A DNA stretch of 64,000 nucleotides from Archangium gephyra (GTDB lineage Bacteria > Myxococcota > Myxococcia > Myxococcales > Myxococcaceae). Shown one piece after another: positions 1 through 64,000 of the stretch. Both the position numbers and the translations under genes were made by a program. Where the stretch lies: the NCBI RefSeq assembly GCF_001027285.1, contig NZ_CP011509.1, forward strand, positions 11,556,501 to 11,620,500. The letters are read 5' to 3'. A model generated the notes under the pieces. That model searched no databases and was not told where the DNA came from. It saw nothing but the letters and a program-made list of their open reading frames with translations. Every line of letters begins with the position of its first letter. Position 1 is the first letter of the stretch.

Positions 1-1
1 C

Positions 2-811
2 GCCACCAACGTGCTGCACAACGTGGGCAACGTGCTCAACAGCGTCTACACCGCGGCGCAGCTCGCCCGGGAGCGGATGGGCCGGATGCGGCTCGAGCAG
101 GTGGGACGGGTGGCGAACATGCTCCAGGAGCACCAGGCCGACGCCGGCACCTTCCTCACGCAGGACGAGCGCGGCCGGCATGTGACGCCCTTCCTGAGCA
201 AGCTGGGAGAGAGTCTGATGAGCGAGCGCAAGGAGCTGCTCTCGCTGCTCGAGGACGTGGGCCGGTACACCGAGCACATTGGCGACATCGTCAAGGTGCA
301 GCAGAACTACGCCCGGACGCCGCGGATGCACGAGCCCGTGCACCTGGAGGAGTTGCTGGAGGACGCGCTGCGCATCAACGCGGCCGGGCTCAGCCGCCAA
401 GGGGCGCGGGTGGAGCGGCACCTGACCGCGCTGCCGCCCATGCTGACGGACAAGCACAAGCTGCTGATGATCCTCGTCAATCTGATCAGCAACGCCAGCC
501 ACGCCCTGGAGCGTGCGACCACCGGGGAGCGGCGGTTGATCGTGAAGCTGGAGCGAGACCCCGGCGACTACATCCGCATCGAGGTGCGGGACACCGGCAT
601 GGGCATCTCACGGGAGATGCTGCGGCGCATCTTCCAGTACGGCTTCACCACCCGGGAGGACGGGCACGGCTTCGGCCTGCACTCGAGTGCCCTGGCGGCA
701 CAGGAGCTGGGAGGCTCGCTGAAGGTCCACAGCGAGGGGCCGGGACACGGGGCCACGTTCACGCTGGAGATTCCCTGCCCCCTGGCCGAGGCCCCTGGAG
801 ACGCGGCCTGA
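2..811 (+). CDS. Sensor histidine kinase, C-terminal part (5' end outside window)
   Basis: Transmitter half of a histidine kinase. The frame is open from the first base of the window, so the true start and sensor domain lie upstream. The visible protein begins with an H-box of the form VLHNVGNVLNSV, in which Asn follows the phospho-acceptor His, a variant I associate with myxobacterial PAS-type kinases. A helical dimerisation segment follows, then the HATPase_c domain with N-box (NLISNASHAL), G1 box (DTGMGIS) and G2 region (GHGFGLHSSALAAQELGG). It ends in TGA with no receiver domain. No response regulator follows, so it may be an orphan or pair with an upstream gene. The input signal cannot be judged from this fragment. 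Confidence 0.9.
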   Translation, partial: ATNVLHNVGNVLNSVYTAAQLARERMGRMRLEQVGRVANMLQEHQADAGTFLTQDERGRHVTPFLSKLGESLMSERKELLSLLEDVGRYTEHIGDIVKVQQNYARTPRMHEPVHLEELLEDALRINAAGLSRQGARVERHLTALPPMLTDKHKLLMILVNLISNASHALERATTGERRLIVKLERDPGDYIRIEVRDTGMGISREMLRRIFQYGFTTREDGHGFGLHSSALAAQELGGSLKVHSEGPGHGATFTLEIPCPLAEAPGDAA

Positions 812-837
812 GGGGCGCCAACCCCGCGCCCATGGCC

Positions 838-1422
838 TCAGGGCAGGTTGCCCAGATCGTTGTCGAGGAGCGCATCGAGCAACGAGGGTTCTCCTCCATT
901 GAGGAAGTAGACGCATCGGCCGGGAACAGGCTCATTGGCCAGCTCGAGCGGGAATGGCTGGTAGCCGAGTTCCCGCTCCAGGTGCTGCACGAGCAGTTCC
1001 GCGTGGGGCCTGAGCTCGTCCGGCGGCTGCAAGAAGAGCTGGGGCCGGGTCCATGTGTCATCGGCCCGGATGTGCTGCACCGTGGCGTAGACGAGATAGA
1101 GAGGGGCGAGCACGCTCACGGCGCCCGCCAGACGGGTCAGAACCCGCCCTCCTTCCGGTAGAGGGCGCTCCAGGTATATGCAACACCGAAGACAGGCGGA
1201 CATCCCGGGCTGGGTCACGTTCCCGACGGGACGGCCGGGAAACGCAGCCCTGAGCTCACTGAGAAGAGAGGCCCAGCGCTCCCAGGCCAGCGCCGTCTTC
1301 CAGGCAGCGGACCAACGCTGGAATTCGGGAGTGGATCTGTCGATGTCAACGAAGACGGTGCTTCCGGGAGGATAGTGCTGGTGCGCGATGCGGATGAGCT
1401 CCGCTCTCGTGAATGCCTTCAT
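838..1422 (-). CDS. Hypothetical protein, 194 aa
   Basis: I do not recognise the family. The start is taken at the ATG giving MKAFTRAELIRIAHQHYPPG; the frame is open further upstream but that extension is Arg-rich and lacks gene-like character. The protein is soluble-looking and mixed alpha/beta, with a Cys cluster (CLRCC) near residue 81 and one moderately hydrophobic stretch (VSVLAPLYLVYATV). There is no signal peptide and no recognisable catalytic motif. It is transcribed alone and converges on the histidine kinase gene, 26 bp apart. Coding is supported by codon-position GC and by the sensible N-terminus. Function unknown. Confidence 0.6.
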   Translation of the reverse strand: MKAFTRAELIRIAHQHYPPGSTVFVDIDRSTPEFQRWSAAWKTALAWERWASLLSELRAAFPGRPVGNVTQPGMSACLRCCIYLERPLPEGGRVLTRLAGAVSVLAPLYLVYATVQHIRADDTWTRPQLFLQPPDELRPHAELLVQHLERELGYQPFPLELANEPVPGRCVYFLNGGEPSLLDALLDNDLGNLP

Positions 1423-1502
1423 GATTTGGAAGGCCTCGGGATGTCGAAGGGAACCGTTTCGATGCCGAGGAGCTTCACGAGTTGAACCTGGGAACCGAAA
1501 TA

Positions 1503-1536
1503 CCCTCACCCTGTCCCTCTCCCGAAGGGAGAGGGG
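1503..1536. repeat. Intergenic GC palindrome, copy 1 (REP-like)
   Basis: The element reads CCTCACCCTGTCCCTCTCCC, then a short loop, then GGGAGAGGGG. It can fold through CCCTCTCCC against GGGAGAGGG. Very similar elements lie at 15843-15878 and 17653-17689, all in intergenic DNA just downstream of genes. This copy sits between the start of the hypothetical gene and the stop of the PilZ-Hsp70 gene. It could act as a terminator or mRNA stabiliser; there is no T-run. Confidence 0.65.
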
Positions 1537-1560
1537 TTGTTGGGACGAGTGGGTGCACGG

Positions 1561-4230
1561 TTACGCCTTGCCCACGACCTTCTTCAGGAAGCCCCAGAAG
1601 CGGCCCGAGCGCTCCTTCAAATCCTGCCCGCGCCGCTCCTCCGCCGCCCGCGCCGCGTCCGAGGCCACGCCCAACCGCTGCCGCAATTCCTCCGGCGTGT
1701 AGCGCGTCGCCAACGTGGCCTTCATCTCCTTGCGCGTCGAGTACTCCTGCGCCGTCACGTGCAGCACGCACTCGGAATCCAGCCGCAGCGTCACCGCCAC
1801 CCGCACCGACCCCTTCGGCCCCCTCGGCAGGCCCTCCAGCCTCACCGTCCCCAGGTACTCGTTCGCCGAGATGTGCGTGTCCTCTCCCTGGAAGATGGAC
1901 AACTCCATCACTTCTTCGTTGTCCCGCGTCGTGGAGATCGCGAACGAGCGCTGCGCCGGCAGCGGCGTGTTGCGCTCGATGACCCGCGTGAACGCTCCCC
2001 CGGGCATCGCCACGCCGATCGTCATCGGCAGCACGTCGATGAGCACCACGCTGCTCACCTTGTCCACCGCGTTCGAGTACAGCGCCGCGCCCAGCGCCAC
2101 CGCCTCATCCGTGTTCACCCCCGCGTGCGGCGGCTTGCCGAACACTTCCTTCAGCTTCTCGCGCACCAGCGGCATGCGCGCCTGTCCGCCCACCATGAGG
2201 ATGTCGTCGATGTCCCCCGGCCGCATCTTCGCGTCCAGCAGCACGTCCCGCACCACGTCCAGCGTGCGCATCACCATCGGCAGGCACGCCTTCTCCATCT
2301 CCGCCCGCGTGAGCGTGACGTGCAGGTCCCTCGGCTGCCCCGCCTCGTCCATCATCAGCATCGGGATGTGGACCTCGTAGGAGTTGGACTCCGAGAGCGC
2401 CACCTTCGCCCGCTCCGCCGCGTCCGTCACCCGCGACAGGGCAATCCGGTCTCCCTGGAAGTTCACCTTCTCCTGCTGCTGGAAGCGCTCCAGCAACAGG
2501 TCCACCAGCACGTTGTCGAAGTCCATGCCGCCCAGGAAGATGTCGCCTCCCGTGGCCAGCACCTCGAACACGTTCCGGTCGATGCGCAGGATGGTCGCGT
2601 CGAAGGTGCCGCCGCCCAGGTCATAGACGAGCACCTTCTTCGTCACCTCGCGGTTGAGCCCGTACGCCAGCGCCGCCGAGGTGGGCTCGTTCAGAATCCG
2701 CTCCACCTTCAGCCCCGCCATCCACCCCGCCCGGCGCACCGCCTCGCGCTGCGGCTCCGAGTAGTACGCCGGCACCGTCACCACCGCCCGCTCCACCTTC
2801 TGCCCCAGGTGCTGCTCCGCCAATTCCTTGCACTCGCGCAGGATGATGCCCTGCACTTCTTCCAACGACAGCACGTGCTCGCCCATCCGCACCGCCGCCC
2901 GGCCTCGCGCGTCGGGGATGATCTCGTAGTGGAAGCGCTCGCGCACCTGGTTCACCACCGCGCTGTCGAAGGGACGGCCCACCAGGCGCTTGGCGCCGTA
3001 GATGGTCTGCTCGGGGCGCAGCAGCACCTGGCTCTTCGCGCGGTGGCTCACCAGCAGCTTGCCCTGCGACGAGAGCGACACCACCGAGGGGATGGTGTTG
3101 TAACCCTCGCGCGAGCGCAGCACCATGGGCTTGTTGTTCGTCACCACCGCCACGCACGAGTTGGAGGTGCCCAAATCGATGCCGATAACGGGGCCCTTGC
3201 TCTCGATGTTCGCCGGAGGCGTGAGGAAGACGGTGCGCACCTGCCCCGGGGAGCTCTTGGGCTCGGGAGGCAGCGGGGCCGCCGGTTTCGCGGCCACCGG
3301 AGCGAGCTGCGGGGCCGCCGGCTGCGCCGCCTGGGGCTTGGGCGGTACGGGAGCGGGCGGAGCCACGGGAGCCGCCGGAGCCGCGGGACGGACACCCGAT
3401 GGCGGCGCGGGCTTCTTCGCCGGAGGCCGGAAGGCCTGGCCCGCGACGGGCCGTGCGAACTCGAGCGGCTCGTCGTCGTCGGACGACTCCAGCTCCAGCT
3501 CCACCGCGCTGCTGGCCTGGCCGGCGCGCGCGGGCTGGGGCGGCGTGGCGGGCCCGGGCGTGGCCGCCGCCGAGAGGTCCGCCAGATCGAACTCCTGCAT
3601 GCTGCTGCCCTGGCGCGCGGGCGGCTTCGCGGCGGGCGGAGGCTCGGCTCGCGCCCGCTCCGGCGGGATCGTGGCGGCGATGAGCTCATCGAGCGGAATG
3701 TCCACGGCGGTGACGGGCGGCGGCGGAGGCGGGGCGAGGGGCTCGGGCGGGCGGGCCGCGGGAACGGGCCTCGCGCCGGGAGCGACGGGCGCCACGGAAG
3801 GAACCCCCTGCACCGGCGCCACCGCGGGAGCGGCCGGTGGCCTCGCGGCCGGCGGAGCGGCCACGGGCGGAGCGCTCACGGGCGCCGCGGGAGCCTCGCC
3901 CTTGCGCTGCAGCATCCTGTCGACGAGGGACTGGGAGGGCGCGTCCAGCTCCGTGAACTGGATGCCCATGCCGGGAGGCCCGGACAGATCCTCGGGCGGC
4001 CGCACCCAGCGCACCACCGCCGAGCCCTTCATCACCCGGAGACCATCGGCGATGCGCACCTCGAACTTCACCGGGGTGCCCACCGGCTGCGGCTCGCGCG
4101 AACGGATGAACATGCCCCCGGGGCTGATGTTGACGGCGAACTCCTCGACGAAGTTGCCGATGTCCGTGTGCTTGAGCTTTACCAGCAGACCCACGGCCTT
4201 GCGGTCCGCGGCGCGCCGTCCCTGATCCAT
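1561..4230 (-). CDS. PilZ-Hsp70 fusion (c-di-GMP-binding DnaK-like chaperone)
   Basis: An 889-residue fusion. Residues 1-105 are a PilZ domain of the TIGR02266-like type with both c-di-GMP motifs: RxxxR (R6 to R10) and N-x-S-x-x-G (N34, S36, G39). A Pro/Ala-rich linker runs from about 110 to 345. An Hsp70/DnaK ATPase and substrate-binding region follows, with phosphate-1 loop IGIDLGTSNSC, connect motif NEPTSAALAYG, phosphate-2 loop VYDLGGGTFDA and adenosine motif VGGQARMPL. The residues needed for nucleotide and c-di-GMP binding are present, so a chaperone gated by the second messenger is plausible, but that is inference. No dnaJ or grpE is adjacent. Ordinary DnaK is about 640 residues with no N-terminal domain. 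The gene stands alone on the minus strand. Confidence 0.93.
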   Translation of the reverse strand: MDQGRRAADRKAVGLLVKLKHTDIGNFVEEFAVNISPGGMFIRSREPQPVGTPVKFEVRIADGLRVMKGSAVVRWVRPPEDLSGPPGMGIQFTELDAPSQSLVDRMLQRKGEAPAAPVSAPPVAAPPAARPPAAPAVAPVQGVPSVAPVAPGARPVPAARPPEPLAPPPPPPVTAVDIPLDELIAATIPPERARAEPPPAAKPPARQGSSMQEFDLADLSAAATPGPATPPQPARAGQASSAVELELESSDDDEPLEFARPVAGQAFRPPAKKPAPPSGVRPAAPAAPVAPPAPVPPKPQAAQPAAPQLAPVAAKPAAPLPPEPKSSPGQVRTVFLTPPANIESKGPVIGIDLGTSNSCVAVVTNNKPMVLRSREGYNTIPSVVSLSSQGKLLVSHRAKSQVLLRPEQTIYGAKRLVGRPFDSAVVNQVRERFHYEIIPDARGRAAVRMGEHVLSLEEVQGIILRECKELAEQHLGQKVERAVVTVPAYYSEPQREAVRRAGWMAGLKVERILNEPTSAALAYGLNREVTKKVLVYDLGGGTFDATILRIDRNVFEVLATGGDIFLGGMDFDNVLVDLLLERFQQQEKVNFQGDRIALSRVTDAAERAKVALSESNSYEVHIPMLMMDEAGQPRDLHVTLTRAEMEKACLPMVMRTLDVVRDVLLDAKMRPGDIDDILMVGGQARMPLVREKLKEVFGKPPHAGVNTDEAVALGAALYSNAVDKVSSVVLIDVLPMTIGVAMPGGAFTRVIERNTPLPAQRSFAISTTRDNEEVMELSIFQGEDTHISANEYLGTVRLEGLPRGPKGSVRVAVTLRLDSECVLHVTAQEYSTRKEMKATLATRYTPEELRQRLGVASDAARAAEERRGQDLKERSGRFWGFLKKVVGKA

Positions 4231-4436
4231 AGCGTCTGACTGTCGCGGGTAAGACCCGCTCGCTCAAGTCTTTCTCTCCACCTCCGCTCCCCTGCCTGCC
4301 ACCCTCCCACTCCAGGTACGCGCATGGGCGACCCCTGCCCACGCCTCCCACCCGCGCGAGACGTGCCGGGAGGGACTCCAGACGGAAGACTCCCCGGGTT
4401 CTTTCCGTTTTCTGGGGAAACAGGGGTGACGACGGC

Positions 4437-5786
4437 TCACGGAGCGAGCAGCCGCAGGAAGGCCTCCTGGTCCCATGCATTGCCAGCGCGATCGCCATGG
4501 CGCTGGTAGCCCGCGAGGGTGAAGCCCTGTCCCGGCACGAAGTCCAGCGTGGTGCCCGCCACCGGGCAGTCGCCCTCGGGGCACTCGCCGGGTGGCAGCG
4601 TGCGCTGGTCCCGCTGCGAGCCCTCCGGCGCGTACGCGCTCAGCATGCCGCCACAGACGGCCACCACCTGGCCCGCGTCATCCAGCGCCACCGCGGGCGA
4701 GGCGGGCTTCGTGTCACACGCGAGCGGTTGGGCCCAGCGCTCGGCGCCGTCCGGGCCCGCCACGAGGACGAAGGCCTCGGAGCCCGAGAGCCGTGAGCCG
4801 CCCCAGCTCAGGGGGCCGCGCAGCTCGCCCACCAGCACCACGCTCCCGTCGCGCTCCGGCCTCAGCCCGGTGACGTGGCCGTCCACGCCCCGCAGCTCCT
4901 TGCCCCACGCGAGCCGTCCATCCCGCTCGAAGGCGAGCAGCAGCAGGGCCCGGCCCCCCGCGCTCCCGAAGGCCCGGCCATCCACCGTGAGCGTCCCCAC
5001 GAGGCGTCCGGCGAGCAGCGTCCGGCCCGAGGGCGCGAGCGCCAGCGCGTGCAGCCGCGTGCCCTCGTCCACCCGGTCCAGCTGCCGCGTCCAGAGGAAG
5101 GCCCCCTGCGCGTCATGGTGGGCGAGCACCGGCACGGGGCCCTCCGGCGTCCACTCCTCGGCCGTGACGAGCACCCCGCCCTCGCCATCCGCCGCCATGC
5201 CGTACACCTTCTGTCCCGCGCGCCGCTGCCAGAGGGGCTGGCCCTCGCCGGAGAACTTCACGACGAAGCCGTCGTTGGCCTCGCCCAGACCGAAGTCCAG
5301 CGAGTACAGGAAGGCGTTGCCGGAGAGGAACACCTCCCCCGAGGGCGAGGCCGCCACGCGCGGCGAGGCCACGCGCATGCGCGAATAGTCCCGGACCCAG
5401 CGCTCCGTCCCATCCGGGCCATACTTCGCCAACGTGAGGCCCCGGCGCTGGCCGGGCACGGACTCGCGCTCGTCGTCCTCGCGCGGCGTGGAGAGCCACA
5501 CCACGGAGATGTCTCCCCGCCCATCCACCGCGAGCCCCGTCCCGGTGTCGTCCTGCGGCCCGCCGAGCCGGTGGAACCAGGACTGGACGAGGGAGGGCTC
5601 CGGCTGGAGTGTCGCGGGAGCTGGCTCGGAGGGCGTCGAGGCAACCGGGTTGGTGCCGGTCCCTTCCTCACCCCCGGACGGGGCCTCCTCTCCGGGGTTC
5701 CCACAGCCCGTGGCCAGCGTCAGCAACGCGGCGGGGACGAACCAGGTCCAAGCACGGTGGGTGTGTACTCCTGACTCTCGGTGCAT
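4437..5786 (-). CDS. Secreted lipoprotein with beta-propeller (SBBP/PQQ-like) repeats
   Basis: A 449-residue exported protein. It starts MHRESGV with a signal peptide (WTWFVPAALLTLATGC) ending in a lipobox Cys, then a Gly/Glu/Thr/Pro-rich spacer, then repeated blades of the kind FHRLGGPQDDTGTGLAVDG, each pairing a Trp or Phe strand with GxVxLVGE or GRTLLAG turns. This repeat style is common in myxobacterial surface lipoproteins annotated as SBBP-repeat or beta-propeller proteins; no enzymatic motif is visible. The reading frame stays open far upstream opposite the MoxR genes, which is GC-driven, so the start was set at the signal peptide. It is divergent from the MoxR operon across 267 bp. 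Confidence 0.8.
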   Translation of the reverse strand: MHRESGVHTHRAWTWFVPAALLTLATGCGNPGEEAPSGGEEGTGTNPVASTPSEPAPATLQPEPSLVQSWFHRLGGPQDDTGTGLAVDGRGDISVVWLSTPREDDERESVPGQRRGLTLAKYGPDGTERWVRDYSRMRVASPRVAASPSGEVFLSGNAFLYSLDFGLGEANDGFVVKFSGEGQPLWQRRAGQKVYGMAADGEGGVLVTAEEWTPEGPVPVLAHHDAQGAFLWTRQLDRVDEGTRLHALALAPSGRTLLAGRLVGTLTVDGRAFGSAGGRALLLLAFERDGRLAWGKELRGVDGHVTGLRPERDGSVVLVGELRGPLSWGGSRLSGSEAFVLVAGPDGAERWAQPLACDTKPASPAVALDDAGQVVAVCGGMLSAYAPEGSQRDQRTLPPGECPEGDCPVAGTTLDFVPGQGFTLAGYQRHGDRAGNAWDQEAFLRLLAP

Positions 5787-6053
5787 GTGCTTCTCCCCCG
5801 TCCCTCGCGGGCGGGCCCGGAAGGACGAACCGGGGGAAGGTAATGGGGTCATTCCTTCCGGCATCCCCCCGGCCTTGGGTCCGCCCGAACCCCCCTGGGG
5901 GGTAGGGAACCGGACAGAGGGTGTCCTGGAGCGGACGAACGTCCTGTGGCAGGAATAGGCGCCCTCTGGAACGGTTGGCATCCCACGTTCGCGCCGTGGT
6001 CCCCTGCGAACCCCTTGGACCGCGCGCCGCCCGAGATTAAGAGAACCCTTCTC

Positions 6054-7085
6054 ATGGAAAACGCCGCCCCCATCGCCCCGACACCGGTACCGGAAGCCAC
6101 CAGCGAGGACCTTCAGGCCGTCGAGGAGCTCGCCCGGGCCAAAGCCCAGATTCTCGGGCAGATCGAAAAGCGCGTCGTGGGGCAGCGCGACGTGGTGGAG
6201 CACCTGCTCATCGCGCTCTTCGCCCGCGGCCACTGCCTCTTCGTGGGCGTGCCCGGCCTGGCCAAGACGCTGCTCATCTCCACCCTGGCGGACGTCCTCA
6301 ACCTGTCCTTCAACCGCATCCAGTTCACCCCGGACCTGATGCCCTCGGACATCACCGGCACGGACATCCTGGAAGAGGACAAGGCCACCGGGCACCGCGC
6401 CTTCCGGTTCCTCAAGGGGCCGCTGTTCGCCAACATCATCCTCGCGGACGAGGTGAACCGCACCCCGCCCAAGACGCAGGCCGCCCTGCTGCAGGCCATG
6501 CAGGAGTACCGCGTCACCGCTGGCGGCCGCACCTACCCGCTGGAGCTGCCCTTCCTCGTCTTCGCCACGCAGAACCCCATCGAGCAGGAGGGCACCTACC
6601 CGCTGCCCGAGGCGCAGCTCGACCGCTTCATGTTCCTGGTGGACGTGGGCTACCCCACCGCCGAGGAGGAGGTGGAGATCGTCAAGTCCACCACGGGCGG
6701 CTCGCAGCCCAAGCTGGAGAAGATCCTCTCGCCCGAGCGGATTCTGGCGCTGCAGGAGCTGGTGCGCCGGGTGCCGGTGCCCGACCACGTGGTGCGTTAC
6801 GCGGTGGAGCTGGTGCGGCACACGCGGCCCAAGGAGCCGGGCGTGCCGGAGTTCATCGCGAAGAACGTGTCGTGGGGCGCGGGGCCTCGCGCGAGCCAGT
6901 ACCTGGTGCTGGCGGCCAAGGCGCGGGCCATCCTGAATGGACGCTTCGTGGCCTCGGTGGAGGACGTGAAGGCGGTGGCCCGCCCGGTGCTGCGCCACCG
7001 CGTGCTGCCCAACTTCACCGCCGAGAGCGAGGGCACCACGTCGGTGAAGCTGGTGGACCAGTTGGTCGCGCTGGTGAAGGGATAG
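6054..7085 (+). CDS. MoxR-family AAA+ ATPase
   Basis: A 343-residue AAA+ chaperone of the MoxR class. Walker A is VGVPGLAKT, Walker B is ILADEVNRTPPKTQ, and FATQNPIEQEGTYPLPEAQLDRF carries sensor 1 and the family signature; the helical lid follows. MoxR proteins act with VWA-domain partners in maturation of enzymes or envelope components. The ATG giving MENAAPIAP was chosen over an open upstream extension because the family begins shortly before the first helix. It is the first gene of a three-gene operon with a DUF58 gene 9 bp downstream and a BatA-like gene overlapping that one. Confidence 0.95.
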   Translation: MENAAPIAPTPVPEATSEDLQAVEELARAKAQILGQIEKRVVGQRDVVEHLLIALFARGHCLFVGVPGLAKTLLISTLADVLNLSFNRIQFTPDLMPSDITGTDILEEDKATGHRAFRFLKGPLFANIILADEVNRTPPKTQAALLQAMQEYRVTAGGRTYPLELPFLVFATQNPIEQEGTYPLPEAQLDRFMFLVDVGYPTAEEEVEIVKSTTGGSQPKLEKILSPERILALQELVRRVPVPDHVVRYAVELVRHTRPKEPGVPEFIAKNVSWGAGPRASQYLVLAAKARAILNGRFVASVEDVKAVARPVLRHRVLPNFTAESEGTTSVKLVDQLVALVKG

Positions 7086-7094
7086 CGCCCGCGC

Positions 7095-7969
<875 letters not shown>

Positions 7970-7973
<4 letters not shown>

Positions 7974-10072
7974 CCTTCGCACACCCGTGGATGCTGCTGG
8001 GCGCGCTGGCGGCCTTCATTCCGCTGCTCATCCATCTCTTCGACCGGCGGCGGCCGAGACCCCATCCCTTCGGGCCCCTGGCCTTCGTGCTGCGCAGCCA
8101 GAAGCGCACCGCGAGCCGGCTCAAGCTCAAGCGGCTGTTGCTGTACACGCTGCGCACGTTGATTCTGCTCGCGCTGCCGGTGGCGCTGGCGCGGCCGGAG
8201 CTGAAGCAAGACGCCGCGGCGGCCGCGGTGGTGAAGGGCCCGGCGGCCACGGCCATCGTGCTGGACGCCTCGCTGTCCATGCGCTGGTCGGACGGGACGT
8301 CGCTCTTCGAGCGCGGCCGGGACGAGGCGCGTGACGCACTGGCGGACCTGCGGCCCGAGGAGCCGGCGACGGTGCTGGTGTGCACGGGCTCGCCGCTGCC
8401 GCCCGCGGCGCCGGGCTTCGATCGCTCGAAGCTGCGCCAGGTGATTGACGAGGCGCAGCCGACGTACGGGGCGGCGGACCTGTCGCGGTGCCTGGACCTG
8501 GCGGCGCGCTCGCTGGAGGAGAGCCCCATGGCGGGCAAGCGCCTGGTGGTGGTGTCGGACCTGACGGCCGGCTCCATGCGCCTGGAGGCGCCGACGCCCA
8601 CGGTGAAGGGCCCCACGGGCGAGGCGGTACGGCCCGAGGTGGTGCTGCGCGACGCGGCCAACGGCAAGGACGCCCTGCCCAACCACGCGCTGGTGGACCT
8701 GAAGGTGGAGCCCGCGCTGCAGGCGGGCCCGCGCGCCTTCCTGTTCACCTTCACGGTGAAGAACTTCTCGGACCAGCCGCTGAAGGACCTGGAGGCGGCG
8801 GTGCGGGTGGGCGAGAGCACGGTGGGCAAGGGCTTCGTGGACGTGCCGGCGAATGGCACGGCGCAGAAGTCGCTGACGGTGCGCTTCCAGCAGGGAGGCA
8901 CCGTGGTGGGCCAGGGGTCGCTGACGCCGGACGGGCTGGCCGAGGATGACCGGCGGGCCTTCGTGCTGGCGGTGCCGAGGCCGTTGAAGGCGCTGGTGGT
9001 GAACGGCTCGCCGCACGCGACGCGCTACCGGGACGAGGCCTTCTTCATGGAGGCGGCGCTGTCGGCACCGGGCTCGCCGGTGCAGGTGGCGGTGCGGGAC
9101 GCGGCGGCCGGGTGGCGCGAGGATCTCGCGGGCTATGATCTGGTGTACCTGCTGAACGTGACGGCGCCGGAGGAGGCGGACGCGGCGAAGCTGCGCACCT
9201 TCGTGGAGAACGGTGGAGGCCTCTTCGTGAGCGTGGGCGACCACGTGGATCCGGAGGCGTACAACACGAGGCTGGGCGCGCTGCTGCCGCGCAACCTGCG
9301 GCTGGTGCGCACCAGCGTGGAGCGAGATGATCCGGACGCGGACGGCAAGGCGGCGAAGCTGGCGCAGGTGAAGGTGGAGCATCCGCTCTTCGCGCCCTTC
9401 ACCGGCCGCGCCGAGGAGGGCCTCGTGGGAGCCCGCTTCTACCGGTACATGCTGCTGGAGGCGGACGGGAGCGGAGCAGCGCAGGGCGCGAGCCAGGTGC
9501 TGGCCACGTACTCGGACGGTGCTCCAGCGGTGGCGGTGGCGCGCAGGGGCAAGGGCCGGGTGGCGCTCTTCACCAGCACGGTGGACCGGGACTGGAGCGA
9601 CTTCCCCATCCGCACCAGCTTCCTGCCGTTGATGCAGCGCTTCGCGGCGTACCTGGCGGGCTCGCTGGAGGAGCGCGAGGAGCAGAGGGTGCGCGTGGGC
9701 GAGACGCTCTCGCTGCGGCCGGAGGGCACGCAGAAGGTGTCGGCGGTGAAGGCACCGGACGGCAAGGAGGTGCCGCACAAGGCCCAGCCGGACGGCACGG
9801 TGCTGGTGGGTCCGGTGGAGCAGCCGGGCACGTTCTCGGTGCTGGGAGCGGATGGCAACGCGGTGCCCGCGCTGGCCTTCGCGGCGACGCTCGACCCGGC
9901 CGAGAGTGACTTGAGCCGGCTGCCGCAGGACGCGCTGTCCGCGCACTTCGGCGAGGAGACGGTGAAGGCGTCGAGCTCGGACTCGGAGCGCCCACCCGTG
10001 CCGCTGTGGACGTGGCTCATCGTGGCCGCGGCCCTCGCCTTCTTCTTTGAAGGCACCCTGCTGCGCAAGTAG
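7970..10072 (+). CDS. BatA-like membrane protein with VWA domain
   Basis: A 700-residue protein starting at a GTG that overlaps the DUF58 stop. The N-terminus is the BatA/aerotolerance-regulator membrane hairpin (PWMLLGALAAFIPLLIHLFDRRRPRPHPFGP) with a second hydrophobic helix near residues 60-77. A VWA domain with MIDAS motif VLDASLSMRWSD follows, then a CARDB-like beta region and a glutamine-amidotransferase-like segment typical of long BatA proteins. It ends with a C-terminal transmembrane helix (WTWLIVAAALAFFFEGTLL). Together with MoxR and DUF58 it forms a MoxR-Bat type envelope module; the substrate is unknown. Confidence 0.9.
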
Positions 10073-10093
10073 CCAGGGAAGACGGACCCGTCG

Positions 10094-10522
10094 TCAGTGG
10101 TGGATCTCCACGAGGGCCTCCACGGGGGTCTCTTTGGAGGGCTCCAGGGAAGCGGGGGTGAGGACCTCGCCCGTGCTCTCGTCGATCACCTGGGCCACGG
10201 CGTCCTCGAACTCGTTCAGCGGGCAGCTCTTGGAGAGCGTCATGCGGACGCCGGGAATCCGGGGGGCCCGCCGGGAGCTGTGCAGGATGATGGGAACCCC
10301 CTCGAGCCCCGGCTCGTGGAGCAGGCGCTGGCAGAGCTCGACGCCATCCATGCGAGGCATCATCCAGTCCGTCACGACCAGGTCCGGCCGCTGCTGGCGG
10401 GCCTTCTCCAAGGCTTCCAGGCCATCGTGCGCATGGATGACCTGGTAGCCCATGACCTCCAATACGTCGGTGTAGAGCTCTTGGAGGTCCGGCTCGTCAT
10501 CGACCAGGAGAATCGTGCTCAC
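10094..10522 (-). CDS. Single-domain response regulator (CheY-like)
   Basis: A stand-alone receiver of 142 residues. The start is the GTG giving VSTILLVDDEPDL, because the upstream extension is Arg-rich and not receiver-like. The acidic pocket is D8/D9, the phospho-acceptor is D52 (VVTDWMMPRMDG), the switch Ser is S82/S83 and the conserved Lys is K98. A short tail, EDAVAQVIDESTGEVLTPAS, follows the last helix and has no DNA-binding domain, so output must be by protein contact. No kinase is adjacent. It converges on the BatA-like gene, 21 bp apart. Confidence 0.92.
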   Translation of the reverse strand: MSTILLVDDEPDLQELYTDVLEVMGYQVIHAHDGLEALEKARQQRPDLVVTDWMMPRMDGVELCQRLLHEPGLEGVPIILHSSRRAPRIPGVRMTLSKSCPLNEFEDAVAQVIDESTGEVLTPASLEPSKETPVEALVEIHH

Positions 10523-10644
10523 GGTGGCATCCTCTCTTTCCGGAGCGACTGACCTGGATGGCAATCTCGCGCCCCTCACTAGAGAGGAGTCGCCCTCATT
10601 TCAGGTGTGATGCGTCATGGGCCATAGTGCAATCATGAGCGGCC

Positions 10645-12285
10645 ATGACCCTCGCCAGCCGCTTCCTCGCGCGTCTCCTCGCGTTTCCTCCCGCGGACAC
10701 CCATGACGTCCTCGTCGAGCGGGATGTCGAAGTGCCCATGCCCGATGGCGTCAAGCTGCTCGCCGACCGCTACTACCCCCGCCAGGGTGGCAAGCGGCCA
10801 ACGGTCCTCGTGCGCTCGCCCTACGGCAGGCGGGCCTTCTTCGGCCTCCAGTACGGCCGGATCTTCGCCGAGCGCGGCTTCCAGGTGCTCGTCCAGAGCG
10901 TGCGTGGCACCTTCGGCTCGGGCGGTCAGTTGGATCCCTTTCGCAACGAGCGGGACGACGGGCTCGCCACCATCGAGTGGATGAAGCAACAGGAGTGGTT
11001 CTCGGGCGAGTTCGCCATGCACGGACCCAGCTACCTGGGTCACGTGCAGTGGGCGGTGGCCCGTGAGGCGGGCCCCGGCTTGAAAGCCTTCGTAGCGCAC
11101 GAGACCGCGTCCGAGTTCCAGAGCCAGACCTACGCCGGTGGCGCCTACTCGCTCGACACCACGCTGTCCTGGGTCCACCTCGTCCGCAACCAGGAGAAGA
11201 AGGGGCTGGGAGGCCTCATGAGCCGGCTCGGCGCGGCCCGCCAGCTCAAGCCCCTCTTCCAGCACCTGCCGCTGAACGAGGTGGATGCGCTGGCCACGGG
11301 GGAGCGCGTGCCCTTCTTCCAGGACTGGCTCGAGCACAACGCCCCGGACGACCCGTGGTGGAACCGCGCCAACTTCAACGGTGCGCTCTCCGAGGTCACC
11401 GCCCCGGCCCATCTGATTGGCGGCTGGTACGACATCTTCCTGCCCTGGCAGGTGAAGGACTACGCCGCGCTCCAGCGGGCCGGACGCGCGCCCTACCTGA
11501 CCATCGGGCCCTGGACCCACGTCTCCGTCGAGGGCATGGTGGTCGCCGCGCGCGAGTCGCTGATCTGGCTCAAGGCCCACCTCCTGGGCGACCGGAGCCA
11601 CCTGCGCGAGGCGCCCGTCCGCGTCTTCGTCATGGGGGCCAACACCTGGCGCGACTTCTCCGAGTGGCCTCCGCCCGGCATCCAGACGCGGCGCTGGCAC
11701 CTGCAAGCGGACCGGGGCCTCTCGCCAGCGACGCCCACGGCCTCGGAGCCGGATCGCTACCGGTATGACCCCGCGAACCCCACTCCGTCCCTCGGCGGTG
11801 CGCTGCTGACGCGGGAGGCGGGACCGCGCGACAATCGCGAGCTGGAGGCGAGGCCGGACGTGCTCACGTACACCAGCGCGCCCCTGGAGAAGGCCCTGGA
11901 GATCATCGGCCCCGTGCAGGCCGAGCTCTTCGTGCGCTCCAGCCTCCCGCACACCGACTTCTTCGCCCGGCTGTGCGACGTGGAGCCCTCGGGCAAGTCG
12001 GTCAACCTCTGCGACGGGCTGCTGCGCCTCACTCCGGGCAAGCCCGCCGCGGAGCCCGACGGCACCCTGCGCATCACCCTCGACCTGTGGCCCACCGCCC
12101 ACCGTTTCCTCGCGGGCCACCGCCTCCGGCTCCAGATCTCCAGCGGGGCGCATCCCCGGTTCGCCCGCAACCCCGGCACCGGCGAGCCGCTCGGCACCGC
12201 GAAGACGCTGGTCGCCGCCGACCAGGCCGTCTTCCACGACCCTTCACATCCCTCCGCCCTGCTGCTTCCCGTCATGGGCGGGTGA
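10645..12285 (+). CDS. CocE/NonD-family alpha/beta hydrolase (X-Pro dipeptidyl-peptidase-like)
   Basis: A 546-residue serine hydrolase of the CocE/NonD family (Pfam S15 plus C-terminal jelly-roll). The N-terminal strand VEVPMPDGVKLLADRYYP is the family entry motif, the nucleophile elbow is GPSYLG, the acid lies in GGWYDIF, and the His is in IGPWTHVS. The C-terminal beta domain ends with HRLRLQISSGAHPRFARNPGTGE. Family members cleave acyl or X-Pro substrates; the specificity here is unknown. There is no signal peptide, so it is probably cytoplasmic. The last 42 bp overlap the end of the convergent small membrane protein gene. Confidence 0.92.
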   Translation: MTLASRFLARLLAFPPADTHDVLVERDVEVPMPDGVKLLADRYYPRQGGKRPTVLVRSPYGRRAFFGLQYGRIFAERGFQVLVQSVRGTFGSGGQLDPFRNERDDGLATIEWMKQQEWFSGEFAMHGPSYLGHVQWAVAREAGPGLKAFVAHETASEFQSQTYAGGAYSLDTTLSWVHLVRNQEKKGLGGLMSRLGAARQLKPLFQHLPLNEVDALATGERVPFFQDWLEHNAPDDPWWNRANFNGALSEVTAPAHLIGGWYDIFLPWQVKDYAALQRAGRAPYLTIGPWTHVSVEGMVVAARESLIWLKAHLLGDRSHLREAPVRVFVMGANTWRDFSEWPPPGIQTRRWHLQADRGLSPATPTASEPDRYRYDPANPTPSLGGALLTREAGPRDNRELEARPDVLTYTSAPLEKALEIIGPVQAELFVRSSLPHTDFFARLCDVEPSGKSVNLCDGLLRLTPGKPAAEPDGTLRITLDLWPTAHRFLAGHRLRLQISSGAHPRFARNPGTGEPLGTAKTLVAADQAVFHDPSHPSALLLPVMGG

Positions 12286-12735
12286 GGCCTTGGAGAAGGA
12301 CTCACAGTCCAGCACCGCCTGGGGGGCGGGAATCCACTCGCCCTGGTGGCGGTAGGAGACACAGGCCGCCCACCGCTCCGTGGACTTCCATGGGCAGTAG
12401 TCCTCGCGGCAGTCGTAGACGCCATCCGCGTCCCAGTCCCAATCGCAGCGGAGGACTCCATCGACGCCGTACAAGAAGCTCCGCGAACTGTGCCCCTCCG
12501 GCCCCGTTGTCACACGGACCCTCGTCATCACCCACCGCCCGTCGGAGAGACGCAGGGGCCTGAAGACCCGCCACGAGAGCGCCAGGAGGGACGCGAGAAG
12601 AGCGCCCCCCACCACGGCGAGGATGGGCCAGGCGGCCGGGCGGCGCGCGGGGACTTCCGAGGAGCGCTCACGCATCGGGGCCCACTCTGGCACAGGAAGC
12701 TCCGCGTCCCCGCTGTTGCGTTCCGGCCTCAACAT
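12244..12735 (-). CDS. Hypothetical single-pass membrane protein
   Basis: Up to 163 residues with one transmembrane helix (WPILAVVGGALLASLLALSW) preceded by a short charged N-terminus and followed by an exported domain. That domain contains a DxDxDG-type calcium-like loop (CDWDWDADGVYDC) with nearby Cys residues that could form disulfides. I do not recognise the family. The start could be the ATG at 12735 or the internal ATG at 12675; neither has a strong ribosome-binding site. The 3' end overlaps the convergent CocE gene, which is unusual but leaves both proteins intact. Confidence 0.6.
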   Translation of the reverse strand: MLRPERNSGDAELPVPEWAPMRERSSEVPARRPAAWPILAVVGGALLASLLALSWRVFRPLRLSDGRWVMTRVRVTTGPEGHSSRSFLYGVDGVLRCDWDWDADGVYDCREDYCPWKSTERWAACVSYRHQGEWIPAPQAVLDCESFSKASPAHDGKQQGGGM

Positions 12736-12888
12736 CTTCCCGCGTCAGCGGTTGCCGAAGCGCCAGGCAGGAGAAAAAGCTCCCGCTCCCGTGGGGCGAC
12801 AAGCCTCCAGGCGGGCCCTCCCTTCCCGAGGGTCTTCAGCGATGTGTTTCCTCCTCGCCAGACGAATGGCGTGAGAAGGTACGGCCCT

Positions 12889-13992
12889 ATGAGCAACGCT
12901 CTCTACCGGGATTGTGCCCGGCTCTTCATGGTGGGCTTCCCCGGCCTCCGCATCGACGACGACTTCGCCTCGCTGATGAAGGACGGCATCTTCGGCGCCA
13001 TCCTCTTCAAGCGGAACGTGGGCACCGCGCAGGAGACGGCCGCCCTGTGCCGCGACATCAAGACGCGCGCGGGCCGGCCCTTCATCCTCTCGGTGGACCA
13101 GGAGGGCGGACGCGTGGCACGGCTGCGGGGCGCGCCCTTCACCGCCCTGCCCCCCATGCGCGAGCTTGGCCAGCGCGGCGACGTGGCCCTCGTGGAGCGT
13201 GTGGGCCGGCTGCTCGCGCATGAGCTGCGCGCCATCGGCTTCGACTGGGACTTCGCGCCCGTGCTCGACGTGGACACCAACACCGCCAACCCCGTCATCG
13301 GCGACCGCAGCTTCAGCCGCGACCCGGACGAGGTGGCCCGCATGGGGGTGGCCCTGGGGCGTGGCCTGGAGGCCGGCGGCGTGGCCTCGTGCGGCAAGCA
13401 CTTCCCCGGACATGGCGACACCACCACGGACAGCCACCTGACGCTGCCGCGCCTGCCCCATGACATGGAGCGCCTGCGCCGCGTGGAGCTGGTGCCCTTC
13501 CGCGCCTTCGCCCAGGCGGGGCTCGCCTCGCTCATGACGGCGCACGTGCTCTTCGACGCGCTCGACCCCCAGGTGCCCGCCACCATGAGCCACCGCGTGC
13601 TCGACGGCGTGCTGCGCCAGGAGATGGGCTTCGACGGCGTGCTGGTGAGCGATGACCTGGAGATGAAGGCCATCGCCAACCACTACTCCGTGGAGGAGGC
13701 CACGGTGCAGGGCACGCTCGCCGGCGTGGACCTCTTCCTCGTCTGCCATCAGGCGGACGTGCAGCGGCGGTGCATCGAGGCGCTGGTGCGCGCGGTGGAG
13801 TCCGGCCGCGTTCCCCGCACGCGCATCGACGAGGCCCACCGCCGCCTGGCCCGCCTCGAGGCGCGTTTCGCCCACGGCCCCGAGGATCGCCTGGCCACGC
13901 TCGGCGGCGCTGAACACCAGACGCTCGCCGAGGGGCTCGCCAGCGGCTTCAACGGGAAGGACCCCACCGAGGTCATGCTGGCGTCCCGGTAG
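12889..13992 (+). CDS. nagZ: Beta-N-acetylhexosaminidase, glycoside hydrolase family 3
   Basis: A 367-residue GH3 enzyme of NagZ type, which removes GlcNAc from muropeptides during cell-wall recycling. The NagZ signature KHFPGHGDTTTDSHLTLP carries the loop His/Asp acid-base pair, and the nucleophile Asp sits in GFDGVLVSDDLEMKAI. Other family blocks are LSVDQEGGRVARL and DFAPVLDVD. NagZ proteins run about 330-370 residues without the second GH3 domain, and this length fits. There is no signal peptide, consistent with cytoplasmic recycling. The start is the ATG giving MSNALYRDCARLFMVGFPG. It is monocistronic. Confidence 0.95.
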   Translation: MSNALYRDCARLFMVGFPGLRIDDDFASLMKDGIFGAILFKRNVGTAQETAALCRDIKTRAGRPFILSVDQEGGRVARLRGAPFTALPPMRELGQRGDVALVERVGRLLAHELRAIGFDWDFAPVLDVDTNTANPVIGDRSFSRDPDEVARMGVALGRGLEAGGVASCGKHFPGHGDTTTDSHLTLPRLPHDMERLRRVELVPFRAFAQAGLASLMTAHVLFDALDPQVPATMSHRVLDGVLRQEMGFDGVLVSDDLEMKAIANHYSVEEATVQGTLAGVDLFLVCHQADVQRRCIEALVRAVESGRVPRTRIDEAHRRLARLEARFAHGPEDRLATLGGAEHQTLAEGLASGFNGKDPTEVMLASR

Positions 13993-14042
13993 TCCCGTCC
14001 CAGGCTCCCTGCCTACTCCTTGGGCTGAACCCGGGAGTTGCC

Positions 14043-14342
14043 CTAGGGGCCCAGGCCCGCGCCCCCCGTGCCCGCATCCGCCGGGCCCGGCGTTCCCGCG
14101 TCGCGGGCCATGGTTCCGCCGCCCTTGGCGCCAGGGGTTGCCTTGTGCGTCTCCGTGCCGCCGGTCCCGGAGCCGCCCATGCCTTCCTGGCCCTCCATGC
14201 CCGCGCTCCCCGCGCCACCGGTGCCCATCTGCTCCGGGGTGTCGAGGTCCGCGCCCTTGTTCGTGTCCGCGCACGCCGCGAACAGCAGCGACGCCGAGGC
14301 CACGGTCCCCATCACCAACCACCTGCGAATGCTTCCGCGCAT
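14043..14342 (-). CDS. Small Gly-rich lipoprotein
   Basis: A 99-residue predicted lipoprotein. The signal peptide MRGSIRRWLVMGTVASASLLFAAC ends in a lipobox Cys. The mature part is low-complexity, rich in Gly, Thr, Ala and Glu, with repeats of the GTGGAGSAGM kind and no globular domain. It is the most downstream of three small lipoprotein genes on the minus strand (the others are at 14484-14954 and 15121-15726), spaced by about 140-170 bp. Function unknown; a surface spacer role is possible. Confidence 0.65.
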   Translation of the reverse strand: MRGSIRRWLVMGTVASASLLFAACADTNKGADLDTPEQMGTGGAGSAGMEGQEGMGGSGTGGTETHKATPGAKGGGTMARDAGTPGPADAGTGGAGLGP

Positions 14343-14483
14343 GTCCGTTCCTCACTCACGGGCAGACGTCATCGCCGGCCCGGATTCATGGATGAATGGG
14401 TGTGAATCCAATGCCCGGGTCAGGGGTCTCCCGAGGTGCCGGTTCGCTCCGGCACCGCGAGGACACGCCTGACGCGAGACGGC

Positions 14484-14954
14484 CTACTTGCCGCGCGCGT
14501 CGCGTTTGGCGGGGGCGCCGCCCGGCGTGTTGGGATTGGTGGGCCGGTCATTGCCCACGCTCTGCGCGGCGGGAACCTCGTTGGACGGCGCGATGGTGCT
14601 GCCCTGCGCTCCGAGCTCGTCGTACAGCGGGCCGCCCTCGGGGCCCGGAGCGGGCGGAGTGGAGCCACTGCCACCCATGGCGCTTCCCTGCGCCTCGAGC
14701 AGGGCCCGCTCTCCCGGGTCCAACAGGAGCGAGCGGCCCGGCGTGCCCTGCGCCTGGGGCGTCCGGGGGTCGATGCTGGTGGGGATGTCCCGGATGGTGC
14801 CGTTGTAGCCCGTCTGCGCCGGGCTCCGCGTGAAGCCCGGGGCGACCTCATAGGTGTCCCCCTGCTTCGGAAGGGCTCCGCACGCCGAAACCAGCCACGA
14901 GGCCGAGGCCAGCGCCCCCAACACCACCCACCGCTTGAAACCGCTGTCGTGCAT
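14484..14954 (-). CDS. Small lipoprotein, low-complexity mature region
   Basis: A 156-residue lipoprotein. Its signal peptide (KRWVVLGALASASWLVSAC) resembles that of the neighbour at 14043, especially the ASAS-L-x-x-AC ending, which suggests duplication. The mature chain is Pro/Gly/Ser-rich and ends in a basic KRDARGK. No enzymatic motif is visible. Family not recognised. Confidence 0.7.
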   Translation of the reverse strand: MHDSGFKRWVVLGALASASWLVSACGALPKQGDTYEVAPGFTRSPAQTGYNGTIRDIPTSIDPRTPQAQGTPGRSLLLDPGERALLEAQGSAMGGSGSTPPAPGPEGGPLYDELGAQGSTIAPSNEVPAAQSVGNDRPTNPNTPGGAPAKRDARGK

Positions 14955-15120
14955 GTCCGTCTCCCGGGAACACGTCTGGCGCTCTCGCTCCTCGCGGTGT
15001 GCGAGGGCGGAGCAGCCGCGCCTTCAGGGATGGGCACCCCGAGGCTTCCGGGCTACCAAGCGGGTCTCTGTCGAGCGCCCGCTCGCCCGGCTGGTCTCCA
15101 GCTTGGGCACCAGGCCCGTG

Positions 15121-15726
15121 CTAGTGGTCATCCGGGGCCGGGGGCTGGCCGATCTGTCCCTTGGTGGCGTCGGGGCTGTCGCTCACGGGCTGATTGGGGA
15201 TCGACGGAGCGGAGTCCGGCCGCTCCCGCGGCTCGTAGGAACTGCCCGCGGTGGCGACGGACGTGGCGCGGCCAGAGCCCAGCTCGACCCCCCGGATGCC
15301 CTGAACCCAGATGCCATTGACGGCCTGCAGCGGCTTGCCCGTCCCGAGCTCCAGGGCCACCAGCGCCTCGAGCTGGGGCGGTGGATACGGAACGCGCAGG
15401 TCCTGCTTCAGCCAGAGGTTCTCCTGCCCCTGCTTGCCGCCCTGGAGGTTCGGCAGCTTGTTGTCCGGGGGCTGCCCGGCCGCCTCACCGGCTCCACCCG
15501 TGCCCCGCGCCTGCTCGTCGGTCTCGAACAACGTGGCGCTGGAGCCGATGTTGGAACGCGCCTGGCCGGCCATGTCCTGGCCCTGGGCCTGCTCGGAGTA
15601 GTAGTCCTCCTGGGCCATCAAGGACCACCTGCGTCCGTAGTCGTAGGGGTTGTTCCCGCACCCGGTGAGCAGCGCCGCTCCCGCGAACCCGCCGAGCAGC
15701 GCCAGCTTCATCCCCGTCTTCCGCAT
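15121..15726 (-). CDS. Lipoprotein, 201 aa
   Basis: An exported lipoprotein with signal MKLALLGGFAGAALLTGC and a Gln/Gly/Pro-rich mature chain. A short conserved-looking segment, QLEALVALELGTGKPLQAVNGIWVQGIRGVELG, may form a small beta structure. The start is taken at the ATG giving MRKTGMKLALL; the second Met would serve equally as the signal start. It is the first of three tandem lipoprotein genes on this strand and lies just downstream of the REP-like element and the peroxiredoxin. Family not recognised. Confidence 0.7.
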   Translation of the reverse strand: MRKTGMKLALLGGFAGAALLTGCGNNPYDYGRRWSLMAQEDYYSEQAQGQDMAGQARSNIGSSATLFETDEQARGTGGAGEAAGQPPDNKLPNLQGGKQGQENLWLKQDLRVPYPPPQLEALVALELGTGKPLQAVNGIWVQGIRGVELGSGRATSVATAGSSYEPRERPDSAPSIPNQPVSDSPDATKGQIGQPPAPDDH

Positions 15727-15842
15727 GACCGCCTCCCTGTCGTCGTGCCTTGCCTACGACAGGGGTGGGCATGCACGCGGAAGACGGGTAGGCGCGAGCA
15801 GGCCGCCGAGGGCTGCTTGCTCGCGTGCACGGGGGGCGCGAT

Positions 15843-15878
15843 CCCCTCACCCTGTCCCTCTCCCGGAGGGCGAGGGGA
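15843..15878. repeat. Intergenic GC palindrome, copy 2 (REP-like)
   Basis: This copy keeps the CCTCACCCTGTCCCTCTCCC half of the element at 1503-1536; the second half, GGAGGGCGAGGGG, differs by one base in the arm. It sits directly downstream of the peroxiredoxin stop (minus strand) and upstream of the lipoprotein gene start. Confidence 0.65.
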
Positions 15879-15904
15879 TGGATGCTCGCTCCGTGCCCAG
15901 GAGA

Positions 15905-16498
15905 CTACCGGCGCGCGGCCGTCTTCTTCGCCGCGGCCTTCTTCGCAGGAGCCGCCTTCTTCGCCACGACCTTCTTCGCGGCGGCCTTCTTCGCCGGAGT
16001 CTTCTCGGTGGGGGCCTCGGTCTTCACGGAGGCGCCGCCCTTGAGCGACTGGAGGATGTCCTGCACGTGGCCATCCACCTTCACCTTGGGCCACACCCGG
16101 GCCACCTTGCCCTCGGTGTCGATGAGGAAGGTGGCGCGCGTCACGCCCAGGAACTTCCGGCCGTACAGCGACTTCTCGCCCCACACACCGTAGGCGTCGC
16201 ACACCTGGCGCTCGGTGTCCGCGAGCAGCGGGAAGGGCAGCGAGAACTTCGTGGCGAACTTCTGGTGGCTCTTCGTGTCGTCCGGCGACACGCCCAGCAC
16301 CACCGCCCCGGCCGACTCCAGCGCCGAGTGCTCGTCACGGAAGTCGCACGCCTCGCGCGTGCAGCCCGGGGTGTCATCCTTCGGGTAGAAGTAGAGGACG
16401 ACGTTCTTGCCCCGCAGCCGCGAGAGCTTCACGTCGTTGCCGTTCTGGTCCTTCAGCTGGAAATCGGGAGCCGGGTGGCCTGTCTGGGGAATGGGCAT
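15905..16498 (-). CDS. bcp: Thioredoxin-dependent peroxiredoxin, Bcp/PrxQ type, with Lys/Ala-rich tail
   Basis: A 197-residue peroxiredoxin that reduces hydroperoxides with electrons from thioredoxin. The active site YPKDDTPGCTREACDFRD contains peroxidatic Cys46 and resolving Cys51, the spacing of the Bcp/PrxQ class. Family blocks GVSPDDTKSHQKF and VWGEKSLYGRKFLGVTRATFLID follow. From about residue 160 the protein runs into a tail of AKK/AAKK/APAKK units, resembling histone-H1-like tails and absent from typical Bcp (about 155 residues). The start at MPIPQTGHPAPDF matches the family better than the slightly longer alternative. Confidence 0.94.
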   Translation of the reverse strand: MPIPQTGHPAPDFQLKDQNGNDVKLSRLRGKNVVLYFYPKDDTPGCTREACDFRDEHSALESAGAVVLGVSPDDTKSHQKFATKFSLPFPLLADTERQVCDAYGVWGEKSLYGRKFLGVTRATFLIDTEGKVARVWPKVKVDGHVQDILQSLKGGASVKTEAPTEKTPAKKAAAKKVVAKKAAPAKKAAAKKTAARR

Positions 16499-16552
16499 GG
16501 GTGCTTGCTTGGATAACCCATCCGTCCGTCTTCGCAAGCCCCACTTTTCCAG

Positions 16553-16936
16553 TCACCTTCCGCCGTCCGTCTCCCCGGGGTGGTCGTGCGGATGGAGACC
16601 CTGCTCGTCCAGCGAGTGGGACCCTCCCTCCGGCACGCCGGGCCTCGACAGCGGCCGGCGCGGCAACGGGGTGGTCCGCAGCTCCTTGAGCCGGGACAAG
16701 CGCCGCTGGGCCTCGGCGAAGGACTTGGAGTCCGGTGGCACCTTCTCCAGCTCGGCGATGACGGCGTCCCAGGCCGGATCCTTGGGAGGAACGCCGCGCT
16801 CGACCAGCTCGGCGTGCTTCACCTCGGCGCGCGCGAGCTGCTCGGGCCCCTTGTCCTGTTTGCAGGCCCCCAGGGTCAGCAGGACGCCCAACACGAGAGG
16901 CATCACGGCCCGGCGGCTTCGGTAGATGGGAGACAC
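16553..16936 (-). CDS. Small lipoprotein with His-rich C-terminus
   Basis: A 127-residue lipoprotein. The GTG start was chosen because AGGAGG lies 7 bases before it and because it gives a positively charged n-region (SPIYRSRRAV) ahead of the hydrophobic core MPLVLGVLLTLGAC. The mature part is helical and charged (RAEVKHAELVERGVPPKDPAWDAVIAELEKV), and the C-terminus contains LHPHDHPGE, a possible metal-binding patch. It is divergent from the metal-transporter-like gene, with only about 50 bp between starts, so the two may share control. Family not recognised. Confidence 0.7.
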   Translation of the reverse strand: MSPIYRSRRAVMPLVLGVLLTLGACKQDKGPEQLARAEVKHAELVERGVPPKDPAWDAVIAELEKVPPDSKSFAEAQRRLSRLKELRTTPLPRRPLSRPGVPEGGSHSLDEQGLHPHDHPGETDGGR

Positions 16937-16988
16937 GTACAACCCTCCTGCTGGCCTCGGACACGAAGGGGGGCTAGGGTGCTCCCCC

Positions 16989-17630
16989 GTGTCGCCCCTC
17001 TTCTTCGCATTCCTGTTCGGTCTCGGCCAGGGCCTGCTCCACGCGGTGGGCCCGGACCACTGCGCCGCCATGGCCACGCTCGGCACCCTGGGCCCGTCCC
17101 GGCGCCGTGCCACCTTCCTCGTCGCGCTGCGCTTCGCCATCGGCCACGCGGCGGTGCTCGGCGGCGTGGCCACCTTCTGCCTCCTGGCGGGCGTGGGCCT
17201 CTCCGAGACCTTCGAGCGCTGGGCGGAGATCTTCGGCGGCGCGGTGCTGGTGGCGCTCGCCGTCACCGCCTTCCTCTTCCCCAACGTGCTGCGCCACGGC
17301 CACCCCCACCTGCCCGGCCACACGCATGAGCCGCACTCGCACATGCACGACCAGGTGAGCACCGCCGCCGGGGCCCTCATGGCCGTCAGTGGTGTGCGCT
17401 CGCTGCTGCTGGCCCTGCCGCCCCTGCTCGTCGGTGGCAGCATGCAGACCTCCGGGTGGACGTACCTCCCCGGCTTCGCGCTCGGCATCCTCGTGGGCAT
17501 GGGCGCCGTGGGCCTGCTCTTCGCCGAGGGCCTCGCCCGCATGGGCACCGCCCTGGCCGAGCGCCTCCAGCGCCTCGTGGCTGGCGCCTCCGCCGTGCTC
17601 GGCCTGTTCTGGATCGCCAGCCGCCTCTGA
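16989..17630 (+). CDS. Nickel/cobalt-transporter-like membrane protein (NicO/UreH type)
   Basis: A 213-residue polytopic protein with about six transmembrane helices. The first helix carries LLHAVGPDHCAAMATLG, which resembles the HAxDADH/HAxxPGH metal motif of NiCoT and RcnA/UreH permeases. A His-rich loop, HGHPHLPGHTHEPHSHMHD, sits between helices three and four, as expected for a transition-metal transporter. The length fits the UreH-like group, and the substrate (Ni, Co or another ion) is not resolved. The start is the GTG before SPLFFAFLFGLG. No urease or hydrogenase gene is nearby. Confidence 0.8.
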   Translation: MSPLFFAFLFGLGQGLLHAVGPDHCAAMATLGTLGPSRRRATFLVALRFAIGHAAVLGGVATFCLLAGVGLSETFERWAEIFGGAVLVALAVTAFLFPNVLRHGHPHLPGHTHEPHSHMHDQVSTAAGALMAVSGVRSLLLALPPLLVGGSMQTSGWTYLPGFALGILVGMGAVGLLFAEGLARMGTALAERLQRLVAGASAVLGLFWIASRL

Positions 17631-17652
17631 GGCGGGCTCGCGGGGGGCGACG

Positions 17653-17689
17653 ACCCTCACCCCCCGCCCTCTCCCAGGGGGAGAGGGAG
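17653..17689. repeat. Intergenic GC palindrome, copy 3 (REP-like)
   Basis: The element reads CCCTCACCCCCCGCCCTCTCCC then GGGGGAGAGGG. It is related to the copies at 1503-1536 and 15843-15878 but more diverged. It lies between the convergent ends of the metal-transporter-like gene and the receiver-DUF4388 gene. Confidence 0.6.
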
Positions 17690-17700
17690 CATGCGCGAGC

Positions 17701-19026
17701 CTAGGTGCGCTGCTCGAGGATGCCCAGCGACATCATCGACACCAGGAAGCCGTAGACGACCTGGTCGGGGCGGTTGGCGTACGCCAGCAGCTCGCCCACG
17801 GTGCGGTTGCCGTCGATCTTCGGCAGCAGCTCCGCCTCCCACCGCTCCAGCTCCACCTCGTGCAGCTGGTAGGCCGGGGCCACGGCGGGGATGAGCCGAT
17901 CCTCGGGCCGCAACATGCGGCGCAGGCGCTCGGGCTTGTAGAGCTTCTTGATGCCGCGGACGATGAGGTTCGCCGGGTGCACGTCCAGCTTGATGGACTC
18001 GGCGGCGGCCTTCTCCTTGAAGCTCATCACGTAGGTGCCGTCCTCCCACGAGAAGAGCGAGTAGATGATGGCCTTCACCTGCTGGCCCACGTAGTACAGC
18101 CGCTCGGTGTCCTTGAGCAGGCCGCGCTCCACGAGGATGTCGCCGGTGCGCCGGTTGTTCGCCGTGGCCACCGCCGCCGCGTCCTCGAGCTGCTCGGGCT
18201 TGATCTTCCCCACGCGCACGAGGAACTGGCCGAAGCGGTCCGCCAGCAGGTTGGAGAGGGCGAACACCGGGGTGCCGCGCTCGAAGTAGACGACCTTGCG
18301 CACCTTGCCGCGCTGCACGCCCAGCTCGCCCGTCTCGCGAGACAGGTAGTAGGCGGTGAGGAGCGAGGGCAGGTTGTCCTTGAGCTCGCCACGGCGCTGG
18401 CCCGGCCCCCCCCCGCCCACGGGCAGCGGATCCGGCGGACGGCCCGGCACGGGCGGGCGCACCAGCGTGGCCGCCACCTTGTGCAGCGGGGTGGCGGTGA
18501 GGTTGGCGCCACGGATTTCGGCGGTGAGGTTGTCGCCGCCCGTCACCTTGATGCGGCCCGTCAGCTCCATCGCGTCCTGGGGCCCCTCCTCCTCGACGTC
18601 GATGTCGAGCTCCACGTCGAAGGAGTCCTGCAGGGAGGCGGCCGTGGGGGCCTGCTTCTGCACGGGCGTCAGCTTCTGCACCGCCTCCAGCAGCTTGGCG
18701 GCCTCGAAGGGCTTCTCGAAGTAGCCGGCGGCCGCGTACTTCTGCCGGGCCTCCATGGCGTGCTTGCCGCCCTTGAAGACGCCGGTGATGAAGATGAGCG
18801 GCAGCTGGGGCTGGTCCTTCCGGAGCGCATCCGCCAGGTGGTAGCCCATCATGTCGGGCAGAAGGATATCGAGCACCGCCACCGCGGGAGGCTGGGCGCG
18901 CGAGACCTCGACTGCCTGCTTGCCCTTGGTCGCTCCCACCACCTCGTAACCTGCATCTTCGAAGAGCTGGGTGAGGAGCGTGAGGAGCTCCTGGTTGTCA
19001 TCGACGACGAGGATTCGGGGAGCCAT
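17701..19026 (-). CDS. Response regulator: receiver plus DUF4388 (PATAN) domain
   Basis: A 441-residue regulator. Residues 1-125 are a receiver with phospho-acceptor D53 (VLDILLPDMMGYH) and conserved Lys in YFEKPF. An acidic linker follows, then a DUF4388/PATAN domain (GELKDNLPSLLTAYYLSRETGELGV) and a C-terminal helical region with FSWEDGTYVM. DUF4388 proteins are known from gliding and motility regulation in several phyla, so a role in motility or polarity is a reasonable guess, not shown here. The start is set at MAPRILVVDD. The linker codes a Gly4 run from a tract of nine C at 18406-18414, a possible slippage site, but the frame is intact. Confidence 0.9.
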   Translation of the reverse strand: MAPRILVVDDNQELLTLLTQLFEDAGYEVVGATKGKQAVEVSRAQPPAVAVLDILLPDMMGYHLADALRKDQPQLPLIFITGVFKGGKHAMEARQKYAAAGYFEKPFEAAKLLEAVQKLTPVQKQAPTAASLQDSFDVELDIDVEEEGPQDAMELTGRIKVTGGDNLTAEIRGANLTATPLHKVAATLVRPPVPGRPPDPLPVGGGGPGQRRGELKDNLPSLLTAYYLSRETGELGVQRGKVRKVVYFERGTPVFALSNLLADRFGQFLVRVGKIKPEQLEDAAAVATANNRRTGDILVERGLLKDTERLYYVGQQVKAIIYSLFSWEDGTYVMSFKEKAAAESIKLDVHPANLIVRGIKKLYKPERLRRMLRPEDRLIPAVAPAYQLHEVELERWEAELLPKIDGNRTVGELLAYANRPDQVVYGFLVSMMSLGILEQRT

Positions 19027-19141
19027 CGCGGGCCACCCTAGCCAAAAGCCCGCCACTTCGTAAGAGCTTGATGAAGCGAAGGATGCATCCCGGCGTCCGG
19101 ACGGATAGGTTGGGGCGCCCCCTCCGCGCTGGAACTACCCC

Positions 19142-19534
19142 ATGAAGTCCTCCCCTCCGACCCGCTGCCTCGTGTCGTGCCTCGTCCTCCCCCTGGCCCT
19201 GCTCTTCCCCCTGGCGGTCCACGCCCAGCAGGACGCGGGCACCCGGGACGCGGGCAGTGTGTATGACGTCCCGGACGCCTCGGTGGGAGGGGGAGGCGCG
19301 GACCGGGACAACCCGGAGGGAGACGACTCCACGGGCCGGCCGGGAGGCGCCTGCCGCAGCGGCAATGACTGCGCGGCGCGCTTCAGTTGCACCCAGGGTG
19401 TGTGCCGTTACACCGGCATCCGCCAGGCGGACCGGGTGGGCTGCCTGTTGGGCCCGGAGGACTCCCTGGCGGTGGTGGGGCTGGGCCTGGGGCTGGTGCT
19501 GGCGGCGCGCCGGCGGGGCGGAGGGAGACAGTGA
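19142..19534 (+). CDS. Small secreted protein with MYXO-CTERM-like C-terminus
   Basis: A 130-residue exported protein. A signal peptide (CLVSCLVLPLALLFPLAVHA) is followed by an Asp/Gly-rich spacer, a compact Cys motif (CRSGNDCAARFSCTQGVC) and a C-terminus made of Cys, a hydrophobic helix (LAVVGLGLGLVLA) and ARRRGGG. This Cys/helix/Arg arrangement is that of the MYXO-CTERM sorting signal. Its TGA overlaps the GTG of the methyltransferase gene, so the two are translationally coupled, an odd pairing of a surface protein with a cytoplasmic enzyme. Confidence 0.75.
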   Translation: MKSSPPTRCLVSCLVLPLALLFPLAVHAQQDAGTRDAGSVYDVPDASVGGGGADRDNPEGDDSTGRPGGACRSGNDCAARFSCTQGVCRYTGIRQADRVGCLLGPEDSLAVVGLGLGLVLAARRRGGGRQ

Positions 19535-20571
19535 GGCTCGGACTCAAGGCGGACAACCTGCTGGAGCGGGTGGCGGACTGGTTCAACCTGGCGCCCCAGC
19601 CGCTGGCGCACGCCTTCTTCGGGATGATGGCCTCGCGCACGCTGATGGCCGGGGAGCGGCTGGGCGTGTTCGCGGCGCTGGCGGACGGCTCGGCCACGGT
19701 GGAGGAGCTGGCGGCGCGGCTGAAGCTGTCGCCCGAGGGCACGCGCGCGCTGCTGGAGGCGCTGGAGGCGTGCGACGCGGTGGAGCGCAAGAAGGGCCGC
19801 TACCGGATGGCGGACCGGGCCCGGCGCTGGTTGGATCCGCGCTCGCCGCAGTACGTGGGCGGCTTCCTGGACTTCAACTACACCCAGTGGGAGTGGTGGA
19901 GCCACATGGAGGAGGCCGTGCGCACGGGCGAGTCTGTGGACATCCACCGCTTCGCCCCGGACGACCCGCGCTGGCGCGCCTACATCCACGCCATGCACCA
20001 GATGGCGCGGCTGTCGGCGCCCGAGGTGGTGCGCTCCATTCCCCTGCCCCGGGGCGCGCGGCACGTGTTGGACCTGGGGGGCGCGCATGGCTGGTTCGCC
20101 GCGGAGCTGTGCCGCCGCAACCGGGGGCTGAGGGCCACGGTGCTGGACCTGGAGGGCAGCGTGCGGGTGGGGCGCGAGCTCATCGCCCAGGCCGGCCTGT
20201 CGCACCTGGTGACGCACCAGGAGGGGGACATCCTCACCTCGGAGCTGGGGGGGCCCTATGACGGGGTGCTCCTCTTCCAGGTGATGCACCACCTGTCGCC
20301 CGCGCAGAACGTGGCGCTGCTGCGCCGGGTGCGCACCGCGCTGGCGCACAAGGGGACGCTGGCGGTGCTGGAGTACCTGCGCGAGGACGTGGAGCATCCG
20401 CCGAGCGCCGCTCCGCTCATCGGCCTGCACTACTTCCTCACCTCGAAGGCGGCGGCGTATACGCCGGCGGAGATGGAGGGCTTCCTGGACGACGCGGGCT
20501 TCCGCATCGAGAGCACCCGGCCCGTGCGCCACCTGCCGCTGCAGACGCTCCTCATCGCCCGGCCCGAGTGA
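19531..20571 (+). CDS. SAM-dependent O-methyltransferase (HIOMT/small-molecule type)
   Basis: A 346-residue class I methyltransferase with an N-terminal winged-helix dimerisation domain (LGVFAALADGSATVEELAARLKLS), as in acetylserotonin or hydroxyneurosporene O-methyltransferases. The Rossmann core has SAM motif I VLDLGGAHGWFAAELC, the acidic ribose-binding ATVLDLEG, and motif LLFQVMHHLSPAQNVALLRR. The GTG start overlaps the preceding stop. Substrates of this fold are usually small aromatic or polyketide hydroxyls; the target cannot be read from the sequence. It lies about 100 bp before the UbiA fusion gene. Confidence 0.85.
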   Translation: MRLGLKADNLLERVADWFNLAPQPLAHAFFGMMASRTLMAGERLGVFAALADGSATVEELAARLKLSPEGTRALLEALEACDAVERKKGRYRMADRARRWLDPRSPQYVGGFLDFNYTQWEWWSHMEEAVRTGESVDIHRFAPDDPRWRAYIHAMHQMARLSAPEVVRSIPLPRGARHVLDLGGAHGWFAAELCRRNRGLRATVLDLEGSVRVGRELIAQAGLSHLVTHQEGDILTSELGGPYDGVLLFQVMHHLSPAQNVALLRRVRTALAHKGTLAVLEYLREDVEHPPSAAPLIGLHYFLTSKAAAYTPAEMEGFLDDAGFRIESTRPVRHLPLQTLLIARPE

Positions 20572-20674
20572 GGATGGCCGCCCCCTCCGCGGCCATCCAT
20601 CCGCCCGCCGACGTCCGGGCCCACATTAAAGGAGGCGAGCCCCTCGCGCTGCGCTACCCTGCGCCGCCGCGACG

Positions 20675-21970
20675 ATGCAGCCCACCGCCTCCACCCCTTC
20701 CCCGCCGCAGGACACGCGCCCCCTCGCCGTCGAGCTGGACGGGGTGCTGGTGCGCACGGACACGCTGCACGAAGGCCTGCTGAGGCTGCTCAAGCGCCAG
20801 CCGTACCTGGCCCCGGCGGTGCTGGCGTGGAGCCTGAGGGGCCCGGCCTTCCTCCGGGCCGAGGTGGCGCGGCGGGTGGAGCTGGACGTGGCGCTGCTGC
20901 CCTATGACGAGGTGCTGCTGTCGCACCTCTCCGAGGAGAAGGCGCGGGGCCGCCGGGTGGTGCTGGCCACGTCCGCGGACCGGAAGGTGGCCGAGGCGGT
21001 GGCCGCGCACCTGGGCCTCTTCGACGCCGTCCACGCCCGGGGCGAGCCCTTCACCGGGCCCCACGAGGAAGCGCGCCGCACCGCGCCCTCCAAGCCGCTC
21101 GCGCGCACGCTGCTCAAGGCGCTGCGGGTGCACCAGTGGGCCAAGAACATCCTCCTCTTCGTCCCGCTGCTGGCCGCGCACAAGGCGCTCGACGCGACGC
21201 TGCTGCTCCACGCCGTGCTGAGCTTCGTCTCCTTCAGCCTGTGCGCCTCGAGCGTGTACGTGCTGAACGATCTGTTGGACCTGGACTCGGACCGCAAGCA
21301 CCCCACCAAGCGGCGGCGGCCCTTCGCCTCGGGGGACCTGCCGGTGAGCGCGGGCCTGTGGCTGGCGCCTCTGCTGCTGGGCACCGGCGCGGCGGTGGCC
21401 CTGCTGCTGCCGCGCGCCTTCCTGGCCCTGCTGGCCACCTACTACGCGGTGACGCTGGCGTACTCCTTCCACCTCAAGCAGGTGATGATGCTGGACGTGC
21501 TGGTGCTCGCCGGGCTGTACACGGTGCGCATCTTCGGCGGCTCGCTGGCGGTGGGCGTCCCCACGTCCAGCTGGCTCTTCTCCTTCTCCATGTTCCTCTT
21601 CCTGTCGCTCGCGCTGGTGAAGCGGCTGAGCGAGGTGCGGCGGCTGCGCCAGGCCAACGAGTCGGCGGCGCCGGGCCGGGGGTACATGGCCGGGGACTAC
21701 GAGCAGCTCGCCATCCTCGGGGTGTCCAGCGGCTACCTGTCCGTGCTGGTGCTCGCGCTCTACATCACCAGCAAGGAAGTGACGGTCCTCTACCTGTACC
21801 CGGAACGGCTGTGGCTGCTGTGCCCGGTGATGCTGTATTGGGTGGGCCGGGTGTGGCTGCTGGCCCACCGCGGCCTGGTGAATGAAGATCCGCTGGTCTT
21901 CGCGTTGAAGGACAAGGTGAGCTACGTGGTGGGGCTCATCGCCATGGGCGTGCTGCTGGCCGCGACATGA
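20675..21970 (+). CDS. HAD-like domain fused to UbiA prenyltransferase (DPPR-synthase-like)
   Basis: A 431-residue fusion. Residues 15-135 resemble a HAD phosphatase (motif II in VVLATSADRKVAEAV), but the motif I nucleophile Asp is Glu20 (AVELDGVLVRTD), so phosphatase activity is doubtful. From about residue 145 a UbiA domain with several membrane helices carries NDLLDLDSDRKHP and YSFHLKQVMMLDVLVLAGLYTVRIFGG. The HAD-UbiA architecture is known for decaprenylphosphoryl-ribose synthase-like enzymes that move a phosphoribosyl group onto polyprenyl phosphate. The adjacent SDR resembles DprE2, supporting a polyprenyl-phospho-sugar role; no DprE1-like FAD oxidase is in the window. Confidence 0.85.
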   Translation: MQPTASTPSPPQDTRPLAVELDGVLVRTDTLHEGLLRLLKRQPYLAPAVLAWSLRGPAFLRAEVARRVELDVALLPYDEVLLSHLSEEKARGRRVVLATSADRKVAEAVAAHLGLFDAVHARGEPFTGPHEEARRTAPSKPLARTLLKALRVHQWAKNILLFVPLLAAHKALDATLLLHAVLSFVSFSLCASSVYVLNDLLDLDSDRKHPTKRRRPFASGDLPVSAGLWLAPLLLGTGAAVALLLPRAFLALLATYYAVTLAYSFHLKQVMMLDVLVLAGLYTVRIFGGSLAVGVPTSSWLFSFSMFLFLSLALVKRLSEVRRLRQANESAAPGRGYMAGDYEQLAILGVSSGYLSVLVLALYITSKEVTVLYLYPERLWLLCPVMLYWVGRVWLLAHRGLVNEDPLVFALKDKVSYVVGLIAMGVLLAAT

Positions 21971-21978
21971 GGGAGTGC

Positions 21979-22716
21979 ATGAACAAGGTCATCGTCCTCG
22001 GCGCCACGAGCGCCATTGCGCAGTCCACGGTGCAGCTGCTGGCGGCCCGGGGCGCGTCGCTCTACCTGGTGGGCCGCAACCCCGAGCGGCTGGAGGCCGT
22101 CGCCACCGAGGCGCGCGCGAAGGGCGCCCCCCGCGTGCACACCGAGGCCCTGGACCTGGACGACCTCGCCCAGCACGAGGCGCTGGTGGAGCGCGCGGCC
22201 ACGGCGCTCGGAGGCCTGGATGGGGCGCTGCTCGCCCACGGGATTCTCGGCAACCAGGAGGCCGCGCAGCGCTCGTACGCGGAGGCCGAGAAGGTGCTGC
22301 GCACCAACTTCCTGAGCGCGGTGTCGCTGCTGACGCCGCTGGCCAACCGCTTCGAGGCCCAGAAGGCGGGCACGCTGGTGGTCATCTCCTCGGTGGCGGG
22401 AGACCGGGGGCGGCAGAGCAACTACGTGTACGGCGCCTCCAAGGGCGCGCTGAGCGTGTTCCTCCAGGGGCTGCGCAACCGGCTGGCGCGCTCGGGCGTG
22501 GCGGTGGTGACGGTGAAGCCGGGCTTCGTGGACACGCCCATGACGGCGGACATGAAGAAGAACGCCCTCTTCGCCACCCCGGACAAGGTGGCCCGGGGCA
22601 TCGTCCGGGCGGCCGACGCGCGCAAGGACGAGGTGTACCTGCCCGGCTTCTGGGGCCCCATCATGTTCGCCATCCGCGGCATCCCCGAGCGTGTCTTCAA
22701 GCGCATGAAGCTGTGA
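21979..22716 (+). CDS. Short-chain dehydrogenase/reductase (DprE2-like)
   Basis: A 245-residue SDR. The NAD(P) loop is VLGATSAIAQS (GATSxIA variant), the catalytic Ser is in VVISSVAGDRG, and Tyr/Lys are in YVYGASKGAL. The C-terminal region LPGFWGPIMFAIRGIPERVFKRMKL resembles polyprenyl-phospho-sugar 2-keto-reductases such as DprE2. An alternative ATG at 21967 overlaps the UbiA stop (ATGA) and would allow coupling; the ATG at 21979 has GGGAG just upstream and begins MNKVIVLGATSAIA, the normal SDR start. Linked to the HAD-UbiA gene as one transcript. Confidence 0.88.
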   Translation: MNKVIVLGATSAIAQSTVQLLAARGASLYLVGRNPERLEAVATEARAKGAPRVHTEALDLDDLAQHEALVERAATALGGLDGALLAHGILGNQEAAQRSYAEAEKVLRTNFLSAVSLLTPLANRFEAQKAGTLVVISSVAGDRGRQSNYVYGASKGALSVFLQGLRNRLARSGVAVVTVKPGFVDTPMTADMKKNALFATPDKVARGIVRAADARKDEVYLPGFWGPIMFAIRGIPERVFKRMKL

Positions 22717-22877
22717 CGCCCGGTATGGGCGGCCAGGCGGCCCGCCCCACCCCGTACGGCGGGCAGGCACGTCCGCTCCTCCTCCCACCTCCCCGGTCCG
22801 TCGCTCCACGGGGGGAGGAAAGGTGATAGCGTCCTCCTCTGGAGCCCCGCGTCACCCCACCGCCCCGGGCCTCGAAC

Positions 22878-24671
22878 ATGGCGTTCTTCAAATCGTCGAG
22901 CAACAGCTCCCTGCCCAGCCGCATCGACGCGCTCATGCGGGCCTGCGCGCTGCCCCTGGCGCCCTTCGTGGCCTACCTGCTGGGCATGGTGCTCGGGCTC
23001 GAGGGCGATCAGGTCTCGCGCGCGCTCCTCTGGCTGCTGCCGCCCACGCTGCTCCTCTTCGCCGTCCTCTGCCCGCTGATCATCATCCACTACTTCGTGG
23101 GCACCGCGCTGCGCGTCAACCCCGGGGAGCGGCCCGGTCTGCGGCTGGTGCGCATCCTCAAGCTGCCCTGGCGCCTGGCCTTCTACAACCTGGTGGGCAC
23201 CTACGCCGCCGGCGCCGCCTTCTTCAGCACCGGCGTCTGTCTGTGGTTCGGCAAGGATCTCAAGCTGGCCGTGTGGGGGGGCGCCGTCGGGCTCGCCGTC
23301 GGCGTGCTGCTGGCCTTCCCCGCCGGCATCGTCATCGAGCGCTGGGTGCAGCCGCTGGCCCTCGAGGAGCAGCAGCGCCACCCCCACCTGCGCGTCCTCA
23401 GCGGTGGCTTCTTCTGGGTGCGCCAGTCCTGGTTCCTGCCCTACGCCTTCGCCGTCTGCGTGCTCTCGCTCATCGTCCTGGGCGGCGTGGCGGTGGCCGT
23501 GCAGTCCAACAACGTGCAGCGCCGCTACATCGAGGATCTCCAGGCCGCCGGCCAGCACCAGGCCGCCCTGATGATGGAGGGCATGTCCTCCTCGCTCCTC
23601 GAGGAGCTGAGCGTTCCCGTCGCGGTGCTCGCCCTGCTGCTGCTCACCATCCCCACCGTCTCCGCGTGGATGCTGGCGCGCCGCCAGGAGCGCGGCTCGC
23701 TCTCCGTGCTGGAGGCCATCGAGGGCCTCTCCGTGGGCAAGGTGCGCCCGCCCCAGTGGGTCTCCACCGATGAGATTGGAGACCTGGCCTTCGGCCTCAA
23801 CTCCATCGTCCTGCAGCTGAGCGCCCTGCCCCGCACGCTCCAGCAGTCCGCCAACCAGCTCGTGGAAGCCGGCGCCACCCTGCGCAACGCCAACGACGCC
23901 CAGCGCCGCGCCCTCACCACCCAGGCCACCGCCATCCAGGAGACCAACGTCACCGCCCAGGAGATCAAACAGACCTCCGATCTCACCGCCCAGCGCGCCC
24001 AGGCGGTGCTCAACGTGGTGCGCCACGCCGAGGAGCTCAGCCGCGCCGGCACCCTCGCCATCGAGCAGACCATCGCCGGCTTCAGCGCCATCCGCGACTC
24101 GGTGTTCGCCATCCGCGGCAAGATGGAGCGCCTGCAGTCCAGCGCCGTGCAGATCGGGGAGATCACCCAGACGGTGAAGGACCTCGCCGACCAGTCCAAC
24201 ATGCTCGCCCTCAACGCCGCCATCGAGGCCGTCCGCTCCGGCGAGCACGGCAAGGGCTTCACCGTGGTGGCCCGGGAGATCCGCAACCTCGCCGACCAGT
24301 CCATCCGCTCCACCACCCGCATCAGCAACATCCTCGATGAGGTGGGCAACGCCATCGGCGACGCCGTGGCCATGACGGACGTGAGCGCCGCCCAGGTCGA
24401 GGGTGGCCTCGGCAAGGTGCAGACCTCCGGCGACAGCCTCCGCCAGCTCTCCCTCATGGTGAACGAGAGCTCCTCGGCCGTGACTCAAATCACCGTCGCC
24501 GTGAGCCAGCAGAACGCCGGCTTCGCTCAAATCTTCAACGCCATCGCCGACCTGTCGCGCAGCATGGACCAGGCCATGGAGCGCCTGGAGTCCACCCAGG
24601 AGGCCGCGCAGACCCTCCAGAAGGTCTCCGCCCAGGTCAGCCAGGTCGCCGGCCAGTACCACGTCGAATAG
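22878..24671 (+). CDS. Methyl-accepting chemotaxis protein
   Basis: A 597-residue chemoreceptor. The N-terminal half has about six hydrophobic helices rather than a classical periplasmic ligand domain, so sensing may be within the membrane. A HAMP-like segment (LEAIEGLSVGKVRPPQW) precedes the long cytoplasmic coiled coil. The signalling tip is in VKDLADQSNMLALNAAIEAV, followed by the usual GKGFTVVAREIRNLADQS. No che genes are adjacent. In myxobacteria such receptors feed gliding or developmental Che pathways. There is no C-terminal NWETF tether. Confidence 0.92.
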   Translation: MAFFKSSSNSSLPSRIDALMRACALPLAPFVAYLLGMVLGLEGDQVSRALLWLLPPTLLLFAVLCPLIIIHYFVGTALRVNPGERPGLRLVRILKLPWRLAFYNLVGTYAAGAAFFSTGVCLWFGKDLKLAVWGGAVGLAVGVLLAFPAGIVIERWVQPLALEEQQRHPHLRVLSGGFFWVRQSWFLPYAFAVCVLSLIVLGGVAVAVQSNNVQRRYIEDLQAAGQHQAALMMEGMSSSLLEELSVPVAVLALLLLTIPTVSAWMLARRQERGSLSVLEAIEGLSVGKVRPPQWVSTDEIGDLAFGLNSIVLQLSALPRTLQQSANQLVEAGATLRNANDAQRRALTTQATAIQETNVTAQEIKQTSDLTAQRAQAVLNVVRHAEELSRAGTLAIEQTIAGFSAIRDSVFAIRGKMERLQSSAVQIGEITQTVKDLADQSNMLALNAAIEAVRSGEHGKGFTVVAREIRNLADQSIRSTTRISNILDEVGNAIGDAVAMTDVSAAQVEGGLGKVQTSGDSLRQLSLMVNESSSAVTQITVAVSQQNAGFAQIFNAIADLSRSMDQAMERLESTQEAAQTLQKVSAQVSQVAGQYHVE

Positions 24672-24819
24672 CCCCCTCCCTGGAGTACAGGTGTTCCCGG
24701 GCTTTTCGTTCTTTCCCGCGATGGACAGGATGATCCTCGCCCCACCGGACTACCCCCTCCGTCGGGGCCCGGAGGGTGACACATCGCGTCAGCTTTTGGG
24801 TTTCCAGGCCTGCACGAAA

Positions 24820-24855
24820 ATTACAGGTTGACCAAATACAGAGATACCCTGTAAT
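24820..24855 (+). promoter_or_regulatory. Sigma-70-like promoter inside an inverted repeat (ACP-PKS-ligase operon)
   Basis: TTGACC at 24828-24833 and TGTAAT at 24850-24855, 16 bp apart, form a good -35/-10 pair. The perfect 8-bp arms ATTACAGG (24820-24827) and CCTGTAAT (24848-24855) bracket it, the second covering the -10. This geometry fits an operator for a dimeric repressor. Transcription would begin near 24862, about 50 bases before the ACP start. Confidence 0.6.
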
Positions 24856-24913
24856 CTTTTGTCACGTTGCAAGGGGGGGCCACAGCTGACTCGCCCTGAG
24901 CGGGGAGGTCCAC

Positions 24914-25258
24914 ATGCACCGGCAGGAGATTCTCGATCACGTCCGCAACATCATCCTGGCCACCAACAATGGCCTGTTCCCGGACGACGTGAGCGAGTTC
25001 GCCTCGATGACGTATGATCTGGGCATGGATTCCTTCCATCTCGAGTCGATGATCTCCCGGCTCAAGGACGAAGTGGCCGACATCGAGTTCACCCCCTGGT
25101 ACATCAAGGCGTCGCGCCGCGGGCACGACACCGTGGGCAGCCTGGTGGACTTCATCGATGAGCGGCTGGTGCGCTCCGTCCCCGCCGAGCTGCCCGAGGG
25201 CCGCGCCACGCACCTCTCCAACGCCGGGCCAGCTGAGCTCGACGTGGAGGTTGCATGA
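24914..25258 (+). CDS. Acyl carrier protein-like protein (type III PKS operon 1)
   Basis: A 114-residue carrier protein. The phosphopantetheine site is in YDLGMDSFHLESM, with Ser40 in a DSF context in place of the usual DSL/DSM. The body is the four-helix ACP length plus a 25-residue Ala/Glu-rich C-terminal tail. Its TGA overlaps the ATG of the type III PKS gene. It lies between an acyl-AMP ligase and a ketosynthase-type enzyme, so it probably carries the fatty-acyl starter from ligase to PKS. ACP identity rests on the Ser motif, the size and the context. Confidence 0.8.
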   Translation: MHRQEILDHVRNIILATNNGLFPDDVSEFASMTYDLGMDSFHLESMISRLKDEVADIEFTPWYIKASRRGHDTVGSLVDFIDERLVRSVPAELPEGRATHLSNAGPAELDVEVA

Positions 25259-26313
25259 GTCGGGCAGCACCCCTGCGCCCCACCCTGCTGTCCATTGCCT
25301 CGGCCACGCCCCCGCTCTCCCTCACGCAAGAGGAGATGTACGAGGGGCTGCTCAAGCACTGGTACAAGGATCTGCCCAACGCCGAGCGGATGATCAAGAA
25401 CACGGGCGTGCGCCGGCGCCACTTCGCGTGGGATCCGCGCGAGGAGCTCAAGGACGGCAACAAGGGCCTGAGCGAGCGCGTGCGCGTCTTCGAGCGCGTG
25501 GGCCTGGAGATCACCAGCCAGTCCGTGGAGAAGGCCCTGGGCACCCTGGACCGCTCCAAGGTGGGCGCCTTCACCATGACGACCAACTCGGGCTACTCGG
25601 GCCCGGGCCTGGATCTGTTCACCGCGAAGAAGCTGGGGCTCAAGTCGAACATCCGCCGCACCTTCGTGGGCCACATGGGCTGCTTCGCGGCCTTCCCGGT
25701 GCTGCGCACGGCCATGGACAGCATCAGCGCGCGCCCGGACGAGTACGTCATCGCCAACGCCTCCGAGTACAGCTCGCTGCAGTTCCGCAATGACGCGGAC
25801 TCGGAGCAGGCCGTCATCATGGGCCTGTTCGGAGACGCGGCGTGCTCGCTGGTGATGGGCAGCGCCCCGGAGGGCGAGGGCGTCCAGTTCCTCCGCTCGC
25901 ACACGGAGCAGCTCTACGAGACGAACGAGCTGATGGGCTGGCACATGTACACCGACGGGTTCAAGATGACCCTGTCGCCGTACGTGCCCTTCGTGCTGGC
26001 CGAGCACATCGACGCCTTCCTGGAGAAGCTGCTGGGCCCGGAGAAGCTGGGCAAGGCGGACATCAAGCACTGGCTCATCCACCCGGGCGGGCCCAAGATC
26101 CTCGAGGCCATTGCCCGGCAGCTCAAGCTGGACAAGTCGGCCATGCGCGCCAGCTGGCACGTGCTGAGCGAGTACGGCAACTGCGGCTGCGTCACGGCGC
26201 TGCTGGTGCTGGAAGAGGCGTTGAAGACGGACAAGCCCCAGCGCGGCGAGTACGGCGTGATGATGGGTTTCGGCCCCGGCCTCACCGTCGAGGGCATGCT
26301 GGTCCGTTTCTGA
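25255..26313 (+). CDS. Type III polyketide synthase (chalcone-synthase-like), operon 1
   Basis: A 352-residue thiolase-fold condensing enzyme. The catalytic triad is Cys143 (GHMGCFAAF), His276 (HPGGPKILEAI) and Asn309 (SEYGNCGC). The C-terminal GFGPGLTVEGMLV is the chalcone-synthase signature loop. These features separate it from FabH-type KASIII, although both share the fold. Such enzymes extend acyl starters with malonyl-CoA to alkylpyrones or resorcinols. It overlaps the ACP gene by ATGA and is followed after 43 bp by the acyl-AMP ligase gene. Confidence 0.88.
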   Translation: MSRAAPLRPTLLSIASATPPLSLTQEEMYEGLLKHWYKDLPNAERMIKNTGVRRRHFAWDPREELKDGNKGLSERVRVFERVGLEITSQSVEKALGTLDRSKVGAFTMTTNSGYSGPGLDLFTAKKLGLKSNIRRTFVGHMGCFAAFPVLRTAMDSISARPDEYVIANASEYSSLQFRNDADSEQAVIMGLFGDAACSLVMGSAPEGEGVQFLRSHTEQLYETNELMGWHMYTDGFKMTLSPYVPFVLAEHIDAFLEKLLGPEKLGKADIKHWLIHPGGPKILEAIARQLKLDKSAMRASWHVLSEYGNCGCVTALLVLEEALKTDKPQRGEYGVMMGFGPGLTVEGMLVRF

Positions 26314-26356
26314 GTCCAGGCAGGGAGCGCCGGTCCTTCACCGAGGTCAGACAGCG

Positions 26357-28198
26357 ATGAGCCAGGAACCTCTGCGCCGCCAGACGGGGTCCGTGCAACT
26401 GGGCCCCGGGGTGGGGCGCCACCCCAGCCGTGAGATCGCCCAGCGGGGGCCCACCCGCGCCCACGTCGCGCCGGTGCGGACACTCGCCGAGGCCGTGGCG
26501 CACTGGGCGCGCACCCGTCCCTCGCAGCCGCTCTTCTACTTCGCGGACCTGGAGGAGAAGCTCACCGTCCTCACCGCGGGGGACCTGCACCACAACGCGC
26601 TGCGCATCGCCGCCCACCTGCACGCGCGCGGCGTGCGCCAGGGCGACAAGGTGGTGCTCTCCTTCGACACCAGCCCCGAGTTCCTCGAGAGCTTCTTCGC
26701 CTGCGGCCTGGTGGGCGCCACCCCCTGCCTCATCGAGCTGCCCTCCTCGAAGGTGTCCGTGCGCGCCTGGGGCGAGCGGCTGAGGGTGAAGCTGCGCCTG
26801 CTGGAAGCGCGGGCCATGCTCATCGACCCGGACTTCGCGGACCTGGCGCACGAGGCCCTGCTGGAGCCGGCGGCCGAGCCGGGCCACCCCGCCCCCTTCG
26901 TGGCCACCGTGAAGGAGCTGGCCGGCGAGGCCCCCTCCTTCGAGCCCCCCACCGCCAACGCCGACGACACCGCCTTCATCCAGTTCACCTCGGGCACCAC
27001 GGACGCTCCCAAGGGCGTTCAAATCTCCCACCGCGCGCTGTTCGCCAACTGCGCGGCCATGGGGGAGATCAGCCAGTGGAACTCGGATGACCTGATGGTG
27101 TGCTGGCTGCCGCTGTTCCACGACATGGGACTGGTGGCCTCCACGCTGGCCTCCTTCGTCCACGGGATTCCCACGGCGCTGCTGCCGCCCTTCGGCTTCC
27201 TGCTCAAGCCGGCGCGCTGGCTGTGGGCCATCCACTACTTCCGCGCCACCTCGTCCTTCGCGCCCAACTTCGCCTACCAGCTGTGCGTCAAGCGCATCAA
27301 GGACGCGGAGCTCGAGGGCCTGGACCTGAGCGCGTGGGAGCGGGCCTACAACGCCGCCGAGTTCATCCACGCCGACACCGTGCGCCACTTCACCGAGCGC
27401 TTCCAGCCCCACGGCTTCGAGCCGGACACCTGGCGGCCCGCCTACGGCATGGCGGAGATGGTGGTGGGCATCTCCATCCGCGACCGGAATGATCCCTTGC
27501 GCATGGAGACCATCTCCCGCTCGGCGCTGGCCTCGAAGCGGCAGGCCGTGCCCGTGCACGAGAGCGGCCCGGACGCGCTCACCGTGCTCAGCGTGGGCCG
27601 GGTGCTGCGCGGCATCGATCTCCGCATCGTCGACGACGAGGGCCGCGAGCTGGGCGAGCGCCAGGAAGGCGAGATCCTCCTGCGCGGCACCTCGCTCTTC
27701 GGTGGCTACTTCAAGAACCCGGAGGCCACCGGCGCCGTGCTGCGCGAGGGCTGGCTGCACACCGGGGACCTGGGTTACCTCGCCGAGGGCCAGCTCTTCA
27801 TCTGCGGGCGCAGCAAGGATCTCATCATCAAGGCCGGCGAGAACCACCACCCGTACACCATGGAGAGCGCCGCCGCCCAGGTGACCGGGGTGCGTGCCGG
27901 CTGCGTGGCCGCCGTGGGCGTCAACAACCTCCAGACGGGCACCGAGGACATCGTCCTCGTGTGCGAGACCACCGAGACCAAGCACGACGTGCTGCGCCAG
28001 CAGTGCAAGCACGTGGAGGAGATGGTCTACCAGGGCTCCGGCGTGCGCCCCAACCGCGTCATCCCCGTGGCCCCCCACACCCTCCCCAAGACGACCAGCG
28101 GTAAAATCAAACGCGCCTACATCCGGCAGAACATCGAGGCCTTCGAGAACCTCTCCCTGCTGGTGACGCCTCCCGCCCGTCAGTCCATCGTCCACTGA
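26357..28198 (+). CDS. Fatty acyl-AMP ligase (FAAL)-like enzyme, operon 1
   Basis: A 613-residue adenylate-forming enzyme. The AMP-binding loop FIQFTSGTTDAPKGVQISH (about 207-225) is followed by WLPLFHDMGL, typical of fatty acyl-AMP ligases, and YGMAEMVVG. The adenylation hinge region has LHTGDLGYLAEGQLFICGRSKDLIIKAGENH. The Lys at the end is in LPKTTSGKIKR. FAALs load acyl groups onto ACPs rather than onto CoA; with the ACP gene in the same operon, that is the likely reaction. The family cannot be fully separated from acyl-CoA ligases without checking the FAAL insertion. The 5' part has a 40-residue extension. Confidence 0.87.
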   Translation: MSQEPLRRQTGSVQLGPGVGRHPSREIAQRGPTRAHVAPVRTLAEAVAHWARTRPSQPLFYFADLEEKLTVLTAGDLHHNALRIAAHLHARGVRQGDKVVLSFDTSPEFLESFFACGLVGATPCLIELPSSKVSVRAWGERLRVKLRLLEARAMLIDPDFADLAHEALLEPAAEPGHPAPFVATVKELAGEAPSFEPPTANADDTAFIQFTSGTTDAPKGVQISHRALFANCAAMGEISQWNSDDLMVCWLPLFHDMGLVASTLASFVHGIPTALLPPFGFLLKPARWLWAIHYFRATSSFAPNFAYQLCVKRIKDAELEGLDLSAWERAYNAAEFIHADTVRHFTERFQPHGFEPDTWRPAYGMAEMVVGISIRDRNDPLRMETISRSALASKRQAVPVHESGPDALTVLSVGRVLRGIDLRIVDDEGRELGERQEGEILLRGTSLFGGYFKNPEATGAVLREGWLHTGDLGYLAEGQLFICGRSKDLIIKAGENHHPYTMESAAAQVTGVRAGCVAAVGVNNLQTGTEDIVLVCETTETKHDVLRQQCKHVEEMVYQGSGVRPNRVIPVAPHTLPKTTSGKIKRAYIRQNIEAFENLSLLVTPPARQSIVH

Positions 28199-28256
28199 AG
28201 ACCGGGATTACAGGGTAAGCAGCCAGGTTCGGCCTTCCTCGAACTCCGCTGCTTCC

Positions 28257-28285
28257 TTGGATTACCCCCATACTCAGCGTATAAG
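28257..28285 (+). promoter_or_regulatory. Sigma-70-like promoter of first M43 protease
   Basis: TTGGAT (28257-28262), 17 bp, TATAAG (28280-28285). The same TTGxxx-N17-TAnAAG layout precedes the three paralogous protease genes. The leader holds CGAGGAGT just before the ATG at 28316. Confidence 0.6.
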
Positions 28286-28315
28286 AGCCCGCGACTTTTC
28301 TCCGAGGAGTCGCAC

Positions 28316-29212
28316 ATGGCCCGTAGCGTTTCGATGAGTGGCAGGTTCGCGGTTGTCGTGGGTGCCGTGCTCGCGTTGGGGGGTTGCACCGGCGCCGAGC
28401 AGAAGCCGGCCGAGGAGCAGCCGCCGGCGGCGCAGCAGAGCACCCCCCAGCACGGTTGTGCCACCCCGACGCCGTCCGTGCAGGAGCAGGAGGCCGTGGA
28501 GGACACCCTCCGCACGGCGCTCGCGGGCCGCGTGGAGGCCCAGGCCCTCACCCCGGTGACCATCACCGTCTACGCCCACGTCATCCGTGATTCGAACGGC
28601 CTGGGCGGCGTGACCTCCGTGCAGGTCTCCAACCAGCTCAACGTCCTCAACAACGCCTACGCGAGCTGTGGGTTCAACTTCACCGTGGCGAGCATGGACA
28701 TCACCAACAACAGCACCTGGTACACCGCCAGCCCCGGGAGCGCCGCCGAAGCGGCCATGAAGAACACGCTGCGCAAGGGCACCGCGGACGACCTGAACCT
28801 GTACTTCAGCAAACCAGGTGGCGGCCTGCTCGGCTGGGCGACCTTCCCCTGGAGCTACGCCTCCAGCCCCAAGCTGGACGGCGTGGTCGTCCTCAACAGC
28901 TCCGTGCCCGGCGGCACCGCGGCCCCCTACAACCTGGGCGACACCGCCACCCACGAGGTCGGCCACTGGCTGGGCCTGTACCACACCTTCCAGGGCAACT
29001 GCGCCGAGCCCAATGACTACGTCAGCGACACCCCGGCCCACTCCGGCGCCACCTACGGCTGCCCCGTGGGCAGCGACACCTGCGCCTCCACCGGCGTGGA
29101 CCCCATCACCAACTTCATGAACTACACGGACGACGCCTGTATGACCCAGTTCACCTCGGGCCAGTGCTCGCGCATCCAGTCCATGTGGAGCACCTACCGC
29201 GCCGGCAAGTAG
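28316..29212 (+). CDS. M43-type zinc metalloprotease lipoprotein, paralog 1
   Basis: A 298-residue secreted zinc protease. The signal VVVGAVLALGGCTGAEQKP has a lipobox Cys. After a short Pro/Gln spacer and propeptide-like stretch comes the catalytic domain with the extended zinc motif [11 protein letters not shown] and the downstream Met-turn NFMNYTDDAC, the layout of pappalysin/cytophagalysin (MEROPS M43). Cys pairs near [10 protein letters not shown] and YGCP fit disulfides. It should act at the cell surface on extracellular protein, useful for predation. It shares leader, lipobox and domain with the paralogs at 29453, 30590 and 32015. The ATG follows CGAGGAGT. Confidence 0.93.
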   Translation: MARSVSMSGRFAVVVGAVLALGGCTGAEQKPAEEQPPAAQQSTPQHGCATPTPSVQEQEAVEDTLRTALAGRVEAQALTPVTITVYAHVIRDSNGLGGVTSVQVSNQLNVLNNAYASCGFNFTVASMDITNNSTWYTASPGSAAEAAMKNTLRKGTADDLNLYFSKPGGGLLGWATFPWSYASSPKLDGVVVLNSSVPGGTAAPYNLGDTATHEVGHWLGLYHTFQGNCAEPNDYVSDTPAHSGATYGCPVGSDTCASTGVDPITNFMNYTDDACMTQFTSGQCSRIQSMWSTYRAGK

Positions 29213-29238
29213 GCCCCGCCCCAGGCCCTGATGTCCCC

Positions 29239-29276
29239 ACGCCGGTGCGCCTCGAGCGCTCCGGCGTTTCGCTTTT
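29239..29276 (+). terminator. Rho-independent terminator after M43 paralog 1
   Basis: Stem arms ACGCCGGTGCGC (29239-29250) and GCGCTCCGGCGT (29256-29267), one mismatch, with loop CTCGA, followed by TTCGCTTTT. Closely related stems follow the genes ending at 30340, 31486 and 34358. Confidence 0.8.
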
Positions 29277-29394
29277 CGTGCGGCCCCCTTCACCCCGGGT
29301 GTCGATTCTTCCCCGAATTACGCCTTCCTCTGGGCTCACGGACACTTCCACACATCCGTGTAACTAGAATATTTCAGGAAATCCGCTTGGCCCC

Positions 29395-29423
29395 TTGCTC
29401 GCCGCGAATTCTAGGGATATAAG
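29395..29423 (+). promoter_or_regulatory. Sigma-70-like promoter of second M43 protease
   Basis: TTGCTC (29395-29400), 17 bp, TATAAG (29418-29423), about 30 bases before the ATG at 29453. The surrounding bases match the third copy (CCTTGCT at -35; GGGATA before -10). Confidence 0.65.
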
Positions 29424-29452
29424 ACTTGAGAACTTTTCCCGAGGAGTTGGAA

Positions 29453-30340
29453 ATGTCCCGTAGCGCTATCTCGATGGGTGGCAAGTTCGCGGTGGTCGTG
29501 GGCGCGGTTCTCGCTCTGGGCGGTTGCACCAGCGCCGAGCAGAAGCCGGCCGAGGAGCAGCAGCCCACCCAGCAGGCCACCAAGAGTGGCTGTGCCACGG
29601 TGGACCTGACCGAGGCCGAGAAGGCCACGGTGGAGCAGGCCATCGCCGGCCGCGTGTCCGCCCAGGCCCGCGCCAACGGCTCGGTGAACTTCAAGGTCTA
29701 CTGGCACGTCATCAATAACGGCACGGGCCTCGCCAACGGTGACATCCCCCAGACGCAGATCGACAACTCGATCGCCGTGCTGAACGCCGCGTACCGCAAC
29801 ACCCCGTTCACCTTCACCCTGGCGAGCGTGGACCGCACCACCAACTCCACCTGGTACACCTGCGCCGGTGGCGGCTGCGAGTCGAAGATGAAGAGCGCGC
29901 TGCGCAAGGGCGGCGCGGGCGACCTCAACGTCTACTCCAACAACATGGGCCGTGGCCTGCTCGGCTGGGCGACCTTCCCCTCCAGCTACGCCTCCAGCCC
30001 CCTCATGGACGGCGTGGTCATCCTCTACAGCTCCGTGCCCGGCGGCACCGCGGCCCCGTACAACGAGGGCGACACCCTCACCCACGAGGTCGGTCACTGG
30101 GTGGGCCTGTACCACACCTTCCAGGGTGGCTGCGTGGATCCGGGTGACTACGTGAGCGACACCCCGGCCGAGTCCGGCGCCGCCTACGGCTGCCCGACGG
30201 GCCGCAACACCTGCGCCGCCACCGGCCTGGACCCCATCACCAACTTCATGGACTACACCGACGACGCGTGCATGAACACGTTCTCGGCCGGCCAGGCCGA
30301 CCGCGCCGACGCGCTGGTCGCCCAGTACCGCGGCCTGTGA
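29453..30340 (+). CDS. M43-type zinc metalloprotease lipoprotein, paralog 2
   Basis: A 295-residue protein in tandem with paralog 1. The signal [22 protein letters not shown] is nearly identical to its neighbours. The zinc motif [17 protein letters not shown] and the Met-turn [18 protein letters not shown] are intact. The ATG at 29453 was chosen because GAGGAG lies 6 bases upstream and the paralogs start at the same point. Each tandem copy has its own promoter and terminator, so this is a duplicated gene array rather than an operon. Confidence 0.93.
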   Translation: MSRSAISMGGKFAVVVGAVLALGGCTSAEQKPAEEQQPTQQATKSGCATVDLTEAEKATVEQAIAGRVSAQARANGSVNFKVYWHVINNGTGLANGDIPQTQIDNSIAVLNAAYRNTPFTFTLASVDRTTNSTWYTCAGGGCESKMKSALRKGGAGDLNVYSNNMGRGLLGWATFPSSYASSPLMDGVVILYSSVPGGTAAPYNEGDTLTHEVGHWVGLYHTFQGGCVDPGDYVSDTPAESGAAYGCPTGRNTCAATGLDPITNFMDYTDDACMNTFSAGQADRADALVAQYRGL

Positions 30341-30373
30341 TTCACGCCTGAAGTCCTGATATCCTGAAGTCCG

Positions 30374-30412
30374 ACGCCGGAGCGCTCCACAGCGCTCCGG
30401 CGTTTTGCTTTT
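30374..30412 (+). terminator. Rho-independent terminator after M43 paralog 2
   Basis: Perfect 13-bp stem ACGCCGGAGCGCT (30374-30386) / AGCGCTCCGGCGT (30391-30403), loop CCAC, tail TTTGCTTTT. Confidence 0.88.
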
Positions 30413-30531
30413 CGTGCGGCGCGCTTTCACGCGCAGTCCCGCTTTTCACCCGGATTCCTGGTTGGGCTCAGGTTGCCCCCGTTTCCTTAATTCCTAATAA
30501 ACGGAATTTTTCAGCAAAACCGCTGGCGGCC

Positions 30532-30560
30532 TTGCTAGGGGCTTATTCTTGGGATAGAAG
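30532..30560 (+). promoter_or_regulatory. Sigma-70-like promoter of third M43 protease
   Basis: TTGCTA (30532-30537), 17 bp, TAGAAG (30555-30560). An upstream AT-rich block with TTTTTCAGCAAAACCGCT parallels the paralog 2 promoter. Confidence 0.6.
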
Positions 30561-30589
30561 ATGCAGCAACTATTTCCGAGGAGATGGAA

Positions 30590-31486
30590 ATGTCCGGTAG
30601 CGTTATCTCGAAGGGTGGAAAGTTCGCGGTCGTGCTGAGTGCCGTCGTCGCGTTGGGGGGTTGCACCAGCGCCGAGCAGAAGCCGGCCGAGGAGCAGCAG
30701 CCCGCGCCCACGCAGCAGATCGTCAAGAGCGGCTGCGCCACGCCGACCCCGTCCGAGAACGAGACCGAGTCCGTGCAGGCGATGCTCAACGAGTATCGCG
30801 GTGCGATGGCCGCCACCGGCTCCATCACCATCAACACCTACGTCCACGTCATCAACAAGGGCACGGGCGCGTCCAACGGCGACATCTCCGACACGATGAT
30901 CGCCGATCAGATGGCGGTGCTCAACGCGGCCTACGCCAACACCCCGTTCCGCTTCACCCTGGTGAGCACGGACCGCACCACCAACAGCACCTGGTACACC
31001 GCCGGCCCGGACACCACGGCCGAGGCGGCCATGAAGAACGCGCTGCGCAAGGGCACCGCGGACGACCTGAACATGTACTTCAGCAGCCCCGGTGGCGGCC
31101 TGCTCGGCTGGGCGACCTTCCCCAACTGGTACGCGGGCGCCCCCAAGGATGACGGCGTGGTCATCCTCAACAGCTCGCTGCCCGGCGGCTCCGCGGCTCC
31201 GTACAACCTGGGCGACACGGCCACCCACGAGGTGGGACACTGGCTGGGCCTGTACCACACGTTCCAGGGCGGCTGCCAGAAGAACAACGACTACGTGAGC
31301 GACACCCCGGCCGAGCAGTCCGAGGCCTTCGGTTGCCCCACCGGCCGCGACACCTGCCGCACCACCGGCCTGGACCCCATCACCAACTTCATGGACTACA
31401 CCGACGACGCCTGCATGAACACGTTCAGCGCCGGCCAGATCGCCCGCATGGACTCGTTCTGGGCGACCTACCGCGCGGGCAAGTAG
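30590..31486 (+). CDS. M43-type zinc metalloprotease lipoprotein, paralog 3
   Basis: A 298-residue lipoprotein protease with signal [22 protein letters not shown], zinc motif [17 protein letters not shown] and Met-turn [14 protein letters not shown]. Of two nearby ATGs the second was taken because it aligns with the paralog 2 start and lies a proper distance from CGAGGAG. Its spacing of residues before the catalytic domain differs from paralogs 1 and 2, suggesting propeptide divergence. Own promoter and strong terminator. Confidence 0.93.
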
Positions 31487-31511
31487 TCCGCGCCTGAAGT
31501 CCTGAAGTCCC

Positions 31512-31550
31512 GACGCCGGAGTGCCTCGAGCGCTCCGGCGTCTTGCTTTT
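31512..31550 (+). terminator. Rho-independent terminator after M43 paralog 3
   Basis: Stem GACGCCGGAGTGC (31512-31524) / GCGCTCCGGCGTC (31530-31542), one wobble pair, loop CTCGA, tail TTGCTTTT. Confidence 0.85.
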
Positions 31551-31937
31551 GCGGGGCCCGCCGCGGCGGTGAGCGCCCGGCTCACGCGCCCGGTACCGCG
31601 TTCCCGAGCCAGGCGCTCCTGGAGCTCCAACACCCAGGGAGTCAGCTCCGGCAGAGGAGCTGTCGCGGAGAAGAACAGGACACCTTCCGGCCGCGCTCGG
31701 GAGCAACTGGTCCGATTGTTGGACCAGTCGGCAGGCCGCGCGACCGGAACCTCCCCGCGGACAGGAACGACCGCAGCCGGGCCGGCCTCGCCCCGCAAGG
31801 CGAGACCGGTGAGCCGTGAGCGGCGCCGCGCCGGAGCGCGTCCGAATCCCTCGAGTCACCCCGGCGGAGCCGCCGCGTGCGAGGCCTCACGAAAGGGAGC
31901 CACGAGCTCGCGAGTCCCGCACGGAGCCTGGCCCGCA
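31551..31937. other. Intergenic stretch without a convincing gene
   Basis: About 390 bp between the terminators of two convergent protease genes. Open frames exist on both strands but are Arg/Pro-rich and lack starts with ribosome-binding sites or recognisable domains. The only structure noted is a perfect inverted repeat, ACTGGTCC (31706-31713) and GGACCAGT (31721-31728), with a 7-base loop. It may be decayed sequence. Confidence 0.5.
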
Positions 31938-31975
31938 AAGACAAACAGCGGGCCCCCCAGATGGGAGACCCGCTG
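31938..31975 (-). terminator. Terminator after M43 paralog 4 (minus strand)
   Basis: On the minus strand CAGCGGG (31969-31975) pairs with CCCGCTG (31946-31952) and is followed by TTTGTCTTT. It lies about 40 bp past the stop of the gene at 32015-32896. Confidence 0.65.
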
Positions 31976-32014
31976 CTCAGGTCCGGGACGAGAGCTGTCT
32001 CGGAGCCGGGCGGA

Positions 32015-32896
32015 CTACTTGCCCAGGCGGTACGAGTTCCACATGCTGTTCATGCGGCTGTTCTGGCCGGCGCTGAACGTGTTCATGCAGGAGTCGTAGG
32101 AGTAGTCCATGAAGTTGGTGATCGGGTCCAGACCGGCGTAGGTCGGGCAGCTGTCGCGGCCGGTGGGGCAACCGGAGGCGCCGGACTGCTCGGCCGGGGT
32201 GTCGCTCACGCTGTCGTTGGTGCTGGTGCAGCCGCCCTGGAACGTGTGGTACAGGCCCATCCAGTGGCCGACCTCGTGGGTGCCCGTGTCGCCCTGGTTG
32301 TAGTTGGTGGCCGAGCCGCCGGGCAGCGAGCTCTGGAGCACCACCACGCCGTCCATCTTCGGGCTGGAGGCGTAGCTCCAGGGGAACGTGGCCCAGCCGA
32401 GCAGGCCGCCGCCCATGTTGTTGGTGTAGAAGTTGAGGGCGGTCGCCGTGCCCTTGCGCAGGGCGTTCTTCATGTTCGTCTCACACGTGCCACCGGAGCA
32501 GGTGTAGTACGAGTCGTTGTTCGTATAGTCCGTGCCGGCCAGATAGAAGCTGAAGCCCGCCGCCGCGTAGGCGTTGTTGAGGACGGTGATCTGGTTGTTG
32601 ATCTGCGTGGTGGTCACGCCGCCACCGCCGGCGCTGGTGCGGATGACGTGGAAGTACACGGGGATGGAGGCGCCCATGGCGTGCACGCTGCCGCCCATCG
32701 CCTGACGCGCCTGCAGGGCGTCAAAGCGGGCCTCGATCTGCGCGACCTGCTCCTCGTCGAAGGACTCGGCGCCGCAGTTGCGGGGATCGGCGACCTGCGC
32801 CTCCACGCCGGCAACCTGCTCCGCCTCGTCCACGGGGCCGCAGCCCGTCATCGCCGCAACCGCACCGAACACCAGAATCGACTTGATCGTCCGCAT
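32015..32896 (-). CDS. M43-type zinc metalloprotease lipoprotein, paralog 4 (diverged)
   Basis: A 293-residue paralog on the opposite strand. The signal [23 protein letters not shown] ends in a lipobox but is unlike the other three. The propeptide ([19 protein letters not shown]) also differs. The catalytic part is close to the others: [22 protein letters not shown]-like Cys pattern and [18 protein letters not shown]. It was probably duplicated earlier than the tandem three. The promoter upstream has the same -35/-10 spacing plus a short inverted repeat. Confidence 0.93.
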
Positions 32897-32945
32897 GTGA
32901 ATCCGCCTTTCCCAATTGGGGGGAAACCAACCGAAGGGGATGTTT

Positions 32946-32974
32946 CTTTTAGGGTAATCCTAAAAAATGATCAA
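32946..32974 (-). promoter_or_regulatory. Promoter of M43 paralog 4, with inverted repeat in the spacer
   Basis: On the minus strand TTGATC (32969-32974), 17 bp, TAAAAG (32946-32951). The 7-bp arms TTTTAGG (32947-32953) and CCTAAAA (32959-32965) overlap the -10 and the spacer, a possible operator. Confidence 0.55.
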
Positions 32975-33230
32975 ACCCTTTATTCTTTTTTAAGCGGGTT
33001 TTACTTGACTGAATGCGGCAATAGTTGCAGCCGAAACCACTACCTTCCGCGTCAAAATTTGCACGTCCAATGAATTAGCAGCCGCGTCAATAGTTGCGCT
33101 TGCAACCACTCGCATTCCATCCCGGGTGGGGAGGAAGGGCCCGCCCCCCGAGCCCGGGTGCGCGAGAGTCTGGCGTAGCATCGCGGAGGACCCGAGGGCC
33201 CCGAGGCCCGTGCGCGTGCGAGGAGAAGAA
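32975..33230. other. AT-rich divergent intergenic region with direct repeat
   Basis: Between divergent genes. Roughly 32935-33120 is much more AT-rich than the surroundings. It contains an imperfect 23-bp direct repeat: CAATAGTTGC (33019-33028) with AACCACT (33035-33041), and the same two blocks at 33088-33097 and 33104-33110, 69 bp later. Flanking GCGTCAA words also recur. No ORF is supported. It presumably holds the promoter for the gene at 33231, though I could not assign one firmly. Confidence 0.5.
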
Positions 33231-34358
33231 GTGAAGGCGCGATTCTCATGGATGGTGATGGCCGTGCTGCTGCTGATGCCCCTGGGGGCACAGGCGGAGC
33301 CCAAGCGGCTGGTGCTGCTCTTCACCGGAGACAACCGGGGAGAGATCGCTCCATGCGGCTGCAAGGATGAGCCACGGGGCGGGCTGGCCCGGAGGAAGCT
33401 GGCCATCGAGGCGGAGCGGGCCCGGGGACTGCCCACGGTGTTGATGGACGCGGGCAACGCCCTCTTCCGCGAGAAGGTGCGCCGGGAGGAGGCCGTGGTC
33501 CACCAGAAGGCGGAGCTGGTGCTCGAGCAGATGGAGGCGCAGGGCACGCTGGCCATGGCGGTGGGGGAGTACGATCTGTCGCAGGGCCTGCCCTACCTCC
33601 AGAAGCTCACGCGGGCGCGCAAGAAGATGAAGCTGCTGTCGGCCAACCTGGTGGACAAGGCGGGCAAGGCGCCCTTCGCGCCCTCCCTGGTGGTGGAGGC
33701 CGGAGGACTGAAGGTGGGCGTGGTGGGCGTGTCCCCCGAGGGCGCGCTCACCGGGGAGCCCGGGCTGAAGGGGCTGCCTCCGGTGGAGGCCGCGCTGGCC
33801 GAGGCCCGCAAGCTGCGCAAGACGAAGAAGGTGGACGTGGTGGTGGTGCTGGCGGCGGTGCCCTACCAGCAGGCGGTGAAGCTGGCCCTGCAGGCCGGGG
33901 ACGCGGTGGACTTCGTGGTGCAGTCCAACGATGCGAGGGGCATGGGCATTGGCGAGCTGGTGGGCAGCCACGCCGCCGTCTTCCCCGCGGGGGAGCTCGG
34001 CAAGCAGGTGACGCGGCTGGAGCTGAGCGTAGAGGGACCGGGGCCCTCGAAGGACCTGGGTTCGGGCACGCGGGCGCGCAAGCAGCTCGCGGTGGTGGAG
34101 GACAACCTCCTGAAGGCGCAGGAGCGGTTCGCCAGCGCCAAGGACGAGCACACGCGCGGCGAGCTCACCCGCACCATCACGGAGCTGGAGGGCCGCATGC
34201 GGCAGCTCGAGACCGAGGTGGACGTGAAGCCGCCTCCCGGCGGGCGCGCGCACCAGCTCTCCTACATCACCCTGGGCCCGACGCTGCCGGACGACCCGGC
34301 CCTGAAGCAGCGGGTGGATCAGATCGAGCCGGTCGGCTCGGTCACCGCGAAGAACTGA
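33231..34358 (+). CDS. Secreted metallophosphatase / 5'-nucleotidase-like protein
   Basis: A 375-residue exported protein. The start is GTG with AGGAGA nine bases upstream, giving signal MVMAVLLLMPLGAQA. The N-terminal strand VLLFTGDNRGEIAPCGCKDEPRGGLARRK resembles 5'-nucleotidase/calcineurin-like phosphoesterases, in particular the subgroup with CGCK. The later ligands are less clear: VGEYDLSQG (in place of GNHE) and VVLAAVPYQQA (in place of a GHxH block), so catalysis may be lost or altered. A charged coiled-coil segment (DNLLKAQERFASAKDEHTRGELTRTITELEGRM) sits near the C-terminus, an unusual addition. Confidence 0.7.
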   Translation: MKARFSWMVMAVLLLMPLGAQAEPKRLVLLFTGDNRGEIAPCGCKDEPRGGLARRKLAIEAERARGLPTVLMDAGNALFREKVRREEAVVHQKAELVLEQMEAQGTLAMAVGEYDLSQGLPYLQKLTRARKKMKLLSANLVDKAGKAPFAPSLVVEAGGLKVGVVGVSPEGALTGEPGLKGLPPVEAALAEARKLRKTKKVDVVVVLAAVPYQQAVKLALQAGDAVDFVVQSNDARGMGIGELVGSHAAVFPAGELGKQVTRLELSVEGPGPSKDLGSGTRARKQLAVVEDNLLKAQERFASAKDEHTRGELTRTITELEGRMRQLETEVDVKPPPGGRAHQLSYITLGPTLPDDPALKQRVDQIEPVGSVTAKN

Positions 34359-34398
34359 CGAGCGCTGGCGAGCCGTCCGCGCTGGAGTCCGAAGCCCC

Positions 34399-34438
34399 GA
34401 CGCCGGAGCGCGCCCACCGCGCTCCGGCGTCTTGCTTC
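34399..34438 (+). terminator. Strong hairpin terminator after metallophosphatase gene
   Basis: Perfect 14-bp stem GACGCCGGAGCGCG (34399-34412) / CGCGCTCCGGCGTC (34418-34431), loop CCCAC, tail TTGCTTCC. It belongs to the same stem family as the terminators of the three M43 paralogs. Confidence 0.8.
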
Positions 34439-34443
34439 CGGGC

Positions 34444-36072
34444 TCACCTGGAGCGCGCCCGCCGGACCCGATTCAGCAGGAGCGAGAGCCCCAGCAAGGC
34501 CAGCGGCGCGAGCGGCGGCACCGCCGTTCCACAGCCACACCCTCCGGGTTGTCCGTCCTGGCACGAGGGACCCTCGCCACTCCCCGCGTCCGTCCCCAGG
34601 CCCGCGTCCGGCGCATCCCCCGTCGAGCCTCCATCACCCAGGCTCCCGCCATCCGGCTCACCGCCACCACCATCCGGAGCCGTCGCCCCACCATCCGGAG
34701 CCGTCGCCCCACCATCCGGAGCCGTCGCCCCACCATCCGGAGCCGTCGCCCCACCATCCGGAGCCGTCGCTCCACCATCCGGGCCCACGTCCCCACCATC
34801 GGGAGCCGTTGCCCCACCATCGGGAGCCGTTGCCCCACCATCCGGAGCCGTTCCCCCGCCATCCGGGCCCATCCCTCCGTCCGTGCCCACTCCACCTCCA
34901 TCCGGGCTCGAGGAATCCGGAGGCATGCACGCCCCCGCCTGACACGTCCCGCCCGGACAGGCCGTCCCATCCGTCACGGCGGGGAAGGAGCAGGTGCCCG
35001 CCGCATCACAGACACCGACGTGGCATGCATCGGGCGCCGTGCAGTCCGAGCCCATCCTGCACTGCACACAGACATGGTCACGGGAACGGGCCACGCAGAA
35101 GGGAGTCCCTTCGCCGCAAGGCGAGCACGAGGCTCCGCAGAAGCGCGCCGTATCACAGACATCGCACACCGCCGCGGCATTGCAGTGATAGCCCGTGCCA
35201 CAGCCACTGTTGCCCGAGGTGTCCGCGTCCTTGCGATTGCATTGAGCACACCTGTCGAGCTCCGAGTACGAGGGCTGCCCCGTCTCGGACTGGTAGAACA
35301 TCTCGGGCGTGACCAGGTTGAAACCCGAATCCCGGAGACTGATGACCGGCGTCTGGTTGGCTGGCCGCTCGAAGTCCGAGAACGGCCCCTCGAGCATCGA
35401 CATCTCGAGCGCGGCGTGCTCGCTGACCTCGGCGTAGAGCACCTCGACGGGGTAGAGGCCCGGCTTCGTGAAGGTGACGCTGTTGGTCGTGCGCCAGCTC
35501 GCGAAACCGAGCTGCGGTGGCCGGTTGATGACCGTGTAGCGGCGGAAAGAGCCATCGTAGATCGCGAACGCCACCGCGTCGTCGGCATAGAACCCGAAGT
35601 GGAGAGGCTGGCCCACCTGGTCCGGGGTGACGTTCAGGTAGCCACGCAGGCGGGTGGCGAAGGAGGTGGCCGTGTCGTTGACGAAGAAGCCGCAGCCACC
35701 GCTCGCACATCCCGGCACGGCGCTCTCGAAATCACCGTAGCTCAGCCTCAACCCCGAGCTGTTGTTGTTGGAGAGATCCAACGGCGTCCGGAGCACCGAC
35801 GTGACCCGTGTGTTGGGATTGGCGGCATCGGGCGAAGCCTCCAGGAACGTATTGAGCCCCCCTGAGAAGCTCGCGTTGGCCTGGGGAAAGTCCAAGCCCG
35901 GGTTCGTCGAGCTCCTCGACGTGGAGCAGAGGCCGGTGCCCGGCAGCGTGGGCGAGGGTGCGAAAGGGTCCCCCGTCACCACCACCGAGGGAAGGGACTC
36001 CGCGAAGGCGGGTCCAGGGCCAGTGGAGAGCAACACGGACAGGAAGACCAGGAAGCGTCGGAGATGGAGCAT
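34444..36072 (-). CDS. TraA-like surface protein: PA14-like domain, Cys-rich repeats, MYXO-CTERM
   Basis: A 542-residue exported protein. A signal peptide ending in GPAFA is followed by a PA14-like domain (about 60-240) with FGFYADDAVAFAIYDG and GLYPVEVLYAEVSEHAALEMS, then a Cys-rich block with repeated C-x2-C and C-x5-C patterns. Next is a low-complexity run of PDGGATA repeats, then a MYXO-CTERM end (CGCGTAVPPLAPLALLGLSLLL then RVRRARSR). This order matches TraA, the outer-membrane exchange receptor of Myxococcus. The protein is shorter and no TraB-like OmpA gene is adjacent, so it may be a paralog with another role. Assignment is from domain order and motif recall. Confidence 0.7.
   Translation of the reverse strand: MLHLRRFLVFLSVLLSTGPGPAFAESLPSVVVTGDPFAPSPTLPGTGLCSTSRSSTNPGLDFPQANASFSGGLNTFLEASPDAANPNTRVTSVLRTPLDLSNNNSSGLRLSYGDFESAVPGCASGGCGFFVNDTATSFATRLRGYLNVTPDQVGQPLHFGFYADDAVAFAIYDGSFRRYTVINRPPQLGFASWRTTNSVTFTKPGLYPVEVLYAEVSEHAALEMSMLEGPFSDFERPANQTPVISLRDSGFNLVTPEMFYQSETGQPSYSELDRCAQCNRKDADTSGNSGCGTGYHCNAAAVCDVCDTARFCGASCSPCGEGTPFCVARSRDHVCVQCRMGSDCTAPDACHVGVCDAAGTCSFPAVTDGTACPGGTCQAGACMPPDSSSPDGGGVGTDGGMGPDGGGTAPDGGATAPDGGATAPDGGDVGPDGGATAPDGGATAPDGGATAPDGGATAPDGGATAPDGGGGEPDGGSLGDGGSTGDAPDAGLGTDAGSGEGPSCQDGQPGGCGCGTAVPPLAPLALLGLSLLLNRVRRARSR
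34668..34873. repeat. Tandem 18-bp repeat coding PDGGATA units
   Basis: About ten imperfect copies of an 18-bp unit (CCACCATCCGGAGCCGTC on the plus strand), with a third-position variant (CCATCGGGAGC). They encode the DGG/ATA spacer before the MYXO-CTERM of the TraA-like protein. Copy number should vary between strains. Confidence 0.75.
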
Positions 36073-36161
36073 GGGGATGCTCCTAGTTGTCCACGAAGTT
36101 GCTGGACCTGGCCAGTGCCCCTTCCGCCCAGCTCGCGGAGGAACCGAGCCCCTGGAGCTGG

Positions 36162-36196
36162 AAAAAAAAGCGGGTGCCCGTCTCCGGACACCCGCT
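36162..36196 (-). terminator. Rho-independent terminator after M36 protease
   Basis: On the minus strand AGCGGGTG (36189-36196) pairs with CACCCGCT (36169-36176) and is followed by eight T (36162-36169). It lies about 30 bp past the stop of the gene at 36225-38387. Confidence 0.85.
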
Positions 36197-36224
36197 CGGG
36201 TCTTCTACGTCAGGAGGCCTGGCG

Positions 36225-38387
36225 TTACGGGCAATCCGACGGCTTCACGAAGGACTCGGTGACCGACGGCACCGACGAGCCCTTGGAGCGAACGAGGGTC
36301 GCCTTCGCGCCGACGCCGACGCCGTACTTCGCGAACGCGTCCCACACCAGGCAGCGGTGCGCATTGCCGGCATTGGCCACCGACTGCAGGATGCCATCGC
36401 GCATGTGCTCGTAGTACGGCGCGGCAGGCGTGTAGTTCATGCCGTCCACCAGGTACGTCATCAGCGTGTCCTTGGACACGCCCGCGGCCTGGAAGTTGAG
36501 CCACAGCTGCCAGCCAATCGCACCGTACACCTCACCATCGAAGTGCACGCCGCTGCCCGTCACGGCACCGTAGGTGCGCGGGTAGTTGGTGTACGGCGCA
36601 CTGCGGATGCCCAGGTCGCTCGAGGCCGAGTACTCACCCACGCGGTCGTTGTTGTTGAGGATCACCGCCAGCACGTCGCTCATGCCCTCGCCGATGGCAC
36701 CGGAGATGGGGCCACTCATCGAGCCGATCATGCGCCAGGTCAAGCCGTGCCCGTACTCGTGGTAGACGACGTCGGAGTCCACCGACGAGTCACGCTGCAG
36801 CGGCGCCGACGGCGACTTGCGGATGGTGCCGTACACGCCGGTGACCGAGCGCAGCGTCGCGCCCGTCGTCTGGCCGACGAACACGGACGGGATGGTGATG
36901 GTGGTGTCCGCGCCCCCCATCGTCATCACACCATCGCCCTGGTTGTTGGCGATGATCGCCGCCTTGGCGCCCGCGAGCTGCGCGTTCTTCACCTTCACCA
37001 CGAAACCGCAGACGCCACGGTCGAGCAGCGCGATCTTCCCGGTGAGCGAGCCGGACGGAATGCTCTCGCAGCCGTCGCTGGTGGTGCCCACACCATCGTT
37101 GACGAGCACGATGTCACCGGTGACGCCGGTGGTGGTGAGCGCCGGGCCAAACTCACCGTCGCCCTGCGCCACGTAGTTGCCGGCGATGGACACCGGCAGC
37201 TGCACGTTGACCTGGTGGGTGCCCACGCCCGTCCACAGGTACATCTGCATGCGCGGGTTGGAGCCGTCGGCCGGCGTCGAGAAGTTCGCGTTGTCGGTTC
37301 CGCTGCCGTCCTGCGCCTCGGCGTCCACGGAGTCGCTGCCCGCGCCGCCCTTGCCGAAGTTGTTCTCCTGGAAGTTCAGCCCCGCCTCGTTGAAGCCGTA
37401 GCGGTAGAGCGTGTCGTGGATGACGTTGTTCAGGTAGAACAGGTTCTGCACGGACACGTCGCGGTTGGCGTTGGTGGTCGGCGCCTGCGTCAGGTCCGCC
37501 ACGGCGAGGAAGTCCCCGCTCGTCACCGCGGTGCCACCGGTGTCCGGGGCGTTGTTCGCGTCCACGTCCAGGTAGGCCCGGACGTTGTTGCCGGAGATCA
37601 GCCGCGTGGTGAGACCGGAGGTGTTGAGCCAGCCGATCGGCGACTGCGCGTTGCCCGTGCCCGCGCCCGTCACGATGGCCTGCGGGGTCTTCACCGGATC
37701 ATTCGGGAAGACGTTGTACCGGTCGTTGGCGGTGCGCGACTCGGTGGAGAGCACCCGGCCCTCGCCGCTCACCAGCGTGTGCGTGAGCTGGTTGCTCCTG
37801 GCCGTCCAGGTCTCCACCAGGAAGCCCGTGCGCAGAGCCCCGTTGGCCGCGGCGTAGGCGACGCGCTCGGCCGTCGGGTTGCGGTGGAAGAAGACGCCAC
37901 CGGCGAAGGAGACGGTGTTGCCCTCGCGCGACTGCTCCGCCGGCTGCGTGTCGCGCAGCTCGGGGTAGAGATGGCGCAGCGCGAGGCCCACCGCGTCGGA
38001 CTCGGACACGCGCGCCGAGACCACCGGGCCCGCGGCCGCCGTGCCGTCGATGAAGTGGATCAGCTCGCCCCGGCCGTTCACCGCCGCCTTGGCGTAGGCG
38101 CCGTGAACACGCAGGCCTCCCACGTACTGCTCGAAACGGACGTGGGTGATGTCACCCTGGCGCGCCTCGGTCCCCCGCAGGGAGCCGACGGTCGCCTCCG
38201 ACGTCCCGCGCGAGCGCAGGAAGCCGGCCGCGATCGCGCTCGCCCCGGAACGCGAAGGCGCCGTCAGGGCGCGCTCCGACTGGAACACCCGCGCTCTCGT
38301 CTCCGCGACCTCGTCACCCGAGACGGGGGCGGCGCTGGCCACACTCGAAAACGTCACAAGTCCGATCACTGCGTTGCGAAGACGCAT
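36225..38387 (-). CDS. M36 (fungalysin-type) metalloprotease with PA domain
   Basis: A 720-residue secreted zinc endopeptidase. The signal peptide MRLRNAVIGLVTFSSVASA is followed by an FTP-like propeptide with YVGGLRVHGAYAKAAVNGRGELIHFIDG. The catalytic domain has HEYGHGLTWRM and the third ligand in GAIGEGMSDVLAV, the gluzincin arrangement. A protease-associated (PA) domain is inserted before HEXXH (GKIALLDRGVCGFVVKVKNAQLAGAKAAIIANN). The propeptide implies autoprocessing outside the cell. Start set at the signal peptide Met. A TATAAG -10 element lies upstream. A predation or nutrient-scavenging role is likely. Confidence 0.95.
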   Translation of the reverse strand: MRLRNAVIGLVTFSSVASAAPVSGDEVAETRARVFQSERALTAPSRSGASAIAAGFLRSRGTSEATVGSLRGTEARQGDITHVRFEQYVGGLRVHGAYAKAAVNGRGELIHFIDGTAAAGPVVSARVSESDAVGLALRHLYPELRDTQPAEQSREGNTVSFAGGVFFHRNPTAERVAYAAANGALRTGFLVETWTARSNQLTHTLVSGEGRVLSTESRTANDRYNVFPNDPVKTPQAIVTGAGTGNAQSPIGWLNTSGLTTRLISGNNVRAYLDVDANNAPDTGGTAVTSGDFLAVADLTQAPTTNANRDVSVQNLFYLNNVIHDTLYRYGFNEAGLNFQENNFGKGGAGSDSVDAEAQDGSGTDNANFSTPADGSNPRMQMYLWTGVGTHQVNVQLPVSIAGNYVAQGDGEFGPALTTTGVTGDIVLVNDGVGTTSDGCESIPSGSLTGKIALLDRGVCGFVVKVKNAQLAGAKAAIIANNQGDGVMTMGGADTTITIPSVFVGQTTGATLRSVTGVYGTIRKSPSAPLQRDSSVDSDVVYHEYGHGLTWRMIGSMSGPISGAIGEGMSDVLAVILNNNDRVGEYSASSDLGIRSAPYTNYPRTYGAVTGSGVHFDGEVYGAIGWQLWLNFQAAGVSKDTLMTYLVDGMNYTPAAPYYEHMRDGILQSVANAGNAHRCLVWDAFAKYGVGVGAKATLVRSKGSSVPSVTESFVKPSDCP

Positions 38388-38436
38388 CTCTTCTCCCGGT
38401 GAGCACCACGTGGACGAAAACGCGAACTGCTCTCGT

Positions 38437-38442
38437 CTTATA
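38437..38442 (-). promoter_or_regulatory. Likely -10 element of M36 protease promoter
   Basis: TATAAG on the minus strand, in CTTATAAG, about 50 bp upstream of the ATG, with T-rich DNA (TTTCTT) 17 bp further up as a weak -35. This is the same -10 as M43 paralogs 1 and 2. Confidence 0.45.
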
Positions 38443-38601
38443 AGAAACCTGCAAAACAAAAGAAAGCCGTACTGCTTCGGATTCGTACCTTTTCAGCGAG
38501 ATTGGAAATCCAACGCCGCGGGCCAAGGGGAGACCCTGCCCCGCTGGCACCGGCCACGGCGCTGGGTGGATGGGGCTGGAGCGCTCGCGCGCCGGGTGCG
38601 C

Positions 38602-39696
38602 CTACACGATGGCGTGGGCGAGAATCCGCTCGAAGACGCGCGGATTCGTGCCCAGCCAGCGCACTAGGGGACGGCGCAGCGCCGGCCTGCGCGCCAACAT
38701 CAACATGGCCCCCGTCAGCCACGCGTACTTGCGGAACGCGCGCTGGAAGACCCGCTCGTAGGGCAGCAGGGACTCGCGCGTCCCGCCCTTCGCCAGTGCG
38801 TCCGGCAGCAGGTGTCCCAGCGCCTCCGCGCACGTGAAGGCCAGGGACAGGCCCTCCCCCGTCACCGCGTCCACGTACCCCGCCGCGTCCCCCACCAGCG
38901 CGAAGCGGTCCGCCACCCGCGCCCGCGCCGCCCTCGCCAGCGGCCCCGCGCCTCGCGCCTTCGAGTCCGGCTCCGCGCCCACCACCCGCTCCGCCAGCGA
39001 GGGGAAGCGCGTGAGCAGGGACTCGAAGCCGATGCGCCCCGGCAGCCCGTCCGTCCACAAGAAGGCCACGCCCACCCGCTCCTCACCGGCCGGCGTCACG
39101 TACGCCTCCACACCGTCCGACAGGTGCACCTCCACGAAGGGCGCCCATGGCTTCATCCGGAAGTGCCGCCGCAGCCCGAAGCGCCTCGGCCCCAACACCT
39201 CCAGCTCCAGGCCCTCGGCGCGCCGCAGCGGCGAGGCCAGCCCGTCCGCCGCCACCAGCATCCGCGCCCGCAGCGGCCCGGCCGCCGTCTCCACCTCCCA
39301 CCCGACCACCGTGCGCCGCTGGCCCACCACCGCGCAGTGCTCGCGCAGCTCCACGCCGAGCTCCCTCGCCCGCGCGGCCATCGCCGTCACCAGCGCCACC
39401 CGCCGTACCCCCAGGCCCCCGGGCGCCGGCAACCGTCCCTCCGCGCCGCTCCCGTCCTCCTGCACGTAGCGGATGCCCACGAAGGGGGCGCACTCGCGCC
39501 GATCCAGCAACGCGAGCGCCCCGAAGCGCTCCAGCGCCGCCACGCCCGAGGGCATCAGCCCCTCACCACACGCCTTGTCCGGAGGCACGGCGGCGCGCTC
39601 CAGCACCACCGTGTTGAGGCCCCGCTTCGCGGTGGTGAGCGCCACCGCCAGCCCCGCGGGCCCTCCTCCCACCACCGCCACGTCCCAGGCGCTCAC
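38602..39696 (-). CDS. FAD-dependent oxidoreductase (geranylgeranyl-reductase/hydroxylase-like), PKS operon 2
   Basis: A 364-residue flavoprotein. The FAD motif is VAVVGGGPAGLAVALTTAKRG, followed by CGEGLMPSGVAALE, typical of the geranylgeranyl reductase and PHBH-like group, and the second FAD contact FALVGDAAGYVDAVTGEGLSLA. The GTG start overlaps the acyl-AMP ligase stop (GTGA). As last gene of the type III PKS operon it could hydroxylate the polyketide ring, like the flavoprotein in Streptomyces srsABC, or reduce an acyl chain. The sequence does not settle which. Confidence 0.88.
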   Translation of the reverse strand: MSAWDVAVVGGGPAGLAVALTTAKRGLNTVVLERAAVPPDKACGEGLMPSGVAALERFGALALLDRRECAPFVGIRYVQEDGSGAEGRLPAPGGLGVRRVALVTAMAARARELGVELREHCAVVGQRRTVVGWEVETAAGPLRARMLVAADGLASPLRRAEGLELEVLGPRRFGLRRHFRMKPWAPFVEVHLSDGVEAYVTPAGEERVGVAFLWTDGLPGRIGFESLLTRFPSLAERVVGAEPDSKARGAGPLARAARARVADRFALVGDAAGYVDAVTGEGLSLAFTCAEALGHLLPDALAKGGTRESLLPYERVFQRAFRKYAWLTGAMLMLARRPALRRPLVRWLGTNPRVFERILAHAIV

Positions 39697-41447
39697 TCGT
39701 CGCGTCCCGAGCGGGCGAAGGCCAGGGCACTCTTCGCCATCTCCACCACCAGCCCCACCGTCCCCACCTTCCTGGGCGCCGTCAGCTCGCCCGCGAGGTA
39801 GCGCCGCAAGGCCTCGCTCCGGCGCAGCTTCCCGCTCGAGGTACGCGGCAGCGTCCCCGGCTCCAGCACCCGCACCGTGTGCGCCTTCACCCCCGTGCCC
39901 GCCAGCACCGCCTCGCGAATCCGCTCCTCCAGGCCCGCCGCTCCCGCGCCCGGCGCGTGCTCGGCCAGCACCAGCAGCGCCTCGTCGTTCTCTCCCTCGG
40001 GGGTGAAGCCGAGCGCCACCGCGCAGCCCGTGCGCAGGCCCTCCACCGCCTCCAGGCACTCCTCGAACTCCTGGGGCGCGTGGTTGGCGCCACGGATGAT
40101 GACCAGGTCCTTCGCCCGGCCCGTGAGGAACAGCTCGCCGTCCGCCTCGAAGCCCAGGTCTCCCGTGTCCAGCCAGCCCTCGGCGTCCAGCGCGCGCGCC
40201 GTCGCCTCCGGGTGGCCCACGTACCCCGCCATCACCGACGGCCCTCGCGCGAACACCCGCCCCACCCGCCGCTCCTCCAGCACGTGGCCCAGCTCGTCCC
40301 GCACCTGCACCTCGAAGCCCGGCACCGGACGCCCCACGGACACCACCTCGCGCGCGCCCTCCACCACGCGCCGCTCCGTGGCCAGCACCCGCGCGTCCAC
40401 GCCCAGCGCGCGCGGCCCCCGTCCCGCCGGCGGGAAGGTGACGGCCAGCGAGGCCTCGCTCAACCCGTACACCGGCCGCAGCGAGCCCGCCTGGAAGCCC
40501 CACCGGGAGAAGCGCTCGGAGAAGAGGCGCAGCGTCTCCACCGACACCGGCTCCGCGCCGTTGAGCGCGTGCGTCCAGCCCGACAGGTCCACCCCCTCCA
40601 GGTCCGCGTCCTTCACCCGCTTGAGGCACAGCCCGTAGGCGAAGTTGGGCGCGGGCGAGACGAAACCCCGGTGCCTCGACAGCGCGCGCAGCCACAGCGC
40701 CGGCCGCGCGAGGAACACCTCGGGGGGAATCAGCACCATGCCGCCCGGGTAGTACACCGCCGACAGCAGGCAGCCGATGAGCCCCATGTCGTGGTACAGC
40801 GGCAGCCAGCACACGCCCACCGGCGCCCGGTCCACCGGCGGCGGCAGCTCCGCCTCCAGCGCCGCGAGCTGCGCCATCAGGTGGCCCTGACGCAGCCCCA
40901 CCGGCTTCGGGTCCACCGTCGAGCCCGAGGAGAACTGGATGAGGGCGAGCGACTCGGGCGAGACACGCTCGGCCAGGTCCCCGTCCTCGCGGGACACCTC
41001 CTCCACCGTGTGGCAGCCGAGCCTCGGACGCGCCGCCGCCACGGACGCGCCCAGCAGCAGCCGCACCTTCGCGTCCGTGAGCACCACCGCCGCCGCCGAC
41101 ACCTCCAGCATGCGCGCGGTGGAGCGGTGGTACTCCTCCAGCCGGCCCAACCGCACCGGCGGGTAGAGCGGCACCGGCACCGCGCCCGCCAGCAGCGCGC
41201 CGAAGAAGGCATCCATGAAGCCCGGCGAGGTGGGCAACAGCAACGCCACGCGCTCGCCAGGAGCCACCCCCAGGCGCCTCAGGCCCGCGGCGAAACGGCG
41301 CGCCCGCCCATACACCTGCGCCCAGGTCAGCAGCGTCTCGCGCTCCCCGGCGTCCACGAAGACGAGCCCCAGCGGCGTCCGCGCCGCGGCGGCGAGCGCC
41401 TCGTTGAGGGTGGCGTGCTTCAGCGCCGGCAACGCCGGGCCCTTCAT
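39693..41447 (-). CDS. Fatty acyl-AMP ligase (FAAL)-like enzyme, PKS operon 2
   Basis: A 584-residue adenylate-forming enzyme. The AMP loop is LIQFSSGSTVDPKPVGLRQGH (a divergent Lys/Pro end), with WLPLYHDMGLIGC, YGLSEASLA, GWLDTGDLGFEADGELFLTGRAKDLVIIRGANH and the terminal LPRTSSGKLRR. HDMGLIG and RGANH are characteristic of FAALs. It overlaps the ACP gene (ATGA) and the flavoprotein gene (GTGA). The likely reaction is activation of a fatty acid and loading onto the adjacent ACP for the type III PKS. Confidence 0.9.
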   Translation of the reverse strand: MKGPALPALKHATLNEALAAAARTPLGLVFVDAGERETLLTWAQVYGRARRFAAGLRRLGVAPGERVALLLPTSPGFMDAFFGALLAGAVPVPLYPPVRLGRLEEYHRSTARMLEVSAAAVVLTDAKVRLLLGASVAAARPRLGCHTVEEVSREDGDLAERVSPESLALIQFSSGSTVDPKPVGLRQGHLMAQLAALEAELPPPVDRAPVGVCWLPLYHDMGLIGCLLSAVYYPGGMVLIPPEVFLARPALWLRALSRHRGFVSPAPNFAYGLCLKRVKDADLEGVDLSGWTHALNGAEPVSVETLRLFSERFSRWGFQAGSLRPVYGLSEASLAVTFPPAGRGPRALGVDARVLATERRVVEGAREVVSVGRPVPGFEVQVRDELGHVLEERRVGRVFARGPSVMAGYVGHPEATARALDAEGWLDTGDLGFEADGELFLTGRAKDLVIIRGANHAPQEFEECLEAVEGLRTGCAVALGFTPEGENDEALLVLAEHAPGAGAAGLEERIREAVLAGTGVKAHTVRVLEPGTLPRTSSGKLRRSEALRRYLAGELTAPRKVGTVGLVVEMAKSALAFARSGRDE

Positions 41448-41722
41448 GAGGCACCTCCCGCGGCCGCCCGAGGCTCCTCGGCGGCCTTCGCGGCCACCAG
41501 CCGCATCAGGTCCCCCACGGTGTTCACCCCCACCGAGTCCTCCATGGAGAGGCGGATGCGGAAGTGGTTCTCCAGCTCCACCGCCAGCACCGTCAGCCCC
41601 ATGCTGTCCAGCTGCAGGTCCTTCATCAGGTGGTGCGAGGGTTCCACCTCCGCCGGCCAGTCCAGCTCCTGGGAGACGATGCGGCGTATCTCGACAAGCA
41701 CGGCGAGCTCGTTCTCAACCAC
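41444..41722 (-). CDS. Acyl carrier protein, PKS operon 2
   Basis: A 92-residue ACP. The phosphopantetheine Ser40 lies in LMKDLQLDSMGLTVLAVELENHF, a canonical site. It starts with GTG/ATG overlapping the methyltransferase stop by 8 bp and ends overlapping the ligase ATG. It is the presumed acyl shuttle between ligase and type III PKS. It differs from the operon 1 ACP, where the site reads DSF and a longer tail is present. Confidence 0.92.
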   Translation of the reverse strand: MVENELAVLVEIRRIVSQELDWPAEVEPSHHLMKDLQLDSMGLTVLAVELENHFRIRLSMEDSVGVNTVGDLMRLVAAKAAEEPRAAAGGAS

Positions 41723-42287
41723 GGGGCACCTCCGGAATGAAGCGGGGCCTGTCGGCGAAAGCCTCGGCGTAGAGCGCGCCCATCGCCTCCTCCTCTGCGC
41801 GGATGCGCACGCGGAGCAGCAGGGCGTTGCCCAGCGAGAAGACGAGGGCCGTCACCCAGGCCCCGTGGATGAGCGGCACCGCGGCCAGCTCCAGCACCAC
41901 CGCCACGTAGTTGGGGTGGCGCAGGAAACGGTACGGCCCGCGCGTCACCGGCTCCAGGCCGGGCACCACGATGATGCGCGTGTTCCACCGGTCTCCCAGC
42001 GAGGCGATGGCCCAGTAGCGCAGCGCCTGCGCCACCAGCGCCACGCCCAGTGCCCCGAAGCCCAGCGCCCCCGGAAAGGGACGGGAGAGCCCCACCACCT
42101 CGGCCACACACGCCACGAGGAAGAGCGAGTGGAGCACCACCATCACCCGGTAATGGGCCTGTCCCGTCTCCACCCCGCCACGCGCGAAGGCCCGCGCCGC
42201 GTTGCGCTTGGAGAGGACGAGCTCCACCAGCCGCTCGGCGCCGAGCAGCCCCAGGAAGCCAAGATATCCCCCGAGCGTGCTCACCAT
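41715..42287 (-). CDS. Isoprenylcysteine carboxyl methyltransferase (ICMT)-like membrane methyltransferase
   Basis: A 190-residue membrane protein with about four hydrophobic helices. The ICMT-family SAM motif is VPGLEPVTRGPYRFLRHPNYVAVVLE, followed by RIRAEEEAMGALYAEAFADRPRFIPEV. Enzymes of this family beside type III PKS genes (SrsB in Streptomyces, BpsB in Bacillus) O-methylate alkylpyrones or resorcinols, so the same is likely here. The ATG overlaps the PKS stop by 7 bp. Confidence 0.9.
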   Translation of the reverse strand: MVSTLGGYLGFLGLLGAERLVELVLSKRNAARAFARGGVETGQAHYRVMVVLHSLFLVACVAEVVGLSRPFPGALGFGALGVALVAQALRYWAIASLGDRWNTRIIVVPGLEPVTRGPYRFLRHPNYVAVVLELAAVPLIHGAWVTALVFSLGNALLLRVRIRAEEEAMGALYAEAFADRPRFIPEVPRG

Positions 42288-43360
42288 CGCAGCAGCACCA
42301 GCTCGGCGCAGAAGCCCGGGCCCATGGCCATCATCACGCCCCAGTCCCCCGGTTGGGCCTCGCCCGACTCGAGCATCTCGCCCAACACGAAGAGCACCGA
42401 GGCCGAGGACAGGTTGCCCACCTCGCGCAGAGAGGCCCACGAGCGCTTGAGCGCATCCGGGGGAAGCTCCAGCGCCTCCTCGAAGGCCTGCAACACCTTG
42501 GGGCCGCCGGTGTGCGCCACCCAGTGCTTCACGTCCTCGCGCTTGAGGCCATGCTCGGCGAGGAAACCATCCACGTCCCGGCCGATGAACTCGCGCGCCA
42601 GCTGCGGCACCTTCGCCGACAGCACCACCTTGAAGCCCGTGTCCACCACATCCCAGCCCATGACGCGCTCGGTGTTCGGATACATCACCGAGCGCGTGGC
42701 CACGACGCGAGGGCCGGCGCCCGGGCGCTCGCCCCCCTGCAACACGACGCACGCCGCCCCGTCTCCGAAGAGTCCCGAGGCGATGATGTTGGGAATGGAC
42801 AGGTCCTCGCGCTGCAACGTCAGCGAGCACAGCTCCACGGAGACGAGCAGCGCCGTGTGGCCTTTCCACGCCCGGAGGTAGTCCGAGGCCCGCGCCGTGC
42901 CCGCCGCGCCCGCCACGCAGCCGAGTCCGAAGATGGGCGTGCGCTTCATGTCCGGGCGCATGCCCAGCCGGTTCATCAGCCGCGCCTCGATGCTCGGCGT
43001 GGCGATGCCCGTCACGGTGACGAAGAAGACATGGTCCACGTCCTGGGGGGTGAGCCCCGCGCGGTCCAAGGCCTTGCGCACCACCTGCTCACCCAGGTCC
43101 GTGGCGACCTGGATCCACGCGTCGTTGCGCTGCTGGAAGGTGATGAGCTTGGGATACTGCTCGATGGGCAGCGCGAGGAACCGCCCATCCACCTGCACCG
43201 AGCGGTGCAGATCCTCCAGCCGCTCGAGGTTGTAATGGCGGGTGGCCCAGAGCTCGCGCAGGGCGCCGATGATCTGGTCCTGGCGGGCGTAGTGGGGAGG
43301 AAGCATTCGCTCCACCGCGCGGATGACGGGAAACGAGTCCTGACCTGGTGTGGAGTTCAT
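42281..43360 (-). CDS. Type III polyketide synthase, operon 2
   Basis: A 359-residue chalcone-synthase-like enzyme with catalytic Cys148 (FGLGCVAGAAG), His283 (AHTGGPKVLQAF) and Asn316 (REVGNLSSAS), and TGIATPSIEARLMNRLGM in the malonyl-binding region. The C-terminal loop is AMGPGFCAELVLLRW. It is a clearer type III PKS than the one in operon 1 and only distantly alike. First gene of a five-gene operon. The start was set at MNSTPGQDSFPV; an in-frame ATG at 43405 would add 15 residues. Confidence 0.94.
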   Translation of the reverse strand: MNSTPGQDSFPVIRAVERMLPPHYARQDQIIGALRELWATRHYNLERLEDLHRSVQVDGRFLALPIEQYPKLITFQQRNDAWIQVATDLGEQVVRKALDRAGLTPQDVDHVFFVTVTGIATPSIEARLMNRLGMRPDMKRTPIFGLGCVAGAAGTARASDYLRAWKGHTALLVSVELCSLTLQREDLSIPNIIASGLFGDGAACVVLQGGERPGAGPRVVATRSVMYPNTERVMGWDVVDTGFKVVLSAKVPQLAREFIGRDVDGFLAEHGLKREDVKHWVAHTGGPKVLQAFEEALELPPDALKRSWASLREVGNLSSASVLFVLGEMLESGEAQPGDWGVMMAMGPGFCAELVLLRW

Positions 43361-43566
43361 CGGCGCCGTCCCTGTAGGGGTAGAGAGCGACGGTTGCTCA
43401 CCCATGAGGGTGCGAGCAATGGGGAAACGCGTGAAAGCGGCGAGCACAGGTGTCGTCTGGTTCACAACACCTCGCCTGAACAGGAGGACTGTTCCCTCCC
43501 CCCCTCCACCCGCTGATCCCATAGGGCACCAGGAGCCTTCGTTTGCGTGAGACCAGGGAATGAACA

Positions 43567-44958
43567 ATGCACGCTGATTCGCCGCGGGCCCGGTGGAGGG
43601 GCCTGCTGCTCGCCATGGCCCTCCTGTCCGTCGGTTGTGTGCCGCTGACGCCACCACCCGGCCGGAGACTGAACATTCCCGAGGCTCCAACGTGCGAGGC
43701 GGAGGATGTGCGGCAGAGCACCCTCGCGGCCCATCTGGCTTTCCTCGGTGCCCTGGGCGACGTGTCCGGCTCCACACGCCGCGTCTCCAGCGAGCTCTCC
43801 AGGCTCAGGTCCAGCAAGACAGGCATCGCCGGCAAGGCCTCCGGCATCTTCGTCCGCTACATCGATCAAGGTGCCCGGCAACTGCGATGGATTGAAGCAG
43901 AGCTCGCTGCCGCCACCCGGCTGGCCAACGCCGCTTCGGAAGTGGAGGACCCGGACATGCGGCTCGCGCTGCTGCGCCTCGCGGGCCCACGGCTCGAGGC
44001 CGCCATGGTGGGCTCCATCCTGCTCTCCGTATGGCTCGACTTCCTCCACCTCGCCGACGCCGTGCTCACCCGGCGTCTCTACAGCATGGAGCGGCTCTTC
44101 ATGGACCTGGATCGCCTCCAGAACATGCTCGAACCCACCATGACAGCCCTCTCCTCCCTGGAGCCAGGGCAGGTGGAGGCAGCGGCGCAAGACATGCCCG
44201 CCCTGGTAGGCCACCTCACCCGCGAGTTCACCGCGACCCGTGAAGCCGTGCGTGAGGGAGCGGAGAACCTCGAGAAGATTCTGATGCTGAAGGGGCTCAT
44301 GGAGACACTCCCCCTGCTGTCGGCGATACGGTTCTCGCTGCCAGTTCCACCGTCGGCCGTTCCCTCCACACTCGGACTGGCACTCGTGGTGGGAGGCGAC
44401 GGGGTGATGATGGGCACCCGGCTGGTCGTCTCCGCCGAGTGGGTGGAGATGATGCGCCGGCTGGTGCAGGCGGGCGTTCTCTCCCTTCCCGCCGTCAGCG
44501 CCGCGGTGCGGATTCAGGCCGGGCAGGTGTTGATGGCGCAGGCGCACGACGGGCTACCACCAGGCGTGCGCGAGGCACTGGGCGACGGGCCCGAGGTGCG
44601 GGCCATGCGGGTGACGGACAGAGCGGGCGCCGGCATGTCGAGGCCTCCCCGGCACCACGTGCTGCCCGAGGAGTTCCGGGAGTGGTTCGAGAAACGCGGC
44701 TTCACCGGCGAACTGAGCATCGATCGGTTCTGCGTCAAACTGGAGCAGGCCCACCATCAGGCCATCCACGGCGGCGGGAACTGGAAGCTGGGGCGTATAT
44801 GGCCTGGCGAATGGAACCGGATGACCATGAAGGCGCTGCGCGACGCCGAGGTTGAAGCCGGGCGGATGTTGACGCGGGATGAGATCTTGGACCTCGTCGC
44901 GGAGAACATGAAGGAATATGGCATTCCGATGAACTTCATCCGCTGGAGAGGGCGATGA
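43567..44958 (+). CDS. Large lipoprotein with C-terminal nuclease-like domain (TIGR02269/DUF2380 type)
   Basis: A 463-residue lipoprotein: signal RWRGLLLAMALLSVGC with lipobox Cys24, a long helical body (about 40-340), and a C-terminal domain rich in conserved His: RHHVLPEEF (362-370), FCVKLEQAHHQAIHGGGNW (388-406) and GEWNRM. The body resembles the paralogous Myxococcus lipoprotein family TIGR02269/DUF2380, and the His pattern recalls HNH/AHH toxin nucleases. The next gene overlaps by ATGA and fits a cognate immunity protein. Lipoprotein toxins of this style (SitA) are spread by outer-membrane exchange in Myxococcus. Toxin identity is inference. Confidence 0.75.
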   Translation: MHADSPRARWRGLLLAMALLSVGCVPLTPPPGRRLNIPEAPTCEAEDVRQSTLAAHLAFLGALGDVSGSTRRVSSELSRLRSSKTGIAGKASGIFVRYIDQGARQLRWIEAELAAATRLANAASEVEDPDMRLALLRLAGPRLEAAMVGSILLSVWLDFLHLADAVLTRRLYSMERLFMDLDRLQNMLEPTMTALSSLEPGQVEAAAQDMPALVGHLTREFTATREAVREGAENLEKILMLKGLMETLPLLSAIRFSLPVPPSAVPSTLGLALVVGGDGVMMGTRLVVSAEWVEMMRRLVQAGVLSLPAVSAAVRIQAGQVLMAQAHDGLPPGVREALGDGPEVRAMRVTDRAGAGMSRPPRHHVLPEEFREWFEKRGFTGELSIDRFCVKLEQAHHQAIHGGGNWKLGRIWPGEWNRMTMKALRDAEVEAGRMLTRDEILDLVAENMKEYGIPMNFIRWRGR

Positions 44959-45425
44959 GTGACGGACGTGCGTGGCAGGGCAATGTGAAGGCGCGCCTGT
45001 ACGAGCGGGTCCGCGAGCGGGGTTACGATTCACTCACCGCATTCGCCGAGGCTCGCCCTACGGCCTCGTTGGTGGAGCTGGCCGAGGAGCTTGGTCCGGA
45101 CGATATCGCCGGGGTGCAGGTGTTCAGTGGGTTGCTTGCCGAGGCTGAGCGGCGCAAGCAGGTCACTCGTTTGGTGCGCAGTGTGCTCGTGCGCATGTTG
45201 TCCCAGAGCCTCCCCGAGGGCTGGCCGGCCGTGATGGATGACACCAACCGGTTCAAGGTGGCCAAGGCAATCGGCCGTTGGTCCTCCTACACGCCAGAGA
45301 CCCATGAGAAGCGCGTCGAGCAGGCCAGGGCGGCGCTTCGCGCTTCACCGCCTCCTGCCGGGTGGAGGCCACTCGGCCCCGACGACGAATTGCTACTCAC
45401 CCTCCTGCCCGACGAGGAAGTCTGA
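44955..45425 (+). CDS. Small cytoplasmic protein, likely immunity partner of the upstream lipoprotein
   Basis: A 156-residue, mostly helical, soluble protein beginning MSDGRAWQGNVKARLYERVRERGYDSLTAFAEARPTASL. There is no signal or membrane segment. I do not recognise a named family. Its ATG overlaps the stop of the toxin-like lipoprotein (ATGA), so it is produced in step with it, as immunity genes usually are. No other gene follows on this transcript for about 125 bp. Confidence 0.65.
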   Translation: MSDGRAWQGNVKARLYERVRERGYDSLTAFAEARPTASLVELAEELGPDDIAGVQVFSGLLAEAERRKQVTRLVRSVLVRMLSQSLPEGWPAVMDDTNRFKVAKAIGRWSSYTPETHEKRVEQARAALRASPPPAGWRPLGPDDELLLTLLPDEEV

Positions 45426-45550
45426 GCCAGGAAACAGTCTGGGTAAGAATCTTCCCCGTACAGGACACTGCACCGGGTCACGTCCGTCTCCAGGTGGACA
45501 GCAGCCCCGGGAAATGTCGGAGGCACGCTCGTTGCTGAGGTGCCTCGGGC

Positions 45551-46198
45551 ATGCACCGTGCCTTCCTGCTGTGTGCCTTGATGGGTGTCATGCTCTGGGG
45601 ACCCGATGCCGAGGCCGCTCGCCGCGCCACCTCGAGCCGGAGCACCCGCAACGCCTCCGGCACGCTCGCCAGCCGCGCCGCCGCCCGCGCTTCCCTCTGG
45701 GTGGGTCTCCCCTCGCTGCGCAGGGTGAGCCACTCGGTGAACGATGACTGCTCCGGCCTGGCCAACCTCGCCTACCGCAGGCGCGGCCTGAGCCTCCTGC
45801 CCGAGCGCCCCCTCCCCGGCGAGAACGGTGTGGCCGCCATCTTCCGCAAGGCGAAGAGCCTCGGCTCACTCCACGAGAACCCTCGTCCGGGAGACCTCGT
45901 CTTCTTCCGCGAGACGTATGACCGCAACCGCGACGGCCGGCGCAACGACGGCCTCACGCACATCGGCGTCGTCGAGCGCGTGGACCGGGACGGCACCGTG
46001 ACCTTCGTGCACCGCGCGGGCGGAGGCGTGAAGCGCGCGAAGCTGCACCTGCACCAACCCGCCCTCCGCCGTGACGCGAAGGGCCGGGTGCTCAACGACT
46101 ACCTGCGCCGCACCGAGAAGGCCTCGCACCCACGGCTGGCGGGAGAGCTGCTCGCGGGCTTCGCCACCGTGGACCAGCGGTGGTTCACATCGCCTTGA
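45551..46198 (+). CDS. Secreted NlpC/P60-like peptidoglycan hydrolase
   Basis: A 215-residue exported cysteine peptidase. Signal MHRAFLLCALMGVMLWGPDAEA. The catalytic Cys67 is in NDDCSGLANLAYR, the His137 in LTHIGVVERVDRDGTV, and the conserved turn PRPGDLVFF is between them, the NlpC/P60 or CHAP layout. It likely cuts stem peptides in the cell wall, during growth or against prey. The last 14 bp overlap the 3' end of the convergent AlkZ-like gene. Confidence 0.82.
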   Translation: MHRAFLLCALMGVMLWGPDAEAARRATSSRSTRNASGTLASRAAARASLWVGLPSLRRVSHSVNDDCSGLANLAYRRRGLSLLPERPLPGENGVAAIFRKAKSLGSLHENPRPGDLVFFRETYDRNRDGRRNDGLTHIGVVERVDRDGTVTFVHRAGGGVKRAKLHLHQPALRRDAKGRVLNDYLRRTEKASHPRLAGELLAGFATVDQRWFTSP

Positions 46199-47440
46199 CG
46201 AGCGCCGCGCGCTCCCGGACCGTGTCGTCGCTGTCCAGGGAGAAGCTGTGCGCATGGCCCACCTCCTCACGCAGGAAGGTGGCGACGTCCGCGGCGAGTG
46301 CCTCGACGGCCTTGCGGCGTTTGGGCGCCAGCTTGTCGAAGGTGCCGAACACCACCGCCCCCGCGTCCACGTCGTACTCCCAGAAGCCCACCAGCCTGTC
46401 CCCGTCCAGCAGCGGGCGCATGAACAGGTAGCGCGCATCACCGAGCGTGCCGCCCTTCGTGTTGCCCCACACGGGAACCTTCCGCGCGTGGTGCTTCGGG
46501 TCCGTGAAGAGCGCGGGGCCTCCGTGGAAGGCGAGATAGCTGTCCTCGAACGCCAGCATCGCGAGCGACTCGGAGGCGGGCACCGGCTCGCGCAGCGCGG
46601 CGAGCTCCTCCTCCATCACCCACAGCCCGTCCTCGACTCCCTCCACGGCCACCGGCACCAGCGGCAGCTTCTCCAGGGCCGCACGGGCCTCGCGCTGCGA
46701 GAGCGCCGCCCAGGTGGTGAAGCTCTCCAGCGGGGTGGGCCCGGCCTGCTTGAAGAAGAGGGAGGCGATGCGCGCGTGCCGCTCCACGGGCTCCGCGGGC
46801 ACCTTCGCGCCCGTGAAGACATTCTTCGCCGGCAGCCGCCAGAGGTAGCGCTCGGTGTCCAGCCGTCCCCCCTCCTGCGTGCGCTCCAGCTTGCCCTCGA
46901 ACTCGAGGTGCCGCAGCGCCGGAGGCAACGTCGAGGAGATGCCCACCTTCTTGCCCTTGTCCCCCAGGGCGCGCACCGTGCCCTCCGGGAGCGCCTTGCG
47001 CAGCGCGTCCGTGGACAGCGGCCCCTTGCGCAGCGCCTTCAGCACGGCCTCGCCCACGTCCGCCAATTCCCTGGGCTCGATGCCCGCCTTCTCGTACTCG
47101 CGGTCCGCCTTCTTGCGGTGCTGCTCCTCGGCGATGCGCAGCACGAGCGGCACCTCCGGGCGCGGCACGAGGTACATGCAGCCGCGCACGGCGGGAACCA
47201 CCTGCAGCCGCGACTGCGCCACCGCCTCGTCGAGTTGCTGGCGCTTCAGCCCGGGAACCCGGGCCCTCGCCGCCAGGTACGCGTCCACGCCACCGAGCGT
47301 CCGCAGCCACCCGGTGGACGCCACCACCTCCTCCACACTCGTCCGCAGGGGCTCGGCGAGGCCCTGCTTGCGGTGCCAGTGCGCGCGAACGCGCTCGAGG
47401 GAGAGGGTCAGTACAGGGGGGTGGTGCTGCTCCGGGCCAT
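46185..47440 (-). CDS. Winged-helix AlkZ/YcaQ-like DNA glycosylase, frameshifted near the start
   Basis: A protein of about 418 residues of the HTH_42 family (AlkZ/YcaQ interstrand-crosslink glycosylases). The body from SLERVRAHWHRKQGL to FSLDSDDTVRERAALVKAM is intact, with family block PLLDGDRLVGFWEYDVDAGAVVFG. The natural start appears to be the ATG at 47440 (MARSSTT, with GGAGG upstream), but that frame hits a stop after 10 codons. One extra base in the run of six G at 47416-47421 restores MARSSTTPPVLTLSLERV. As sequenced, the frame has no good start. Either a homopolymer undercall or a real phase-off state. Confidence 0.75.
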
Positions 47441-47492
47441 GGTCGTCCTCCGGTGCGCACTCTAGGCGAGCGGCTCCGTCCTTGACGACGCA

Positions 47493-47518
47493 CGCCCCGT
47501 GGAAGGCTCCACGGGGCG
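47493..47518. terminator. GC hairpin downstream of hemerythrin gene
   Basis: Perfect 11-bp inverted repeat, CGCCCCGTGGA (47493-47503) and TCCACGGGGCG (47508-47518), loop AGGC. It lies about 40 bp past the hemerythrin stop on the minus strand. There is no T-run, so it is a pause or stability hairpin rather than a classic terminator. Confidence 0.5.
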
Positions 47519-47556
47519 CGTCCGGCCCGGGCACTCCCGGGACTCCCACCGGGTCA

Positions 47557-48057
47557 CTACTGCGGCAGCGGCGCCGCCTCGTCCGTCTCGCGGGGCACCT
47601 GCATGCGCGGCTCGGTCTGGATGAGCTCGTTGAACATGACCTCCATCTGCTCACCGATGGTGACCAGCTCCTCCTTGGCCAGCAGCTTCTTCACGCTCTT
47701 GAAGAGCTCCTTCTCCTCCTCCTCCACGTGGTGCTCCACCATCTCCTGGAGCACCTTCATCTTGGCCTTGAACTGGACGTCGGAGGGGTCCATGTCGAGC
47801 AGGTCCGCGATCACCCGCTTCACCGCCAGGTGCTCCTCCACCGCCTCCTGGAGCTTGTCCGCCGTGGGGCCCACGTACACGCTGGGATAGAAGATCTTCT
47901 CCTCGATGACCGCGTGCGCCGCGAGGTTGTCCGCGATGCGCGCGAACAGGTCCATCAACACCTGCTCGCCCTTGCCCTCGCTGGCCTTCTCGAACTTCTC
48001 GAACAGCTCATCCACCTCGCGGTGCTGCTGCTTCAACAACTCGATGGCGTCCACCAT
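47557..48057 (-). CDS. Hemerythrin/HHE cation-binding domain protein
   Basis: A 166-residue four-helix bundle. Conserved iron ligands appear as QQHREVDELFEKFE, HAVIEEKIFYP, EEHLAVKRVI and EHHVEEEEKELFK, the H-HxxxE-H-HxxxE pattern of the hemerythrin/HHE family. These bind non-heme diiron and act in O2, NO or iron stress. A short C-terminal tail (RETDEAAPLPQ) is not part of the fold. The ATG has AGGAGTGGAG upstream. Monocistronic on the minus strand. Confidence 0.93.
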   Translation of the reverse strand: MVDAIELLKQQHREVDELFEKFEKASEGKGEQVLMDLFARIADNLAAHAVIEEKIFYPSVYVGPTADKLQEAVEEHLAVKRVIADLLDMDPSDVQFKAKMKVLQEMVEHHVEEEEKELFKSVKKLLAKEELVTIGEQMEVMFNELIQTEPRMQVPRETDEAAPLPQ

Positions 48058-48274
48058 GGCGGCTCCACTCCTGCGTGGGTTGCGTGAGAGTTCTCTGACC
48101 GGCCTAACTTCGGCACGGCACGTGGAGACGCCAACTGGAAGGCCGGACCCTGCGCCCACCCGATTCCCCACCGGCTGCCTGCAAGCCGCCGGGGCCCGCC
48201 CGCCTGCTCGCCGGCCCGACGAATGCACTCCGAAACCGTGGACGCCCACCCCCGGCTGCGGTTCACTTGACGCG

Positions 48275-48652
48275 ATGACTCCTCACGACGCAGAGAAGGC
48301 CCTGGCGGACGCGGAAGTGGTGCCGTGCGTGGAAGCGCCCCTGGCGGATGCCCGGAGACTGGTGGAGGCGTGCCTGGCCGAGGGCGTGCCCGCGCTCGTC
48401 CACCGCGAGGCGTGCAGCAAGCCCTCGTGCTCGCCCAAGTTCCAGGTGCTCGTGCGCCCCGAGGACGCGCCCCGCGTGGCGGGCCTCCTCCAGCAACGCT
48501 GGCTGGACACCCTCCAGCGCGAGGGGCTCGTCCCCGAGGGACAGGCCCTGCAGGCGGTGCCCGAGGACGGCGAGCCGCCCTGCCCCGCCTGCGGTACGGC
48601 CGCGCCCCTGGTGCGGGGCGCGTGCAGCGACTGCGGCCTCCAGCTCGAGTGA
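48275..48652 (+). CDS. Small protein with DUF2007-like part and C-terminal zinc ribbon
   Basis: A 125-residue protein. The start is the ATG giving MTPHDAEKALADAEVVPC. The first 95 residues have an alpha/beta signal-transducing look (VPALVHREACSKPSCSPKFQVLVRPEDAPRVAGLLQ), like DUF2007 proteins. The C-terminus carries two CxxC pairs (CPACGTAAPLVRGACSDCGLQLE), a zinc ribbon. Function unknown. Confidence 0.72.
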   Translation: MTPHDAEKALADAEVVPCVEAPLADARRLVEACLAEGVPALVHREACSKPSCSPKFQVLVRPEDAPRVAGLLQQRWLDTLQREGLVPEGQALQAVPEDGEPPCPACGTAAPLVRGACSDCGLQLE

Positions 48653-48676
48653 GCCGGCGGGCCGGGCCCACCGCCC

Positions 48677-49597
48677 CTACGGGCTGCTGGCGGAAACCGC
48701 CTCGTGCGGACGCTCCACCATTTCGGCGGAGGGCGCCTTCACGGGCTCGAGCAGCGTGAGGTCCGCCACCACCGGGTAGTGGTCCGACGCATTCACGCGC
48801 AGCACCTTGCTGTGCCGGGGCATGAAGCGGTCGCTCGCCAGCACGTAGTCGATGCGCAGGTTGGGGATGACGGGCAGCGGGTACGTGTCCGCGCTCCCCT
48901 CGCCCCGCAGCTCGAACACGTCCGCCAGCTCGCGCTTGAAGAGCCGCAGCGAGCCCGACTCGGGCGTGTCGTTCATGTCCCCCATGAGCAGCTTGGGCCG
49001 AGGATCCGCCGACATCAGCTTCATGATGGCCGCGCTCTGGCGCACGCGGACGCCGCCGTTGAAGGGGCGCCGGGTGAGGTGGGTGACGTAGACGCTCACG
49101 TCCTGCCCGTACACCTTCATGTTGACGCGGGCCACGGTGCGCGGCTCGGTGCCCGTCTCCACGGGCAGCGGGTGCTGCTCCACCGACTCCAGCGGGAAGC
49201 GCGAGAGGATGGCCACGCCGTAGTCGCCGCCGTACAGGGTGGTGGTGCGGAAGTGGGCGAAGTACTTCAGGCCCGTGCGCCGGGCCAGCTCGGCGGGTTG
49301 ATCCAACCCGTTGGCGCGATGGGAGCCCACGTCCACCTCCTGGAGCGCGACGATGTCGGGCGAGGCGGAGCGGATGACCTCGGACACCTTGTCGAGGCCG
49401 CGGATGGCCGACTGGATGTTGAAGGTCATCACCCGCAGATCACCCTCGCCCTGGGTCCGTGAGGACACGGGAACCGCCAGGGCTCCGGGGGCCGAGAGCG
49501 TCACCGGCGCCGAGTCGGCGCGCAGGGACGACGGGGAAGAAGCACACGCGAGAGAGCTCGCGAGGAACAGGCCGGCAACGAGTCGGTCGATTCGCAT
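48677..49597 (-). CDS. Secreted endonuclease/exonuclease/phosphatase-family lipoprotein
   Basis: A 306-residue metal-dependent phosphohydrolase. Signal RLVAGLFLASSLACASS with lipobox Cys. EEP motifs in order: VMTFNIQ, IVALQEVDVG (Glu), GGDYGVAILSRFPL, VYVTHLTRR, LLMGDMNDTPES (Asp/Asn), and VNASDHYPVVADL (Asp-His). All catalytic residues are present. Substrate unknown: DNase, sphingomyelinase or phosphodiesterase are the common types in this fold. Confidence 0.92.
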   Translation of the reverse strand: MRIDRLVAGLFLASSLACASSPSSLRADSAPVTLSAPGALAVPVSSRTQGEGDLRVMTFNIQSAIRGLDKVSEVIRSASPDIVALQEVDVGSHRANGLDQPAELARRTGLKYFAHFRTTTLYGGDYGVAILSRFPLESVEQHPLPVETGTEPRTVARVNMKVYGQDVSVYVTHLTRRPFNGGVRVRQSAAIMKLMSADPRPKLLMGDMNDTPESGSLRLFKRELADVFELRGEGSADTYPLPVIPNLRIDYVLASDRFMPRHSKVLRVNASDHYPVVADLTLLEPVKAPSAEMVERPHEAVSASSP

Positions 49598-49684
49598 TGA
49601 AGGGGCGCGATGATGTCAGCAAACCCCGGGGCCGTCTTCCCTCCCCTCCGAGTCAGGCCGGAGGGCAGCCGGGCGGCTTGGGCC

Positions 49685-50359
49685 CTACGCCCAGGCGAAG
49701 GCTTCGCGCATCGCCTCCTTGCCGCCCTGCTCCAGCACCTGGCCGTGGCACGGCACCACGCGCTCGAAGTCCCAGCCGAGCACGCGCTCCCTCCAGGCGC
49801 GCAGCGCCGCCTTGTCCTTCACCATGGACTTGAGAAACCACGTGGCGCCCAGCTTCCCGTACACCCCGCTCAGCTTCAGGTACGTGCGCGTCAGCCACGA
49901 GGGCGTCTCGTGGATGTTGAAGGCCAGGTCCGTGAGCAGCAGCGTGCGGCTGGGGCGGTGAAAGAAGGCGAACTCCTCGAGCTTGGGGATGCCATGGGCC
50001 AGCAGCAGCTCGATGCTGGGCGACTGGCCCACGTCCATCACGTCCGACAGCTCCACGTCGATGCGCAGCTCCGGCCGCTTCGCGCGCAGCCCCGCGGGCG
50101 CGAGCACCTTCGCCGTGGGGTACGCCGCGGCCCAGTCCCCCAGCGACAGGTGGTGCATGGTGTTGGGCGCCACCAGGAAGCGCACCGGCCCCAGCGCGTC
50201 CACCGCGCTCTTCGCCTCCGCGTCCAGCTTCACCGGCGAGTGCAGCCACAGGCCCCCGTCCGGCAGGCGGATCACCGTCATCCGGCCCCCCAGGGCCATC
50301 CCTCCAATACGGAAGGGCACATCCAGCACGAAGAGGTCATCGGACAGCGGGCGCAGCAT
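49685..50359 (-). CDS. DUF4336 (metallo-beta-lactamase-fold-like) protein
   Basis: A 224-residue protein beginning MLRPLSDDLFVLDVPFRIGGMALGGRMTVIRL, typical of DUF4336. The region VAPNTMHHLSLGDWAAAYPTAKV stands where MBL-fold enzymes carry HxHxDH, and CHGQVLEQGG holds a late His. The metal site is thus incomplete, so enzymatic activity is doubtful. The start follows the family. Divergent from the histidine kinase gene at 50493. Confidence 0.82.
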   Translation of the reverse strand: MLRPLSDDLFVLDVPFRIGGMALGGRMTVIRLPDGGLWLHSPVKLDAEAKSAVDALGPVRFLVAPNTMHHLSLGDWAAAYPTAKVLAPAGLRAKRPELRIDVELSDVMDVGQSPSIELLLAHGIPKLEEFAFFHRPSRTLLLTDLAFNIHETPSWLTRTYLKLSGVYGKLGATWFLKSMVKDKAALRAWRERVLGWDFERVVPCHGQVLEQGGKEAMREAFAWA

Positions 50360-50492
50360 GGCGGGGCTCCTTGTGTCGACCGGCGCCCCCGAATCCAACC
50401 CAAGGCCGCGAAACGCGCCAGCCTTCTTTCCGGCGACAGCCGGGGCAGGCGCCGGGGCACGGAAAGAAGACGTCCCCCGGGGTGTTTGACGC

Positions 50493-52168
50493 ATGATGCG
50501 CCTCATGCCGCGACCCCCTCCCCTGCCAGGACCCTCCCTGTCCTCCGCCCTCGGAGAGCTCGCGCGCACCCAGCAACGGGCCGGGCGCTCCGCCACGGTG
50601 GGACTGGCGCTGCTCGGCGTGGTCGCCCTGGCCAGCCCCCTGCTCGCCTACCGCGAGGACCTCCAAAACGCCCGCGAGGAGGTGCTCGGCAACCTCTCCA
50701 GCCAGGCCCAGGTGCAGGCCGAGGCGCTGGGCGTGCACCTCGGACTGCTGGAGGCGGAGCTGCGCCGGCTGGCCGAGCATCCCCAGCTCATCCCCGAGGA
50801 CGGCCCCTCCGGCCTGGAGGCGGTCATGCTGGACAACGCCTTCCACCACACGCCCCTCTTCTCCGAGGGCGTGGCCCTGCTCACCGCCTCGGGGCGCCGC
50901 GTGTGGAGCGACCCGCCGCAGATGTCGCTGGGGGCCTCGCCGCTGACGTCCCGCCCCTGGTTCCGCCGGGTGCTGGAGGAGGGCGTCTCGGAGATCCACC
51001 TGCTGGAGGGAACGGACGGGCCGCTGGTGGTGGCGGTGCCCGTGCGGCACGGCGGGAAGGTGACGGGCCTGCTGCTGGGCGAGCTGCGCGCGGGAGCCCG
51101 TCCGCTGCCGGGCGTGCGCTCGGGAGGCGCGGACGTGTCGCTGCTGTTGGATCAACAGGGCCAGCTCCTGCTGCCCGTGCCAACGCCGCGCTTCACCTGG
51201 AACGCGGAGCGCGCCGCGAGCGTGCGCGCCCTGGCGGACGCCCCCGGCCCCATCGTGCTGGACGGCACGCAGATGCTGGGCGCCGCGGCCCGGGTCCCCT
51301 TCGATGGCGTCAACGGCCTGCTGCTGGCCGTCCTGGAGGACGAGGAGCGGGACATCGCGCGGCTGCGGCGGCGCTTCCTCGGGCAGCTGCTCTTCCACGT
51401 GGCCCTGCTGGGCAGCACCCTGCTGTTCTTCACCTTCCTGCTGCGGCGCTCGTACCGCTCGCTGCTGGCCGCCGAGGAGCGGCTGCGCCACCAGGAGACG
51501 ATGGCCGCGCTGGGCGCCGCCAGCCAGCTCATCGCCCACGAGGTGAAGAACGCCCTCAATGGCATCCAGGCGGCCCTCTCGCTGCTCAAGCCCGCCACCT
51601 CCGCGGGAGAGGCGGCCCTGCCCGTCCTGCGCTCCCAGGTGCAGCGGCTGGGACACCTGGCCCGCTCGCTGCTGTCCTTCGGCGCCCCGCGTGCCACCCC
51701 CTCGCGCCGCTCCTGCGAGCTGCGCCTGCTGGTGGACGAGGCCCTCCAGTCGGTGCGCCTGCTGCCGGAGGCCGAGGACGTGGCCCTGGAGGTGACGCTG
51801 GCGGAAGGACTCACCGTGCATGCCGACCCGGCGCTGTTGGTGTCCGCCATCGACAACCTGGTGCGCAACGCCGTGGAGGCGGGCGCGGTGGCGCGCGACA
51901 CGGGGCTGCGCCCCTCGCCGTGGGTGCGGGTGAGCCTCGCGCGCGAGGACAACGAGGCCGTCCTGCGCGTGGAGGACAACGCCGGGGGCGTGGACCCGGA
52001 CCTGGAGCCGCGCCTGTGGGAGCCCTTCGCCACCGCGCGCGCCAAGGGCGTGGGCCTGGGACTGCCCATGGCCCGCACCGCCGTGGAGTCCCATGGGGGC
52101 CACCTCACCTATACCCGTCTGCCCGACGGCAGCCGCTTCACCCTGCGCCTGCCCCTGGAGAGCATTCC

Positions 52169-52172
<4 letters not shown>
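50493..52172 (+). CDS. Membrane sensor histidine kinase of the NtrB/AtoS type
   Basis: A 559-residue kinase. A first transmembrane helix (TVGLALLGVVALASPLLAY) precedes an exported Cache-like sensor region (about 55-285), and a second helix (FHVALLGSTLLFFTFLL) follows. The H-box with His349 is in LIAHEVKNALNGIQAALSLLK, followed by N-box NLVRNAVEAG, G1 EDNAGGVDP and G2 GVGLGLPMAR. Its stop overlaps the start of the NtrC-type regulator (ATGA), so the two form one pair. The sensed signal is probably extracellular. Confidence 0.93.
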
Positions 52173-53511
<1,339 letters not shown>

Positions 53512-53531
53512 GCGCGGGGAGCAGGCGAGCA

Positions 53532-53580
53532 CTTCAAGGTTCTTTCATCGCCCCCGGGCCCCACTTCAAATTTCTTGAAG
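53532..53580 (+). promoter_or_regulatory. Probable enhancer sites for the NtrC-type regulator
   Basis: Two similar sites 32 bp apart, about three helical turns. Site 2 is a palindrome, CTTCAA (53564-53569) N5 TTGAAG (53575-53580). Site 1 keeps the first half, CTTCAA (53532-53537), and the TTCTT core. Both lie about 50-125 bases upstream of the expected start of transcription, the usual place for sigma-54 activators. Confidence 0.6.
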
Positions 53581-53631
53581 TCCCCGGGGCTTCCCTCCAG
53601 GCGCCTCAGAGGGAAAGCCCCTTCCCACACG

Positions 53632-53646
53632 TGGCACGCTCCTTGC
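53632..53646 (+). promoter_or_regulatory. Sigma-54 (-24/-12) promoter of the SulP-carbonic anhydrase operon
   Basis: TGGCAC (53632-53637), five bases, TTGC (53643-53646): GG and GC are 10 bases apart, matching the RpoN consensus. It is the only promoter-like sequence found before the ATG at 53720 and follows the sigma-54 activator gene. Confidence 0.82.
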
Positions 53647-53719
53647 CCTGTAGGGCCGGACACGCGCCGTGCCCCCCGCGAGGAGGCACGCCGCTTTTTT
53701 CGTGTGGAGGCTGAGAGAA

Positions 53720-55255
53720 ATGAAGTCCAACGAGCAGAAGGCCGGTGAAGCCGGCTCGCTCCGGTCGGTGCTGGCCAGTGACGTGCCCGCCTCCCTGGTG
53801 GTCTTCCTGGTGGCCCTTCCGTTGTGCATGGGCATCGCCCTGGCCTCGGGCGCCCCCATCATGTCCGGCCTCATCGCCGGAGTGGTGGGCGGCCTGGTGG
53901 TGGGCCTCTTCGGTGGCGTGCCGCTGCTGGTGAGCGGCCCGGCGGCCGGCCTGGCGGTGATGGTGTTCGGCTTCATCCAGGAGCTGGGCTTCGCGGCCAC
54001 GTGCGCCGCGGTGGCCGCCGCGGGCATCATCCAAATGGTGCTGGGCGGCCTGAAGGTGGCGCGCGCCGCGCTGGGCATCTCCCCGGCCGTCATCCACGGC
54101 ATGCTCGCGGGCATCGGCATCCTCATCGTGCTGGGCCAGCTGCACATCGTGCTGGGTGGCTCGCCGCAGTCCAACGCCTGGGCCAACCTGCGCGAGCTGC
54201 CCGGGCAGATCGCCGACCTGCACGGCCCCGCGACGATCCTCGGCCTCGTCACCATCGGCATCCTCGTGCTGTGGCAGGTGATGCCCAACAACCCCCTCAA
54301 GAAGGTGCCCGGCCCGCTGGTGGCGGTGGTGGGCGCCTCGGTGGCCGCGGCGGTGTGGGGCGCGGACGTGAAGCGGGTGGAGCTGACCGGCAGCCTCTTC
54401 GAGAGCATCCAGCTGCCCGCGCTGCCCACCCATTGGGGCGCCTTCGCGGCGGCGGTGTTCTCCCTTGCCCTGGTGGCCAGCGCCGAGTCGCTGCTGAGCG
54501 CGGTGGCCACGGACAAGCTGCACACCGGCCCGCGCGCCAACCTCGACAAGGAGCTGTTCGCCCAGGGCATGGCCAACACCCTGTCCGGCCTGCTGGGCGG
54601 CCTGCCCATCACCGGCGTCATCGTGCGCAGCGCCGCCAACATCGCCGCGGGCGCCAAGACGCGCACCTCCGCCTTCCTGCACGGCGTGTGGATGCTGCTC
54701 TTCGTCTCCCTGCTGGGCGCGCACCTCGGGCTGGTGCCCCTCACCGTGCTGGCCGGCCTGCTCGTCCACGTGGGCGCCAAGCTGGTCAACATGCACCACA
54801 TCCAGGAGCTGCGGAAGCGCGGCGAGCTCATCGTGTACGTGGTGACGGTGGCCGGTGTGGTGGGCATCAACCTGCTGGCCGGTATCGGCCTGGGCTTCGC
54901 GGTGGCCGTGGGCCGGCTGCTGTGGCGGCTGGGCCGCGTGCAGGTGCAGGTGAAGCAGGAGGGCGAGGTGCACCAGGTGCGCGTGGGCGGCGCCCTCACC
55001 TTCGTGGGCGTTCCCCAGCTGTCCGCCGCGCTCGCCGCGGTGCCCACCGGCGCCCAGGTGGAGCTGGATCTCGCGGTCGAGACGCTCGACCACTCCGGCT
55101 ACGAGGCCCTCGAGAGCTGGTGCCAGAACCATCGCAAGACGGGCGGCAAGGTGTGGATGGAGCCGCTCGAGGACGTGTGGACGCGCAAGGGCTCCTCCAC
55201 CGTCAACAAGTCCGTTGTGCCTGTTTCCCCCACCCTCTCCTCGGAAAGCGCTTGA
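53720..55255 (+). CDS. SulP-family inorganic anion (bicarbonate) transporter
   Basis: A 511-residue permease with about 10-12 hydrophobic segments. SulP signature features: DVPASLVVFLVALPLCMGIALASGAP, VSGPAAGLAVMVFG and FAQGMANTLSGLLGGLPITGVIVRSAANI. A short STAS-like tail (LTFVGVPQLSAALAAVPTGAQVELDLAVETLDHSG) ends the protein. Followed two bases later by a beta-carbonic anhydrase, so bicarbonate is the likely cargo; sulfate cannot be excluded. The ATG is preceded by GAGAG. Driven by a sigma-54 promoter. Confidence 0.9.
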   Translation: MKSNEQKAGEAGSLRSVLASDVPASLVVFLVALPLCMGIALASGAPIMSGLIAGVVGGLVVGLFGGVPLLVSGPAAGLAVMVFGFIQELGFAATCAAVAAAGIIQMVLGGLKVARAALGISPAVIHGMLAGIGILIVLGQLHIVLGGSPQSNAWANLRELPGQIADLHGPATILGLVTIGILVLWQVMPNNPLKKVPGPLVAVVGASVAAAVWGADVKRVELTGSLFESIQLPALPTHWGAFAAAVFSLALVASAESLLSAVATDKLHTGPRANLDKELFAQGMANTLSGLLGGLPITGVIVRSAANIAAGAKTRTSAFLHGVWMLLFVSLLGAHLGLVPLTVLAGLLVHVGAKLVNMHHIQELRKRGELIVYVVTVAGVVGINLLAGIGLGFAVAVGRLLWRLGRVQVQVKQEGEVHQVRVGGALTFVGVPQLSAALAAVPTGAQVELDLAVETLDHSGYEALESWCQNHRKTGGKVWMEPLEDVWTRKGSSTVNKSVVPVSPTLSSESA

Positions 55256-55257
55256 CC

Positions 55258-55962
55258 ATGAAGAAACTCGTTCAGGGACTCCTCGACTTCCAGCGGCACA
55301 GCCTTCCCGCCTACCGCGCCACCTTCGCGCGGCTGGCCCATGGACAGGCTCCCGACTGTCTCTTCATCGCCTGCTCGGACAGCCGGGTGGTGCCCAACCT
55401 CTTCGCGTCCACCAACCCGGGTGACCTCTTCGTCATGCGCAACGTGGGCAACATGGTGCCCCCCTCGGACTCCGCGGGCCTGTCGCTGAGCGACCGCTCC
55501 GAGGCCGCGGCCCTGGAGTTCTCCCTGCTCACCCTGCCGGTGAAGGACATCGTGGTGTGCGGCCACTCCGGCTGCGGCGCCATGAAGGCCATCCTCTCGG
55601 GGTACAACGACCAGAAGACGCCCAACCTCAGCAGCTGGCTGGACGTGGGCCGTCCCGCCCTGGCCGCCTACGAGCGCGGTGGGAAGCTGGGCGAGGGGCT
55701 GCCCGGGCATGACCGGCTCAGCCAGTACAGCGTGCTGCAGCAGCTCGAGCACCTGAAGACCTACCCCCTGGTGCGCGAGCGGCTGGCGGCCGGCACCGTG
55801 CGGCTGCACGGCTGGTGGTTCGACATCGGCCAGGCCCGGGTGCACGCCTACCGCCCGGACCTCGAGCGCTTCACCCCCATCGACGAGCTGGAGGGGGAGC
55901 GGATGCTCAAGGAGCTGGAGCGGGACAGCGGCGTGGAAGAGGCGTCCCACTCCGCCGCCTGA
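55258..55962 (+). CDS. Beta-class carbonic anhydrase
   Basis: A 234-residue enzyme interconverting CO2 and bicarbonate. Zinc ligands and gate: Cys39, Asp41, Arg43 (ACSDSRV), His103 and Cys106 (CGHSGCG). The C-terminal block LRLHGWWFDIGQARVHAYRPD is typical. It starts two bases after the SulP stop, in the same operon. It should work with the transporter to trap inorganic carbon in the cytoplasm. Confidence 0.95.
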   Translation: MKKLVQGLLDFQRHSLPAYRATFARLAHGQAPDCLFIACSDSRVVPNLFASTNPGDLFVMRNVGNMVPPSDSAGLSLSDRSEAAALEFSLLTLPVKDIVVCGHSGCGAMKAILSGYNDQKTPNLSSWLDVGRPALAAYERGGKLGEGLPGHDRLSQYSVLQQLEHLKTYPLVRERLAAGTVRLHGWWFDIGQARVHAYRPDLERFTPIDELEGERMLKELERDSGVEEASHSAA

Positions 55963-56010
55963 GCGCATCCAGCGCTTGGCAAAACCGCCGCCCCTCCTAG
56001 GATGGGCGGC

Positions 56011-56649
56011 ATGGATGCACAGCGACTCGCCCGGGAGGACTTCTTCGAGAACGAGACGTTCACCGACCTGGACCTCCAGGGCGGTGACCTCGGCCAGAAG
56101 GAGTTCTACCGGTGCACCTTCCAGCGGTGCCAGTTGCAGGAGAGCCGCTGGAAGCAGAGCAAGCTCGAGTCCTGCGTCTTCAGCGATTGTGACCTCAGCC
56201 GCGCCCAGCTCCCGTCCACGGGACTGAGGGGCGTGCGCTTCGAGGGCTCCAAGCTGATGGGGATGGATTGGACGCCGGTGTCGTCCAACCCCGAGGTCGA
56301 GTTCGACAACTGCGTCCTGCGCTACACCTCCTTCGTGGGCCTGAGCCTGCGCAAGACGGCCTTCCTGCGCTGCTCGGCCCTGGAGGCGAACTTCTTCGAC
56401 CTCGACCTGACGGAAGCGGACTTCTCCGGGACGGACCTCACGGGCAGCAACTTCCGGGGCTGCAACCTCACCAAGGCGGACTTCTCCACCGCGGTGGGCG
56501 CGTTCCTGGACCCCGCCCAGAACCGCCTCAAGGCCACCCACGTGCCCGTCGAGACCGCCGTCCTCCTGGCCCAGTCACTCGGCATGCGCGTCTCGGGCTT
56601 CAACGGCGACGCGGGCGAGCGCCCCAGCCGCAAGAAGTCCCGCTCCTGA
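56011..56649 (+). CDS. Pentapeptide-repeat protein
   Basis: A 212-residue protein built from A(D/N)Lxx-type repeats: FTDLDLQGGDLGQKEFYRCTF, SDCDLSRAQLPSTGLRGVRF, LTEADFSGTDLTGSNFRGCNLTKADF. It should fold as a right-handed quadrilateral helix, as in Qnr proteins that mimic DNA and bind gyrase. Whether it gives quinolone protection is unknown. The ATG at 56011 was chosen because AGGA lies eight bases before it. Confidence 0.88.
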   Translation: MDAQRLAREDFFENETFTDLDLQGGDLGQKEFYRCTFQRCQLQESRWKQSKLESCVFSDCDLSRAQLPSTGLRGVRFEGSKLMGMDWTPVSSNPEVEFDNCVLRYTSFVGLSLRKTAFLRCSALEANFFDLDLTEADFSGTDLTGSNFRGCNLTKADFSTAVGAFLDPAQNRLKATHVPVETAVLLAQSLGMRVSGFNGDAGERPSRKKSRS

Positions 56650-56666
56650 GTCCACCGAGTCCAGCC

Positions 56667-57347
56667 ATGAGCCCGATGAAGAAGGCCCCGACGAAGAAGA
56701 CCGCGACGAAGAAGGCCCCGGCGAAGAAGACGCCGGCACCGAAGGCGAAGACGCCCGCCGCGAAGAAGACGCCCACCGAGGAGGCGCCGATCATCGCCTT
56801 CGCCAAGCCACGCGACTGGGCGGACTGGCTCTCCAAGAACCATGCGTCCTCGCGAGGCCTGTGGGTGAAGCTCGCCAAGAAGGCCTCCGGCATCGAATCC
56901 ATCACCTACGCACAGGCACTCGAGGTGGCGCTCGCGTGGGGGTGGATCGACGGACTGAAGCGCGGCTTCGACGACACCGCGTGGATCCAGAAGTTCACCC
57001 CGCGCGGCCCCCGGAGCATCTGGTCGAAAATCAATCGCGACAAGGCGCTGGCCCTCATCGAGGCGGGCGAGATGAAGCCACCCGGGCTCGAGCAGGTGGA
57101 ACGCGCGAAGCAGGACGGACGCTGGGAGGCGGCCTACGACTCGCAGAGCCGCGCGACCGTGCCCGAGGACCTGTCCGCCGCCCTCGCCGCCAACCCCCGC
57201 GCGGCCGCGTTCTTCTCCACGCTCAACTCGGCCAACCGCTACGCCGTGCTCTTCCGCGTCCACACCGCGAAGAAGGCCGAGACCCGCGCCAGGCGCATCG
57301 CCCAGTTCGTCGAGATGCTCGCCCGGCACGAGACGCTGCATCCCTGA
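56667..57347 (+). CDS. YdeI/OmpD-associated (bacteriocin-protection) family protein with Lys/Pro-rich N-terminus
   Basis: A 226-residue protein. The first 40 residues are a KKAPTKKTATKKAPAKK run, an H1-like tail. The remainder is the YdeI fold with FAKPRDWADWLSKNHASSRGLWVKLAKK, YAQALEVALAWGWIDGLKRGFD and QKFTPRGPRSIWSKINR. YdeI homologs are linked to polymyxin or bacteriocin resistance; the mechanism is unclear. The tail could direct it to DNA or RNA. It starts 17 bp after the pentapeptide gene. Confidence 0.88.
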   Translation: MSPMKKAPTKKTATKKAPAKKTPAPKAKTPAAKKTPTEEAPIIAFAKPRDWADWLSKNHASSRGLWVKLAKKASGIESITYAQALEVALAWGWIDGLKRGFDDTAWIQKFTPRGPRSIWSKINRDKALALIEAGEMKPPGLEQVERAKQDGRWEAAYDSQSRATVPEDLSAALAANPRAAAFFSTLNSANRYAVLFRVHTAKKAETRARRIAQFVEMLARHETLHP

Positions 57348-57402
57348 GTCCCCGTGGGGCAGCTCGTGAAGGTGCCCCGGGAGCCTACCCAGGAGCGGGC
57401 CG

Positions 57403-57828
57403 TCAGTGAACGACGAGCACGGGCTTCTTGCAGTCGCGCACGAGCTTGTCCGTCACGCTGCCGAGGATGGCGCTGGCCATCGCCCCCAGCCCGCGGCTGC
57501 CCACCACCACCAGGTCGATGTCCTTGTCGTGCTCGGCCCGCTCCGCGAGGGCCACGGCGGGGCTGCCATTCAACATCACCACCGACACCTCGCACCCCGA
57601 CTCGCGCGCCACCCGGGCCGCGTCGCGCAGGATGACCTCGCCGTTCTTGCGGTCGGACGCCTCCAGCTCGGCGAGCTGCCCGGTGTACACCTCCGACAGG
57701 TGGGACACGGGCGCCAGCGCATACGCGAGCACGAGCTGCGCCTTCACACCGAAGGCGTACTCGCCCGCCTTGCGGAGCGCACGCAGCGACAGGTCGGAGC
57801 CATCCACGCCCACGAGGAACTTCTTCAT
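57403..57828 (-). CDS. Universal stress protein (UspA family)
   Basis: A 141-residue Usp. The N-terminal strand MKKFLVGVDGSDLSLRALRKAGEYA and the ATP-binding loop GSRGLGAMASAILGSVTDKLVRDCKKPVLVV (GxxGx9GS) are present, so it is an ATP-binding Usp. It is convergent with the YdeI gene. No regulator is nearby. Confidence 0.94.
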   Translation of the reverse strand: MKKFLVGVDGSDLSLRALRKAGEYAFGVKAQLVLAYALAPVSHLSEVYTGQLAELEASDRKNGEVILRDAARVARESGCEVSVVMLNGSPAVALAERAEHDKDIDLVVVGSRGLGAMASAILGSVTDKLVRDCKKPVLVVH

Positions 57829-57994
57829 CACACACCCCCCTGAATTGGGACTCGGGGTCCGTTTCACGGGCCGTGCCACATGCTGAATCAGGGGTTTCCG
57901 TGACGCCCTTCGCGCAAAGCCTGCGGGCCGCACGCCTCCCCCGCAATTCCTGCCGCCTCGGGTTCTCGGAACGTGGAGCACCCGACACGGGCAC

Positions 57995-58342
57995 TCAATA
58001 CGGGTACGGCCCCTGGTCCTGGCCCAGCCGGGAGGAATCCACCCCCCAGGAGGCGAGCACGGTCTCGATCTGCTCCTCCGAGGTGACGATCGCCTTGCGC
58101 TCGTTCTCGAGCTCGTCCGTCAGGTCCCGCCGCGCCTCCACCGAGGCCCTCGAGGCCTCACAGCCCCGGATGACGAAGCGGGTCTTCCCGATGCCTGGCG
58201 CACTGCATCGCCCCGCCACCCGGGTGTCGACATAGGGGTGGACCCCCACCCAGGCCACGCGCTCCGGGGAGGAGGCGGGAACCTCCGTGGAAATCACCCG
58301 GCCCTTCCTCAAGAGCTCACGGGCTTCCGCACTCAACGCCAT
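57995..58342 (-). CDS. Hypothetical protein, 115 aa
   Basis: A small protein starting MALSAEARELLRKGRVISTEV. The ATG was chosen over an upstream one because AAGGAGA lies eight bases before it. It is charged and mostly soluble, with two Cys (RCSAPGIGKTRFVIRGCEASR) and a helical C-terminus (LTDELENERKAIVTSEEQIETVLASWG). No family recognised. Confidence 0.6.
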   Translation of the reverse strand: MALSAEARELLRKGRVISTEVPASSPERVAWVGVHPYVDTRVAGRCSAPGIGKTRFVIRGCEASRASVEARRDLTDELENERKAIVTSEEQIETVLASWGVDSSRLGQDQGPYPY

Positions 58343-58425
58343 CCGCTGCGTCTCCTTCTGTTGACAGGCCACGGCCCCGCCCACATACCAGGGCGGCATT
58401 TTCCTTCCCCTCCCGGAGCCACCCC

Positions 58426-58932
58426 ATGTCCCTGTCCATGTATCAGGCCTCGATCCCCGTCTTCATCCACATGATGGGCAACCTGTCGGCCATCCTCGAG
58501 AAGGCCGCCGGCTACGCCACGGCGAAGAAGATCGAGCCGTCCGTCCTCGTCAACGCCCGGCTGGCCCCCGACATGCGCCCGCTGTCCTTCCAGATCCAGG
58601 TCGCCAGCGACCTGGCCAAGGGCTGCGCCGCGCGTCTGGCGGGAATCGATGCCCCAAGCATGCCCGACACGGAGACCACCTTCCCCGAGCTGCAGGAGCG
58701 TATCGCGAAGACGATCGCCTTCCTGAAGACCGTGAGCGCGGCGCAGGTGGACGGCAGCGAGGAGCGCGAGATCGTCCTCAAGCTGCGCGGCCAGGAGACC
58801 AAATTCAAGGGCCAGCCCTACCTGCTCACCTTCGCGCTGCCCAACTTCTACTTCCACATCACCACCGCCTACGCCATCCTGCGCCACAACGGCCTGGACA
58901 TCGGCAAGTCGGACTTCCTCGGCGTACGCTGA
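58426..58932 (+). CDS. DUF1993 family protein
   Basis: A 168-residue protein with the DUF1993 hallmarks: MYQASIPVFIHMMGNLSAILEKA at the start, LAPDMRPLSFQIQVASDLAKGCAARLAG in the middle and NFYFHITTAYAILRHNGLDIGKSDFLG at the end. The fold is a DinB-like four-helix bundle. Function unknown. Monocistronic. Confidence 0.93.
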   Translation: MSLSMYQASIPVFIHMMGNLSAILEKAAGYATAKKIEPSVLVNARLAPDMRPLSFQIQVASDLAKGCAARLAGIDAPSMPDTETTFPELQERIAKTIAFLKTVSAAQVDGSEEREIVLKLRGQETKFKGQPYLLTFALPNFYFHITTAYAILRHNGLDIGKSDFLGVR

Positions 58933-59194
58933 AGCACGCGGGGAGTCGGGCTCCGGGCGTGTCGTCCAACGCCACGGAGCCTCCGGGAAGCGGCCCCTCC
59001 GCTCGTCGCCGGTTCCTCCAAGGCGGCGGCGTCTCCAGAACGCCACCGCCAGCAGTTGAAGAGTACAACCCGTGTTGTCGTGCCCCCCCTCGATGGGACG
59101 TTTCACGGTGGGTCATCCCGCGTCCCAGAGTCCCACGCACGCGATGTCCGTCCCCGCGCCGCTGCGGCAGGCCCCCCTGGGACGAAAATAAATA
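58933..59194. other. Intergenic stretch without gene
   Basis: The 5' part of the 343-bp gap before the FN3/FG-GAP gene; no ORF on either strand is convincing and I see no repeat or hairpin of note. The promoter-like motif at its end is listed separately. Confidence 0.5.
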
Positions 59195-59226
59195 CCCGAC
59201 AACCAGACTCGCGGGCTCGCTCCGTA
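59195..59226 (+). promoter_or_regulatory. Bipartite motif, copy 1 (possible ECF sigma promoter)
   Basis: CCCGACAACCAG (59195-59206), six bases, GGGCTCGCTCCGTA (59213-59226). The same two blocks with the same spacing occur before the sigma-factor gene at 63033-63064. ACCAG and CGTA stand 16 bases apart, the spacing of ECF -35/-10 elements. It ends 50 bases before the GTG at 59276. Confidence 0.6.
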
Positions 59227-59275
59227 TCCGGGACAACCGATGCCGTCCTTTCGATTCGCCCCGAGGGGGGAAGCC

Positions 59276-62200
59276 GTGTCCCGTGGTGTGTCCCGCCAAC
59301 TCATTCCGTTGTTCCTCGCCCTGCTGGTGGGCGCGGCTGGCTGCGATGATCTGAAGCCCATCACCAGCGCGCCGCCCACCCCACCGCCCGCGGCGCCCTC
59401 GGCCCCGGGACCCGTGGAGGCGCGTGCCGAGCCGGGCGCGGTGACGCTCTCCTGGAGCCCCCCGGAGAATGACGGAGGCAGTGCCCTCACCGGCTACCGG
59501 GTACAGGGCGAGCCCCAAGAGGAGGCCCTCGCCATCAAGTTGGACGGCGCCACCGCCCGCGTCACCGGCCTGCGCGCGGGCGCTACCTACCGCTTCTCCG
59601 TGACCGCCGTGAACAAGGCGGGTGAAGGGCCCGCCAGCGTCTCGGAGTCCGTCACCCTGCCCGAGGTCCCCGGCGCTCCGCCCCAGCCGTCCGTGGTGCG
59701 CGGCGATGGGCAGGTGCGGGTGAGTTGGACGGAGCCCGGCTCGGATGGGCGCTCGCCCGTCACCGGCTACCTCGTCACCGCGCATCCCCAGGACGTGCGC
59801 GTGACGGCCGGCGCCAGCGCGCGCTCCGTGGTGGTGGAAGGGCTGCGCAATGGCGAGCCCTCCACCTTCACCGTGCGCGCCCTCAACGCCGTGGGCGAGG
59901 GCCCCGACTCTCCCGCCTCGCCTGACGTGGTGCCGGCCGCCGTGCCCTCGGCGCCCGCCAGCGTCGAGGCCACCGCCGACATCCGCCAGGCCACCGTCAC
60001 CTGGAGCGCTCCCGCGAGCACCGGCGGTCTGTCCGTGCAGGCCTACGTGGTGACGGCCGAGCCGGGCGGCGCCTCTCGCGAGGTGGACGCCGACTCCCGC
60101 GGCGTCACCTTCAGCGGCCTGGAGAACGGCACCGCGTACACCTTCTCCGTGGCGGCGCGCAACGAGGTGGGCGAGGGCCCGGCACTCCTCTCCGCGTCCG
60201 TGCGGACCCTCGGCGTGCCCTCGCAGCCCGGCGCGGTGAGCGCCACCCCCGGCACCCGCTCGGCCACCGTGACGTGGGAGGCCCCGGCCGAGGACGGCGG
60301 CAAGCCCCTCACCGGCTATGTGGTGGAGGCCTCTCCCTCCGGCGCCCGCCTGACGCTGGACACCGCGGCGCGCAGCGCCACCTTCACGGGCCTCAACAGC
60401 ACCCAGGCGCACACCTTCACCGTGTCCGCCCTCAACGCCGTGGGCCAGGGTGCCCCCTCCACCTCGTCCGCCCTGCGTCCCCTTCCCGCTCCCGCCGAGG
60501 TGACGGAGCTCCAGCTGGAGTCCTCGGATGCCGGCTGCCTCACCGTCTCCTACTCCCTGCGCCAGCCCGACGGCGTGCGCGCGGACGTCTCCGTGGAGGT
60601 GGACTCCTCGGGCAGCGGCTCCTTCTCTCGCGCCACCCAGGCCAACGGCCTCGCCGCGGACGGCTCCTCGCTCACGCATGAGGGCACGCGCGCTCGCCCC
60701 TCCTCACCGGAGGGCCGCGCCCATCAGTTCCGCTGGAACCGGAGCCTCGACGTCCCCGGCGCCGCCACCGTCCGCGTGCGTCTGAGCGCCCGCGTCCCCG
60801 GCACCCTTCCCGGCTCGGCGACCCTCGAGCGCACCCTGCCCGCCGCCGCCAGCAGCTGCGAGCTCCGCCTGCCCACCACCACCGTCCAAGCGCTGACCGC
60901 CACGCCCTCCAGGGTCGTGAGCGGAGACGTCAACGGGGATGGCAGGCTGGACGTGGTGGTCGTCCCCGACTCCGGCGAGACCGTCTCCGTCCTGCTGGGG
61001 CTCGGCAACGGAAGCTTCCGGCGCCCCTACGAGCAGCCGCTCCGCGGCAGCCCGAAGCGTCTGACCACCGGAGACCTCAATGGCGATGGCCGGGACGAGC
61101 TGCTCTGGATGGACACGTCCGGGTACCTGCGCGTCACACGGGAGTACGGGGAGCCCGCCTCCTACCCCCTCGGGTCCGCCAGTTTGAGCGAGACCTCGAC
61201 CCGCCCGATCGCCATCGCCGACTTCGACGGCAACGGCAGCCCCGACGTGGCCACCCTGGGCGGGTCCGGCTCCTCCTTCCCCTTCCTGGGCCTCCTCGCC
61301 AACACGGGGGACGGCACGCTGGGCAGCTTCACCCCCAAGGTGTACGTGGCGAGGGATGCCCTCCTCGAGGTGGCCGACCTCGACGAGGATGGCCGGATGG
61401 ATGTGCTGGCCATCGGGCGCAACTGGTTTGGAAGCGTCGCCCTGCTGTCCAACGGGGATGGCTCCTTCCGCTCGCGCATCATCGCCACCCCCTCCATCCC
61501 CTCCACCTCCGCGGCCCACGCCCTCACGGTGGGAGACCTCGACGGCGACGGCCATACGGACCTGGTGCTCGCCTGGAAGGAGGACTCCGCCAACCGCGTC
61601 CAGGTGCACCTGCTCCGGGGAGATGGCCAGGGAGGCTTCTCCGCGGCGGAGCTCGTGGGCTCGCTCACGGACAGCAGCCTCACCACGATGCCCCTGGCCC
61701 TGGCGGCGGTGGACATGGACCACGATGGCCTGAAGGACCTGGCCGTGGGGCTGTACGGCCTGGATTACTACACCCTCGCCGTGCTGCGGAGCCGGGGAGC
61801 GGAAGGCTTCGCACCCGTGGAGAAGCTGCCCGCGGGACGCGCCTCCCTCTCCGCCACGACGGGCGACTTCGACGGGGATGGCCGGGAGGACCTGGCGATG
61901 GTCCATGCCTACAGCAAGGACGTGCGCGTCTGGCGCAGCGGCCCCGGGGCCCTGTCGCTGCCCGAGGGCCCCGCCGGCACCATCGCCCAGGGAGACTTCA
62001 ATGGAGATGGGAAGCTGGACTTCATCCGCTTCTCGGAGCCGAAGAGCGTCCAGGTGTACCTCGCCGGGGGCCCGGACGGCCCGCGGGCCCAGACGCCCAT
62101 GCTCGTGGGAAGCTGGGTGTACCGCATGGTGGTGGGCCAGGTGGACGAGGACTCGGCCCTGGACGTGGTGCTGCTCAGTGGGGAGAGCGCCAACAAGACC

Positions 62201-62994
62201 GTCGGGCTCCTGCTCGGCAATGGCGACGGCACCTTCCGCCTCGCCCCCTCCATCCTCGTGGGGGGCAGACCTTCCACGCCACCCTCGGTGATGTGAACGG
62301 AGACGGACGGATGGACCTCGCCTGCCAGGCCAGGCGCCACATCGAGCCCGGCTTCTCCTCGGAGGAGGTCCGCGTGCTGCTCGGCCAGGGAGGGGGCACC
62401 TTCGGCCCCGCCACGCTCGTGAACACGAGCCCCAGTCCGGGCGCCCTCGCGTTGGGAGACCTCAACAAGGACGGCGCACTGGACCTGGTGGTGGCGCAGA
62501 CGTCCGCCGAGGGCGGGGTGTTGACGCTCAAGGGCCAGGGGGATGGCACCTTCCTGCCTCCCCTCCTCACCACGCTCCAGGCGGGCCAGCGCGGCGGCCA
62601 CCTCGTCCTGGCGGACATGAGTGGCGACGGCATCCCGGACATCGTGCGCAGCAGCCCCGCGGATGGCACCGTCTACGTGCTGACCTCGTACACCGCCACG
62701 ACCTGGGGGCACTGGTCGGGCTGGGGCTACCCCGCGGGCGGCGACTGCACCTCCTTCTCCCTGCTCGACTTCGATGGGGACGGACGACAGGACGTGGTGT
62801 GCGCCAACCCGGGCTCGGACTCGGTGTCGCTGCTGAGGGGCAAGGCCTACAATCAGCTCGCCGAGCCCCAGGTCTTCGGGGTGCGCTCCGGCGTCAACTC
62901 GCTGGGGGTGCTCGACCTGGACGCGGATGGACGCCTGGACATCGTCCTGGGGTCCAGCCAGGAGTCACGCGGCACGCTGTTGCTCCAGCGCTGA
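59276..62994 (+). CDS. Giant lipoprotein: four FN3 domains and FG-GAP/VCBS repeats (one frameshift)
   Basis: A surface lipoprotein of 1239 residues if one base is restored. The GTG start follows AGGGGGGAAGCC and gives signal LIPLFLALLVGAAGC. Four fibronectin type III domains follow, each ending in a TGYxV or AYVV strand (about 30-405), then an Ig-like segment. Then come FG-GAP repeats with calcium loops such as DVNGDGRLD and DFDGDGREDL, forming a beta-propeller. The frame breaks in the six-G run 62260-62265: one extra G gives VGGQTFHATLGDVNGDGRMDL and continues to 62994. As written the first part stops at 62296. Likely an adhesin. Confidence 0.85.
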
Positions 62995-63032
62995 CACGGG
63001 ACTCCGCCAGGGCGCGAACGATTTTTCTCCAC

Positions 63033-63064
63033 CCGGACGACCAGCCGGGTGGGCTCGCTCCGTA
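63033..63064 (+). promoter_or_regulatory. Bipartite motif, copy 2 (possible autoregulated ECF promoter)
   Basis: CCGGACGACCAG (63033-63044), six bases, GGGCTCGCTCCGTA (63051-63064). It matches copy 1 at 59195-59226 in 24 of 26 fixed positions and lies just before the sigma gene, so the sigma factor may control both. Confidence 0.6.
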
Positions 63065-63090
63065 GGAAAGAAAAAGGGAGTGGGAGACAC

Positions 63091-63732
63091 GTGCTGCCAG
63101 GAGAAGACCGGAGCGTGCTGCAGGCCTTCCGGGAAGGGGACCGCGCCACCCTCACGCGCGTGTATCGCACCTACTCGCCCCAGGTGGCCCGCTACCTCGC
63201 CCGCCGCTTCTCCGTCCGCGCCGGCACCCACGTCCACAGTGTCTCCCTCGGCGCCCTGGACCTCGACGCGGCGCATCAGGAGACCTTCGTCCGCGCCTTC
63301 CGGCCCGCCCTGCGCCAGGCCTATGACGGGGTGCGCCCCTACCTCGGCTTCCTCCTGATGCTCGCGCGCTCCACCGCCGTGGACCTGCTGCGGGCCTCGG
63401 GCCGCATCGCCCGGGAAGCCGTGCCCCTGGACGACGCGCCCGAGCTGGCCCACGCCCCCACCGAGGAGCAGGGCCCCGAGGAGCAGGCACTGAAGGCCGA
63501 GGTGCGCACCCTGGTGCGCCAATTCCTCGACGGGCTGCCCGAGGAGGCGCGGGCGCTGGCCCAGCTGCGCTTCATGGAGGGCCTCTCCCAGGAGGCCGCC
63601 GCCACCCGCCTCCAGCTCACCCGCGGAGAGGTCCGCGTCCGGGAGCGTCACCTGCGTACGCAATTCACCGAGCACCTGCTGGCCCGGGGTTGGTTGGACG
63701 TCCCCCTGGCCGGAATGGAGAAAGTCCCATGA
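63091..63732 (+). CDS. RNA polymerase sigma factor, ECF/sigma-70 family
   Basis: A 213-residue sigma factor. Region 2 contains VYRTYSPQVARYLARRF and the block DLDAAHQETFVRAFRPALRQAYDGVRPYLGFLLMLARSTAVDLLR. Region 4 is LPEEARALAQLRFMEGLSQEAAATRLQLTRGEVRVRERHLRTQF. The GTG at 63091 was chosen because it follows GGGAG and lies after the promoter-like motif; an upstream in-frame GTG at 63049 overlaps that motif. The next gene overlaps by ATGA and is a putative anti-sigma. Confidence 0.9.
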   Translation: MLPGEDRSVLQAFREGDRATLTRVYRTYSPQVARYLARRFSVRAGTHVHSVSLGALDLDAAHQETFVRAFRPALRQAYDGVRPYLGFLLMLARSTAVDLLRASGRIAREAVPLDDAPELAHAPTEEQGPEEQALKAEVRTLVRQFLDGLPEEARALAQLRFMEGLSQEAAATRLQLTRGEVRVRERHLRTQFTEHLLARGWLDVPLAGMEKVP

Positions 63733-64000
63733 GCTGGTTCGACCCCCACGTGGACGGACTGCTGGCGCGGTGGGCCGAGGGCACCCTGTCCCCGCGCCAA
63801 TCCGCCCGCCTGCTCCGGCACGCCCACGCCTGCGAGCGGTGCGGCGCCTCCTATGAGCGGCTCGTCCGGGCCTCCCGGCTGCTGGAGCACGGCGACCCGT
63901 ACGTCCCCACTGGCGCCGAGCTCGCGGTGCTGGGGGACACCGGGCTCGCGGCGGCGCTCGCGGCGGCGGAGCCGGAAGTCCCACGCCCGCGCTGGCCCTC
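63729..64000 (+). CDS. Putative anti-sigma factor with zinc-binding motif (truncated by window end)
   Basis: The ATG overlaps the sigma gene stop. The visible 90 residues begin MSWFDPHVDGLLARWAEGTL and contain an H-x3-C-x2-C motif (RHAHACERCGASYERL), the ZAS/zf-HC2 anti-sigma signature. No membrane helix has appeared by the window end. It probably binds and inhibits the sigma factor encoded just upstream. The 3' end lies outside the window. Confidence 0.78.
   Translation, partial: MSWFDPHVDGLLARWAEGTLSPRQSARLLRHAHACERCGASYERLVRASRLLEHGDPYVPTGAELAVLGDTGLAAALAAAEPEVPRPRWP

Follow-up and report, generated by a model that had tools for sequence, protein, structure and literature searches.

In the window, a stretch of 64,000 nucleotides from Archangium gephyra, five open reading frames on the minus strand between 38602 and 43360 encode a type III PKS, an ICMT-family methyltransferase (MT), an acyl carrier protein (ACP), a fatty acyl-AMP ligase (FAAL) and an FAD-dependent oxidoreductase (FAD), and a second complete ACP-PKS-FAAL module lies about 10 kb away (Table 1). 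The assignments of the five genes, as well as the FAAL-ACP starter module proposed with them in the preliminary description, are supported by Pfam matches to the PKS (PF02797/PF00195), MT (PF04140 at 5.4e-29), ACP (PF00550 at 4.5e-10), FAAL (PF00501 at 3.8e-58) and the FAD protein (PF01494/PF01266), and by the structural relatives of the FAAL, among which FAALs rank first (3pbk, 4.4e-84) and 4-coumarate:CoA ligases far lower (8.1e-37); against the NCBIfam model NF006624, the FAAL scored 448.7, below the cut-off of 600. The catalytic triad of the PKS (Cys148, His283 and Asn316) is invariant in a 14-row alignment, and the phosphopantetheine serine of the ACP (Ser40, in an LDS motif) is invariant in 18/18 aligned sequences. 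Judged by identity, the ORFs of the window are real genes rather than chance frames, because the window PKS is 95% identical to the PKS of A. violaceum Cb vi76.

Table 1. Genes of the five-gene operon and of the neighboring second module (positions are those of the window).
Feature	Coordinates	Strand	Remarks
Type III PKS, FtpA orthologue	42281..43360	-	359 aa; Pfam and alignment
ICMT-family methyltransferase (MT)	41715..42284	-	GTG start 42284, or ATG 42287; PF04140
ACP	41444..41722	-	92 aa; LDS motif; PF00550
FAAL	39693..41447	-	584 aa; PF00501
FAD-dependent oxidoreductase, aromatic hydroxylase / geranylgeranyl-reductase superfamily	38602..39696	-	364 aa; PF01494/PF01266
ACP2, divergent acyl carrier protein	24914..25258	+	second module
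PKS2, second type III PKS	25255..26313	+	30% identical to the operon PKS
FAAL2, second FAAL	26357..28198	+	37% identical to the operon FAAL

Start and stop codons had been described as overlapping throughout the operon, and overlap is indeed read at 4/4 junctions: the PKS stop (42281-42283) overlaps the MT by 4 bases with GTG 42284 or by 7 bases with ATG 42287, the MT stop (41715-41717) overlaps the ACP by 8 bases (GTG 41722), and both the ACP stop (41444-41446) and the FAAL stop (39693-39695) overlap the following gene by 4 bases (FAAL ATG 41447 and FAD GTG 39696, respectively). The junctions were also surveyed across 28 loci, including loci missing a gene or cut by a contig end, each gene being started at the start codon closest to the preceding stop, a choice that biases the survey towards overlap. 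As in the window, overlap prevails at the PKS-MT and ACP-FAAL junctions; at the MT-ACP junction most loci overlap by 8 bases or are 4 bases apart, and the FAAL-FAD junction is often a gap, of up to 655 bases. Full overlap is thus genuine in the window operon, yet it is not a general trait of the operon, because all four junctions overlap in only 5/28 loci (L005, L006, L018, L026 and L029). A scan of promoters and terminators found no promoter-like site, and terminator-like sites numbered 1 vs. 1.7 expected.

The preliminary description had likened the operon to Streptomyces srsABC, a three-gene set of PKS, methyltransferase and hydroxylase, with a FAAL-ACP module added. In the window, however, the ACP and FAAL genes sit between MT and FAD, and the combination is not new, as the identical gene set and order are found in the ftp operon of M. 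xanthus. In M. xanthus AM003, which differs from the strain of the 2011 ftp paper, the same five genes are collinear with the window operon at 63-78% identity (PKS 78, MT 78, ACP 63, FAAL 73 and FAD 69%), with a difference in layout at the FAAL-FAD junction, which overlaps in the window, whereas in AM003 the two genes are 72 bases apart if the closest start codon is taken. Because the AM003 genome holds a single type III PKS (PF00195) match, it is very probably this orthologue of the window PKS that the M. xanthus literature describes. That enzyme, FtpA, and its FAAL have been published as synthesising alkylresorcylic acid (Hayashi et al. 2011, ChemBioChem 12:2166, as cited by PMC5006271, PMC5916927, PMC10896814 and PMC11837247); these citing sources attribute to the M. 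xanthus pathway a stilbene synthase, a methyltransferase, an AMP-dependent synthetase and a monooxygenase (PMC5006271), to FtpA the extenders malonyl- and methylmalonyl-CoA (PMC5916927), and list a C18 starter (PMC11837247). For a FAAL-ACP pair of M. xanthus, which neighboring UniProt numbers suggest to be the ftp pair, loading of fatty acid has been shown in vitro (PMC8460268). Both S. griseus srsABC and the M. smegmatis pks10 operon are likewise reported to lead to quinones, by methylation and oxidation of what a type III PKS makes (PMC10896814, PMC5916927), but by their descriptions they comprise three genes without FAAL-ACP, which sets them apart from the window operon. The planctomycetal three-gene operons share the PKS, methyltransferase and FAD-dependent oxidoreductase genes with the window, but the PKS is the last gene (58/96 genes analysed there), and the excerpted text of that paper makes no mention of FAAL-ACP (PMC10896814). 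The nearest known system is therefore ftp and not srs; the five-gene operon is a known system in its Archangium version, ordinary for its family, adding one well-preserved orthologue to a family-wide pathway and mattering little as an operon.

Within the family of the window, 77/96 genomes hold the PKS, and among these 77 the five-gene layout is found in 61, an MT match in 75 and an FAD match in 73. Six relatives keep PKS-ACP-FAAL together and carry the methyltransferase-flavoprotein pair at another place, and a further genome, G044, likewise retains PKS-ACP-FAAL but yielded neither an MT nor an FAD match at the thresholds used. A simple loss of MT and FAD functions in the PKS-ACP-FAAL genomes was rejected, as an adjacent MT-FAD pair lies elsewhere in 6/7 and both are missing only in G044. 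We infer a role of the displaced pair in the same pathway; the 8 ORFs beside the split pairs at three of the six loci include no evident pathway partner. Conversely, six relatives (G019-G023 and G064) have only a contiguous PKS-MT-FAD set without a FAAL match, and such a set also occurs in Saccharopolyspora flava (L041). Comparison with the relatives without FAAL-ACP, or with the MT-flavoprotein pair elsewhere, offers a way to probe what each part does.

Our main reading, to which we assign a probability of roughly 0.75, is that the operon, as the Archangium orthologue of ftp, runs from FAAL via ACP, PKS and MT to the flavoprotein and yields a methylated hydroquinone or quinone lipid. By analogy with M. 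xanthus, for which transfer to the ACP has been published, the FAAL would adenylate a free long-chain fatty acid and hand the acyl group to the phosphopantetheine arm of the ACP. The PKS would then extend this starter about three times with malonyl-CoA, perhaps methylmalonyl-CoA (chain length and extension number in Archangium, like biological role, are what we infer), and close the ring to an alkylresorcylic acid, the product published for M. xanthus, or an alkylresorcinol. This product is probably then methylated and oxidised, presumably in that order, the ICMT-like enzyme acting as methylase and the flavoprotein as a putative ring hydroxylase leading to the methylated hydroquinone/quinone lipid, a quinone being reported for M. 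xanthus. The product originally expected, a phenolic lipid or quinone that has been methylated and oxidised, is plausible and the likeliest one.

Clusters of this type have been given two product classes in the literature, alkylresorcylic acid/quinone and alkylpyrone, and it is possible, but considerably less probable than the quinone lipid, that an alkylpyrone is the main in vivo product, with the MT making a methoxypyrone and the flavoprotein having a minor or different role. The closest solved structure to the window PKS, M. tuberculosis PKS11 (330 bits), is by name an alpha-pyrone synthase. Moreover, a type III PKS is paired with an ICMT-like enzyme in Bacillus BpsA/BpsB, which produce pyrone methyl ethers. 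Myxobacterial clusters of this type have also been likened to BGC0001831, the myxobacterial alkylpyrone cluster of Hug et al. 2019, which by its description is likewise a type III PKS cluster. However, the M. xanthus enzyme is published as a maker of alkylresorcylic acid, and the products of SrsA and FtpA are reported to be oxidised to alkylquinones by S. griseus and M. xanthus (PMC10896814). A tryptophan reported as conserved in the resorcinol-forming FtpA, SrsA, PKS10 and PKS11 would, from the PKS11 alignment, correspond to Trp236 ('MGW') of the window PKS, which is retained in 13/14 rows; since PKS2 of the neighboring module has the same residue, it does not single out the window PKS. What favors the quinone lipid further is that the MT and FAD tailoring genes accompany the PKS at the family frequencies given above, the FAD gene also speaking against a pyrone; G044, without either, is a point on the other side, as is the reported co-expression of planctomycete PKS, methyltransferase and FAD genes, which yielded no quinone but a resorcinol that is probably C-methylated (PMC10896814).

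A second doubt about the quinone lipid concerns the flavoprotein, as its AlphaFold2 model is closer to flavin halogenases (PltA at the top with Z 41.9, rmsd 2.2 and 356 aligned; ChlB4, Z 40.5; Mpy16, Z 40.4) than to hydroxylases (PHBH, Z about 35) or to the GGR-like 3oz2 (Z 34.6), and its best NCBIfam model is TIGR02032 (GG-red-SF). Group A flavin aromatic hydroxylases carry GxGxxG, DG and GD motifs, and the FAD protein has GGGPAG at 10, AADGLAS at 149 and VGDAAG at 268, but these are common to the wider superfamily and not decisive. Flavin halogenases are marked by a catalytic lysine downstream of a GES-like motif and by WxWxIP, and geranylgeranyl reductases by YxWxFP. There is no lysine at residues 42-181 of the FAD protein, at most 4 of 22 aligned FAD sequences have lysine in any one column of this region, and WxWx[IF]P occurs in 0/22; by these markers a flavin halogenase was rejected, although halogenases head the fold lists. 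A strict geranylgeranyl reductase was likewise rejected, as TIGR02032 scored 123.6 bits vs. a cut-off of 158.8 (the protein falls below every NCBIfam cut-off among the 25 models listed) and YxWxFP occurs in 0/22 sequences. That the protein is a halogenase or a geranylgeranyl-reductase-type reductase, and not a ring hydroxylase, thus seems to us very improbable.

A pentapeptide-repeat protein is encoded at 56002-56649; the sole ground for linking it to the operon would be the way in which a review describes the discovery of alkylpyrones.

The second module bears on how the locus as a whole is read. A 2025 pan-genome paper describes a type III PKS 'alkylpyrone' cluster as conserved in seven genera, among them Archangium, and reads the Archangium arrangement as gene duplication (PMC12766979). 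Whichever genes that paper marks, the two window PKSs share 30% identity and are parted by a deep split in a tree that comprises relatives of the two query proteins only and does not address the sister group of PKS2 (matches <250 aa were dropped, and L116, a duplicate of L005's genome, was left out, hence also the A. violaceum PKS2). With PKS and FAAL at only 30% and 37% identity, the second module is no recent duplicate, and a recent PKS duplication in Archangium was rejected. ACP2 escapes Pfam at E 0.001 in the window genome, and its single-sequence fold has a pLDDT of 60.

In 10/10 genomes, six of the window's genus and four of a second genus, g6, the operon and the second module face each other at a distance of no more than 30 kb, which might suggest a single pathway, with a product containing parts from both synthases or with tailoring enzymes or a carrier protein in common. 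Since the two genera are related, however, the linkage may simply have been inherited; PKS2-type genes and the ftp-type PKS lie on different contigs in G051, G053 and G092, a PKS2 at ≥62% identity is absent from 66/77 PKS-bearing genomes, and both modules possess an ACP and a FAAL of their own, so that neither needs the other. We therefore regard one pathway as unlikely, and equally so a two-headed phenolic-lipid locus in which two complete, anciently diverged and facing modules would both use the one MT-flavoprotein pair or have their products fused into a single lipid. The neighboring second module nevertheless suggests that the published Archangium 'duplication' needs re-reading.

In the 12.49-Mb single-contig genome carrying the window, the five minus-strand genes lie where the preliminary description placed them, and family and profile matches uphold its naming of a type III PKS, an ICMT-family methyltransferase (MT), an ACP, a FAAL and an FAD oxidoreductase; the genes overlap at all four junctions, by 4, 8, 4 and 4 bases in gene order, with the first overlap (PKS-MT) being 7 bases if the upstream ATG is taken as the MT start. 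The interpretation offered there, an srsABC-like operon with added FAAL and ACP making a methylated, oxidised phenolic lipid or quinone, is broadly sensible, but the system is already known: this is the ftp operon of Myxococcus xanthus. With the PKS as query against an 84,980-species collection, 46 loci were recovered, and M. xanthus AM003 (L043) carries all five genes in the same order, with identities to the window of 78% (PKS), 78% (MT), 63% (ACP), 73% (FAAL) and 69% (FAD); its genome has one PF00195 match. PKS identity is 95% with Archangium violaceum Cb vi76 and 92% with A. lansinium, and the genomes that carry these loci (G016, G014) are classed in the window's genus, which makes the host an Archangium. 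FtpA, the enzyme published from M. xanthus, is a FAAL-dependent alkylresorcylic acid synthase by the title of Hayashi et al. 2011, as cited in PMC10896814, PMC5916927 and PMC5006271; passages in these sources also list a stilbene synthase, methyltransferase, AMP-dependent synthetase and monooxygenase as pathway components (PMC5006271), have FtpA using both malonyl- and methylmalonyl-CoA (PMC5916927) and mention oxidation to alkylquinones (PMC10896814). A passage in PMC12766979 lists an 'alkylpyrone' type III PKS cluster as conserved in seven genera including Archangium; because M. xanthus contains a single type III PKS, we take this cluster to be the operon of the window. The published alkylpyrone discovery is described as guided by pentapeptide-repeat proteins, and the window encodes one such protein (PF13599 and PF00805), about 13 kb away from the operon. 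An ftp operon of Myxococcus type also appears under the record title 'Comamonas sp. KCTC 72670' (L027); the PKS tree places it with M. xanthus, and the genome is probably mislabelled.

In the proposed pathway, FAAL would load a free fatty acid on the ACP, the PKS would extend and then cyclise it, and methylation by the MT and oxidation by the FAD protein would follow. A passage of PMC8460268 reports that an M. xanthus FAAL-ACP pair carries out acyl transfer. Across 14 aligned PKSs, drawn from both types, C148, H283 and N316 do not vary and W236 is kept in 13 (the exception being the PKS2-type L118), and Ser40 of the ACP is invariant in 18 of 18 sequences; among solved structures, the PKS matches M. 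tuberculosis PKS11 best (1.9e-97), named alpha-pyrone synthase by its depositors. The FAD protein, modelled from a 22-sequence alignment (mean pLDDT 90.6), has structural matches headed by flavin halogenases (PltA, Z 41.9); those lower down include p-nitrophenol monooxygenase at Z 36.6, squalene epoxidase at 36.1, PHBH at about 35 and a GGR-like protein at 34.6. Halogenases are marked by a lysine at a set position and WxWx[IF]P, and geranylgeranyl reductases by YxWxFP; neither motif occurs in any of the 22 sequences, and the only lysines of the window protein (24, 41, 182, 246, 303 and 323) do not suit a halogenase, so that by these markers neither this nor a typical geranylgeranyl reductase fits, which leaves a ring hydroxylase as the best prediction.

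We consider the region to be of interest for its second module and for the natural layout variants, not for the operon itself. The second module most likely comprises a complete ACP2-PKS2-FAAL2 set, as judged from sequence comparisons. At 1e-3, the ACP2 ORF had no Pfam match; our reading is based on its serine, invariant in an alignment of 14, on its profile retrieving acyl carrier proteins in PDB (best 1.3e-5), on PF00550 matches in 5 of the 14 family members (best 2.7e-4) and on a 76% probability in profile comparison with the first ACP. Weak matches to an unrelated peptidase family were seen in 6 of the 14 (best 0.065). An ACP2 relative lies just upstream of the PKS2-type PKS in 13 of 15 fetched loci, with no match in the other two (L123, L124). 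A gene duplication in Archangium is suggested in a passage of PMC12766979; a recent PKS duplication does not fit the identity to the first pair (PKS2 30%, FAAL2 37%) or the starred branch splitting ftp-type from PKS2-type in a 71-row PKS tree, unless that passage means other genes. The ftp side of this tree also holds actinobacterial, acidobacterial and spirochaete PKSs. PKS2 is present at 62% identity or more in 11 of 96 family genomes, and in 10 of these, belonging to the window's genus or to genus g6, it faces an ftp-type operon within 30 kb.

Coordinates of features within the window
Feature	Coordinates	Strand	Remarks
O-methyltransferase-like gene	19387-20571		beside UbiA-SDR pair
UbiA-family prenyltransferase, then SDR	20675-22716	+	
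ACP2 ORF	24914-25258	+	GMDS motif; stop overlaps PKS2 start
PKS2	25255-26313	+	
FAAL2	26357-28198	+	
Look-alike ORF 1	28316-29212	+	Peptidase_M43 match
Look-alike ORF 2	29426-30340	+	
Look-alike ORF 3	30584-31486	+	
Look-alike ORF 4	32015-32896	-	Peptidase_M43 match
Repeat ORF	34444-36072	-	542 aa
M36 fungalysin	36225-38459	-	adjoins operon's 3' end
ftp operon	38602-43360	-	
Pentapeptide-repeat protein	56002-56649	+	

The window's family (group code f1) is represented by 96 genomes, in which matches were found for PKS in 77 (E <= 1e-60), MT in 75 (1e-25), FAD protein in 75 (1e-40) and FAAL in 71 (1e-130). Layouts of the 77, assigned by eye from match coordinates and fetched loci, were: 1) PKS-MT-(ACP)-FAAL-FAD in 61, with the ACP scored in fetched loci, three sets broken by contig ends (G032, G068, G073) and the FAAL of G056 in two pieces as seen in its fetched locus only; 2) the five-gene type cut by a contig end in two (G059, G095); 3) PKS-MT-FAD in six (G019-G023, G064), whose loci (L133-L137 from G023, G019, G022, G021 and G020, respectively, and L141 from G064) had neither FAAL nor ACP matches, the FAD gene of G064 being cut by a contig end and that of G021 preceded by 1.2 kb left unexamined; 4) PKS-ACP-FAAL in six (G043, G045, G046, G051, G052, G053), with MT and FAD side by side at another locus; 5) PKS-ACP-FAAL in G044, whose genome lacks MT and FAD matches at 1e-25 and 1e-40; and 6) a fragment in G092. 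In two further genomes, G086 and G099, FAD and FAAL were matched but PKS was not at E <= 1e-60. A second, more distant ftp-type PKS was seen at G089:C1:3811825-3813509 (39% identity), adjoining an MT of 39% identity, and at G052:C249:25265-26386 (43%).

The displaced MT-FAD pairs (L125-L130, from G043, G045, G046, G051, G053 and G052, respectively) yielded one group of FADs (SH-aLRT 99) and one of MTs (SH-aLRT 90, not starred) in quick trees, although their PKSs are divided between two distinct starred groups, the first containing the Archangium PKSs and the second of Hyalangium type; the pair therefore seems, from these trees, to move as a unit, which would fit two tailoring steps in one pathway. 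Two spirochaete MAGs (L040, L045) have FAAL-bearing sets too, with no ACP detected in that of L040; Saccharopolyspora (L041) has a three-gene set, and a Gemmatimonas MAG (L030) has PKS-MT-ACP-FAAL, where the 3 kb searched downstream had no FAD match.

As for other genes of the window, the 542-aa ORF has many PDGGATA-type repeats and no match in a Pfam search. The four look-alike ORFs were grouped by eye, and the two that were scanned matched Peptidase_M43. The UbiA-family prenyltransferase scored over the cut-off of NF006088 and also matched decaprenyl-phosphate phosphoribosyltransferase models, while the SDR scored over that of NF005489, with a DprE2 match below cut-off.
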